A stretch of 35,931 bases of DNA from positions 1 through 35,931 of the forward strand of contig CADAKF010000003.1 of NCBI GenBank assembly GCA_902788415.1. Reading direction: 5' to 3'. Shown here piece after piece: positions 1 through 35,931 of this stretch; within the stretch, counting starts at the first letter, position 1; every line of letters begins with the position of its first letter. Both the position numbers and the translations under genes were made by a program. The stretch comes from an uncultured bacterium (lineage in GTDB: Bacteria > Verrucomicrobiota > Kiritimatiellia > RFP12 > UBA1067). The notes under the pieces were generated by a model, which saw only the letters and a list, made by a program, of their open reading frames with translations, had not been told where the DNA came from and searched no databases.

Positions 1-615
1 GACGATGCAGTTGTAGGCCTCGCTCGTCAGCTTGTAGTTCTTCGAGCGGTCCATGCCGTAGTAGCGGCCCATCGCCGTGCCGATTACGGCGTTCCCGACC
101 GATGCGAGCTCGGTCTTGAGGCGCGCGATGTACTCAAGCGTCGAGCGCGGCGGCGTGTCACGCCCGTCCAGGAACGGATGCACCACAATCTTTCCCTCGG
201 GGAACTCGGCGCGCGCGCGCTTCATCAGCTTGAAGAGGTGCTCCTGGTGGGCATGGACGCCCTCGTCCTGCAAGAGCCCAAAGAAGTGGAACTGCGAGTT
301 GTTCTTCTTCCAGTTCGCGATGAGGTTCTTCCACTTCGGAGACTCGAAGAGCTCGCCAGACGAAAGACCGTCGTCGATGCGCTTCAGCTCCTGCACGACG
401 ATGCGCCCCGCGCCCATGTTGAGGTGACCGACCTCGGACGAGCCCTGGTAGCCGTCCGGCAGCCCCACCGCCTCGCCGCAGCAGTCCAGCAGACAATGCG
501 GATAGCGCGCGCGGATCTGGTCGATGACGGGCGTCTTCGCCCCGTACACCGAATTCCCCTCCTTGCGCGCGTTCACGCCCCAGCCATCGCGAATAATCAG
601 AACAACAGGTCTCAT
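1..615 (-). CDS. gpmI: 2,3-bisphosphoglycerate-independent phosphoglycerate mutase, N-terminal part (runs off the left edge)
   Basis: Manual translation of the minus strand from ATG 615 gives 205 codons that run off the window. The start MRPVVLIIRDGWG carries the metal-ligand Asp (D10) of the alkaline-phosphatase-like fold. GSSEVGHLNMGAGR (about 58-71) matches the catalytic-serine motif GNSEVGH of GpmI, so Ser60 should be the phosphorylated residue; the usual Asn before it is Ser here. HPFLDGRDTPP and AMGRYYGMDR belong to the inserted iPGM_N phosphotransferase domain. The enzyme interconverts 3- and 2-phosphoglycerate in cytoplasmic glycolysis, usually with Mn2+. AAGGAG (627-632) lies 11 nt upstream of the ATG, and an extended -10 element (643-651) precedes it. 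It follows the RND pump gene by 42 nt and seems to have its own promoter. Family assignment is very secure; the metal-binding C-terminal part is outside the window. Confidence 0.96.
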   Translation of the reverse strand, partial: MRPVVLIIRDGWGVNARKEGNSVYGAKTPVIDQIRARYPHCLLDCCGEAVGLPDGYQGSSEVGHLNMGAGRIVVQELKRIDDGLSSGELFESPKWKNLIANWKKNNSQFHFFGLLQDEGVHAHQEHLFKLMKRARAEFPEGKIVVHPFLDGRDTPPRSTLEYIARLKTELASVGNAVIGTAMGRYYGMDRSKNYKLTSEAYNCIV

Positions 616-642
616 TTTCTTTTTATCTCCTTGTAAAGTCGT

Positions 643-651
643 ATTATACCA
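643..651 (-). promoter_or_regulatory. Extended -10 promoter of gpmI
   Basis: The minus strand reads TGGTATAAT, a perfect extended -10 (TGn plus TATAAT), 27 nt before the gpmI ATG. No TTGACA-like box is seen 16-18 nt upstream. The expected start site near 636 would leave a leader of about 20 nt containing AAGGAG. Confidence 0.75.
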
Positions 652-657
652 AATTTG

Positions 658-3600
658 TCACTCCTTGACGCGCTCGCGGAGACGCTGGAAGAGCGCGTAG
701 AGCGCGGGAACGAAGACGATGCCGACGAAGGTCGCCGCGAGCATGCCGCCCATCGTGCAGATGCCGATCGCGCGCATCGCGCCCGCGCCGGCGGAGTGCG
801 CGAAGACGAGCGGCAGCACGCCGATGATGAAGCTCCACGCCGTCATCAGCACGGCCCGGTAGCGGAGGTTCGCGCCGTTCATCGCCGCCACGTTGATCTT
901 CCGCCCCGCCTCGTGGTCCTGCTTTGAAAACTCGACCATCAGGATCGCGTTCTTCGCCGCGAGGCCGATCAGCATCACACAGCCGAGCTGCGCGTAGACG
1001 GACGACTGCGTACCCGTGAGCCACAGCGCGAGATACGCGCCCGTCAGCGCGAAGACGACCGACAGCATCACCGAGGTCGGAATCGTCCAGCTCTCGTACT
1101 GCGCCACAAGGAAGAGGTAGGCGAAGAGCATCGCGAGCGCCATCAGCCAGAAGAGACGGCCCTCGTTCTCCTTCTCCTGCAGCTGCACCGGACCCCACTC
1201 AATGTCGAAGCCCTTCGGCTTTGGCATCGTCTCGACAAGATTCATCAGCTCAGATGACGACACGCCCGGCTCGGGGTTCACGTCGAACCACGCCGCCAGC
1301 ATCTTGTTGTAGCTCATCGTCTCGCGCGTGCCGCCGACGTACTCGAGGCGGCCGATGGACGAGAGCGGTACGGACTCGCCGGTCGGCGTCGGGATGCGGA
1401 TCGCCTCGACGTCCGCAACGCCTCCGCGGAAGTCGGGATCGTTCTGCAGCTTCACCTGGTAGACGCCGCCCTTCAGGTTGAAGTCGTTCACGTAGAAGGA
1501 CGCAAGCTTGTTCTGCAGCGTGGAGAACACAACCTTCGGCGTCAGCCCCAGCATCTCCGCCTTCTTTCGGTCCAGCTTGAGCTCGAGCTGCGGCGTCGCG
1601 CAGGTGAAACCGTGGACGGCCGAATGCACCTTCGGATTCTCCCGAAGCGCCTGAAGGAAGTCCTCAACCGCCACAAGCAGCTCCTCCGGCTCGCAGCCCG
1701 TGATTGAGCAGAAGTTGAAGCCGACGCCCGCCGACCCGCCGAGGCCCTTGATCGCCGCCGGCTGGCTGAAGAAGAACTCGGCCGACGGGATCTTCGCCGT
1801 CTCCGCGCGGAGCCGGTTCATGATGAAGTCAATCTGCAGTTCCGGATCCGTGCCGCGGTCGTCCCAGTGATCGAGGCGGATGAGACCGCCGCAGAGGTTC
1901 TCGCCCGAGCCCCACATACCGTTCGACCCGCAGCGGGACGACATTGACTGAATGCCCGGAATCGTCGTCACGATGTCGTGCAGCGCGTCCGTCACCTCGA
2001 TCGTGCGGTCCAGCGACTGCCCTTCAGCGAGACGCGCGTACCAGCTGATGTAGCCGCGGTCCTCCTTGGGGAGGAACGTCGTCGGGACGCGCCCCGAGAT
2101 CCACCACAGCACCGCGGCGACCGCGACGAGAACGAACACCGTCAGGAACGCGCGGCGGACGAAGAAGCGGACGAAGACGAGATAGATCCCGCGCGAGGCG
2201 TCCAGCGTCGCGTTGAACGGCCGGAACAGGTCGAAGCGCCGCGCCTTCGGCGGACGGAGCATGTACGCGCAGAGGACCGGCGAGAGGACGAGCGCGACGA
2301 CCGTCGACAGGAACAGCGCGATGCACATCGTCACCGCGAACTGCACGTACATCATGCCCGTCATGCCCGAGTAGAACGCGAGCGGCAGGTAGCACGCGAC
2401 CGTCACGAGCGTCGTCGCGATGATCGCGCCCGTGATCTGTCCCATCGACTTCGAGGCCGCCTCCTTCGGCGACAGGCCCTCGCGGATCATCAGCGCCTGG
2501 CAATTCTCCACGACAACAATCGCGTCGTCCACCAGCGAGCCGATGACGAGGATGAGCCCGAACATCGTCAGCACATTCAGCGTGTAGCCCATCGGATAGA
2601 GGAAGGCGAACGCGCCGAGCAGCGAAATCGGGATTGCGATCGCCGGCACAAACGTCGCCCGCCAGTCCTGAAGGAAGAGGTAGGTGATGAGAATGACGAG
2701 GATCAAGGCGATGACGAGCGTCTTGAATGTCTCCTTCAGGAAGACGAGCGTGAACGCAGTCGAGTCGTCCGCCAGCACGCCCTGCACGCCCGCCGGCATG
2801 CGCCCGATCCACTTGTCGACCTCGGCCTTCACGCGCGCCGCCGTCTCGACCGAGTTCGCGTCCGGCGACTTGTAGACCTCGAGGTAGACGACTGGATGCT
2901 CGTTGAAGCGCGAGCGGATCGTGTAGCCCTTGCAACCGAGCTCGACGCGCGCAACGTCCTTCACCAGGACCTGCGCGCCTGTCTCCGGATTCGAGCGGAT
3001 GACGATGTTCTCAAACTCCTCCTTCGTCTTGAGCCGTCCCCGCACGTTCAGCTTGAAGGTCAGATACTTGTTCGCGTACTCGCCGCCGACCGTACCCGCG
3101 GCGGCCTGGATGTTCTGGCTCTCGATCGCGCTCTTGATCTCGGAGATTTGGATGTTGAGCCCCGCGAGACGGATCGGATCGAGCCAGATGCGCATCGAGT
3201 AGGTGCGCCCCGAGGTCTCGACCTGGCCGACGCCGTCCAGGCGCGCGATCGCGTCCGCCACTTGCTTCTCGACGAAGTTGGAGAGCTCCATGATGTCCAT
3301 CTCGCGCCCGTCCGTGAGGAAGCAGTACATGACCATGCGGTCTTCGGGACGCTTCTTGACCGTGATGCCATTCTGCGTCACCTCCGTCGGCAGCTTCGGC
3401 TCGGCGCGCTTCACGGCGTTCTGGACGTTCATGAGCGCCACGTTGGACGGCGTCCCCGGACGAAACGTGCAGTAGCAGTTGTAGAGACCCTTGTTCGAGC
3501 AGTTTGACTTGTAGTACCAGATGTCCTCGACGCCGTTGATCTCGTCCTCGAGGATCGTCGCGACGGAATCCGAGAGGTCCTTCGTGCCGGCGCCCGTGTA

Positions 3601-3753
3601 CGTACACGAGACCGTGATCGTCACCGGCGTGATGTTCGGATACTCCGCGACCGGCATGCGCGAGAGGCAGATGCCGCCGCAGAGCGCAATCAGGATCGAG
3701 ACGACCCACGCCGCCCTCGGATGCTCGATGAAAACCTGGGAGATCGACCTCAT
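658..3753 (-). CDS. RND multidrug efflux pump, inner-membrane transporter (AcrB/HAE1 family)
   Basis: 1031 residues, the normal length for HAE1-family RND pumps. It starts MRSISQVFIEHP, then one membrane helix (about 13-31) and a periplasmic porter domain. The proton-relay pair of TM4 is present as D409-D410 in GSLVDDAIVVVEN, and the partner lysine of TM10 is K934 in GLAAKNAILMVEF, so the pump should be active. PNITPVTITVSCTYTGA and LPKEDRGYISWYARL are typical of the family. It should export hydrophobic or amphipathic compounds using the proton gradient. The gene lies 23 nt after its membrane-fusion partner, with two 7-bp repeats in the gap and only a weak ribosome-binding site. No TolC-type outer-membrane channel gene is adjacent, so that component must be encoded elsewhere. 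Substrate is unknown. Confidence 0.96.
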   Translation of the reverse strand: MRSISQVFIEHPRAAWVVSILIALCGGICLSRMPVAEYPNITPVTITVSCTYTGAGTKDLSDSVATILEDEINGVEDIWYYKSNCSNKGLYNCYCTFRPGTPSNVALMNVQNAVKRAEPKLPTEVTQNGITVKKRPEDRMVMYCFLTDGREMDIMELSNFVEKQVADAIARLDGVGQVETSGRTYSMRIWLDPIRLAGLNIQISEIKSAIESQNIQAAAGTVGGEYANKYLTFKLNVRGRLKTKEEFENIVIRSNPETGAQVLVKDVARVELGCKGYTIRSRFNEHPVVYLEVYKSPDANSVETAARVKAEVDKWIGRMPAGVQGVLADDSTAFTLVFLKETFKTLVIALILVILITYLFLQDWRATFVPAIAIPISLLGAFAFLYPMGYTLNVLTMFGLILVIGSLVDDAIVVVENCQALMIREGLSPKEAASKSMGQITGAIIATTLVTVACYLPLAFYSGMTGMMYVQFAVTMCIALFLSTVVALVLSPVLCAYMLRPPKARRFDLFRPFNATLDASRGIYLVFVRFFVRRAFLTVFVLVAVAAVLWWISGRVPTTFLPKEDRGYISWYARLAEGQSLDRTIEVTDALHDIVTTIPGIQSMSSRCGSNGMWGSGENLCGGLIRLDHWDDRGTDPELQIDFIMNRLRAETAKIPSAEFFFSQPAAIKGLGGSAGVGFNFCSITGCEPEELLVAVEDFLQALRENPKVHSAVHGFTCATPQLELKLDRKKAEMLGLTPKVVFSTLQNKLASFYVNDFNLKGGVYQVKLQNDPDFRGGVADVEAIRIPTPTGESVPLSSIGRLEYVGGTRETMSYNKMLAAWFDVNPEPGVSSSELMNLVETMPKPKGFDIEWGPVQLQEKENEGRLFWLMALAMLFAYLFLVAQYESWTIPTSVMLSVVFALTGAYLALWLTGTQSSVYAQLGCVMLIGLAAKNAILMVEFSKQDHEAGRKINVAAMNGANLRYRAVLMTAWSFIIGVLPLVFAHSAGAGAMRAIGICTMGGMLAATFVGIVFVPALYALFQRLRERVKE

Positions 3754-3760
3754 CTTAAAT

Positions 3761-3774
3761 TATCGCTTATCGCT
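3761..3774 (+). repeat. Two tandem heptamers between adaptor and pump genes
   Basis: TATCGCT occurs twice in direct tandem (3761-3767, 3768-3774), filling most of the 23-nt gap between the adaptor stop codon and the pump start codon. A short case, counted because longer 7-bp blocks occur elsewhere in the window. Confidence 0.5.
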
Positions 3775-3776
3775 GA

Positions 3777-4817
3777 TCAAGGCGCAGCCTTAACGACCAT
3801 CCCTTTGCGCACGCGGTGCGCACCGTCCGCGACGATCCGCTCGCCGACCTTGAGCCCCTTCTCAATGAAGACGAAGTCCCCGACGAGGTCACCGCGCGCA
3901 ATCGTGCGCCGCTCAGCCTTTCCCCCGTCGTCCAGCACCCAGACGTACGGGCCCTGCGTGTCCTGCAGGATAGCCGTCGGCGGAATCGCCGGACGCATCA
4001 CGCCCGCCTTCGAGGATACCGTCACCATCACCGTGCCGCCGACCTTAAGGAGCTTCTGCGGATTCTCGAACTTCGCATAGATCTGCACCGTGTCCGTCGA
4101 CTCGTCCGCGGCGTTCTCCATGTACTCCGTCATGCCGCCCGTCACCTTCGTCTCGCCGTCCGCCAGCGTCAGGTCGATGACCGCGTTCTCGCGGCTCGTG
4201 GACCACTTGGCGCGGAAGAGCTCGAGGAGCTCGCGGTTGGACATCGAGAAGCGGACGCGGATCGGATCCTGCTGGACGAGCGTGACCAGGGTCTCCGCGC
4301 CCTTGTTGACGTAGTTGCCCTTCGTCTTCTGCGTCGTGCCCAGCTTGCCCGCGATCGGCGCCACGATCGTGCAGTGCTCAAGGTCATCCTTTGCCGCCAC
4401 GAGCTCCGCCTGCGCCGCGGCAAATGCCGCGCGCGAACTGTCGCGCTGCGACAGCGCGTTGTCGACGGCGTCAAGCGACACGGCGCGCGTCTCCAGCAGC
4501 TTCTTGTGCCGCTCGTAGGAGAGCTCCGCGTACTTGACATTCGCCTTCATCTCCGCCAGCTTCGACTCGGCGTTCTTCACCGCCGCCTCATACTTCACGG
4601 GATCGATCCGGTAGAGCGCGTCGCCAGCCTTGACCTGCGAGCCGTCCTGAAAGCAGACCTCGCGGATCTCGCCAGAGACCTGCGGCACGACGTCCACCTT
4701 CTGGATGGCGACGATCTTCCCGGGATAGACCTTCTGCCGGAAGTCCGGCCGTTCCGACACCTCGGCGACCGGTAGCGCCAGTTCCGCCGCAGCAAGGAGA
4801 ATCGCCAGTGCGCTCAT
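3777..4817 (-). CDS. RND efflux membrane-fusion (periplasmic adaptor) protein
   Basis: 346 residues, HlyD/AcrA family. A short hydrophobic N-terminus (MSALAILLAAAELALP) can act as a secretion signal; no lipobox cysteine is seen. Next come the first half of the biotinyl-lipoyl-like domain (VVPQVSGEIREVCFQDGSQVKAGDALYRIDP, about 42-72), an alpha-helical hairpin (about 75-140), the second lipoyl half (IVAPIAGKLGTT) and the beta-barrel and membrane-proximal domains (IPPTAILQDTQGPYVWVL; DGAHRVRKGMVV). It should bridge the downstream RND pump to an outer-membrane channel. It starts one base after the stop codon of the upstream lipoprotein gene and ends 23 nt before the pump gene, so the three are probably co-transcribed. 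It is slightly shorter than AcrA (about 397 residues). Confidence 0.94.
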   Translation of the reverse strand: MSALAILLAAAELALPVAEVSERPDFRQKVYPGKIVAIQKVDVVPQVSGEIREVCFQDGSQVKAGDALYRIDPVKYEAAVKNAESKLAEMKANVKYAELSYERHKKLLETRAVSLDAVDNALSQRDSSRAAFAAAQAELVAAKDDLEHCTIVAPIAGKLGTTQKTKGNYVNKGAETLVTLVQQDPIRVRFSMSNRELLELFRAKWSTSRENAVIDLTLADGETKVTGGMTEYMENAADESTDTVQIYAKFENPQKLLKVGGTVMVTVSSKAGVMRPAIPPTAILQDTQGPYVWVLDDGGKAERRTIARGDLVGDFVFIEKGLKVGERIVADGAHRVRKGMVVKAAP

Positions 4818-4818
4818 T

Positions 4819-5739
4819 TCACTTCACCTCCATCGCAATCTTTTTCATGAGTGCCGCCTCATCGTCCGTCACGTAGTCAGGCTTGTAGCCGACCTCGGAG
4901 ACGTCGACGTCGAAGAGGGCCTTCGCCCACACGAGCGCCTGGAAGTACTCGCCCCTCCGTCCGAGATGGAAAACATCGCAGTTCGGCACCCACTTATTCT
5001 CCGCGTTCCGCTTGAAATGATCCTTCGGATCCTCGTAGCCGCCGCCCACGACATCCCCTCCGAGCGAGTTCTCCCCGTACTTGACCGGCAGCTGGCGGCG
5101 CCAGGCTTGCACGGCCGTTCCGAAGGGAATCACCTGCAGCCCGTACTGCTTCGCAAAGTCGCCGTAAGCCGCATGCAGCTTCGCGTACATTCCATTCTGG
5201 TCAATCCCCCACTTCGCGAGCCGCTTGTCCCAAGGCGTGTAGCTCCAAGTCTCCTGGACAACGATCTTCGCCTGCGGCGCGAGTTCGCGGATCTTCGTGA
5301 CCAGGTTGTCGCCGTACGGATGGTAGGACTCCTTCCGCCAGCTCTCGTGGCTGCCCTGCTGGATGGTGATGATGTCCCACTTCGTCCCCGCAACGACTTC
5401 GCGGAGGTTGCGGTGCGACTGAAAGACGATGCGCTTGCCGCGGTCGTACAGGTCGTAGGCGTAGGGACGGAAGTCGGCGGCCGTGTTGGTCACGTTCGCC
5501 CAATGGCGCTCCAGCGTGCAGCCGCCGATGTAGAGCGAGCCGATGTTCAGCTTGACGCCGCGGTCCTCCGCCAGCAGGGGCAGGTGGTTGAGCACGCAGA
5601 TGGAGAAGCTATTGCCAATCATCAGCACCTTCACCGTCTCCGCATCCGCGTTGGCCTTCTCCTCCGCAGACTTGCAGCCAGACGTCAGACAAACGCCAAA
5701 GGCCAACAGCCAGCCGCTAACAGCTAACGGCTTTTTCAT
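4819..5739 (-). CDS. SGNH/GDSL-hydrolase-like lipoprotein, DUF4886-like
   Basis: 306 residues. The N-terminus is a lipoprotein signal, with hydrophobic core WLLAFGV and lipobox LTSG-C (Cys22). KVLMIGNSFS (37-46) resembles block I of DUF4886/SGNH hydrolases with Ser44 as probable nucleophile; WDIITIQQGSHES resembles a later SGNH block; DVFHLGRRGEYFQALVW near the C-terminus offers the Asp-x-x-His pair. It is probably an envelope-anchored esterase or carbohydrate deacetylase, but the substrate cannot be read. The ATG overlaps the rlmI stop codon (ATGA), with AAGGAGG (5745-5751) inside the end of rlmI, so translation is coupled; the stop lies one base before the adaptor gene. Oddly, codons 3 to about 16 of the signal peptide coincide with six tandem 7-bp repeats (5692-5733). 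Confidence 0.82.
   Translation of the reverse strand: MKKPLAVSGWLLAFGVCLTSGCKSAEEKANADAETVKVLMIGNSFSICVLNHLPLLAEDRGVKLNIGSLYIGGCTLERHWANVTNTAADFRPYAYDLYDRGKRIVFQSHRNLREVVAGTKWDIITIQQGSHESWRKESYHPYGDNLVTKIRELAPQAKIVVQETWSYTPWDKRLAKWGIDQNGMYAKLHAAYGDFAKQYGLQVIPFGTAVQAWRRQLPVKYGENSLGGDVVGGGYEDPKDHFKRNAENKWVPNCDVFHLGRRGEYFQALVWAKALFDVDVSEVGYKPDYVTDDEAALMKKIAMEVK
5692..5733 (+). repeat. Six degenerate heptamers encoding a signal peptide
   Basis: Read on the plus strand, 42 bp divide into six 7-bp units: AACGCCA, AAGGCCA, ACAGCCA, GCCGCTA, ACAGCTA and ACGGCTT. Five of the six end in GCYA. The block equals 14 codons and encodes residues 3-16 of the lipoprotein signal. The unit resembles that at 29832-29866. 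Confidence 0.75.
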
Positions 5740-7010
5740 GACAACCTCCTTAAAATGACTCCTTTGAGATACAAACCTTCCGGAAAGTTCAGCGCGACGG
5801 GATGATCCGCGCCCTGACGCGTCCGCCCGACCATCTGAAAGTCACGACGCGCGTCGACCGCCGCCTCCGCGAGCACCTTGTCGAACAGGTCGGACGTCAT
5901 CGCGCCCGAGCAGGAGAACGTCGCCAGGATCCCGTTCGGCCTCAAGAGCTTCATCGCGAGGAGATTGATGTCCTTATAGCCCCGCGCCGCCTTCTCGACC
6001 TGCGACTTGGTCGCCGCGAACTTCGGCGGATCAAGGACGACAAGGTCGAACGCCTTCCCCTCGTCGCGGCACCTGCGCAAATACTGGAAGACATCCGCCT
6101 CGACAAAGTCAAACCGCCTCCCGTCTTTAGCCTCAGGCCCTCCGCCAAACGTCAGCTCGGCATTGCGCCGCGCAAGCTCCAGCGCGTCGCGGGAGATGTC
6201 GACCTGCGTCACGTGCTTCGCACCGCCCGCCGCGGCCGCGAGACCGAACCCGCCCGTGTAGCAGAAGCAGTTGAGCACCTCGCGGCCCTTCGCAAACGCC
6301 CCCACCGCGGCCCGCGCGTCGCGCTGATCAAGGTAAAAGCCGGTCTTGTGTCCTTTGCGCACATCGACAAAATACCGAATGTCCCCCTCTTTGATCTCAA
6401 TCAGCTCCGGCGGCTCTTCGCCGGTCAAACATTCCAATCCTTCCAAACACTTCAAGCCTTCCTTCGCCCGCACATCAACGTCCGTGCGCGCGGAAACGGA
6501 CAAGGGCGCGGCCCCTGCGGGGAAGTTCGCCATCAGCGACTGGACAATCTCGTCCTTCCAACGCTCCGCGCCCGCGCTTGTGAACTGGCAGATGACATGT
6601 CCGTTGTAATAGTCGGCAACCACGCCGGGGAGTCCGTCGGATTCGGCATTGATCACGCGACAGGCATTTGTCGTCGACTCCGGCGCAAAAAAAGCCGCAC
6701 GGCGCGAAATCGACAGCGCAACCAGCTCAGCGACGAAAGCGCCGTCCGGGACCCTCTTCGGGTCAAACGACAGCATCCTGACACGAATCTGGCTCGCCGG
6801 CGAATAGCTGCCGTACCCGAGCGTCTCGCCTTCGGCGCTTACGACCTCGACCGTCTCGCCAGAGAGTGGGGAAGCGGAATCCTTTCCGCTTCCAGCAAAG
6901 GCAACGTCCGCTATTGCCCCGCTAAAAACCCATGGATGGTGCTTGCGGACGCTGTAGTCCCTTTTCGGCCTTAGGCAAATCTTGTGCACATTCGCTAACA
7001 GCTCTCTCAC
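5736..7010 (-). CDS. rlmI: 23S rRNA m5C methyltransferase, RlmI-like
   Basis: 424 residues from GTG 7010, which overlaps the iorA stop codon; a second GTG at 6989 would give 417. An earlier in-frame ORF inside iorA is out-of-frame translation of iorA. RDYSVRKHHPWVFSGAI and YGSYSPASQIRVRML match the N-terminal PUA domain of E. coli RlmI. FVDVRKGHKTGFYLDQRDARAAV, VLNCFCYTGGFGLAAA (SAM-binding loop), FDLVVLDPPKFA and LATFSCSGAM form the Rossmann methyltransferase domain; the last should hold the catalytic cysteine. It should methylate a cytosine of 23S rRNA; RlmI or a sister SAM-dependent rRNA methyltransferase is possible. Two in-frame repeats interrupt it: the palindromic element near residue 40, giving GSGKDSASPLS, and two 18-bp repeats (6430-6465) giving GLKCLEGLECL. 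Its end carries the ribosome-binding site of the next gene. Confidence 0.9.
   Translation of the reverse strand: MRELLANVHKICLRPKRDYSVRKHHPWVFSGAIADVAFAGSGKDSASPLSGETVEVVSAEGETLGYGSYSPASQIRVRMLSFDPKRVPDGAFVAELVALSISRRAAFFAPESTTNACRVINAESDGLPGVVADYYNGHVICQFTSAGAERWKDEIVQSLMANFPAGAAPLSVSARTDVDVRAKEGLKCLEGLECLTGEEPPELIEIKEGDIRYFVDVRKGHKTGFYLDQRDARAAVGAFAKGREVLNCFCYTGGFGLAAAAGGAKHVTQVDISRDALELARRNAELTFGGGPEAKDGRRFDFVEADVFQYLRRCRDEGKAFDLVVLDPPKFAATKSQVEKAARGYKDINLLAMKLLRPNGILATFSCSGAMTSDLFDKVLAEAAVDARRDFQMVGRTRQGADHPVALNFPEGLYLKGVILRRLS
6430..6465 (+). repeat. Two 18-bp (four 9-bp) tandem repeats in rlmI
   Basis: Four 9-bp units, CATTCCAAT, CCTTCCAAA, CACTTCAAG and CCTTCCTTC, form two 18-bp copies that differ at several bases. 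In the minus-strand frame they encode the GLKCLEGLECL segment between the PUA and methyltransferase domains, where RlmI homologues vary. Confidence 0.6.
6865..6891 (-). repeat. Palindromic in-gene element, copy 1 (in rlmI)
   Basis: 27-bp unit whose core AAGCGGAATCCTTTCCGCTT (6872-6891) has two perfect 8-bp arms around a 4-base loop. Read in the rlmI frame it gives SGKDSASPL near residue 40, between GAIADVAFAG and GETVEVV. E. coli RlmI (from memory) has a few residues there. Confidence 0.9.
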
Positions 7011-8797
7011 CGCACTCTCTTGATCGCGCCGAACTTGCAGACCTGCGAGCACTGCTTGCAGCCCGCGCAGAGCGACGCGTCGATCTTCATCTGGAAGAAT
7101 CCCTGGCGGATTTCCTTGCCGCGCGTCATCGCGGGGCAGCCCATCTTGAAGCACGCGCCGCAGGCCTTGCACTTGGCCTCGTCGACTTCGCAAAGCCCTT
7201 CTTTCGTGAGCTTCGCCGCGATGCGGCACGGCGCATAGGCGATGACAAGCGCGGGCTCGTTCGAGTCCATCGCCTCTGCAAGCGTCTTCTCCAACGCCAC
7301 AAGATCGTCCGCCGACACCGTCACGACGCGCGAATAGCCGCACGCCCTGGCGATCGCGTCGATTTCGACGACCGGCGCGGGGTTACCGTCCAGCGTCTTG
7401 CCGGAGCCCGGATTGTCCTGATGGCCCGTCATGCCGGTGATGCGGTTGTCGAGAACGATCGTCGTCACCGGCGTCCCGTTGTAGAGCGCCGAGAGAATGC
7501 CCGTCATGCCGCTGTGGAAGAACGTCGAGTCGCCGAGAACCGCGCAGATGCGCCCCTTGAGGCCCGCCTTCTTCATGCCCGCCGCGTTGCCGATCGACGC
7601 ACCCATGCAAATGGTCGAGTCCATCGCATTGAGGGGCGGAAACGCGCCAAGCGTGTAGCAACCGATGTCGCCCGTCACCGTCGCCCCGAGCTTGTGCAGG
7701 ACGTAGAAAACGCCGCGGTGTCCGCACCCAGAGCACAGCACCGGCGGACGACGCGGCAACGTCGCATCCGCCTTGTGCACCTTCGCCTTCGGGACGTCCT
7801 TCAGGATCTCATGGCGTAGGTTCTGCAGGCGGTCGGCGTTGAGCTCAAGCATATTGAGCTCGGTCTTGTGCTCAACGACCTTGATGCCCATCGCCTTGAT
7901 CTGATCCTCGAGGAATGGATCGAGCTCCTCGACGACGAGCAGCCTCTTCACACTCTTCGCGAACTTCTCGACCAGGGCCTTCGGCAGCGGATTCGTCCAG
8001 CCAAGCTTCAGGATGTTGCAGTCCGGGAAGATCTCACGGACGTACTGGTACGCGACGGCGCTCGTCACGATGCCGAGGCCCTTCGCCTTCGCGGAGACGT
8101 TGACGCCTTTCGCGGGCTTCACAATCTTGTTGAACTTCGACGTGCAGGCCATCTTCTCCATCGCCGCCGTGCGCTTCTGCGCGTTCAGGCGCTGCGTCGG
8201 CGCGAACGCCGGCACCGGAATGTTCTTCTGGATGTTCTTCACGTACGGGATGAGCGGATGCGGCTTCGGGCTGAAGTCGCCGAGCTCAACCATGGACGAG
8301 CTGTGGCTCGTGCGCGTCGTGAGGCGGATAATGACCGGCACCTGGAACTTCTCGGAAAGCTCGAACGCCTTCACCGTCATGTCATACGCCTCCTGCGAGT
8401 CGGCCGGCTCGAGGAGCAGCGCGCGCGCGAACTTCGCGAGGTTGCGGTTGTCCTGCTCGTTCTGTGAGCTGTGCATGCCGGGGTCGTCCGCGGAAATGAG
8501 GACGAACCCGCCGAGCGGCCCGACGTAGGTGAACGTCATGAGCGGATCCATCGCCACGTTGAGGCCGACGTGCTTCATCGCCGTCAGCGCGCGCGCACCG
8601 GCCATGGAAGCTCCGACCGCGGTCTCGACGGCGACCTTCTCGTTCACCGCCCACTCGCACCTGATCGTGTCCTTGAACTTCGCGATGTTCTCGAGAATCT
8701 CGGTCGAGGGCGTCCCCGGATAGGCCGACGCCACCACGCACCCCGCCTGCGCCGCCGCATGGGCGACCGCCTCATTTGCACTCAGAAACTTCTTCAC
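7007..8797 (-). CDS. iorA: Indolepyruvate:ferredoxin oxidoreductase, alpha subunit
   Basis: 596 residues, normal for IorA. The N-terminal pyrimidine-binding region begins LSANEAVAHAAAQAGCVVASAYPGTPSTEI. The thiamine-diphosphate region has RRPPVLCSGCGHRGVFY, TGDIGCYTLGAFPP and VLGDSTFFHSGMTG. The C-terminus carries two 4Fe-4S motifs, C543-x2-C546-x2-C549-x4-C554 and C577-x2-C580-x2-C583-x3-C587. With IorB it would convert aryl-pyruvates from aromatic amino acids to aryl-acetyl-CoA, reducing ferredoxin, in the anaerobic cytoplasm. The usual partner iorB is not next to it; rlmI follows instead, with overlapping stop and start. The start is GTG 8797, preceded by AAAGGAG (8810-8816). An extended -10 (8824-8832) upstream should drive the set that extends to the RND pump. 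Confidence 0.96.
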   Translation of the reverse strand: MKKFLSANEAVAHAAAQAGCVVASAYPGTPSTEILENIAKFKDTIRCEWAVNEKVAVETAVGASMAGARALTAMKHVGLNVAMDPLMTFTYVGPLGGFVLISADDPGMHSSQNEQDNRNLAKFARALLLEPADSQEAYDMTVKAFELSEKFQVPVIIRLTTRTSHSSSMVELGDFSPKPHPLIPYVKNIQKNIPVPAFAPTQRLNAQKRTAAMEKMACTSKFNKIVKPAKGVNVSAKAKGLGIVTSAVAYQYVREIFPDCNILKLGWTNPLPKALVEKFAKSVKRLLVVEELDPFLEDQIKAMGIKVVEHKTELNMLELNADRLQNLRHEILKDVPKAKVHKADATLPRRPPVLCSGCGHRGVFYVLHKLGATVTGDIGCYTLGAFPPLNAMDSTICMGASIGNAAGMKKAGLKGRICAVLGDSTFFHSGMTGILSALYNGTPVTTIVLDNRITGMTGHQDNPGSGKTLDGNPAPVVEIDAIARACGYSRVVTVSADDLVALEKTLAEAMDSNEPALVIAYAPCRIAAKLTKEGLCEVDEAKCKACGACFKMGCPAMTRGKEIRQGFFQMKIDASLCAGCKQCSQVCKFGAIKRVR

Positions 8798-8823
8798 TTC
8801 CTTCGAGTCTCCTTTAAAAGCGT

Positions 8824-8832
8824 ATTATACCA
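8824..8832 (-). promoter_or_regulatory. Extended -10 promoter of iorA
   Basis: TGGTATAAT on the minus strand, 26 nt before the GTG of iorA and only 3 nt beyond the lepA stop codon. No -35 box is evident. It probably starts the transcript iorA-rlmI-lipoprotein-adaptor-pump, since no other promoter-like element is seen down to gpmI. Confidence 0.75.
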
Positions 8833-8835
8833 AAA

Positions 8836-10647
8836 TCAGTGTTCCTTAATCGTCCCCTTCAGGACGGCAATGAAGGCAGATTGCGGCACGTTGACGTGCC
8901 CGAACTCCTTCATGCGCGCCTTGCCGCGCTTCTGCTTCTCGAGGACCTTCATCTTGCGCGTCACGTCGCCGCCGTAGAGCTTGGCGAGGACGTCCTTGCG
9001 GAACGGACGGATGTCCTCGCGCGCGATGATCTCGCGCCCGATCGCCGCCTGCACCGGAATCTTGAACTGGTGCGGCGGAATCGTCTCCGCGAGCGCCTTG
9101 CACATCTGGATGCCGCGCGTGCGCGCCTTGTCGCGGTGCACCATCGACGCGAACGCGTCCACCGTCTCGCCGTTGAGGAGAATGTCCATCCGCACGATGT
9201 CCGACACCTGGTAGCCCGCCGGCTCGTAGTCCATCGACGCATAGCCGTGCGAGACGGACTTGAGCGTGTCGTGAAAGTCGATCAGGATCTCGTTGAGAGG
9301 CAGCATGCAATGCAGCATCACGCGCTTCGCGTCGATCGTCTCCGTGCCCTCAACCATCCCGCGACGGTCCATCACGATGCGCATCACGTCGCCGATCGCC
9401 TCCGACGGCGTGATGATGCGCGCCTTGAGGATCGGCTCGGAAATCGTCTCGAGGACGGACGGATCGGGCATCTGCAGCGGATTGTCGAGGTCCTTCTCCT
9501 CGCCGCTCTTCAATTTCAGCTTGTAGACGACGCCCGGCGAGGTGGAAATGATGTCGAGCCCGAACTCGCGGCGGAGGCGCTCCTGCACAATCTCCATGTG
9601 GAGAAGACCGAGGAACCCGCAGCGGAAGCCGAAGCCGAGCGCGAGCGAACTCTCGTGGTGGAACGTGAACGCCGAGTCGTTGAGATGCAGCTTCTCCAGG
9701 CCCGCCTCGACCTTCTGGAACTCGTCCGTCGACATCGGATAGATGCCGCAGAACACGGTCGGATGAATGTCGTGGAAGCCGGGCAAGGGCTCCGTCGCGC
9801 CGAGCTTCGACGTCGTCACCGTGTCGCCAATCTTGATCTCGCTCGGATCCTTCACCGTGCCGACGATGTAGCCGACCTCGCCCGCCGAAAGCCACTGGAC
9901 GGGCTTCTTCGTCGGCGAGAAGATGCCGACCTCATGGACGGTCGTCGAGACGCGCGAGCCCATGAACGTCACGTTCTGTCCGGCGGAAATCGACCCGTCC
10001 ATCACGCGCACGTAGGTGATGACGCCGCGGAACTCGTCGAAGACCGAGTCGAAGACGAGCGCCCTCAGCGGCGCATCCGTCCCCCTCGTCTCCGGCGGCG
10101 GGATGCGCTTGACGATCGCCTCGAGGACGTCCGGACACCCGACGCCCGTCTTCGCGGAGACCAGGAGCGGATCGTCCATCGGAATCGCGAGAATGTCCTC
10201 GACCTCGCGCGAGACCTCCTTCACGTCCGCGCCCGGCAGGTCCACCTTGTTGAGGACCGGCACGATCTCGAGCTTCGCGTCCTGTGCGAAGTAGGTGTTG
10301 GCGACCGTCTGCGCCTCGACGCCCTGCGCGGCGTCAACGACGAGGAGCGCCCCCTCGCACGCGCCCATGGAGCGCGAGACCTCGTAGGCGAAGTCGACGT
10401 GACCGGGCGTATCCAGGAGGTTGAAGAGGTAGGTCTTGCCGTCCTTTGCCTCGTAGTGCATCGAGACGGGATGCGACTTGATCGTGATGCCGCGCTCGCG
10501 CTCGAGGTCCATCGCGTCGAGCGTCTGCTCCTTGAGCTCGCGCGCGCTGATCGCGTGGGTCAGTTCGAGAATGCGGTCGGAAAGCGTCGTCTTCCCATGG
10601 TCGACATGGGCGATGATACAGAAATTGCGAATGTTCTCGAGCTTCAT
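8836..10647 (-). CDS. lepA: Elongation factor 4 (LepA)
   Basis: 603 residues from ATG 10647, the usual LepA length. The start MKLENIRNFCIIAHVDHGKTT matches the family N-terminus, so the longer in-frame ORF from 10713 is rejected. GTPase motifs: G1 AHVDHGKTT (13-21), G3 DTPGHVDF, G4 NKVDLPGAD and G5 SAKTG. The LepA-specific C-terminal domain ends KRGKARMKEFGHVNVPQSAFIAVLKG. It is a ribosome-binding translational GTPase that acts under stress or on stalled ribosomes. No good Shine-Dalgarno sequence precedes the ATG, but a 39-codon ORF ends 10 nt upstream, so LepA translation may depend on coupling to that ORF. The shared extended -10 lies at 10800-10808. Confidence 0.97.
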   Translation of the reverse strand: MKLENIRNFCIIAHVDHGKTTLSDRILELTHAISARELKEQTLDAMDLERERGITIKSHPVSMHYEAKDGKTYLFNLLDTPGHVDFAYEVSRSMGACEGALLVVDAAQGVEAQTVANTYFAQDAKLEIVPVLNKVDLPGADVKEVSREVEDILAIPMDDPLLVSAKTGVGCPDVLEAIVKRIPPPETRGTDAPLRALVFDSVFDEFRGVITYVRVMDGSISAGQNVTFMGSRVSTTVHEVGIFSPTKKPVQWLSAGEVGYIVGTVKDPSEIKIGDTVTTSKLGATEPLPGFHDIHPTVFCGIYPMSTDEFQKVEAGLEKLHLNDSAFTFHHESSLALGFGFRCGFLGLLHMEIVQERLRREFGLDIISTSPGVVYKLKLKSGEEKDLDNPLQMPDPSVLETISEPILKARIITPSEAIGDVMRIVMDRRGMVEGTETIDAKRVMLHCMLPLNEILIDFHDTLKSVSHGYASMDYEPAGYQVSDIVRMDILLNGETVDAFASMVHRDKARTRGIQMCKALAETIPPHQFKIPVQAAIGREIIAREDIRPFRKDVLAKLYGGDVTRKMKVLEKQKRGKARMKEFGHVNVPQSAFIAVLKGTIKEH

Positions 10648-10657
10648 GCCGCGTGGC

Positions 10658-10777
10658 TCACTTGAGTCCGCGGAACGCCCGGAGAATGCTGCCGATCGTG
10701 TCGACAGTCGCATCCTGCAAGATGCCCTTCGTCAGCATCCAAAATTCCGCGCCCAGTTCCGCTTTAGAATACGCCAT
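10658..10777 (-). CDS. Small hypothetical protein (39 residues) upstream of lepA
   Basis: ATG 10777 to TGA 10660-10658 gives 39 residues, beginning MAYSKAELGAEFWMLTKG and ending SILRAFRGLK. Three things support translation: an extended -10 (10800-10808), AAGGAG 8 nt before the ATG, and an intact frame ending 10 nt before the lepA ATG. The leader would be about 16 nt. The sequence is amphipathic, with no signal peptide, membrane segment or recognised motif. I do not recognise the family. It could be a small protein in its own right or a leader whose translation feeds ribosomes onto lepA, which lacks its own clear ribosome-binding site. Confidence 0.65.
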   Translation of the reverse strand: MAYSKAELGAEFWMLTKGILQDATVDTIGSILRAFRGLK

Positions 10778-10799
10778 GACAATCTCTCCTTGTCCTATA

Positions 10800-10808
10800 A
10801 TTATACCA
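10800..10808 (-). promoter_or_regulatory. Extended -10 promoter of the small ORF and lepA
   Basis: TGGTATAAT on the minus strand, followed by a leader of about 16 nt containing AAGGAG. No -35 box is recognisable. Confidence 0.75.
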
Positions 10809-10817
10809 AATCTAATC

Positions 10818-10852
10818 GCACGAGGCACCAAGCATCAGGCACTATGCTCCAA
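10818..10852 (+). repeat. Five degenerate heptamers at the end of the sugar transferase gene
   Basis: 35 bp divide into GCACGAG, GCACCAA, GCATCAG, GCACTAT and GCTCCAA. All begin GC, and the first four begin GCA. The TAG stop codon of the sugar transferase (10844-10842) lies in the fourth unit, so the repeat sets the C-terminus. Confidence 0.75.
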
Positions 10853-11495
10853 ACTCGCTCATCGTCGCTTCGCCGTCGTGCGAGATATTCTTCGCGGCAA
10901 TCACCTGCCAGAACGTCATCCAGAGGATCTTGAAATCGAGCCACGTCGACCGGCCGTCCACGTAATCGACGTCATAGCGGAACTTCGTCTCCCAGTCGAG
11001 CGCGTTCCGCCCGTGCACCTGCGCCCAGCCCGTGATCCCCGGCAGCACCTCGTGCCGACGGTTCTGCTCGGACGTGTAGCGCGGCAAATAGCGGACGGGT
11101 AGCGGACGCGGCCCCACGAGCGACATCTCGCCCTTCACGACGTTCCAAAGCTCCGGCAGCTCGTCCAGCGACGCCGCGCGGAGGAACCGCCCGAGACGCG
11201 TCAGCCGTTCCTCGTCCGTCCCCTCTCCCGCGCGCATCGTCCGGAACTTGTAGAGCGTGAATGGTCGTCCGTTCAGTCCTGCCCTGTCCTGTGTAAATAG
11301 GATAGGCCACCCCAGGTTCATCCAGACCGCAAGCGCGACGAGCGCCGCGACCGGGATCCAGATCGGCGCAAGAAAAACAATGATCGCCAGATCGAGAATG
11401 CGCTTCCCGCGATTGCGGTCCTTCGCGACCATGGGGACCGATCCCGCCGCCAGCATCCGGTTGAACTTCCACTTCACGAACGACACCGTCCTCAT
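10842..11495 (-). CDS. Polyprenyl-phosphate sugar-1-phosphate transferase (bacterial sugar transferase family)
   Basis: 217 residues, PF02397 type. A membrane segment (about 33-62, ILDLAIIVFLAPIWIPVAALVALAVW) precedes the cytoplasmic catalytic domain. Motifs: RAGLNGRPFTLYKFRTM, SLDELPELWNVVKGEMSLVGPRPL with the Asp-Glu catalytic pair of PglC-like enzymes, and LPGITGWAQVHGRNAL. The enzyme should move a sugar-1-phosphate from a UDP-sugar to undecaprenyl phosphate, the first step of surface polysaccharide or glycan assembly. No large N-terminal membrane domain is present, so it is the small monotopic type. It starts with ATGA overlapping the uvrB stop, so it is co-translated with a DNA-repair gene, and no polysaccharide genes are adjacent. 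The sugar donor is unknown. Confidence 0.93.
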   Translation of the reverse strand: MRTVSFVKWKFNRMLAAGSVPMVAKDRNRGKRILDLAIIVFLAPIWIPVAALVALAVWMNLGWPILFTQDRAGLNGRPFTLYKFRTMRAGEGTDEERLTRLGRFLRAASLDELPELWNVVKGEMSLVGPRPLPVRYLPRYTSEQNRRHEVLPGITGWAQVHGRNALDWETKFRYDVDYVDGRSTWLDFKILWMTFWQVIAAKNISHDGEATMSEFGA

Positions 11496-13522
11496 TTGCG
11501 TTTCTTCAGCTCCTTGATCTGATCACGAAGATACGCCGCCCGCTCAAACTCCAGGTTGTCCGCCGCCTCCAGCATGTCCTTCGTGAGTTCGGCAATCAAG
11601 TCAGCCGGCGAGGACTCTCGACCCGAGACAGAAGACGAACCCGTCCGCTGTACGACTTCGACTCCCGATTTCGACTTAAAGACATATGCCGACTCATTGA
11701 TCGCCCTCTTCACCGAATGCGGCGTAATCCCATGCTCTTCGTTATATTTAATCTGCTTCTCGCGGTGCCCTCTCGTGATCCTGAGCAAATCCCGGATCGC
11801 GTCCGTCTGATGGTCGGCATACAGAATGACACGTCCCTTCTCATGCCGCGCCGTGCGCCCCGCAGTCTGCACGAGCGACGTCGTCGACCTCAGGAACCCC
11901 TCCTTGTCCGCGTCGAGAATCGCCACAAGCGCAACCTCCGGAAGGTCCAGTCCCTCCCGGAGCAGGTTGATGCCCACCAAGACGTCGAACTCGCCCTTCC
12001 GAAGCCGCTGCAAAATCGCCACGCGCTCGATCGCGTCGATGTCGCTGTGCAGGTATTCAACGCGAATCCCCGCCTCGTGCAGATACTGGCTTAAATCCTC
12101 CGCCGACCTCTTCGTCAGCGTCGTCACCAAAACCCGCTCGCCCAGTGGAGAAGCGGAATCCTTTCCGCTTGTAGAAGAAGAACTCCGTGGACCATTAACA
12201 ACCTTCTCAATCTCCCCTATCAAATCATCGATCTGCCCCTTCAGCGGCCTGATCTCGATCTCGGGATCCAAGAGTCCCGTCGGCCGGATCACCTGCTCGG
12301 CGACCGTCTTCGCCTCACCATACTCGTAGTCGCCCGGCGTCGCCGAGCAGTAGACGATCTGCTTGACCTTCGCGTTAAACTCGTCGAAGGTGAGGGGGCG
12401 GTTGTCCTTGGCGCTCGGCAGCCGGAAGCCGTAGTCGACGAGTTTCGTCTTCCGCGCCTGGTCGCCGTTGTACATCGCGCGGATCTGCGGAACCGAGACG
12501 TGACTTTCATCGATGATGGTGAGGAAGTCGTCCGGGAAGTAGTCTATGAGGCACTCGCCCGCCGAACCCGGGGCGCGTCCCGTGAGCGGCCTCGAGTAAT
12601 TCTCGATGCCGTTGCAGTAGCCGAGCTCGCGCATCATCTCGATGTCGTATTCGGTGCGTTCGCGAAGCCGCTGCGCCTCGAGGAGCTTCCCCTTGGACGC
12701 GAAGAACTTGAGCCGTTCGTCGAGCTCGGCCTCGATGCGCTTGAACGCCGCCTCGAAACGGTCCTTGCCCATCACAAACTGCTTCGCGGGCGTAATGACG
12801 ACGGTCGGCATCGTGACGCCACATTTGCCCGTGAGTGGATCCAGCTCCCTTATCGAATCGACGTCATCGCCAAAAAACTCGACGCGAATCGCCTTCGTCT
12901 CGTACGCAGGGAAGATGTCCAGGACGTCGCCCCTCACCCGGAACGTCCCCGGCTGGAAGTCAAAGTCATTCCGCGTATACTGCGCCTCAACGAGCTCGGC
13001 GATGACCCCACTTCTTCCTCGACCTAGACCTCCGACCTCGACCTTGACCGTAAGGTCCCTATACTCATCCGACTCCCCCAACCCGTAGATGCAGCTCACG
13101 GACGATACGACGATCACGTCCTTCCGTGCGATGAGCGCATTTGTCGCGGCAAGGCGGTAACGCTCGATTTCCTCGTTGATGGACGCGTCCTTCTCGATGT
13201 AGGTATCGGTCTGGGGGATGTAGGCTTCGGGCTGGTAGTAGTCGTAGTAGGAGATGAAGTACTCGACGGCGTTTTCGGGAAAGAACTCCTTCAGCTCGGC
13301 GAAGAGCTGCGCGGCGAGCGTCTTGTTGTGGCTCAGGATCAGCGTCGGACGATTCCACTTGGCGATTAAATTCGCCATCGTGAAGGTCTTGCCCGACCCC
13401 GTGACACCCTGCAGGATGAGGCGATCTTCGCCGCGCTTCAGCCCCTCGTAAAGCGCCGCGATCGCCTCCGGCTGGTCTCCAGTCGGCTTGAATTTCGACT
13501 TCAGCTTGAATATTTCGCCCAT
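11492..13522 (-). CDS. uvrB: Excinuclease ABC subunit B
   Basis: 676 residues, the usual UvrB size. Walker A GVTGSGKT (39-46); the damage-binding beta-hairpin YFISYYDYYQPEAYIPQTDTYIEKD (about 87-111); the DESH box; motif RVLVTTLTKRSAEDLSQYL; QTAGRTARH; and a C-terminal UVR motif (AADNLEFERAAYLRDQIKELK) for UvrC contact. It verifies DNA damage with UvrA and loads UvrC in nucleotide excision repair. The palindromic element sits near residue 451, so that NGPRSSSSTSGKDSASPLG replaces the short loop before RVLVTTLTK. Heptamers (11613-11640) fill the linker before the UVR motif, and a GACC-rich repeat (13021-13049) encodes VEVGGLGRGRSG. The -10 element lies 8 nt before the ATG, so the mRNA should be nearly leaderless. 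Confidence 0.98.
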   Translation of the reverse strand: MGEIFKLKSKFKPTGDQPEAIAALYEGLKRGEDRLILQGVTGSGKTFTMANLIAKWNRPTLILSHNKTLAAQLFAELKEFFPENAVEYFISYYDYYQPEAYIPQTDTYIEKDASINEEIERYRLAATNALIARKDVIVVSSVSCIYGLGESDEYRDLTVKVEVGGLGRGRSGVIAELVEAQYTRNDFDFQPGTFRVRGDVLDIFPAYETKAIRVEFFGDDVDSIRELDPLTGKCGVTMPTVVITPAKQFVMGKDRFEAAFKRIEAELDERLKFFASKGKLLEAQRLRERTEYDIEMMRELGYCNGIENYSRPLTGRAPGSAGECLIDYFPDDFLTIIDESHVSVPQIRAMYNGDQARKTKLVDYGFRLPSAKDNRPLTFDEFNAKVKQIVYCSATPGDYEYGEAKTVAEQVIRPTGLLDPEIEIRPLKGQIDDLIGEIEKVVNGPRSSSSTSGKDSASPLGERVLVTTLTKRSAEDLSQYLHEAGIRVEYLHSDIDAIERVAILQRLRKGEFDVLVGINLLREGLDLPEVALVAILDADKEGFLRSTTSLVQTAGRTARHEKGRVILYADHQTDAIRDLLRITRGHREKQIKYNEEHGITPHSVKRAINESAYVFKSKSGVEVVQRTGSSSVSGRESSPADLIAELTKDMLEAADNLEFERAAYLRDQIKELKKRK
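11613..11640 (+). repeat. Four degenerate heptamers in the uvrB linker
   Basis: Units GACTCTC, GACCCGA, GACAGAA and GACGAAC, all beginning GAC with a strict 7-bp period. In the uvrB frame they encode the Ser-rich SSSVSGRES segment before the UVR motif. Confidence 0.65.
12144..12170 (-). repeat. Palindromic in-gene element, copy 2 (in uvrB)
   Basis: 27-bp unit with core AAGCGGAATCCTTTCCGCTT at 12151-12170. In the uvrB frame it reads SGKDSASPL. UvrB proteins I recall have a short charged loop at this place, directly before the conserved helicase motif. Confidence 0.92.
13021..13049 (+). repeat. GACC-rich quasi-tandem repeat in uvrB
   Basis: GACC recurs at 13021, 13027, 13034, 13040 and 13046, at steps of 6 or 7 bp. 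It encodes the Gly-rich VEVGGLGRGRSG segment in the frame of uvrB. The period is not strict, so this is weaker than the other repeat blocks. Confidence 0.4.
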
Positions 13523-13530
13523 TTCCCTGT

Positions 13531-13539
13531 ATTATACCA
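13531..13539 (-). promoter_or_regulatory. Extended -10 promoter of uvrB (leaderless)
   Basis: TGGTATAAT on the minus strand, with only 8 nt (ACAGGGAA) between the -10 hexamer and the uvrB ATG. A start site 6-7 nt after the hexamer would leave a leader of 0-3 nt. It stands back to back with the tRNA promoter. Confidence 0.75.
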
Positions 13540-13546
13540 TACCCCC

Positions 13547-13577
13547 TTGCATTTCCACCAGCCATTATGATATACTA
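13547..13577 (+). promoter_or_regulatory. Probable promoter of tRNA-Asn
   Basis: TTGCAT (13547-13552) could serve as -35. TATACT (13572-13577, spacer 19) or the overlapping TATGAT (13567-13572, spacer 14) could serve as -10. Neither spacing is ideal. TATACT lies 17 nt before the tRNA 5' end. Confidence 0.5.
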
Positions 13578-13594
13578 CGCATCACTTGACCATT

Positions 13595-13669
13595 CGGGTG
13601 TGGCGCAGTGGTAGCGCAGTTGACTGTTAATCAATTGGTCGCTGGTTCGAATCCAGCCACCCGAGCCAA
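13595..13669 (+). tRNA. tRNA-Asn (anticodon GTT), CCA encoded
   Basis: 75 nt fold as a cloverleaf. The acceptor stem TCGGGTG pairs with CACCCGA (13659-13665). The D stem is GCGC/GCGC around a GTGGTA-type loop. The anticodon stem GTTGA/TCAAT closes loop CTGTTAA with anticodon GTT. The T arm is GCTGG-TTCGAAT-CCAGC. The discriminator is G, followed by an encoded CCA (13667-13669). It reads AAC and AAU codons. It is the only plus-strand gene in the window, transcribed divergently from uvrB and convergently with the oxidoreductase remnant. Confidence 0.96.
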
Positions 13670-13681
13670 GCAAAGCAAAAC

Positions 13682-13711
13682 CGCGCCCCGTTCGAGGCGC
13701 GATTTTTGTTT
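13682..13711 (+). terminator. Intrinsic terminator of tRNA-Asn
   Basis: A 6-bp GC stem, CGCGCC (13682-13687) with GGCGCG (13696-13701), has an 8-base loop and is followed by ATTTTTGTTT. It starts 12 nt after the tRNA. An A-rich stretch before the stem might allow weak function on the other strand. Confidence 0.82.
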
Positions 13712-13732
13712 ACCACGACCACTTACCTTTAA

Positions 13733-13970
13733 CTACTGCTCGAGCGCCAGAATCGCAAGCCGGCAGTGGCTCAGCGCGTCCGTCGCGATGTACACCGCCT
13801 CCAGCTTGTCCTCGCCCGCGTGCCTGATCATCTCCTCGCAGCTCGGATACGCCTTTTTCGCCTTCACGCGCTCCTGCAGGAGCTTCAGCTTCTCGGGCAG
13901 CAGCTCGGCGCACGCGACGACCTCCACGTTCGGATGATCCTGGTAGGCGAAGGCGGAGCCGAAGTCGCAG
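13733..13970 (-). pseudogene. Remnant of a Gfo/Idh/MocA-family oxidoreductase
   Basis: The minus-strand frame ending at TAG 13735-13733 encodes a fragment of about 79 residues. FGSAFAYQDHPNVEVVACAELLPEKLKLLQERV and EAVYIATDALSHCRLAILALEQ match the N-terminal NAD(P)-binding domain of this family: helix after the glycine loop, acidic end of strand 2, then the conserved DAVyIATp..H segment. The first strand with the GxGxxG loop is missing, and the frame stops exactly where GKHV would continue, so the substrate-binding domain is absent too. No start codon fits the missing part. A TATAAT-like element (13971-13979) lies directly before it and contains the deacetylase stop codon. It looks like an internal fragment left by deletion or recombination beside the tRNA gene. 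Confidence 0.75.
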
Positions 13971-13979
13971 ATTATATCA
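13971..13979 (-). promoter_or_regulatory. Extended -10-like element at the deacetylase stop codon
   Basis: TGATATAAT on the minus strand. The TGA is the deacetylase stop codon (13979-13977). No intact gene follows, only the oxidoreductase remnant, so it may be a stranded promoter or chance. Confidence 0.4.
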
Positions 13980-14693
13980 AAATCCACCGTAGGGACACAC
14001 GCAAACCTTGCCCGCCTTCTCCTGCTCCCGGATGTCGTCCAGGTAGCCGCAAAACGCCTCGACGCTCGCGAACGGCTTCCAGCCGCCGCCTTCCGGACGG
14101 ATGCCGTGCACGAGGAAGTCGGTCCTCTCGGCGTTCCGCGCACGGAGCTCGTCGATGGTGGCGTCGACGCGGCGATCGAAGTCACCGAAGCAGTTGCGAT
14201 TCACCAGCATCGTCTCGACACCGCAGGTCTTCGCGATGTCGACCACCGCAGGCGTCCAGCGCGTGAACGGCAGGCAGAGAAGCCGCGGATACACCCCCGT
14301 CTCGGTCTTGATCTTCTCGCAGCACGCCGCGACTTGCCGGCGGATTTCGTTCGTGTTGCCGGCACGGGCCAGCGCGGCCAGGTCGACGTGCGAGACCGTA
14401 TGGGCGGCGATCTCGTGTCCGCGCTTGACCATGTCGCGCACGTCGTCCCACGTCACGTGCCCGTCCGTGCCGACCTTGTCGGTGATAATGCAGAAGAGCC
14501 CCTTCCAGCCGCGCTTCTCAAGCTCCGGCACGGCAATCGAGTAATGATCCTTAATTCCGTCGTCAAAGGTCAGCGTAAGCTGCAGCGGCGAGACCGTGTA
14601 GACGAGGTTTGCGCTCTTGATGCCATTGTTTGCGGCCGCGGACGCAAACGCCGCACCGACCGCCATGCCAACCGCCAACATCAGCTTCCTCAT
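13977..14693 (-). CDS. Secreted polysaccharide deacetylase (NodB domain)
   Basis: 238 residues. The signal peptide MRKLMLAVGMAVGAAFASAAA has a likely cleavage site near residue 20. The NodB fold shows LTLTFDDG with D44-D45 (catalytic base and metal ligand) and AAHTVSH with H98 and H102, completing the Asp-His-His metal site. LCLPFTRWTP is the likely motif 3 region. Carbohydrate esterase family 4 members remove acetyl groups from peptidoglycan, chitin-like or xylan polymers in the envelope or outside the cell; the substrate is not evident. It is the last intact gene of the carB-galE group, 76 nt after the UDG-like gene, with AAGGAAG-type ribosome-binding sequence upstream. Its stop codon lies in a -10-like element, and the 76-nt gap holds nothing I recognise. 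Confidence 0.88.
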   Translation of the reverse strand: MRKLMLAVGMAVGAAFASAAANNGIKSANLVYTVSPLQLTLTFDDGIKDHYSIAVPELEKRGWKGLFCIITDKVGTDGHVTWDDVRDMVKRGHEIAAHTVSHVDLAALARAGNTNEIRRQVAACCEKIKTETGVYPRLLCLPFTRWTPAVVDIAKTCGVETMLVNRNCFGDFDRRVDATIDELRARNAERTDFLVHGIRPEGGGWKPFASVEAFCGYLDDIREQEKAGKVCVCPYGGF

Positions 14694-14769
14694 ATATTGC
14701 CTTTCTTCCTTCAGTTCCTTCGCCAGCCGCTACTTGCACAGCCGTTTCAGATGCATTCCCTTCATTGTG

Positions 14770-15372
14770 TCAGAGCCCTTGCGCCAGGCGCTGGGCGACG
14801 GCCTTCAGGCTCCGCCACATGTCCTGCTTGAGTTTCTGCACGGCGGGCGTCACCGCACCAAAGCGGAGGATGTATTCCGGCGAATAGGTGATGAGGACGT
14901 CCTCGCCCGTCGGCAGCTTCGTCCACTGACCGGGCTCACCTTTCATCCCGGGGAAGTAAAGCTTCAGCGCCCGTCCGCCCAGGACGACGAGAACCTTCGC
15001 CCTCTTCGGCACAGGCGGCACGACCACGATCGGCGAATTCTCCGCCGTGCGTCCGAGCGCCGTGATGATCTTCGCCATCATCTCCACGCCCTTCGGGCTG
15101 AGCGGCCGGTCGTGAAGGAAGACGAGGTCGCCCATCGCCGGTCTCGCGTCTCGCGTCTCAAGTCCTGTCCGCGTCTCGCGTCCCAGGTCTTTCGTCTTAA
15201 GTCCTGCCGTCGTCCCCGAAGGAGCCGAGACCTGAGGCGGTGGACGCGAGGCAACGGCCTGAGGCGCCGGCGCCAGCAGCCCGCGGTCAACCTCGACCGT
15301 GCGGACACCAAGCTCACGTTCGAGTTCCAGCGCGGCCTCGAGTCCGTCCAGAATGTAGTCGAGCGCCGTCAT
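14770..15372 (-). CDS. Degenerate uracil-DNA-glycosylase-like protein
   Basis: 200 residues from ATG 15372, which overlaps the stop of the upstream gene (ATGA); the longer ORF start at 15438 is rejected. The N-terminus MTALDYILDGLEAALELERELGVRTVEVDRG resembles the helical extension on family-4-like UDGs. AKVLVVLGGRALKLYFPGMKGEPGQWTKL and ITYSPEYILRF, then KQDMWRSLKAV, resemble the C-terminal half of that fold. The first catalytic motif (GEAPG-type) and the iron-sulfur cysteines are not seen, and the HPS motif reads SPE. It is therefore probably inactive in uracil removal, or a divergent relative. A Pro/Ser-rich linker (about 40-75) is largely encoded by nine 7-bp repeats (15141-15207). The function is uncertain. 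Confidence 0.6.
   Translation of the reverse strand: MTALDYILDGLEAALELERELGVRTVEVDRGLLAPAPQAVASRPPPQVSAPSGTTAGLKTKDLGRETRTGLETRDARPAMGDLVFLHDRPLSPKGVEMMAKIITALGRTAENSPIVVVPPVPKRAKVLVVLGGRALKLYFPGMKGEPGQWTKLPTGEDVLITYSPEYILRFGAVTPAVQKLKQDMWRSLKAVAQRLAQGL
15141..15207 (+). repeat. Nine degenerate heptamers in the UDG-like gene
   Basis: Four units (15141-15168: GTCTCGC twice, GTCTCAA, GTCCTGT), a 4-nt break, then five units (15173-15207: GTCTCGC, GTCCCAG, GTCTTTC, GTCTTAA, GTCCTGC). Every unit begins GTC. Both halves start with GTCTCGC and end with GTCCTG, as if a larger block had been duplicated. They encode the linker segment around GLKTKDLGRETRTGLETRD. Confidence 0.85.
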
Positions 15373-17996
15373 CTGAGGCTTTTCTTCTCGCAGAAGTCTC
15401 GCACGCGAGCAGGCCACTCGGCGATTACGCCGGCCCAACTGAAGGGCCGTCCCAATCCGAGCGTCTCGGGCGGATTGAGCGCCTTGCGGACGAACTCCGC
15501 GGCAGACTTCTCGTCACCCTTCGCGAGCGCCCCGTCCGCCAACGTTACAAGCGCCTCCTGATAGAGCGGCAGCGGACGTTCCCCGAGCTCGCTCGGCAGG
15601 AAGTTGATCCTCTCGAGAAACTTCACCGCCTCGGCGTGCGCACCTGTCTTGACAAGCGCACGGGCATAGGCGATCTGCAGGCCCGGGTTCTCCGGCGTGC
15701 GCGCAAGATAGCCCTTGAACACATCGCGCGCAGACGCCCAGTTGCCTTCCTCTGCAAACGTGCGGCCATGCGCAAGGCCCACGCGCCAGCTGTCCGCAAT
15801 CGCCGCAGCCGCGCGCAGGTCGGCACGCGCCGCCGCGCCCGTCCGGCGGGACGCGCGGTAAAGATAGAACTCAGCCTCGTCCGGCCGATCTGCGCACTTC
15901 TCAAGGAGCACGTCACCCTCCGTCGTCCGCAGCTTCGCGTTCAGGAAAAGCGCAAGCAGGTAGTCGAACTTCCAGCTGTTGCCGTTCTCGGACGCCCAGC
16001 GTAGCGCCGGCAGCGTCTCGAGCCGCCAGGGGAACGCGAAGCGGACGGACAGTCCCGCCACCCGAGCGAGGGCCTTCACGTCTCGTCCCAGGTACGCCGC
16101 GCGAATCGCCGCGACGACCGAATTCGCCGCGGATCCGTAGATCTTCTCCGCCTCATCCCCAAGCCCGGCACTTTCATAGAGTCCGGCCGTCTCGAGGTAA
16201 GTTTCGTTCGGCGCGTGGTTGCGCACGTTGACCTTGTAATCCCTCTCGAGCCCGAGTTTCACGGCCTCGTAGCGGAAGGCATGGAACAGCGGGAAGTCCT
16301 TGAGCGCGGATGCGATGATCTGCCGCGCCGCCTCGACCTGCCCCGTCTTCCGCAGCGAAACGCCGAGCAGCCACAGCGCGTCGCACGCCTCGGCGTTGGC
16401 TGCGAGCGCCCGCGCCGCCGTGTCTCCGGCGAGACGCCAGTTCCCCTCGCGCGCATGCGACTTGGCGACCAGCGTCAGCGCCGCCGCGCGGAACTCGGGC
16501 GAATAGGCGGCGAGACCGAGGCGTTCGCGCGCCCGTGGCAGCTTGCCGGTCTCAAAGGCGACGAGGCCTTCGAGGTAATTGGCCTCCGGCTCGTAGGTGT
16601 TGACGGCGAGGGCCTTGTCAAGAACCCGCACAGCCTCTTCGAAGCGTCCGAACTCGGTCAGCAGGCCGCCGAGCGTGACGAGCGACTTGGAGAAGCAGGG
16701 GTCCTTCGCCAGCGATTCGCGGAGAAGCCGCTCGGCGTCGTCCTTGTAGAGGCCCTTGCGGACGCCGCCCTGGCGGAGCCCCGCGAAGATGGCGGCCTGC
16801 GCCTTCATCCAGAGACCGTAGGCGCCGTTCCAGTCGAAGTCCTCCGGAAACTCCGTCGGACGGTCCGCGGCAATTTCGGACTTCGCGCGCTTCTCCAGCT
16901 CGGCTCGATCGCGCACGAAGCCCCACTTCTCGACGAAGACGTCCGTCGTGCCCGGCACGAAAGTCGGATAGGCGAACGGGGTCTTCCAGCAGACGTCCTG
17001 CGGCTGCTGGAAGACGCGGCCGGACTGCAGTTCGACGTACTGTCCGTCGGCATCCGTGAGGAGGTCCTCCCAGATGCCGCCCGCGCGGGAGAGTCCCCAG
17101 AGCCAGATCTTGCGCCCGTACTTCTGGTCTGTCTCGCTGAAATGGTAGGCACCGAGCTCCGCCTTCGGCCACCAGACGCCGAAAAAGCGGTTATCGCCGT
17201 TAATTATATGGTAGCTCTTGTGGTCCGCGTTCCGCGGCGAAAACCAGGAGACGCCGAAGGCGTTGTTCGAATAGACGGAGATGTCGCGCCCCTCCTCGTC
17301 CAGCGGCCACGGATGCGCATCGCCCTCATGCCCGATGTAGTTCCGCCCGGGAAAGAGGTATTCGGGGTTCTCGCGCTTGACGCCGAAGCCGGCGTTCATC
17401 CATTGGTAATAGGGACGGCGAAGCCCCGAGCCGTTGAACCAGACGGTCCGCGTCTCGAACTCGCGTCCGGATGCCGGCAGGCGCACTTCGACCTGCCAGG
17501 TCGTGCGGCAGATCATCTCGGTGAGCCCGCAGAAGTAGCTGACGGACCCGTCGTCATTCTCACGGACGCACCAGTCGACCGGCAGCGACGTGTAGGGTCC
17601 GTGGCCGACGATGCCGAAGTTGAACTCAATGCCGCCCGAGGTCCAGGGTCCGCACATCGCGATATCCCTGAACTTCACGGCGTGGTTGAAGTAAATGAAG
17701 TCCTGTCCCGACTTCTTCTCCTCCGCACCCCAGATCTTGCCGCCCACCTCCGGCAAAATCGTCAGCTTCATCTCGTCATTCTCGAGGACGACGGCCGTCC
17801 AGGTCCGGTTCGACGCCGTTGCCGTAAAGCCGTCCGAACGGCAGTACGGCCAGAACTTCGAGTCCGTCCGCGGCACGGGATCGGGATCGTCATATCCGTA
17901 GGTCGGCAGCGTCAGCTCCGTGACAGAGACTTTCGCCGCGCCGAAGAGCGCAAAAGCCCCCAGCGCGGCGACGGCGAAGATGGCGGCCTTCGTCAC
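15369..17996 (-). CDS. Exported DUF5107 and TPR-repeat protein
   Basis: 875 residues from GTG 17996, which overlaps the galE stop codon (GTGA); the longer ORF from 18149 would read galE out of frame. The N-terminus TKAAIFAVAALGAFALFGAAK is a signal peptide. Residues about 45-330 contain TWTAVVLENDEMKLTILPEVGGKIW, WTSGGIEFNFGIVGHGPYTSLPVDW and QPQDVCWKTPFAYPTFVPG, typical of DUF5107, which has a galactose-mutarotase-like beta fold. The C-terminal half is built of helical TPR-like repeats (AVRVLDKALAVNTYEPEANYLEGL; ALLVSLRKTGQVEAARQI-type segments). It should be periplasmic or surface-exposed and bind carbohydrate. It is coupled to galE upstream and the UDG-like gene downstream (ATGA). The link to sugar metabolism is inferred from neighbours and fold; no enzymatic activity can be claimed. 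Confidence 0.82.
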   Translation of the reverse strand: MTKAAIFAVAALGAFALFGAAKVSVTELTLPTYGYDDPDPVPRTDSKFWPYCRSDGFTATASNRTWTAVVLENDEMKLTILPEVGGKIWGAEEKKSGQDFIYFNHAVKFRDIAMCGPWTSGGIEFNFGIVGHGPYTSLPVDWCVRENDDGSVSYFCGLTEMICRTTWQVEVRLPASGREFETRTVWFNGSGLRRPYYQWMNAGFGVKRENPEYLFPGRNYIGHEGDAHPWPLDEEGRDISVYSNNAFGVSWFSPRNADHKSYHIINGDNRFFGVWWPKAELGAYHFSETDQKYGRKIWLWGLSRAGGIWEDLLTDADGQYVELQSGRVFQQPQDVCWKTPFAYPTFVPGTTDVFVEKWGFVRDRAELEKRAKSEIAADRPTEFPEDFDWNGAYGLWMKAQAAIFAGLRQGGVRKGLYKDDAERLLRESLAKDPCFSKSLVTLGGLLTEFGRFEEAVRVLDKALAVNTYEPEANYLEGLVAFETGKLPRARERLGLAAYSPEFRAAALTLVAKSHAREGNWRLAGDTAARALAANAEACDALWLLGVSLRKTGQVEAARQIIASALKDFPLFHAFRYEAVKLGLERDYKVNVRNHAPNETYLETAGLYESAGLGDEAEKIYGSAANSVVAAIRAAYLGRDVKALARVAGLSVRFAFPWRLETLPALRWASENGNSWKFDYLLALFLNAKLRTTEGDVLLEKCADRPDEAEFYLYRASRRTGAAARADLRAAAAIADSWRVGLAHGRTFAEEGNWASARDVFKGYLARTPENPGLQIAYARALVKTGAHAEAVKFLERINFLPSELGERPLPLYQEALVTLADGALAKGDEKSAAEFVRKALNPPETLGLGRPFSWAGVIAEWPARVRDFCEKKSLR

Positions 17997-19021
17997 TTGC
18001 CCTTGTAGCCGTAGGGATTCGTCGACTGCCAGCGCCAGGCGTCCTGGCACATCTTCTCGATGTCGCGCTTGGCCTTCCAACCGAGCTCCTTCGCAGCGAG
18101 CGACGGATCGGCCCAGCACTCGGCGATGTCGCCGGGGCGGCGAGGGCAAATCTTGTAGGGCACCGGACGTCCCGAAGCCTTCTCAAACGCCTTCACGATC
18201 TGAAGGACGGAGTAGCCGTGGCCCGTGCCGAGGTTGTAGACCTTGAGACCCAGCTTCTTGCATTTGCCGAGCTTCTGAATCGCCTTCAGATGACCGAGCG
18301 CGAGGTCAACGACATGGATATAGTCCCTGACGCCCGTGCCGTCCGGCGTCGGATAGTCGTCGCCGAAGACGTTGAGGTGCGGACGGCGTCCGACCGCGAC
18401 CTGCGCGACGTAGGGCAGGAGATTGTTCGGAATGCCGGCCGGATCCTCGCCGATGAGGCCCGACTCGTGCGCACCGATCGGATTGAAGTAGCGCAGCAGG
18501 ATCACGTTCCAGGTGGGATCCGCCTTCTGAACGTCCTTGAACACCTGCTCCATCATGAGCTTCGTCCAGCCGTACGGATTCGTGCAGCCCGGGGTCGGAA
18601 AGTTCTCGCGGATCGGCACGGACTTCGGCTCGCCGTAGACCGTCGCGGAGCTCGAGAACACGATGTTCTTGCAGTTGTGGTCCGCGAGGCACTTGAGGAG
18701 GTTGAACGTGCCGCCGAGGTTGTTGTTGTAGTACTTGAGCGGAATCTGCGTCGACTCGCCGACGGCCTTCAGCGCAGCAAAGTGGATCGTCGCATCAAAC
18801 GGCGCCTCCTTGTCGAGCATCGCGTTCAACTTCTTCGCGTCGCGGATGTCGATCTTGTAGAACTTCGGCGCCTTGCCCGTGATCTTCTTCACGCGTTCAA
18901 GCGACTTCTTCGAGCTGTTGCAGAGGTTGTCGACGATGACGACCTCGTGCCCCGCATTCAGCAGTTCGACCGTCGTATGGCTTCCGATGTATCCGGCTCC
19001 GCCGGTGACGAGAATCTTCAT
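17993..19021 (-). CDS. galE: UDP-glucose 4-epimerase
   Basis: 342 residues, the normal GalE size (about 338). The NAD-binding loop is GGAGYIGSH (7-15), followed by VVIVDNLCNS. VFSSSATVYG supplies the catalytic Ser, and NPYGWTKLMMEQV the Tyr-x3-Lys pair. The C-terminal substrate region has YNLGTGHGYSVLQIV and ARRPGDIAECWADPSLAAKELGW-type sequence. It interconverts UDP-glucose and UDP-galactose in the cytoplasm, for galactose use or for supplying galactose to surface glycans. It starts 10 nt after carB with AAGGAAA before the ATG, and overlaps the DUF5107-TPR gene at its end. It has no promoter of its own that I can see and probably shares the carB transcript. Confidence 0.97.
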   Translation of the reverse strand: MKILVTGGAGYIGSHTTVELLNAGHEVVIVDNLCNSSKKSLERVKKITGKAPKFYKIDIRDAKKLNAMLDKEAPFDATIHFAALKAVGESTQIPLKYYNNNLGGTFNLLKCLADHNCKNIVFSSSATVYGEPKSVPIRENFPTPGCTNPYGWTKLMMEQVFKDVQKADPTWNVILLRYFNPIGAHESGLIGEDPAGIPNNLLPYVAQVAVGRRPHLNVFGDDYPTPDGTGVRDYIHVVDLALGHLKAIQKLGKCKKLGLKVYNLGTGHGYSVLQIVKAFEKASGRPVPYKICPRRPGDIAECWADPSLAAKELGWKAKRDIEKMCQDAWRWQSTNPYGYKGK

Positions 19022-19031
19022 GGCTGTTTCC

Positions 19032-22000
19032 TTACTTGATTGAGGCGTGATAGCTCTGCAGAGAACGGACCTCGCCCTTGCCGCTCATCGCGGCGGCGAT
19101 GCCCTCCGAGGCGGCCGTCGCGGCGGCGATCGTCGTCAGGTACGGGACCTTGTACTTGATCGCGGCCTGGCGGATGCGGCAGTCGTCCGCACGCGCGTCA
19201 CGGCGCCCGCTCGGCGTGTTAATGATGAGCTTCACCTCGCGGTTCTTGATCACGTCGAGGACATCCGGACGGCCCTCGCCGATCTTGGCGACAACCTTGC
19301 CTGCGAGGCCCTTCCCGTTCAGGAACTCGATCGTGCCCTCGGTGCCGATAATCTCGAAGCCGAGCTCGGCGAACTTCTTCACAGCGGCAACCGCGTCATC
19401 CGGCTTCTCCGACAGGGACACGAGGATCTTGCCCGTTTCTGTCGGCAACGGCGAGCCCGCCGCCTCCTGCGACTTGTAGTACGCAAGGCCGAACGTGTCC
19501 GCAAGCCCGAGCACCTCGCCCGTCGAGCGCATCTCCGGACCGAGCACCGGATCGACCTCCGGGAACTTCTCGAACGGCATCACCGCCTCCTTCACGCCGA
19601 AGTAGGGGACGACATGCTTCTCCTGGTCGAGTCCGAGGCCCTTCACCGTCTCGCCGAGCATGAGGTGCGTCGCAATGCCCGCCATCTGTGTGCCGCCGAC
19701 CTTGGAGACGAGCGGCACCGTGCGCGATGCGCGCGGATTCGCCTCGATGACGTACACCTTGCCCTCGGGATCGTCCTTCGTGAACTCGATCGCGAACTGC
19801 ATGTTCATGAGGCCGACGACCTTGAGCTCCGTCGCGATGCGGCGCGTGTAGTCGAGAATCGTCTTCTTATTGCGCTCACTGATCGTCGCCGGAGGGAGCA
19901 CGCACGCGGAGTCGCCCGAATGGATGCCCGCGAGCTCGACGTGCTGCATGATCGCCGGAATGAAGATGTCCTTCCCGTCCGAAAGCGCATCCGCCTCGCA
20001 TTCCATCGCGTGGCAAAGGAAGCGGTCAAGGTAGAGCGGACGGTCTGGCGTCACGCCGACCGCCTTCGCCACGTACTCCTTGAGCATGATCTCGTCGTAG
20101 ATGACCTCCATGCCGCGGCCGCCGAGGACGAAGCTCGGACGGATAATGAGCGGATAACCGAGCTTGCCGGCGCACGCGAGAGCCCCGTCGATGTCGCTCG
20201 CCATCATCGACTCGGGCATCGGGATGCCGAGCTTGTCCATGATGGAGTGAAAGAGGTCGCGGTCCTCCGCGTCGTCGATCGAATCGACGGACGTGCCGAG
20301 GATCTTGCAGCCCGCGTCCTGGAGCCCGCGCGCGATGTTGAGCGGGGTCTGCCCGCCGAACTGCACGATGATGCCCATCGGCTTCTCGGCTTCGTAGATC
20401 TGGAGGACATCCTCGACCGTCACCGGCTCGAAGTAGAGCTTGTCGGACGTATCGTAGTCGGTCGAAACCGTCTCGGGGTTGCAGTTGACGATGATCGTCT
20501 CGTACCCCATCTTACGCATCGCCATCGCGGCGTGGCAGCAGCAGTAGTCAAACTCGATGCCCTGACCGATGCGGTTCGGCCCGCCGCCGAGGATCATCAC
20601 CTTCTTCGGGTTGTTCGAGACCTTCACCTCGCCGAATGCGGCGTGCTTCTCGTTCTCCGGCACATTGTAAGTGCTGTAGTAGTACGCCTCGTCCTCGACG
20701 CCGCTGACCGGCACCGAGAACCAGCGTTCCTTGCAGCCGAGCGCATAGCGCTGCTTGCGAATGTCCTTCTCGGGGACGTCCAGGAGCTGCGAGAGGTACT
20801 TGTCGCTGAAGCCGTCCTTCTTCGCCTGGATGAGCATCTCGTCCGGCAGGAACCCGCCCTTGTGCAGGAGAATCTGCTCCTCCTCCTGGACGAGCTCGCG
20901 CATCTGCTGCACGAACCACGCCTTGACGCCCGTACGCTTGAAGATCTGATCGTCCGTCGCGCCCTTGCGGAGCGCCTCGTACATCTGGAAGTGACGCTCC
21001 GAGTTCGGAACCGACAGGAGTTTCAGGAGTTCCTCGAGCGAGAGATCGTGGAAGTTCTTGACGAAGCCAAGCCCGGCGCGACCGCGCTCAAGCCCACGGA
21101 TCGCCTTCTGCAGCGTCTCCTTGTAGGTCTTGCCGATGGACATGACCTCGCCGACCGCCTTCATCTGCGTGCCGAGGTGGTCCTCCACCGCGCGGAACTT
21201 CTCGAACGCCCAGCGCGCAAACTTGAGGACCACGTAATCGCCGTCCGGCGTGTACTTCTCGAGGCTGCCGTCGCGCCAGTAGGGCATCTCGTCCAGGGTC
21301 ATCCCGGACGCGAGCTTCGCCGAGACGAGCGCGATCGGGAAACCGGTCGCCTTTGAGGCGAGGGCCGAGGAGCGCGAGGTGCGCGGATTGATCTCGATGA
21401 TGACGACGCGGCCCGTCTTCGGATCGTGCGCCCACTGCACGTTGCAGCCGCCGATGACGCCGACCGCCTCGACGATCTTGAACGCATCGCGCTTCAACTT
21501 CTCCTCGAGCTCCTTGGAGATCGTGAGGAACGGCGCCGCGCAGAAGCTGTCGCCCGTGTGGACGCCGACCGCGTCGATGTTCTCGATGAAGCAGACCGCG
21601 ATCATCTGGTTCTTCTTGTCGCGGACAACCTCGACCTCGAGCTCCTCCCAGTCCTTGATGGACTCCTCAATGAGGCACTGGTGGGTGAGCGAGGCGTCGA
21701 GGCCACGCGCGCAGATCGTGCGGAGCTCCTCGATGTTGTAGCAGAAGCCGCCGCCCGAGCCGCCCATCGTATAGGCGGGACGCACCACGACCGGATAGCC
21801 GATCTCCTTCTCGACGAGCTCGACCGCCGCCTCGACGGAGTGGATGATGCCGGACTTCGGCACGTCAATCCCGAGTGATTGCATCGTCGCCTTGAAGACC
21901 TCACGGTCCTCGCCGCGCTCGATCGCATCGAGATCGACGCCAATCACCTTCACGCCATACTTGTCGAGGATGCCCTTTTTCGCGAGCTCCATCGAAAGAT

Positions 22001-22286
22001 TGAGACCCGTCTGCCCCCCCAGATTCGGAAGAATGGCATCGGGTCTCTCCTTCTCAATGATCTGCTCGAGACGCGCCTCGTTAAGCGGTTCGATGTACGT
22101 CGCATCCGCCATCACGGGGTCTGTCATGATGGTCGCCGGGTTCGAATTCACCAGCACCACCTTGTATCCGCACGCCCTAAGCGCCTTGCACGCCTGCGTC
22201 CCGGAATAGTCAAACTCACATGCCTGCCCGATCACAATCGGGCCTGATCCGATGATCAGCACCTTGTCAATGTCTGAGCGCTTCAT
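19032..22286 (-). CDS. carB: Carbamoyl-phosphate synthase, large subunit
   Basis: 1084 residues, the usual length (about 1073). Two homologous ATP-grasp halves: the first opens KVLIIGSGPIVIGQACEFDYSGTQACKAL and contains VVRPAYTMGGSGGG; the second opens KVMILGGGPNRIGQGIEFDYCCCHAAMAM and contains IIRPSFVLGGRGMEV. The C-terminal MGS-like domain (IGTEGTIEFLNGKGL, then NTPSGRRDARADD) is the allosteric region. With CarA it makes carbamoyl phosphate from bicarbonate, ammonia (from glutamine) and ATP for pyrimidines and arginine. carA is not adjacent, while the enzyme that uses carbamoyl phosphate (argF) is about 8 kb away. The extended -10 lies 11 nt before the ATG and no Shine-Dalgarno sequence is present, so the transcript should be nearly leaderless. 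Confidence 0.99.
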   Translation of the reverse strand: MKRSDIDKVLIIGSGPIVIGQACEFDYSGTQACKALRACGYKVVLVNSNPATIMTDPVMADATYIEPLNEARLEQIIEKERPDAILPNLGGQTGLNLSMELAKKGILDKYGVKVIGVDLDAIERGEDREVFKATMQSLGIDVPKSGIIHSVEAAVELVEKEIGYPVVVRPAYTMGGSGGGFCYNIEELRTICARGLDASLTHQCLIEESIKDWEELEVEVVRDKKNQMIAVCFIENIDAVGVHTGDSFCAAPFLTISKELEEKLKRDAFKIVEAVGVIGGCNVQWAHDPKTGRVVIIEINPRTSRSSALASKATGFPIALVSAKLASGMTLDEMPYWRDGSLEKYTPDGDYVVLKFARWAFEKFRAVEDHLGTQMKAVGEVMSIGKTYKETLQKAIRGLERGRAGLGFVKNFHDLSLEELLKLLSVPNSERHFQMYEALRKGATDDQIFKRTGVKAWFVQQMRELVQEEEQILLHKGGFLPDEMLIQAKKDGFSDKYLSQLLDVPEKDIRKQRYALGCKERWFSVPVSGVEDEAYYYSTYNVPENEKHAAFGEVKVSNNPKKVMILGGGPNRIGQGIEFDYCCCHAAMAMRKMGYETIIVNCNPETVSTDYDTSDKLYFEPVTVEDVLQIYEAEKPMGIIVQFGGQTPLNIARGLQDAGCKILGTSVDSIDDAEDRDLFHSIMDKLGIPMPESMMASDIDGALACAGKLGYPLIIRPSFVLGGRGMEVIYDEIMLKEYVAKAVGVTPDRPLYLDRFLCHAMECEADALSDGKDIFIPAIMQHVELAGIHSGDSACVLPPATISERNKKTILDYTRRIATELKVVGLMNMQFAIEFTKDDPEGKVYVIEANPRASRTVPLVSKVGGTQMAGIATHLMLGETVKGLGLDQEKHVVPYFGVKEAVMPFEKFPEVDPVLGPEMRSTGEVLGLADTFGLAYYKSQEAAGSPLPTETGKILVSLSEKPDDAVAAVKKFAELGFEIIGTEGTIEFLNGKGLAGKVVAKIGEGRPDVLDVIKNREVKLIINTPSGRRDARADDCRIRQAAIKYKVPYLTTIAAATAASEGIAAAMSGKGEVRSLQSYHASIK

Positions 22287-22297
22287 ACCAGACGTAT

Positions 22298-22306
22298 ATT
22301 ATACCA
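22298..22306 (-). promoter_or_regulatory. Extended -10 promoter of carB (near-leaderless)
   Basis: TGGTATAAT on the minus strand. The 11 nt between the hexamer and the carB ATG leave a leader of about 4-5 nt, too short for a Shine-Dalgarno site. The rest of the 97-nt gap to map (22287-22383) holds a T-rich run and no convincing terminator. Confidence 0.72.
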
Positions 22307-22383
22307 AAAATAAGCGCCGACGGACCATCCACTCCCAAGCAATCAGCCGCCATTCGACCGAGGCGCCTTCGGGCTTAAGAGTT

Positions 22384-23154
22384 TCAGGGATAGTCCGCCG
22401 GCAAAGTGAGAACCTCGCATCCGTCGTCCGTAATGGCGACGGTATGCTCGAAATGGGCGGAGACACAGCGGTCGCGCGTGACGACCGTCCAGTCATTTTC
22501 GAGAACGTCCGTCTTCTCGCCCTTCTTCGTGAGCGTGATCATCGGCTCGATGGCAATCGTCATGCCGGGCCTCAGGACGAGTTTGGTTCCAGGCTTCCCG
22601 AAGTTCGGCACTTCGGGATCCTCATGGACGTCGCGCCCGACACCGTGCCCGATCCAATCCCGGACGACGCCAAAGCCCTCGGCCTCGGCGACCTGCTGGA
22701 TCGCATAACCGACGTCGCCGAGATGCACGCCCGGCCCGCACGCGTCGATGCCAGCCTTGAGACAGCGCTTCGTCGTCTCGACAAGCCGGAGAACGTCCGG
22801 ATCCGTGACGCCGAGCGCGACCGTCCGCGACGTGTCGCCGTTGAAGCCGTTCTTGAAGATGCCGACGTCCGTCTTCACAAGGTCACCCGGCATGATGACG
22901 CGGTGTCGACTTGGAATGCCGTGAATCACCTCGTCGTTGAGCGAGACGCACAGATGCCCCGGAAAGCCCTCGTAGCCATAGAAGCTCGCCTTGACCTTGT
23001 GCTTTTCGCAGTACGCGACCACAAGGTCGTCGATCTCGCCCGTGGTCACGCCGGGCGCGACGGCGGCGGCGCAGATGTCGCGGATTTCCGCAGACATCCG
23101 GCACGCCTCGCGCATGCGGTCGATTTCCGCCCTTGACTTGATGTCGACTTTCAC
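22384..23154 (-). CDS. map: Methionine aminopeptidase, type I
   Basis: 256 residues, close to E. coli MetAP (264). The metal ligands are recognisable: Asp in KTDVGIFKNGFNGDTSR (two ligands), His in GHGVGRDVHEDPEVPN, Glu in MTIAIEPMI and Glu in ITDDGCEVLT. GYEGFPGHLCVSLNDEVIHGIPS is the substrate-side signature. It removes the initiator methionine from nascent proteins with small second residues. Translation starts with GTG 23154, overlapping the adk stop codon by four bases (GTGA); the ATG two bases upstream is out of frame. The adk-map pairing is common in bacteria, usually after secY, but here serC precedes it. Confidence 0.98.
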   Translation of the reverse strand: MKVDIKSRAEIDRMREACRMSAEIRDICAAAVAPGVTTGEIDDLVVAYCEKHKVKASFYGYEGFPGHLCVSLNDEVIHGIPSRHRVIMPGDLVKTDVGIFKNGFNGDTSRTVALGVTDPDVLRLVETTKRCLKAGIDACGPGVHLGDVGYAIQQVAEAEGFGVVRDWIGHGVGRDVHEDPEVPNFGKPGTKLVLRPGMTIAIEPMITLTKKGEKTDVLENDWTVVTRDRCVSAHFEHTVAITDDGCEVLTLPADYP

Positions 23155-23783
23155 ATCGCAGCCTTAAAGGCGGCAGCGTTCTTGTCCGGACCCTGGTCGC
23201 CGTCGATGCGGCGAAGGAGGCCCTTCTTCTCGTAGAACGCGATCAGCGGCTCAGTCTCGCGGTGATAGACGACGAGACGGTCCTTGACGGTGTCGGGATT
23301 GTCGTCCTTGCGGATGACAAGCTTCTCGCCGCACACGTCGCAGACGCCCTCAACCTTCGGCGGCAGCGCCTTCACATGATAGCCCGCCTTGCACTTCGGG
23401 CAGGTCCGGCGACCGGCGATGCGGTCGGCGATAATCTCGTCGGGGACGTCCACGAGCACGGCGGACCTGATCGGCGCGTTGATCGCCTCGAGGACCTCGG
23501 CCTGCTTCACGTTGCGCGGGAAGCCGTCGAGGAGCATCGTAACATCGCCTTTCGTCTCGGCGATGACGTCCTTGATCATCTCGGCGATGATCTCGTCCTT
23601 GACAAGCTGACCGGCCTCCATGGCGGCCTTCGCCGCCTGGCCGGCCGGCGTCCCCTTCGCAACGGCGCCGCGAAGGAGATCGCCCGAACTCACGTGCTTG
23701 AGGTTCGCGTCCTCTGACGCGAGACGTCCGGCGATCGTGCCCTTGCCCGAACCCGGTGCACCCAGCAAGATGACAATGTCCAT
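23151..23783 (-). CDS. adk: Adenylate kinase
   Basis: 210 residues. The P-loop is GAPGSGKG (8-15), followed by HVSSGDLLRGAV, LLDGFPRN (AMP-binding region) and the LID segment. The LID carries CPKC and CDVCG, the four-cysteine zinc-binding version typical of Gram-positive and some other bacteria. It catalyses ATP + AMP to 2 ADP in the cytoplasm and so controls the adenylate pool. The ATG is 11 nt after the serC stop and has AAGGGGG upstream. The end overlaps map. The three genes serC, adk and map probably form one transcript from the promoter near 24970. Confidence 0.98.
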   Translation of the reverse strand: MDIVILLGAPGSGKGTIAGRLASEDANLKHVSSGDLLRGAVAKGTPAGQAAKAAMEAGQLVKDEIIAEMIKDVIAETKGDVTMLLDGFPRNVKQAEVLEAINAPIRSAVLVDVPDEIIADRIAGRRTCPKCKAGYHVKALPPKVEGVCDVCGEKLVIRKDDNPDTVKDRLVVYHRETEPLIAFYEKKGLLRRIDGDQGPDKNAAAFKAAM

Positions 23784-23794
23784 TCTCAGCCCCC

Positions 23795-24892
23795 TTAGCC
23801 GTTCTTCTTCTCGAAGTCCTTCATGAAGGAGACGAGCGCGTCGACGCCCTCCATCGGGAACGCGTTGTAGATCGAGGCGCGGAGGCCGCCCACCGAGCGA
23901 TGGCCCTTCAGCGAGCTCATCCCGAGCTTCTTGGCCTCGTCGATGAACTTCTTCTCAAGTTCCTCGTTGTTGCCCTGAATGCGCCAGGTGACGTTCATGT
24001 TGGAGCGGAACTCCTTGAGGGCCGTGCCCGTCCAGAAGTCGCTCGAGTCGATGACGTCGTAGATCTTCTGCGCCTTCTCAGCGTTGAGCTTGAAGAGATT
24101 CTCCTTGCCCATCTTCTTGACCCACTTCATGGTCTCGCCGAAGATGTAGATGCCCCAGGTCGGCGGCGTATTGTAGAGAGAGTTCTCCTCCGTATAAGTC
24201 GTGTACTTGAGCATCGTCGGAATCTCGGCAGCGCCCTTCGCGGCGAATTCCTTCTTGATCGCGACGACGGCCATGCCGGACGGCCCGAGGTTCTTCTGCG
24301 CGCCGGCGTAGAACATGTCGAGCTTCGAGTAGTCGCGCGGGCAGGACAGGATGTCAGAGCTCATGTCGACGATGAGAGGGGAGCCGGTCTGGGGAAGTTC
24401 CTTCAGCTCCGCGCCGGCGATCGTCTCGTTCGAGCAGATGTGACTGTAGGCCGCACCCGGCGTCCACTTCCACTCGTCCGCCTTCGGCATACGCGTCGGA
24501 ATGTCCTTCTGGCAGTCGGCGGCGACGTTGACGGTCGCGCCGCGGAGCTTGGCAACGAGCTGAGCCTCCTTGAGCGCCTTGGCGGACCAGGTGCCCTGCT
24601 TGCCGTAGTCGGCGACGGCGCCCTTCGTCAGGAAGTTCATCGCAATCATCGCGAACTGCATCGAGGCTCCGCCCTGGATGAAGCAGACGGACCAATCGTC
24701 ATTGAGACCGCAAAGCTCCTTGTAGGTGGCGATCGCCTCCTGGTGAATCACATCGTAGTCCTTGCCGCGATGGGACATCTCCATCACCGACATGCCGCAG
24801 CCCTTGTAGTCGACAAGGTCCTTCTGCGCGTCCTGCAGGACTTCAAGGGGGAGAACCGCGGGACCCGCGGAAAAGTTATACGCACGTGCCAT
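23795..24892 (-). CDS. serC: Phosphoserine aminotransferase
   Basis: 365 residues from ATG 24892, with AAAGGAA 6-9 nt before it. An ATG seven codons upstream would place that ribosome-binding site inside the gene, so it is rejected. RAYNFSAGPAVLPLEVL is the SerC start; QGGASMQFAMIAMNFL is the cofactor-phosphate region; FYAGAQKNLGPSG holds the PLP lysine (K200); KGHRSVGGLRASIYNAFP is the C-terminal substrate-binding signature. It converts 3-phosphohydroxypyruvate and glutamate to phosphoserine and 2-oxoglutarate in serine synthesis, and the matching step in PLP synthesis. Its promoter lies 7 nt after mlaD, and the untranslated leader is about 70 nt, the longest seen here; I find no riboswitch in it. 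Confidence 0.98.
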   Translation of the reverse strand: MARAYNFSAGPAVLPLEVLQDAQKDLVDYKGCGMSVMEMSHRGKDYDVIHQEAIATYKELCGLNDDWSVCFIQGGASMQFAMIAMNFLTKGAVADYGKQGTWSAKALKEAQLVAKLRGATVNVAADCQKDIPTRMPKADEWKWTPGAAYSHICSNETIAGAELKELPQTGSPLIVDMSSDILSCPRDYSKLDMFYAGAQKNLGPSGMAVVAIKKEFAAKGAAEIPTMLKYTTYTEENSLYNTPPTWGIYIFGETMKWVKKMGKENLFKLNAEKAQKIYDVIDSSDFWTGTALKEFRSNMNVTWRIQGNNEELEKKFIDEAKKLGMSSLKGHRSVGGLRASIYNAFPMEGVDALVSFMKDFEKKNG

Positions 24893-24966
24893 TTTCTGTT
24901 CCTTTTTGTTCATTAGAGTTTATCTGTCCTCGTCCGCAGAGATTATCAGATGGACGATTGAGGCGT

Positions 24967-24972
24967 ATTATA
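24967..24972 (-). promoter_or_regulatory. -10 promoter element of serC
   Basis: TATAAT on the minus strand, followed by ACGCC. Unlike the other promoters here it has GAG instead of TGn before the hexamer. It starts 7 nt beyond the mlaD stop codon. Confidence 0.6.
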
Positions 24973-24978
24973 CTCTTT

Positions 24979-25767
24979 TTATTCCGTCTCGTCCAACCGG
25001 ACCGGACGGCGGTCGCGGAGAATGAGGGACGGGTTAAGCCTGAGCTCTGACGCCATTTCCTTGATGCTTTCAGCCGTCTCGGAAACGTCGTCCAGCATGC
25101 GGTCAATGTCGCCCTGCCGCGTCTCGAGCATCGTCTGCACGGCGCTCGCAGTCCGCGCCAACGAATCGACCGAAACCGCCACGTTGCTCCACGCCGTCGA
25201 GAGGTCCATCTGATTGATTTGGTTGAGGACTTTCGTCGCCGCGTCCGAAATGTTATCCAGCAGCGACTCCTGCGGCAGAAGAAATGCATGGCGCGGCGTC
25301 CAGGCGATCGGCCGATGCTCCGTCAGGTTCTCATTCTGGTGGAAGTTGAGCTCGATGCGGGAGAGACCCGTGATGCCGCTCGTCGTGACCGTCGCGCGCA
25401 TGTTGAACGTCTTGACGAGGTTCGCGAACCACTGTCTCGCCTCCTCCTGCGTCATATCCTCAATGCCGATGCCGCGCAGCTGGAGCGCCATCAGGATGTA
25501 GATGCGCGAATTGTCCGACCCCGAGACGTCATATTTCGCGCCAATGAAGGAAATCTCCCGCACCTCGCCGATCTTGACGCCGCGGAAGTTAACGACGCTG
25601 CCGACCGAAAGCCCGCTCACCGGCTTGTCATAGAACGTCTCGACGAGAATCTCGCCGCCCCTCCCCCGCATGCCGCCGAGATAGATGAGCGACGCCACGA
25701 TGGCGATCGCGCCGACGATGACAGTAAGGCCGATTCTCGTGTAACTCGCGTGATTGTCTTTAGCCAT
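24979..25767 (-). CDS. mlaD: MCE-domain lipid-transport protein (MlaD-like)
   Basis: 262 residues. A single N-terminal membrane anchor (about 10-31, TRIGLTVIVGAIAIVASLIYLGG) is followed by the MCE domain (GEILVETFYDKPVSGLSVGSVVNFRGVKIGEVREI; ATVTTSGITGLSRIELNF), with an insertion relative to E. coli MlaD. The C-terminal part (about 170-262) is helical, as in longer MCE proteins. It should form a hexameric periplasmic ring that carries phospholipids between the membranes with MlaE and MlaF. Its ATG lies inside the end of the mlaF gene (8-nt overlap). It is the last gene of the operon; no MlaC-like soluble carrier gene is adjacent. Confidence 0.94.
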   Translation of the reverse strand: MAKDNHASYTRIGLTVIVGAIAIVASLIYLGGMRGRGGEILVETFYDKPVSGLSVGSVVNFRGVKIGEVREISFIGAKYDVSGSDNSRIYILMALQLRGIGIEDMTQEEARQWFANLVKTFNMRATVTTSGITGLSRIELNFHQNENLTEHRPIAWTPRHAFLLPQESLLDNISDAATKVLNQINQMDLSTAWSNVAVSVDSLARTASAVQTMLETRQGDIDRMLDDVSETAESIKEMASELRLNPSLILRDRRPVRLDETE

Positions 25768-26503
25768 GGACTTCTCCCCTGTTGAAGAACTTGCGCACGA
25801 ACGGATCTTCGGACGTCTCCTTGAGCTCCTGTGGAGTCCCGAGCGCGATCATGCCGTGACGCGCCTTGTCGAACATCGCCGCGCGGTCGGCGATCTTGAA
25901 GATGCTGGGCAGTTCGTGCGTGACGACGACAAATGTCATCTTCGTCTCCTCTTTGAGCTTCAGGATGAGGTCGTCGAGCGCGGACGAGGTGATCGGGTCG
26001 AGTCCGGCGGACGGCTCGTCGAGGAAGAGGACCTCCGGCTCGAGCGCCAGCGCTCGCGCGATGGCCGCGCGCTTGCGCATGCCGCCCGAGATCTCGCTCG
26101 GCATCTTGTCCGCCGCGTCCGCCATCTCCACCGCCTTCAGGCACTCCATCGCGCGCTCGCGGCGTTCGGACGCATTCATCCGCGTGAACTCCTCGAGCGG
26201 CAGAAGGACGTTCTCCAGGCAGGTCATCGATCCGAAGAGAGCCCCCGACTGGTACATGACGCCGATCTTGCGGAAGAGCGCGTCGCGCGTCTCCGGGCCC
26301 CACGACATCCCTGCGACCGTCAACTTGCCGCCAAGAATCGGATTCAGACCGATCAGGTGCCGCATGATCGTCGTCTTGCCGCAGCCGGAACCGCCGAGCA
26401 GGATGAAGACCTCGCCTCGCGCGACCGAGAACGTCACGTCCTTCAGGATCACCGCCCCCGGATATCCTGCGTCCACATGCTCGAGCTCGATGATCGGTTC
26501 CAT
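25760..26503 (-). CDS. mlaF: ABC transporter ATPase, MlaF-like
   Basis: 247 residues. Walker A is LGGSGCGKTT (about 36-45), the Q-loop lies in GVMYQSGALFGSMT, the signature is ISGGMRKRAAIARALAL, Walker B is EVLFLDEPSAGLDP, and the switch His lies in VVVTHELPSIF. SGGMRKR and the sequence QSGALF are characteristic of the Mkl/MlaF group. It powers lipid movement through MlaE and MlaD at the inner membrane. Start and stop overlap both neighbours: TAATG with mlaE and 8 nt with mlaD. The assignment to the Mla group is secure because permease, ATPase and MCE protein are contiguous. Confidence 0.97.
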   Translation of the reverse strand: MEPIIELEHVDAGYPGAVILKDVTFSVARGEVFILLGGSGCGKTTIMRHLIGLNPILGGKLTVAGMSWGPETRDALFRKIGVMYQSGALFGSMTCLENVLLPLEEFTRMNASERRERAMECLKAVEMADAADKMPSEISGGMRKRAAIARALALEPEVLFLDEPSAGLDPITSSALDDLILKLKEETKMTFVVVTHELPSIFKIADRAAMFDKARHGMIALGTPQELKETSEDPFVRKFFNRGEVHG

Positions 26504-27312
26504 TACAGACTGACACTCATTCCGATGCCCCAGACGTAGGTTATGACCGCCAACAGTCCGTCCGTAACCGTGATGGCGACGATGCTCCAGACGACCGCCG
26601 ATGTCGTTGATCGCCCGACACCGTCGGACGAGGACTCCGTCCGCACGCCGGCAAGACAGCCGATCAGCCCCACCAGGAGACCGAAGAGTGCGCCCTTCGT
26701 CAGTCCTTCGCAGATCATGTAGACCGTCGTGCTTGTCGATACGCCGCGCCAGAAGACGACCGTCGGAACGCCCATCATCTGTAGGACAATCGCGCCGCCG
26801 ACAAGACCCGCGAGCTCGGCGAAGATTGTCAGCACCGGCATCGCGGCGATGGCCGCGGCGACACGCGGCAACACGAGAAAGCGGACCGGCGGCAGACCCA
26901 TCGTCGTCAGCGCGTCCAGCTCCTCGTTGACCTTCATCGTCCCGATTTCAGCCGCAAACGAGCTGCCCGTCCGCCCCGCGAGGATGACGGCCGTGATGAT
27001 CGGACCGAGTTCGCGGAAAAGCGCGATCGCCAGCATGTTCGACACAAACGTCTCGACGCCGAACGACTTGAGGACGGATGCCGTCTGGAACGCCAGGATG
27101 ACGCCCAGCAGGAAGCCAATGCAAAGCGTGATGGGAAGCCCGCCGTAGCTCGCCCGCTGGAACGCCAGCAGGAAGTCGCCGAAGCGAAACTGCCGCGGAC
27201 GGACAATCAGGGAAAGTCCGCTGACGACACTCTCGCCGAGGAGCGCCATCCGCTCGCGGGCATCCGCGAGCCAGCCGACCGTCGCCCGCCCGACTCTCTC
27301 GAAAAGTCCCAT
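26503..27312 (-). CDS. mlaE: ABC transporter permease, MlaE-like
   Basis: 269 residues with five or six membrane segments. ALFRELGPIITAVILAGRTGSSFAAEIGTMKVNEELDALTTMGLPPVRFLVLPRV is the diagnostic MlaE/TtgB-type signature, including ELGP and the EIGTMKVNEELDAL loop that contacts the ATPase. It forms the homodimeric membrane channel of the phospholipid transporter. The start codon shares one base with the stop of the upstream lipoprotein (TGATG), and the stop overlaps mlaF (TAATG). Confidence 0.97.
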   Translation of the reverse strand: MGLFERVGRATVGWLADARERMALLGESVVSGLSLIVRPRQFRFGDFLLAFQRASYGGLPITLCIGFLLGVILAFQTASVLKSFGVETFVSNMLAIALFRELGPIITAVILAGRTGSSFAAEIGTMKVNEELDALTTMGLPPVRFLVLPRVAAAIAAMPVLTIFAELAGLVGGAIVLQMMGVPTVVFWRGVSTSTTVYMICEGLTKGALFGLLVGLIGCLAGVRTESSSDGVGRSTTSAVVWSIVAITVTDGLLAVITYVWGIGMSVSL

Positions 27313-27875
27313 CAGGGAAGCCGCGTCAGCGCCGCGGACAGCGCATCCGAAAACGCCTTGGAAAACGCCTCGCCGTAGTTGCCGTCCGCAGCGTCGGCAA
27401 AACCCTCGCCCCTTTCGAGGCCGAGGATTTCACCGTCTTTGAGGACGCGCAGAACGAGCTTCACAATCGCCTTGCGGTCACCCTTCCGACGGCAGTCGAG
27501 CGCCATCTCGGAAACCATCATCTCGACCATTGCTGACGATTTCGTGCCCGAGCTTGAGTTGACGACGGTCGTGAACTTTCCGGACGCCGCCATCGCATCC
27601 AAGAGTGCGCCCTTCAGGAGCGTCGACGGCAGCGCCGCAAACTCGTTGTAGGGATCGTGCTCGACCGTCCCGTTTTCCCGCAGGACGGAAATGCCCACGG
27701 CATTGTACGGCGCGCGAACGACGACCTGCGAAACACGTCCAATTCCGAGACGGCCGGGACGTTCCGCCGCCGCCGGCCCGACGTATGCAACAGGCCAATG
27801 CGAGACGGGAATGGGTGTGGACGAAAGACAGCCCGCCACTGCAGGAACAAGCAAGAAGGCAAAAAACTTCTTCAT
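27312..27875 (-). CDS. ABC-type transport auxiliary lipoprotein (PqiC-like)
   Basis: 187 residues. The signal is MKKFFAFLLVPAVAGC with Cys16 as the lipidated residue. The body resembles the ABC_trans_aux/PqiC fold: RLGIGRVSQVVVRAPYNAVGISVLRENGTVEHDPYNEFAALPSTLLKGALLDAM, then a second half with MVSEMALDCRRKGDRKAIVKLVLRVL. Such lipoproteins work at the outer membrane with MCE transporters, which agrees with the next three genes. The extended -10 is only 7 nt before the ATG, so the mRNA should be leaderless; the start has no Shine-Dalgarno site. Identification of the family is by pattern and context, less certain than its neighbours. Confidence 0.8.
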   Translation of the reverse strand: MKKFFAFLLVPAVAGCLSSTPIPVSHWPVAYVGPAAAERPGRLGIGRVSQVVVRAPYNAVGISVLRENGTVEHDPYNEFAALPSTLLKGALLDAMAASGKFTTVVNSSSGTKSSAMVEMMVSEMALDCRRKGDRKAIVKLVLRVLKDGEILGLERGEGFADAADGNYGEAFSKAFSDALSAALTRLP

Positions 27876-27882
27876 ACGAAGA

Positions 27883-27891
27883 ATTATATCA
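27883..27891 (-). promoter_or_regulatory. Extended -10 promoter of the Mla operon, overlapping a stop codon
   Basis: TGATATAAT on the minus strand. The TAA inside TATAAT (27886-27884) is the stop codon of the M3 peptidase gene. Only 7 nt (TCTTCGT) separate the hexamer from the lipoprotein ATG, so the transcript should be leaderless. Confidence 0.72.
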
Positions 27892-29818
27892 AATCTTGCT
27901 GACGAAGGAGTGCGAAAATTTCAGGGTCGCGTTCACGGAAGGCACGGAAGACCTCCAACGCAGATTTGGATCCACCAAGCGCCAGCACCGTCTCGCGGTA
28001 TTTCGCGCCGACGCGCCGCATCGCCTCATCATCATCAAGGCCTGCCTCCTCAAATGCCCCGAAGCAGTCCGCACTCATCACCTCCGCCCACTTGTATCCG
28101 TAATACCCCGCGGCATATCCGCCCGCGAAGATATGCGTAAACGCGCACAGAAACCGGTTCCCCTCGATCATCGGCAAGCCAAAATGCCCGAACACCTCGC
28201 GCTGACACGAGAACGGAGAAGCGGAATCCTTTCCGCTTGAATGAAGGAGGACATCCACTTTCGCGAACGCCAGCTGCCTCCGGCAGGCCGTCGCCGCGCG
28301 GAAGTTCTTCGCCGCGCGCACCTTCGCCTTCAGCTCTGCTGGAACGGCGATTCCCGTTCTGTCATCAAGACACCAGTTTTCCATGAACTGACTCGCGACC
28401 TCCACGGCATCCCACTCGACGAGATTAATCCCCGCCGCGTCTTCCTCTCCGACCCGCGTCAGCATGCATTGCAGCGCATGCCCAAACTCATGGAACAGCG
28501 TCTCCACCTCCCGAAACGGCAAAAAGCACTTACCATTCTCGTCCTTTTTCGGAAAGTTCGTGACAACCACAGCAAGAGGAAGCGTCCGCTGCTCGACTTC
28601 GCCTTCGACCTTCACCTCCCTCCGATTCCTGAACTCATTCATCCAGGCGCCGCCAGACTTGAGTCCCGAACGCACGAACGGATCGAAATAGAAGTTGGCA
28701 ATGGTCTCGCCCTTCTCCTTCACCGCGAAGAACCGCACGTCCTCGTGCCACACGGACGGCTTGTCCGCCACCTCCTCGACATCCACGTCGAAAAGGAACT
28801 TCACCATCCGGAAAAGCCCCTTCACAACATCCTCCAGCTCGAAGTGCTTCTTCAGCTCCTCCTCGCTGTAGGCATACTTTTTTTCCCGCAGACGCTCGGC
28901 CTCATAAGCCAAATCCCAAGGTTCGCCGTCCAACCTCTCCTCTTCCGCCTTTCCCTTCGTCGCCGCATCGAGGTCGTCGATCATCTTCATGACCGCAGCG
29001 ACGGACGGCGCGCACTTCGTCGCGAGCGATTTCTCGGCGTAGTTCTTAAAGCCCAGGATCTCTGCCTCCTCTTGGCGGAGCCTCAGGATTTCCGCAATGC
29101 GCGGCTCGTTCTCCGGCGCCCGCGCGGCTCGCGCCCGATAGAGCTTCTCGCGCACCTCGCGGTCCGCACAGTGCTTCATCGTCTCGGGATAGTTCGCGTC
29201 ATCGATCGTATAGGTCTTTCCGTCCTTCTCGTACTTGAACGCCGCCGTCGCGTCGATGACCGTATTATGGAAGTCCGCCCCGAGCTTCGCGAGCTTCATC
29301 TGGATCTCGTTGAAACGCTCCTTCTTCACGCCTTCAAGCCCCACGCCGGCGAGCTCCGCCCCCTGCGCCATCTTCTCCAAAATCCGACGCCGCACAGAAA
29401 AAATCAAACCATTCTGCACATGGTCGGATGGTCGGTTGCTCCGATGCTCCGATGACAAATCGCCTTTCAGCGACTCCGCGTTCAAAATCGATTTTGCCGT
29501 CTCATACAACCTCTTCGACTGACTCACCCTCAAGCTAAACGCCACGATCTTCGGCTGCCACTCCTCCTCGACCTTGCGCCACGCCTCGGAGTTCATCACG
29601 CCGAGCATGTGCGAGACCATACCCCAGCACCGCCACAGCCCCCGCGTCGCATCGTCCAACTTCCAGACAAAGTTCTCGTAAGAGAGTGGAGAAGCGGAAT
29701 CCTTTCCGCTTCCCGCCGCCTCGATCGCGGCGACCGCCTTCTCCGCCTCATCCAAGAGCCGCGGCAGTTCCGCCGCGGCGAACTCCGGGGTAAAATCTTT
29801 CCAATCAGGAAAACTCAT
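27884..29818 (-). CDS. M3-family zinc oligopeptidase (oligoendopeptidase / oligopeptidase A type)
   Basis: 644 residues from ATG 29818 with GGGAG just upstream. The frame stays open to 30478, but that part is out-of-frame argF. The zinc motif HEFGH (443-447) lies in VETLFHEFGHALQCML, and the C-terminal FTHIFAGGYAAGYYGYKWAEVMSADCFGAFEEAGL is the M3 substrate-binding signature. It should cleave short peptides in the cytoplasm. Three repeats are built in: palindromic elements near residues 36 (GSGKDSASPLS) and 527 (SSGKDSASPFS), and an 8-bp repeat (29421-29452) encoding SSEHRSNRPSD near residue 125. The second palindrome lies in a variable stretch before the signature, where homologues such as OpdA have more residues. 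It follows argF by 41 nt; the gap is a heptamer repeat. Confidence 0.94.
   Translation of the reverse strand: MSFPDWKDFTPEFAAAELPRLLDEAEKAVAAIEAAGSGKDSASPLSYENFVWKLDDATRGLWRCWGMVSHMLGVMNSEAWRKVEEEWQPKIVAFSLRVSQSKRLYETAKSILNAESLKGDLSSEHRSNRPSDHVQNGLIFSVRRRILEKMAQGAELAGVGLEGVKKERFNEIQMKLAKLGADFHNTVIDATAAFKYEKDGKTYTIDDANYPETMKHCADREVREKLYRARAARAPENEPRIAEILRLRQEEAEILGFKNYAEKSLATKCAPSVAAVMKMIDDLDAATKGKAEEERLDGEPWDLAYEAERLREKKYAYSEEELKKHFELEDVVKGLFRMVKFLFDVDVEEVADKPSVWHEDVRFFAVKEKGETIANFYFDPFVRSGLKSGGAWMNEFRNRREVKVEGEVEQRTLPLAVVVTNFPKKDENGKCFLPFREVETLFHEFGHALQCMLTRVGEEDAAGINLVEWDAVEVASQFMENWCLDDRTGIAVPAELKAKVRAAKNFRAATACRRQLAFAKVDVLLHSSGKDSASPFSCQREVFGHFGLPMIEGNRFLCAFTHIFAGGYAAGYYGYKWAEVMSADCFGAFEEAGLDDDEAMRRVGAKYRETVLALGGSKSALEVFRAFRERDPEIFALLRQQDLI
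28212..28238 (-). repeat. Palindromic in-gene element, copy 3 (M3 peptidase, C-terminal part)
   Basis: Core AAGCGGAATCCTTTCCGCTT at 28219-28238 is intact; the flank reads AACGGAG instead of AGTGGAG, so the peptide is SGKDSASPF. It lies near residue 527 of the M3 peptidase. Confidence 0.9.
29421..29452 (+). repeat. Four 8-bp tandem units in the M3 peptidase gene
   Basis: TGGTCGGA, TGGTCGGT, TGCTCCGA and TGCTCCGA, 32 bp with a strict 8-bp period. In the minus-strand frame they encode SSEHRSNRPSD, a segment I do not expect in the M3 family. Confidence 0.7.
29685..29711 (-). repeat. Palindromic in-gene element, copy 4 (M3 peptidase, N-terminal part)
   Basis: Core at 29692-29711 with the full AGTGGAG flank; the flanking AGAGAGTGG and CC also match copy 1. 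It encodes SGKDSASPL near residue 36, between AVAAIEAAG and SYENFVWKL. Confidence 0.92.
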
Positions 29819-29831
29819 GGCTTCTCCCGCA

Positions 29832-29866
29832 CGAACAGCTAACAGATAACAGCTAACGGCTAAATG
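29832..29866 (+). repeat. Five degenerate heptamers at the argF to M3-peptidase junction
   Basis: Units CGAACAG, CTAACAG, ATAACAG, CTAACGG and CTAAATG. They fill most of the 41-nt gap, and the argF stop codon TAG (29862-29860) lies in the last unit. CTAACAG and CTAACGG also occur in the block at 5692-5733. Confidence 0.75.
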
Positions 29867-30864
29867 CTCTTCCGGTCGCAGAGGGCCGAGACGAGCAACG
29901 CCTTGATCGTGTGCATGCGGTTCTCGGACTCGTCGAAGACCTTGGAGTACTTTGACTCGAAGACCTCGTCCGTCACCTCCAGGGCGCCGCAGTCCTTCGT
30001 GACCTCGGTCTCGAAGTCGTGGAACGCGGGGAGGCAGTGGAGGAACATGAGTTTCCCGTCGATGTTGCCCGTCGCGCGCATGAGGTCCATGTTGATCTGG
30101 TAGGGACGGAGCATCTTGATGCGTTCGGCCGTCTTCGCCTCCTCGCCCATCGAGACCCACACGTCGGTGTAGAGGACATTCGCCCCCTTCACGCCTTCCT
30201 TCGGATCGTTGAAGACCTTGATCGTGACGCCGTTGCGCTTCGCGACCTCCGTCGCCTCGGCGAGGACCGCCGGATCGGGCTCCAGCTCCTTCGGACAGCA
30301 GCAGACGTAGTTGACGCGGCACTTCGCGCAGCCCATCATCAGCGAGTTCGCGACGTTGTTGCGCCCGTCGCCCACATAGGCGACCGTCACGCCGTCCAGC
30401 GAACCGAACGTCTCGCGCACGGTGAGGAGGTCCGCGAAGATCTGCGTCGGATGATAATCGTCCGTAAGGCCGTTCCACACGGGGACACCCGAGTACTTCG
30501 CAAGCGCCTCGCAGTCGGACTGCTTGAAGCCACGGAAGAGAATGCCGTCGTAGATGCGCCCGAGAACGCGCGCGGTGTCCTTCACGCTCTCCTTCTTGCC
30601 GAAGTGGATGTCGGGCCTCGTGAGGTACTCGCCATTGCCGCCCTCGTCGCGAACCGCGATCAGCGTCGAGTTGCGCGTGCGGGTCGAGGACTTCTCGAAG
30701 ATAAGCGCAATGTTCTTCCGATGCAGCAGATCGCCGCGGACACCGGCCGCGCGCCGCGCCTTCAGCTGCGCCGCGAGGTCAATGAGGTTCAGCATCTCCT
30801 CATCCGTGAACGAAGCGAGACGCATCATCGAGCGTCCCTTCAAGCTATCCATCCAATTCAGCAT
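29860..30864 (-). CDS. argF: Ornithine carbamoyltransferase
   Basis: 334 residues, the usual size. Carbamoyl-phosphate motif STRTR (60-64) in FEKSSTRTRNS; HPTQIFADLLT; ornithine-side motif DVWVSMGEE (SMG loop, which separates it from aspartate and putrescine transferases); MFLHCLPAFHDFETEV; and EVTDEVFESKYSKVFDESENRMHTIKALL. It makes citrulline from ornithine and carbamoyl phosphate in arginine synthesis; a catabolic role cannot be excluded. AAAGGAGG (30872-30879) lies 7-8 nt before the ATG, and an extended -10 (30896-30904) gives a leader of about 25 nt. The stop codon lies in a heptamer repeat. No other arginine genes are adjacent. Confidence 0.96.
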   Translation of the reverse strand: MLNWMDSLKGRSMMRLASFTDEEMLNLIDLAAQLKARRAAGVRGDLLHRKNIALIFEKSSTRTRNSTLIAVRDEGGNGEYLTRPDIHFGKKESVKDTARVLGRIYDGILFRGFKQSDCEALAKYSGVPVWNGLTDDYHPTQIFADLLTVRETFGSLDGVTVAYVGDGRNNVANSLMMGCAKCRVNYVCCCPKELEPDPAVLAEATEVAKRNGVTIKVFNDPKEGVKGANVLYTDVWVSMGEEAKTAERIKMLRPYQINMDLMRATGNIDGKLMFLHCLPAFHDFETEVTKDCGALEVTDEVFESKYSKVFDESENRMHTIKALLVSALCDRKSI

Positions 30865-30895
30865 TTTCCATCCTCCTTTCGGAAAAGAAAAGCGT

Positions 30896-30904
30896 ATTAT
30901 AGCA
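30896..30904 (-). promoter_or_regulatory. Extended -10 promoter of argF
   Basis: TGCTATAAT on the minus strand, 10 nt beyond the xseA stop codon. The leader of about 25 nt contains AAAGGAGG. No -35 box and no ARG-box-like operator is recognised. Confidence 0.7.
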
Positions 30905-30914
30905 AAAATAGCCG

Positions 30915-32117
30915 TCAGCGGACGACGGACTCGACCTCGCCTTTCGCAAAGCGGGTCGTGAGGACATCGCCGACCTTGATGTTCTTCGCGTCCTTGACGA
31001 CGGATCCGTCCGCAGCCGTCGTCAGCGAATAACCTCGGTCAAGGACGCCGTAAGGCGAATAGGCCTTCAGCTTCGCCGCAGCGTTCTCAAGGCGGGACTC
31101 GATGCGTTGCAGATGAAGCCTAAGCGCGGGCATAAGCCGCGGACGGAGCCGCTCCAGCCGCCTTTCGGCATTCGACTGGGCTATTGTCAGCGCAGACGCA
31201 AGCGCATCCGCCAGCTGATCCACGCGCTGGGCGAAGAACTCGCCCCTGCTCCGCAGAGAAGTTGAGAGCTGAGAGTTAAGGGTTGAGAGTTGAGAAGTCA
31301 GGTCCGAGAGTACCGGCACGGCGATTTCCGCCGCAATGGACGGCGTGCCGGCCCGCTTGTCCGCGGCAAAGTCGCAAAGCGTGAAGTCCGTCTCGTGCCC
31401 GACCGCGCTGATCGTCGGAATCTTCGATGCCGCGACCTCCCGCACAAGCGCCTCGTCATTGAAGCAAAAGAGATCTTCGAAGCTCCCGCCGCCTCTCGCC
31501 ACAATCAGCAAATCCGCCCACCGATCCGAATTGAAATAACGAATTCCCTCGATGATTGTCCGCGGCGCCTCCGCACCTTGCACAAGGCACGGGAAGAGCC
31601 GGATTTCCAGCGCCGGAAAGCGCCGCGTCAAAACGGTGCACATGTCGTGGATGACGGCGCCCGCCTCGCTCGTCACGATGCCGATCCGCCGCGGCAAATA
31701 AGGCAGCGAACGTTTCCGCGCCGCATCGAAGAGTCCTTCCTTCTCAAGCTTCGCCTTGAGCTCGAGGTACTTCTGCATGAGATCGCCCTCGCCGACGAGC
31801 TTCGCCGCGAGGACAGTCAGCTGATAGTTGCCGCGCGGCGCGTAGACGGAGACGTTTCCGTAGACGAGTACCTTCGCGCCGTCCTTGAGCCCCGCCTTTG
31901 CCTTGCAGCGCGCGAGGGAGCTTGAGAACATAACGCAGGAAATTTGCGCGCCGGAGTCCTTCAGGGTGAAGTAGGCGTGGCCGGACGGATAAAGCCGCCA
32001 TCCGCCGATCTCGGCCTCGACGTAGATGCGCGTCCACTTCGCCTCCAGCGTCGCCTTCAGCTCCGCCGTCAGGCTCGACACCGAATACGGCTTCGGAAGC
32101 TCTTTCTCCGTACTCAC
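30915..32117 (-). CDS. xseA: Exodeoxyribonuclease VII, large subunit
   Basis: 400 residues from GTG 32117, slightly short for XseA (about 450). The N-terminal OB fold is KPYSVSSLTAELKATLEAKWTRIYVEAEIGGWRLYPSGHAYFTLKD. The catalytic part has RRIGIVTSEAGAVIHDM, LLIVARGGGSFEDLFCFNDE and AVGHETDFTLCDFAAD. The coiled-coil arm is followed by the C-terminal YSPYGVLDRGYSLTT. With the small subunit XseB it degrades single-stranded DNA in repair. Between catalytic part and arm, heptamers (31261-31295) encode TSQLSTLNSQLSTS, a likely insertion in a variable region. A weak AAGGTGAGA lies before the start. It follows ftsW by 16 nt; xseB is not adjacent. Confidence 0.97.
   Translation of the reverse strand: MSTEKELPKPYSVSSLTAELKATLEAKWTRIYVEAEIGGWRLYPSGHAYFTLKDSGAQISCVMFSSSLARCKAKAGLKDGAKVLVYGNVSVYAPRGNYQLTVLAAKLVGEGDLMQKYLELKAKLEKEGLFDAARKRSLPYLPRRIGIVTSEAGAVIHDMCTVLTRRFPALEIRLFPCLVQGAEAPRTIIEGIRYFNSDRWADLLIVARGGGSFEDLFCFNDEALVREVAASKIPTISAVGHETDFTLCDFAADKRAGTPSIAAEIAVPVLSDLTSQLSTLNSQLSTSLRSRGEFFAQRVDQLADALASALTIAQSNAERRLERLRPRLMPALRLHLQRIESRLENAAAKLKAYSPYGVLDRGYSLTTAADGSVVKDAKNIKVGDVLTTRFAKGEVESVVR
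31261..31295 (+). repeat. Five degenerate heptamers in xseA
   Basis: Units GTTGAGA, GCTGAGA, GTTAAGG, GTTGAGA and GTTGAGA. A sixth, AGTCAGG (31296-31302), is more distant. In the xseA frame they give QLSTLNSQLST. Confidence 0.8.
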
Positions 32118-32133
32118 CCTCTCACCTTCGCAC

Positions 32134-33240
32134 CTACCTCACAACCACCTTCCGCATCAGCGCATGCTTCTTCTCCCTATAGGAGTGAATGCCGACGGAA
32201 AGAATCGTCCCCACGGCGAAAAACGCGCTCAGGAGGTTCGTACCGCCGTAGCTGAAGAACGGCAGCGCCATGCCCTTCGTCGGCAACGCTTTGCAGACGA
32301 CGCCGATGTTGAACATCGCCTGGAAAAAGATGATGAACGCCATGCCGATCACGAGAAAGCGTCCGAACCGGTCGGACGCCTTGCGGGCGATGTAGACCGA
32401 GAGCGCAAAGAATGCGACGAACAGGAGGACCACCGACAGCGAGAAAACGATGCCAAGCTCCTCTGCGCCGACGGCGAAGACGAAGTCCGTGTGCGCTTCA
32501 GGAAGGTAGAGGTGTTTCTGCATCGACTCGCCGAGACCTGCGCCCCAGATGTCGGCGTTTGCAATCGCCGTCAGGGCCATCTTCACCTGGTACTGCTTCG
32601 ACTCGTCAAAGAGACGGGCGAGGCGGTTCTCGTTCGTCAAGACCTTGAAGGCGACGACGGCGACGCCGCACAAGGCGAACGGAAGAATGTGAAGCAAGCG
32701 CGCTCCTGCGACGAACATCATGAGAAGCCCAGCCAGTCCAATGACCATCACGGAACCGAAGTCCGGTTCAAAAAGAACAGGCAGCGCGACAACACCCATC
32801 AACGCCGCCGGCCAAAACGCCCCGCGCATGAACAGCTCCACACGCCAGCCGGACTTGTCCAGCCAGACCGCAAGCAGGATAACCGTCAGCATCTTGGCAA
32901 GTTCGCTCGGTTGGAGACGAATCGGCCCGAGCGAGATCCAACGATGAGACCCGTTAATGGCCGGAAACTTAAACACGACCACCAGCAAGATCAATACAAC
33001 CACAAAAAAGGCCCAGGATAGGAACTCGTAGTCGCGCCACTTGTGGTAGTCGAACAGCGACGCGAGAACCGCAACGACGATGCCCGCGATCAGATAGAGA
33101 GACTGCCGCTTGATGAAGAAATAGACGTCACCGTGCAGGCGATACGCGTTCGCCTCGCTGGCGCTCGCCAAAATGACAAGGCCTAGCGCCACGAGTGCCG
33201 TGACCACTAGGCCAAACCAAAACAGTGCGGACTTGCGCAC
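32134..33240 (-). CDS. ftsW: SEDS-family peptidoglycan glycosyltransferase, FtsW-like
   Basis: 368 residues from GTG 33240, 5 nt after the LysM gene; the longer ORF from 33351 would overlap that gene out of frame. There are about ten membrane helices from SALFWFGLVVTALVALGLVILASAS onward. GSHRWISLGPIRLQPSELAKMLTVI, FEPDFGSVMVIGLAGLLMMF, EAHTDFVFAVGAEELGIVF and MALPFFSYGGTNLLSAFFAVG are SEDS signatures. Presence after murD favours FtsW (division-septum synthesis) over RodA, as in the dcw cluster; no murG or ftsZ follows here. It polymerises lipid II at the inner membrane with a class B penicillin-binding protein. The start codon is preceded by no clear Shine-Dalgarno site, so coupling to the upstream gene is likely. 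Confidence 0.93.
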   Translation of the reverse strand: MRKSALFWFGLVVTALVALGLVILASASEANAYRLHGDVYFFIKRQSLYLIAGIVVAVLASLFDYHKWRDYEFLSWAFFVVVLILLVVVFKFPAINGSHRWISLGPIRLQPSELAKMLTVILLAVWLDKSGWRVELFMRGAFWPAALMGVVALPVLFEPDFGSVMVIGLAGLLMMFVAGARLLHILPFALCGVAVVAFKVLTNENRLARLFDESKQYQVKMALTAIANADIWGAGLGESMQKHLYLPEAHTDFVFAVGAEELGIVFSLSVVLLFVAFFALSVYIARKASDRFGRFLVIGMAFIIFFQAMFNIGVVCKALPTKGMALPFFSYGGTNLLSAFFAVGTILSVGIHSYREKKHALMRKVVVR

Positions 33241-33245
33241 TTCGC

Positions 33246-34280
33246 TTACTGCTGCGCGTCGGCCGGCAGCTTGATGACCTGCCCGGGAACGAGCTGGTCG
33301 CCCTCGGCCATGTTGTTGAGCTCGCGGATGTCCGCGGCGGAAACACCCCAACGGATGGAAACGCCCGTCATGTCATCGCCCTCCTGGACGAGATACGTCA
33401 TCGTCGGAGCGGCGGCCGACTTCTCGGCCTTCTTCTCCTCAAGCTGCTCGAGAGCGGCGGCGGCATCCTTCGACTCTGTCGCCACAGGAGCGGCAGGCGC
33501 CTCGACCGGCTTCGCCTCGTTCTTCTCGACAACCGGAGCCGCAACTTCCTGCTCAACAACCTTCGCAACCGGCTTCACCTCGGCCTTCGCCACGGCCGGA
33601 GCCGCCGCCTTCGAGGCAGGAATCTTCAGCTTCTGGCCGACCTTGAGCGAATTGGAGGAAAGGCCATTGAGTTCCTTGAGCTGACGGATGTTGAGCCCAT
33701 TGCCATAGGCAATCGCCCCAAGCGTGTCGCCGTTCTTGACGACATACTCCTTCGTCGCACCCGTGTACGGCGTAAAGCCCTTCTTGGAGGTCGACTTCTT
33801 CGCAGCAGGCGTCTCGGCCTTCGCGACGGCAGGAGCCGTCTGAACGCCCACGTCGATCTTACCCGGAAGCTTGATCTTCTGCCCAACCCAGATAACATCC
33901 TTCTTGATGGACGGATTGAGACGCTTGATCGAGCTGATCGTCACGTTGTACTTCTTGGAGATCTTCGCGAGATAGTCGCCGTTCTGGACGACGTAAATCG
34001 TGTACTCGGGCTCAACCGGCTTCGACACGTCAGCGACAACCACGGGCTTCGTCTCAACCACACACTTGCAGTCCGGAGCGCTGCAGGTGCACGGCTTCGC
34101 ATGCTTCGTGCCGGGAGGACAAGTGCACTTCGCGGCAACAGGCTCGATATCAACCGGCGTCGCCTCGACTTCCTTCACCTCATTCTGCGAAACTGAGCCA
34201 GACCGCTTGAAATCAGGGTCCTTGCAGCCAGCAAGAGTCGCGACTGCCGCGATGCCGAGTACCACTCCGAACTTGTTCAT
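33246..34280 (-). CDS. Lipoprotein with three LysM domains and a cysteine cluster
   Basis: 344 residues. The lipoprotein signal is MNKFGVVLGIAAVATLAGC with Cys19 as acylated residue. Residues 52-73 contain three Cys-x-Cys pairs (52/54, 64/66, 71/73) with Pro, Lys and His. Three LysM domains follow: YTIYVVQNGDYLAKISKKYNVTISSIKRLNP, KEYVVKNGDTLGAIAYGNGLNIRQLKELNG and MTYLVQEGDDMTGVSIRWGVSAADIRELNN, joined by Ala/Pro/Lys-rich linkers. LysM binds peptidoglycan, so it should tether the outer or inner membrane to the wall. It lies between murD (ATGA overlap, AAGGA upstream) and ftsW (5-nt gap), so a role in wall growth or division is likely by context. The cysteine cluster is unusual, and its role is unknown. 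Confidence 0.92.
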   Translation of the reverse strand: MNKFGVVLGIAAVATLAGCKDPDFKRSGSVSQNEVKEVEATPVDIEPVAAKCTCPPGTKHAKPCTCSAPDCKCVVETKPVVVADVSKPVEPEYTIYVVQNGDYLAKISKKYNVTISSIKRLNPSIKKDVIWVGQKIKLPGKIDVGVQTAPAVAKAETPAAKKSTSKKGFTPYTGATKEYVVKNGDTLGAIAYGNGLNIRQLKELNGLSSNSLKVGQKLKIPASKAAAPAVAKAEVKPVAKVVEQEVAAPVVEKNEAKPVEAPAAPVATESKDAAAALEQLEEKKAEKSAAAPTMTYLVQEGDDMTGVSIRWGVSAADIRELNNMAEGDQLVPGQVIKLPADAQQ

Positions 34281-35362
34281 GTCTTTTGTCCTTCTTTTTT
34301 GACGAGTCGCGCGAAGACCTCCCCGCGCTCCCCATAACTTTTAAACTGATCAAAACTCGCAGCTCCGGGCGACAGCAGCACCGTCTCTCCCTTCGCCGCC
34401 TCGCGCCTCGCCGCCTCCACCGCCCGATCCAGCGTCTCGCAGATTTCACAATCTACCACACTGCTCCAGGCCGCGAAAAAGGCTTTCGCGCTCTGCCCAA
34501 TAAGATACACTTTTTTGACCCACTCTGTCAAGGCGGAGAGTGCCATCTTTGGATCGTCGCCTTTCGGCAGCCCGCCGGCGATGAGACGAACGCCTGAACC
34601 CGCCATCTTCACGCCGGCAACAAGCGCCGCGATCGAAGTGGCCTTGGAGTCGTCAATATAACGCACACCGTCAATTTCGGCGACAAGATTCATTCGGTGC
34701 GGCAGCGGTCTGAACCCACGGAACGCCTTTGCGATCGCCGCGTCTTCCAAACCCGCCACGCGCATCAGGTCGACCGCAATCGCCGCATTCCCCGCCAAAA
34801 TGTCATTGTCGAAATAAGAATCCACCCACAAAGTGGAGAAGCGAAATCCTTTCCGCTTCAGCCCATCCGACTCCCCTCCGACGAACCCCTTCCTTGCAAA
34901 AGTCAACAGCTTCCGCTTCAGCCCGTGATAAACCTCGACGCTCCCATGTCGATCGAGATGGTCTTCCTGCAAGTTGAGGATCGCCGCGGCTTCGAATGTG
35001 TCCGGCGGAAGCGTCGTCGTCTCCAACTGGAAGGAACTGACCTCCACGACCGCCCAACCAGGTTTCTCCGAAACGAGGTCCGTCACGGGCCGTCCGTAGT
35101 TCCCGCACGGGACGCCGCCAATCGCGTCCGCGACAAGTTTGACAATGGAGCTCTTCCCCTTCGATCCCGTCACGGCCAGAAGCTTCCAGCCGCGGCGTTT
35201 CAGCTCCTCGCAGCCGAGCTGCAGTTCACTCTTCGTCCGAAGTCCCGGACTCACGACAACGCAGTCGTATCCGTCCGCAAAGTCAACCTCGTATCCCTGC
35301 GCCCTCAGATGCGCAGCCGCGGCCGTGCCGCTTTTCCCCGTGCCTAGAACGAGCGCCTTCAC
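34277..35362 (-). CDS. murD: UDP-N-acetylmuramoyl-alanine:D-glutamate ligase (compact MurD)
   Basis: 361 residues from GTG 35362, which overlaps the upstream stop codon (GTGA); MurD is usually about 440. The ATP loop reads VTGSKGKSS, followed by EVSSFQLE, LNLQEDHLDRHGS, RYIDDSKATS and LLSPGAASFDQFKSYGERGEVFARLV, all Mur-ligase signatures and MurD-type at the C-terminus. It adds D-glutamate to UDP-MurNAc-L-Ala in the cytoplasm. The N-terminal domain is shortened (GYEVDFADGYDCVVVSPGLRTK), and part of the central domain is missing. In its place is the palindromic element near residue 169, read in a frame different from the other copies (LKRKGFRFST). GLKRK occurs twice, at about 148 and 168. The active site looks intact. 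Confidence 0.93.
   Translation of the reverse strand: MKALVLGTGKSGTAAAAHLRAQGYEVDFADGYDCVVVSPGLRTKSELQLGCEELKRRGWKLLAVTGSKGKSSIVKLVADAIGGVPCGNYGRPVTDLVSEKPGWAVVEVSSFQLETTTLPPDTFEAAAILNLQEDHLDRHGSVEVYHGLKRKLLTFARKGFVGGESDGLKRKGFRFSTLWVDSYFDNDILAGNAAIAVDLMRVAGLEDAAIAKAFRGFRPLPHRMNLVAEIDGVRYIDDSKATSIAALVAGVKMAGSGVRLIAGGLPKGDDPKMALSALTEWVKKVYLIGQSAKAFFAAWSSVVDCEICETLDRAVEAARREAAKGETVLLSPGAASFDQFKSYGERGEVFARLVKKEGQKT
34832..34858 (-). repeat. Palindromic in-gene element, copy 5 (in murD, different frame)
   Basis: Core AAGCGAAATCCTTTCCGCTT (34839-34858) has one mismatch to the consensus; the AGTGGAG flank is intact. In murD it reads LKRKGFRFST instead of SGKDSASPL. Confidence 0.85.
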
Positions 35363-35931
35363 CTCTGCTCGCGGACAAAGTCGCGGCCCTCGTAGGCCGG
35401 CGGCACGTAGCCGTGCTGCGAGCCCTGCACCCAGTGGATCTCCTTGTTGCCGGGAATGTTGTTCCAGAGCTTCGCAAGCCCCGTCGGCGGACAGCAGTAG
35501 TCGCCGAGCCCCGCGCGGCCGATGTTCGTGTGGCAGCTCTTCGGAATGCGCTTCGCGAAGTTCGCCGCATCATAGTAGCCGAGCGCATCCACCCATGGAA
35601 TGTACCAGCTGTCCGCCGCGAGATTCAGCTTCGGATCCAGCCGGAGCTTGCCGTTCGTGTACATGTCGCAGTTCCAGGTAATCCAGCTTTCCGCAAGCGT
35701 CACGCCCTCGCCGCAGGCCGCCGCCCAGATCGTCTGGAGCCCGCCCTGGCTGCCGCCGGATGCGATCAGGTCCTTGCCGTTCCAGCCCTTCACCGTCTTC
35801 AGGTACTGGAGCGCCCGCTTTACCCTGAGCACCATGCCGTTGAAGTACGCGACCTCCGGATCGGCGTTCTGCGCCGGATCAAACGCATAGATCTGGTCGT
35901 GCGAACGAATCTCCCAGCGGAGCGCCTTCGT
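35359..35931 (-). CDS. AXE1-like acetyl-xylan esterase family hydrolase, C-terminal part (enters from the right edge)
   Basis: 191 codons from the window edge to TGA 35361-35359; the N-terminus is missing. The nucleophile elbow is GGSQGG in LIASGGSQGGLQTIWAAACG. GLGDYCCPPTGLAKLWNNIPGNKEIHWVQGSQHGY supplies the Asp and His of the alpha/beta-hydrolase triad, in the arrangement GLxDxxCPP typical of AXE1/cephalosporin-C deacetylase. YLKTVKGWNGKDL precedes the elbow as in that family. It should remove acetyl groups from xylan or other acetylated sugars; secretion cannot be judged without the N-terminus. The stop codon overlaps the murD start. The pairing of a polysaccharide-degrading enzyme with murD is probably accidental. 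Confidence 0.85.
   Translation of the reverse strand, partial: TKALRWEIRSHDQIYAFDPAQNADPEVAYFNGMVLRVKRALQYLKTVKGWNGKDLIASGGSQGGLQTIWAAACGEGVTLAESWITWNCDMYTNGKLRLDPKLNLAADSWYIPWVDALGYYDAANFAKRIPKSCHTNIGRAGLGDYCCPPTGLAKLWNNIPGNKEIHWVQGSQHGYVPPAYEGRDFVREQR

Follow-up and report, generated by a model that had tools for sequence, protein, structure and literature searches.

The M3 peptidase gene and its repeats

We analysed a window of 35,931 nucleotides (the whole stretch of DNA under study), in which a gene for an M3 family peptidase of the oligopeptidase A type lies on the minus strand at 27884..29818. Judged from its reading frame and translation, the gene is open over 644 codons (644 aa). The deduced protein matched the Peptidase_M3 profile PF01432 at 344 bits and scored under the cut-off of the NCBIfam oligopeptidase A model. 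The HEXXH motif and the downstream Glu that mark the family are present, and H443, E444, H447, and E473, which we take to be the zinc binders, are invariant in the 38 aligned proteins. With an open gene, a Peptidase_M3 match, and these invariant residues, the catalytic motifs are intact, as the original prediction held. The nearest relative of the protein is 77% identical, and the nearest kin of the gene among named bins belong to Kiritimatiellae and related bins, several of them from ruminant guts. A structure model built with a 38-row alignment had a mean pLDDT of 92.3; its best match, by sequence and fold alike, was PDB 4ka8/4ka7, and the model superimposed on both of these organellar oligopeptidases with a TM score of 0.92.

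The gene carries repeats at three places. The first is a putative REP copy at 29686..29711, which encodes the peptide AGSGKDSASPL (residues 36-46) and is oriented on the plus strand, the M3 gene reading the opposite strand. It consists of a GTGGAG head (29686-29691) and a 20-nt stem-loop (29692-29711), whose core (29693-29710) corresponds to residues 37-43. The second putative REP copy, at 28215..28238 and also on the plus strand, encodes SSGKDSASPF (residues about 527-536); its head is decayed to GGAG (28215-28218), and the stem-loop (28219-28238) has its core at 28220-28237, corresponding to residues 528-534. These residues lie about 28 residues ahead of the conserved HIFAGGYAAGYYGYKW segment, counted along the M3 sequence. 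Both palindromic elements predicted near residues 36 and 527 are thus present, as two copies of one 20-nt palindrome. The third repeat is the octamer tandem repeat predicted near residue 125, which we found in frame at 29437..29454 (M3 residues about 122-128) with 2.2 perfect copies of TGCTCCGA. Its score of 36 is unexceptional, as 20 of the 32 rows of the window's tandem-repeat table score at least as high.

In 340 kb of DNA from the window's own genome, the 12-mer GATGCTCCGATG of the octamer repeat turned up again in stretches L028 and L045; stretch L004 has an octamer array related to it. Arrays of the unit GATGCTCC occur at four places (window 29415-29465, L004:7572, L028:1078, and L045:1451), and those of the window and L045 have GATGACAAATCGC after them in common; the octamer arrays are therefore a second, minor kind of dispersed repeat. 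Tandem repeats of seven bases (e.g., AACAGCT and CTCAACT types) were also seen, with perfect arrays of at least three copies in 11 of 60 stretches of the same genome (window 29834-29863 and 31260-31295; L001, L012, L018, L019, L025, L028, L029, and L034-L037). The array at 31260-31295 lies in frame within the gene at 30915-32117.

We compared the lengths of the three regions with those of 36 relatives, two of which (rows L073 and L094) seem to be identical in the displayed parts. The residue-36 region has a net gain of 7 aa: 34 of the 36 rows are exactly 7 aa shorter, and the remaining two, L096 and L089, are 5 and 2 aa shorter, respectively. The loop around residue 125 varies widely in length in all rows, that of the window being the longest. 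The residue-527 loop has 15 aa; that of the closest relative has 13, and other relatives reach 18. Because this length is inside the range of the relatives, the element replaced or overwrote loop sequence without net lengthening. The original prediction spoke of three in-frame insertions of two kinds, and two kinds of repeat at three places, all in frame, are indeed present; an insertion is clear only at residue 36. As predicted, the segments are not common to M3 peptidases generally among the 36 relatives compared.

In the confident structure model, all three places lie between helices, which agrees with the suggestion that they are loops. Residues 36-46 form a loop between helices 11-35 and 47-74, and residues 528-534 one between helices 508-527 and 535-545; the stretch with the octamer repeat (residues 120-133) has a pLDDT below 50.

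A hairpin family dispersed in one genome

The palindrome is not confined to the peptidase gene. Its 18-nt core occurs five times in the window with up to three mismatches, compared with 0.10 expected from shuffles, and three of these occurrences lie beyond M3, one with a mismatch. One core, at 6873..6890 (minus strand), encodes residues 41-47 of an RlmI-like methyltransferase (gene 5736-7010; best NCBIfam RlmI score 401.6 bits, below the cut-off of 712) in the frame SGKDSASPL. The core with one mismatch, at 34840..34857 (minus strand), is read in another frame (KRKGFRFST) in murD (34277-35362; TIGR01087, 258.6 bits, above the cut-off of 211.95). The third is at 12152-12169 within a 48-nt element (12143..12190, minus strand) of uvrB (11492..13522, minus strand, 676 aa). 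The UvrB protein matched NF003673 at 992.7 bits (cut-off 743), and the match (5-674) spans both sides of the element.

In the bin to which the window belongs (1.9 Mb, 147 contigs, 83% complete), the 18-mer is present without mismatch 116 times, 57 times on one strand and 59 times on the other, and the reversed control pattern is absent. That the repeats are ordinary loops of low complexity, or palindromes that arose by chance in a gene rich in G+C, would fit the octamer repeat, which taken alone is within the window's run of scores. For the palindrome, this explanation is rejected by the counts of 116 against 0 and of 5 against 0.10, and overall we regard it as extremely improbable. The prediction that one gene had accumulated the insertions therefore needs to be restated, since the palindrome is a genome-wide family and M3 is just one of 47 predicted carrier genes sampled.

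Among the genomes searched, the family is restricted to its own. The 18-mer had no copy in 39 other genomes, 23 of them from the same genus, and a 24-mer had no match in named public genomes, where records of the window's own genome may be left out. An exact 20-mer had no match in viral contigs, and a phage origin of the element was rejected. A known RNA family was likewise rejected, as the sole match above thresholds in an Rfam scan of the window was a tRNA.

We sampled the DNA around 100 of the 116 copies (339,591 bases), in which the core matched 115 times with up to two mismatches and 112 times with up to one. On the other strand, the element reads AGTGG-RG-AAGCGGAA-TCCT-TTCCGCTT, that is, a 5' head (GTGG in 76 of 110 copies and GGGG in 15), a two-base RG spacer, and a palindrome with a perfect 8-bp stem and a 4-nt loop. 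The stem is nearly invariant, silent positions included. A single hairpin folds at -8.4 kcal/mol (z -4.5 vs shuffles). Many copies stand single, and 28 neighbour pairs lie within 70 nt, of which eight are in the -+ and three in the +- arrangement. The -+ pairs are 48-62 nt apart, seven of the eight being spaced 48-49 nt, and one example, an inverted pair of 83 nt, folds as a single long hairpin (-34.7 kcal/mol, z -10.1 vs shuffles). The flanks of most listed copies are unrelated, apart from a few recurring upstream types, and several contigs end at element copies. In stretch L042, two adjacent genes, one of them for a KpsF-like isomerase, each contain three in-frame tandem copies of an element-bearing 51-nt unit (17 aa) at 2585-2704 and 4472-4591.

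Reading frame and sequence change in carrier genes

To place the copies, we predicted genes with a simple codon-score method trained on the window. By this prediction, 61 of the 112 copies fall within 47 genes, and the other 51 are intergenic. Coding sequence makes up 92.8% of the sampled DNA, and the element is still about tenfold denser between genes. In the sense direction, frame 0 (SGKDSASPL) accounts for 33 of 38 gene-by-frame entries (binomial p 1.3e-11 vs one third), a way of counting that only partly removes the dependence among tandem copies and pairs. In the antisense direction, frame 2 (GEAESFPL) accounts for 11 of 15 entries. A strict subset kept only copies that have coding-like flanks on either side and lie 60 nt or more from each end of a gene of 120 aa or longer; these 43 copies in 37 genes show the same sense bias (26 of 30).

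The bias could have arisen from the insertion mechanism, if the enzyme picks a short target in a fixed codon phase, rather than from selection on the peptide. Stop codons cannot account for the bias, as the common unit contains none in any sense frame, and REP enzymes are reported, in the account given in PMC8266576, to select short cleavage sites. However, no target motif was identified, and genic copies in frames 1 and 2 do exist, making up five of the 46 sense copies (the other 41 being in frame 0). Furthermore, a TGA precedes four of these five copies and none of the 41, as the open frames demand. We consider a mechanistic origin of the bias rather unlikely and infer that selection is its cause.

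Selection might also have kept the peptide for a function, SGKDSASPL being a tag or linker that was copied to numerous proteins (e.g., as a site of modification or processing). The strong preference for one frame and the 17-aa in-frame tandem repeats of the two L042 proteins would fit such a role. Against it, nearly half of the copies are intergenic (51 of 112, as above), the DNA hairpin is almost invariant even at silent positions, and the opposite orientation yields another peptide. The host proteins are unrelated to each other (uvrB, murD, hrpB, hydF-like, and kpsF-like), and the peptide that a sister species carries at these loops is unrelated. A functional peptide thus seems very unlikely, and we favour selection against copies that break proteins.

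Comparison with orthologs revealed both net insertion and replacement. Relative to every one of 17 orthologs from the genus, the UvrB element is a clean addition of exactly 16 aa (48 nt, PRSSSSTSGKDSASPL). The sites without the element, at uvrB (17 of 17) and at M3 residue 36 (34 of 36), are all in other species. In RibF, the element occupies a place where the native sequence of a relative is longer, and the HrpB linker is widely variable in length; profile matches continue across the element in UvrB, HrpB, and RibF. Some copies, in RibF and HrpB and at M3 residue 527, replaced native sequence.

Sister species, transposases, and the origin of the family

The closest relative sampled, G048, has a palindrome of its own, found in a 400 kb k-mer screen and unrelated to that of the window. 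It is present in 93 exact 24-mer copies in G048 and in none of 57 other genomes of the genus. Its 14-mer core, with up to one mismatch, gave 48 matches, of which a few look like chance and 34 are in predicted genes; 15 of the 21 sense copies use frame 1, and 11 of the 13 antisense copies use frame 2. The k-mer screen was extended to eight more genomes with samples of 13-100 kb (only 13 kb, with 17.5% G+C, for G050). Among the samples of the same genus, it gave one further hairpin family, in G008, the samples being so small that absence says little. This third palindrome occurs 22 times in G008 and is absent from nine other genomes. In the same screen, two order-level relatives had repeats of other kinds. 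The G048 sample (L173-L192) also contains at least two more repeated hairpins, CGGCTCGCGGTACG with 11 copies and a GACGCGACAAGAGTGTCGCGTC type with nine; hairpins of the GACGCGACAAGAGTGTCGCGTC type are also repeated around another RAYT-like gene, in L286.

Eight sites in seven genes could be compared between the window's species and the G048 sample, one of them (the L053 site) at only 41% identity. At four of the eight, those in the HydF-like, HrpB, TIM-barrel, and ferredoxin-like proteins, G048 has a REP or REP pair of its own family in the corresponding position, variant copies being recognised by eye. Orthologous loops in this genus may be refilled repeatedly with new frame-selected peptides as REP families turn over between species, a proposal that we put forward only tentatively. 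An explanation that we hold to be equally doubtful is that each common site had an ancestral REP, which each family rewrote by recombination, as opposed to repeated new insertion into loops that tolerate it. The coincidence at four of the eight sites speaks for such rewriting. However, no mixed or intermediate copy was seen, and in the ferredoxin-like linker the window's element is absent from all 21 other rows, three of which (L305, L306, and L310) carry another insert of low complexity there, consistent with a linker that tolerates inserts.

Candidate enzymes were found in both sister species. In G048, a gene for a 221-aa RAYT-like protein (L173:14098-14760, minus strand) lies amid ten REP copies of that species (13766-15457), and in G008, a RAYT-like gene (L249:338-958, minus strand) lies between copies of that species' palindrome at 219 and 1246/1277. 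We call these proteins RAYT-like because REP_Tyr_transpos, their best NCBIfam family, scored 59.8 and 62.5 bits, respectively, under the cut-off of 80. The G048 protein as a query found matches in nine of 56 genomes of the genus and none in the window's genome, a weak negative given the bin's completeness of 83%. Three Y1_Tnp matches occur in the window's genome, two of them above the Pfam cut-off, and these genes were rejected as the RAYT since the sampled DNA around them has no element copy. A Y1 transposase fragment at a contig start (L062:1-420) looks like an internally deleted copy of the L060 gene. Several RAYT-like loci of other members of the genus (e.g., L277, L278, L285, and L290) are bordered on either side by repeated hairpins of their own, and REP-RAYT pairs are suggested to be common in the genus. 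A RAYT flanked by the window's element was not found in the 83% complete bin; because several contigs end at element copies, the presumed cognate enzyme may lie in the missing part of the genome. We do not class the window's family as a demonstrated REP-RAYT system.

A REP is a short palindromic stem-loop of 20-40 bp that occurs in high copy, and a REPIN joins two inverted REPs, with a spacer, into one hairpin. As described in PMC3686654, REPs combine a GT(A/G)G tetranucleotide with a palindrome and are almost exclusively intergenic. The window's element resembles the REP/REPIN-RAYT (TnpAREP) systems, in the accounts given in PMC3116915, PMC3686654, and PMC8266576, in its GT(A/G)G-type head, short perfect stem, high copy number, species-specific sequence, and inverted pairs that form a long hairpin. 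The RAYT gene flanked by copies in those systems is matched in G048 and G008, whereas no cognate RAYT was found in the window's genome, and the heads of the sister-species elements, TTGGAG and GGAG, are not of the GT(A/G)G type. Unlike the almost exclusively intergenic REPs of PMC3686654, more than half of the window's copies are in predicted genes, yet the family is denser between genes. This is a difference from the definition and not an exclusion, because intragenic REPs are recorded in PMC3733652. That survey of 2013 describes GTAG and CGTC REPs inside genes of several species, most numerous in Opitutus terrae (a Verrucomicrobium) and Rickettsia conorii. The targets include uvrA and uvrB (uvrB in Rickettsia), some genes were hit twice, and in two Xanthomonas species recB carries different REPs at nearly the same position. 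It suggested flexible linkers or loops as the locations of REPs. Like the REPs of O. terrae and R. conorii in that survey, the copies of the window's family occur in frame in known proteins as singles and dimers. The family differs from those REPs in sequence and lineage, and adds a measured frame preference and the four sites in common with a sister species. Rickettsia palindromic elements, as reviewed in PMC10969869, are likewise palindromes in frame in unrelated proteins and compatible with folding; they are about 150 bp long, compared with 20-48 bp for the window's element, or about 83 bp as a pair. A literature search for Kiritimatiellae and palindromic repeats gave nothing evident on the subject, judging by titles and abstracts. 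The kind of repeat is already known, and the window's family is a new sequence in a new lineage.

We consider it likely that the two M3 palindromes are species-specific REP/REPIN copies, probably moved by a RAYT, which survived in loops and in one frame through selection. Short hairpins with a GT(A/G)G head, single or in inverted pairs, would have spread through the genome, with a REP-associated tyrosine transposase (RAYT) most likely moving them in single-stranded form, as the association in the two sister species suggests. Copies would land in genes and between genes, and a copy with a net length change of a multiple of three would leave the gene open because the hairpin is free of stops in all three sense frames. 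Selection would remove copies that break proteins, so that the survivors would be found in loops or linkers, mostly in the frame S-G-K-D-S-A-S-P-L, a small polar peptide. The M3 peptidase would have kept two hairpin copies and an octamer array of the second repeat kind, all in loops. The replacement of native sequence described above counts against this explanation, as simple transposition gives none. So do the failure to find a RAYT of the G048 type in the 83% complete bin, the three Y1_Tnp matches without an element copy in the sampled DNA around them, and the scores of the RAYT-like proteins under the family cut-off; nor was a target duplication established.

Selfish DNA of this kind can add small pieces to proteins without breaking genes. 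The more than 100 near-identical copies of one genome, found in more than 40 predicted genes of the sample, are a natural experiment on the places and reading frames in which a protein can accommodate a short additional peptide, and the two sister species, whose corresponding loops differ in sequence, offer a test of loop tolerance against site history. If loops are indeed refilled in this way, the REPs of this genus would be a lasting supply of short insertions in proteins and not extragenic DNA. Gut Kiritimatiellae join the few lineages with many intragenic REPs.

Follow-up and report, generated by a model that had tools for sequence, protein, structure and literature searches.

A stop-free palindromic repeat read in six frames in and between the genes of an uncultured Kiritimatiellia bacterium

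The window, a stretch of 35,931 nucleotides from the draft genome of an uncultured bacterium of the Kiritimatiellia (contig CADAKF010000003.1 of assembly GCA_902788415.1), carries near its end a gene whose product is identified as MurD by NCBIfam TIGR01087 (258.6 bits, cut-off 211.95). Embedded in this gene is one instance of a repeated unit of 27 bp, AAGCGGAAAGGATTCCGCTT followed by CYCCACT, in which a 20-bp palindromic core is joined on one side by a 7-bp non-palindromic tag. The core starts exactly at a codon boundary and is read K-R-K-G-F-R-F-S-T. The open reading frame and the alignment to the unit thus bear out what the sequence-only reading of this stretch had claimed, namely that the murD copy encodes KRKGFRFST instead of SGKDSASPL and has one substitution in its core. 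This substitution, C15T, is the only mismatch between the copy and the unit; it does not alter the residue encoded in the murD frame (synonymous, TTC to TTT), retains a G.U pair in RNA and occurs in 4/126 cores of the genome. For the murD copy, the predicted fold has 9 bp in its stem and 4 nt in its loop (-14.5 kcal/mol, z -2.2). Another copy (L019:390-409) combines C15T with the right flank CTCC(A/G)CTTTGT of the murD copy and is a possible sister copy; C15T in both may derive from a shared source copy, as the matching sequences suggest.

A 24-bp pattern of the unit occurs five times in the window, always on the minus strand, against 0.00 occurrences expected in shuffled sequences; the murD occurrence (34835-34858) has one mismatch. 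In uvrB and in the three copies within two other host genes of the window, reading of the unit starts one base further on than in murD and yields S-G-K-D-S-A-S-P-(L/F).

Table 1 Copies of the 27-bp unit in the window and associated features of murD
Feature	Position	Strand	Remark
Host gene murD, 361 aa	34277..35362	-	ORF; short linker common to genus
27-bp copy in murD	34832..34858	-	murD codons 169-177; sequence AAGCGGAAAGGATTTCGCTTCTCCACT
20-bp palindromic core AAGCGGAAAGGATTTCGCTT in murD	34839..34858	-	frame +0 from codon 169, with C15T
7-bp non-palindromic tag CTCCACT adjoining the murD core	34832..34838	-	flank of core
15-bp look-alike GGGCTGAAGCGGAAG in murD	34910..34924	-	native murD codons (..GLKRK..), outside the element
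Copy in methyltransferase gene (PF10672 plus PUA_3)	6865..6891	-	frame +1, SGKDSASPL
Copy in uvrB	12144..12170	-	frame +1; clean 16-aa (48-bp) insertion versus genus orthologs, PRSSSSTSGKDSASPL
Copy in M3 peptidase gene, second insertion there	28212..28238	-	frame +1, SGKDSASPF
First insertion in the M3 peptidase gene of the preceding row	29685..29711	-	frame +1, SGKDSASPL

The murD copy had further been described as sitting where this short MurD lacks part of its central domain, next to a 15-bp sequence that recurs nearby. Both descriptions hold as observations and fail as indications of a special role of the element. Solved MurDs do have about 35 residues more than the window MurD across the linker. 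However, the linker measures 18-33 aa (median 23) in 25 same-genus orthologs and 27 aa in the window MurD, and because these orthologs are equally short the element is not the cause of the shortness; loss of a domain through the element was accordingly rejected. The element is simply located in a hypervariable linker. The 15-bp recurrence likewise exists, but its distal occurrence consists of native LKRK codons that resemble the element: it encodes HGLKRKLL where most relatives have HALKRRLL, and up to 13/15 of its bases match in relatives that carry no element. The GGGCTG that precedes the unit in murD is found at this copy alone among 127 copies, and this extra match would be either a coincidence or a trace of the copy's arrival.

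In the genome from which the window derives (a draft of 1.90 Mb in 147 contigs, 83% complete) we found 144 copies of the unit with three or fewer mismatches, 67 of them forward and 77 reverse, and 135 at one mismatch, whereas a reversed control sequence gave no match at three or fewer mismatches. Neither 57 relatives nor 161 further genomes of the order yielded any copy. The exact 27-mer was likewise absent from the contigs of a genome collection of 84,980 species, and the unit from viral contigs, both collections being ones that may omit entries for this genome or its closest kin. In the species collection the best match to the window UvrB was 59% identical and came from the Puniceicoccaceae, with the same possible omission of close entries; it points only to a verrucomicrobial relationship. 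One draft genome, 83% complete, is the basis for the restriction of the unit to one species. In 1.37 Mb read of a same-genus genome (G017), another abundant hairpin, AAAAGGTCCAACCTTT / AAAAGGTATAACCTTT, has about 32 copies (L171-L250).

Flanking sequence could be read for 127 distinct copies, and it reveals a recurrent architecture. The tag CYCCACT (AGTGGRG on the other strand) is present in 90/125 copies with a readable tag. Singlets bear one of several left modules, e.g., TTGCGCTTCGCTTAC or GTCCACGGAGTCGTTTTTTCAC; the left module GCGCTTCGCTTA lies within 50 nt of a hairpin in all of its 20 occurrences and GTCCACGGAG in 13 of 14. We considered and rejected the possibility that these modules are independent repeats: as they occur almost only next to the hairpin, they are regarded as part of the element. 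Seven canonical inverted dimers with outward-facing tags each span 83 bp, including a 29-bp spacer of variable sequence, and fold into long hairpins (-41 to -64 kcal/mol). We do not use spacer covariation as evidence that a long hairpin is conserved, as complementarity within pairs does not exceed chance (permutation p 0.92, n=7). Overall, outward dimers of canonical spacing number about eight among the 127 copies, the rest being singlets, arrays and other arrangements. Some copies form tandem arrays: at L053:3027-3205 and 4970-5091 the hairpin is part of repeated units of 51 bp, or 17 codons, which apparently lie in coding sequence.

Reading frames were assigned by two routes, a codon-usage model applied to both flanks and protein homology, chiefly to the G017 genome, and the two were concordant for nearly all copies. 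A coding frame was obtained for 58/127 copies: 34 in frame +1, 14 in -2, four in -1, three in +0, two in -0 and one in +2. A further 17 copies are intergenic and 52, at contig ends, in arrays or at gene ends, were given no frame. The murD frame (+0) recurs in ribF, with the identical peptide KRKGFRFST, and in a GH97 glycosidase gene; frame -0 is used in nth and a rluA-type gene, frame +2 in a GT2 gene, and frame -1 in hosts that include an MFS transporter gene. In an MFS-family membrane transporter (L043:1376-2788) the reading is the hydrophobic WRSGILSA. None of the six frames of the unit's consensus contains a stop codon, so that in-frame insertions are tolerable. The use of the frames is nonetheless strongly uneven. 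Among the 43 independent single insertions of our tally, in which arrays and dimers are counted once, the six frames are represented 27/6/4/3/2/1 times (chi-square p ~3e-13 vs uniform). Two readings, SGKDSASPL in the sense orientation (frame +1) and SGEAESFPL in the antisense, account for 33 of the 43, and both favoured peptides are of a small and hydrophilic, Ser/Gly/Pro type. All seven dimers share one register (p ~0.001 for three registers), with SGKDSASPL as the reading of the right arm in every case.

The 20-bp core is exact in 111/126 copies, among them 14/16 of the intergenic ones and 34/34 of those in frame +1, compared with 77/92 outside frame +1. Substitutions affect 9/2016 stem positions and 9/504 loop positions, those of the loop being mostly A9G. 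Because none of the nine stem changes across the 126 cores is compensatory, these rates fit a conserved hairpin and a recognised linear sequence alike. The tabulation across the genomic copies shows all six frames and intergenic positions in use, so that the refuting condition named by the sequence-only reading, a single frame for all copies, does not hold. From this use of the same DNA we conclude that conservation does not lie in the peptide. This upholds one half of the proposal that the DNA or RNA hairpin, and not the peptide, is conserved; the other half, that constraint at the peptide level is absent, is not supported, the use of frames being so biased. The DNA is the conserved entity, and a filter at the protein level probably decides which insertions survive, although the bias could alternatively stem from an insertion-site preference tied to codon phase.

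Comparison with orthologs indicates what the copies add to their hosts. Occupied and empty sites were compared at the protein level, the DNA of the relatives being too diverged to give exact ends or target-site duplications. In-frame insertions were found in conserved genes including uvrB, queA, argS, proS, purB, obgE, clpX and that for topoisomerase IV subunit A, and several host proteins other than UvrB are longer by 8 to 30 aa, in frame, than those of one relative. The 16 extra residues of the window UvrB are absent from most of 27 genus orthologs. Compared with G017, QueA and RsgA, each with a dimer, have about 30 and about 19 extra residues, respectively, and the gain amounts to 8 to 17 residues for ArgS, PurB, ObgE and an RdgB/HAM1-family protein. 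Some copies, including that in murD, bring little net gain (+3 to +4 aa), and the gain is also small in nth and rluA; either host sequence was lost at these sites or a variable site has drifted. The uvrB gene of another genome, G032 (L144), has an unrelated short insert, NPNLQPQPLTSS, at the same site as the window element, and because this ortholog bears a different insert there, the site is considered tolerant.

A search of the genome with PF01797 for a mobilising enzyme returned one long RAYT-like gene and fragments. The best NCBIfam match of this gene (L334, G000:C77:8392-9426) is REP_Tyr_transpos at 49.5 bits, compared with a cut-off of 80. It reaches the contig end, its 3' side being absent from the assembly, and its ends are inverted repeats of the GAGGGTCTGACCCC / GAGGGTCTGACCCCAATGGTG type, unlike the hairpin unit, of which no copy lies in the upstream flank that was read. 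Given the different terminal repeats, the hairpin-free flank and the occurrence of a 97%-identical piece of the protein (L336, G032:C91) in G032, a genome with no hairpin copies, we do not accept this gene as the partner transposase. The UvrB proteins of the window species and G032 are 84% identical, and the higher identity of the RAYT-like piece suggests a recent transfer of this gene. Many short N-terminal remnants of the gene are scattered across the genus.

We propose that the unit belongs with the REP/REPIN and RPE elements, as a short mobile palindrome that is non-autonomous. It would be DNA that undergoes copying and recognition, namely the 20-bp hairpin core with its one-sided 7-bp tag. 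Recent multiplication in one species would have produced the approximately 140 copies, as singlets with a left module that varies, arrays and 83-bp dimers, which landed in and between genes on either strand, stop-free frames rendering in-frame insertion tolerable. Bland Ser/Gly/Pro linkers would survive most often, and readings of another kind, among them the KRKGFRFST of MurD, would persist at tolerant sites, e.g., variable linkers; we infer that selection causes the frame bias. By analogy with REP systems, a tyrosine transposase (Y1/HUH, RAYT-like) that works on hairpins in single-stranded form may move the unit in trans, a step to which we give, at best, about an even chance.

Several other explanations have to be weighed against this mobile palindrome. 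If the conserved thing were a peptide linker, SGKDSASPL, spread by gene recombination, off-frame copies such as that in murD would be rare accidents. The preponderance of this reading, in 27/43 single insertions and in the right arms of all dimers, and the invariance of the core in frame +1 speak for such a linker. But 16 independent single insertions fall in five other frames, so that the frame table largely refutes it; moreover, the core is equally conserved in the 17 intergenic copies, and it shows no synonymous changes in frame +1, where constraint on a peptide would permit them. We regard this linker explanation as very improbable. Somewhat less improbable, but still highly unlikely, are two explanations that invoke a cellular function. 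A near-invariant 20-bp palindrome dispersed over both strands could be bound by a protein of the host (a nucleoid organiser, segregation factor or methylase) and be under selection at the chromosomal level. Host-protein binding sites usually persist in a genus, however, and the unit is absent from all searched same-genus relatives; its copies, moreover, bring additional DNA and tags and form arrays and dimers of fixed spacing, which speaks against an origin by point mutation. Equally unlikely is an element acting in mRNA, where a hairpin influencing stability, processing or translation would have spread through that function. The favourable predicted folds of the murD copy and the dimers, and the G.U pair kept by C15T, agree with a role in RNA, but the use of both gene strands, the position of copies deep inside open reading frames and the lack of compensatory stem changes do not, and Rfam identified only a tRNA in the window and no known RNA family for the unit.

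In a metagenome-assembled genome, an adapter-like artefact of assembly or library preparation also deserves attention. Contigs C13, C101 and C102 end in or beside a copy, as would be expected for any repeat, and some bases are N-masked. However, for copies in genes the frame is almost always the same before and after the unit (48 copies by the codon model, with few discordant), host proteins continue past the unit, and the existence of several left modules and of a fixed 29-bp dimer spacer also speaks against an artefact; we regard this origin as exceedingly improbable. An unlikely, though more credible, possibility is that the unit represents a new class of hairpin for which coding sequence is the normal habitat, stop-free and encoding bland linkers in its two most frequent readings, and that it is spread by an enzyme not yet known. 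As a mobile palindrome of the REP/RPE kind, which we favour, the unit would be a fresh, nearly undiverged case of selfish DNA in genes outside Rickettsia, with one unit read in six frames in dozens of hosts. It would amount to a natural experiment in what peptides a protein can accommodate where an insertion occurs, bears on whether mobile palindromes can supply new protein segments and raises the question of what moves small hairpins that lack the known REP tags.

Among known systems, REPINs and intragenic REPs (PMC3116915, PMC3733652) and the RPEs, the classic in-gene palindromes (PMC3767692), offer the closest comparisons. Like REPs and REPINs, the unit has a hairpin core of about 20 bp in high copy (144 in 1.9 Mb) with a one-sided tag, occurs as singlets, tandem clusters and outward-tagged inverted dimers with a variable spacer of fixed length (PMC3116915), and is abundant in one genome and patchy among relatives. 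It differs in its tag, CYCCACT/AGTGGRG instead of GTAG or CGTC, and in the predominance of singlets, REPIN families being mostly doublets; because the GTAG/CGTC tag and the doublet majority are lacking, it is not a proven REPIN. No RAYT gene was found beside the copies in the 83%-complete genome. REPs, the repetitive extragenic palindromes, are characterised by an extragenic location, whereas at least 58/127 copies are intragenic here and 17 intergenic. Copies within genes have nevertheless been reported for REPs; they are most numerous in Opitutus terrae, a verrucomicrobium (GTAG type), and in Rickettsia conorii (CGTC type), and dimeric ones encode 20-30 aa (PMC3733652). The TIRYT/TIR families (PMC3733652) similarly have self-complementary ends that occur as singles, dimers and groups, and the present genome does hold a RAYT-like gene; by visual comparison, however, no clear sequence similarity links the ends of this gene (GAGGGTCTGACCCC...) to the unit, and GGGGWSAS is unmatched. 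Rickettsia RPEs and Wolbachia WPEs are likewise palindromes that lie in frame inside genes without destroying them and also occur between genes (PMC3767692), a likeness at the level of description. RPEs are described as 100-150 bp long and common to species at the same sites (PMC3767692), whereas the present unit has 27-50 bp (83 bp in dimeric form) and is so far confined to one species. Taken together, these comparisons make it likely that the unit represents a new REP/RPE-like family that underwent a recent, species-restricted burst.
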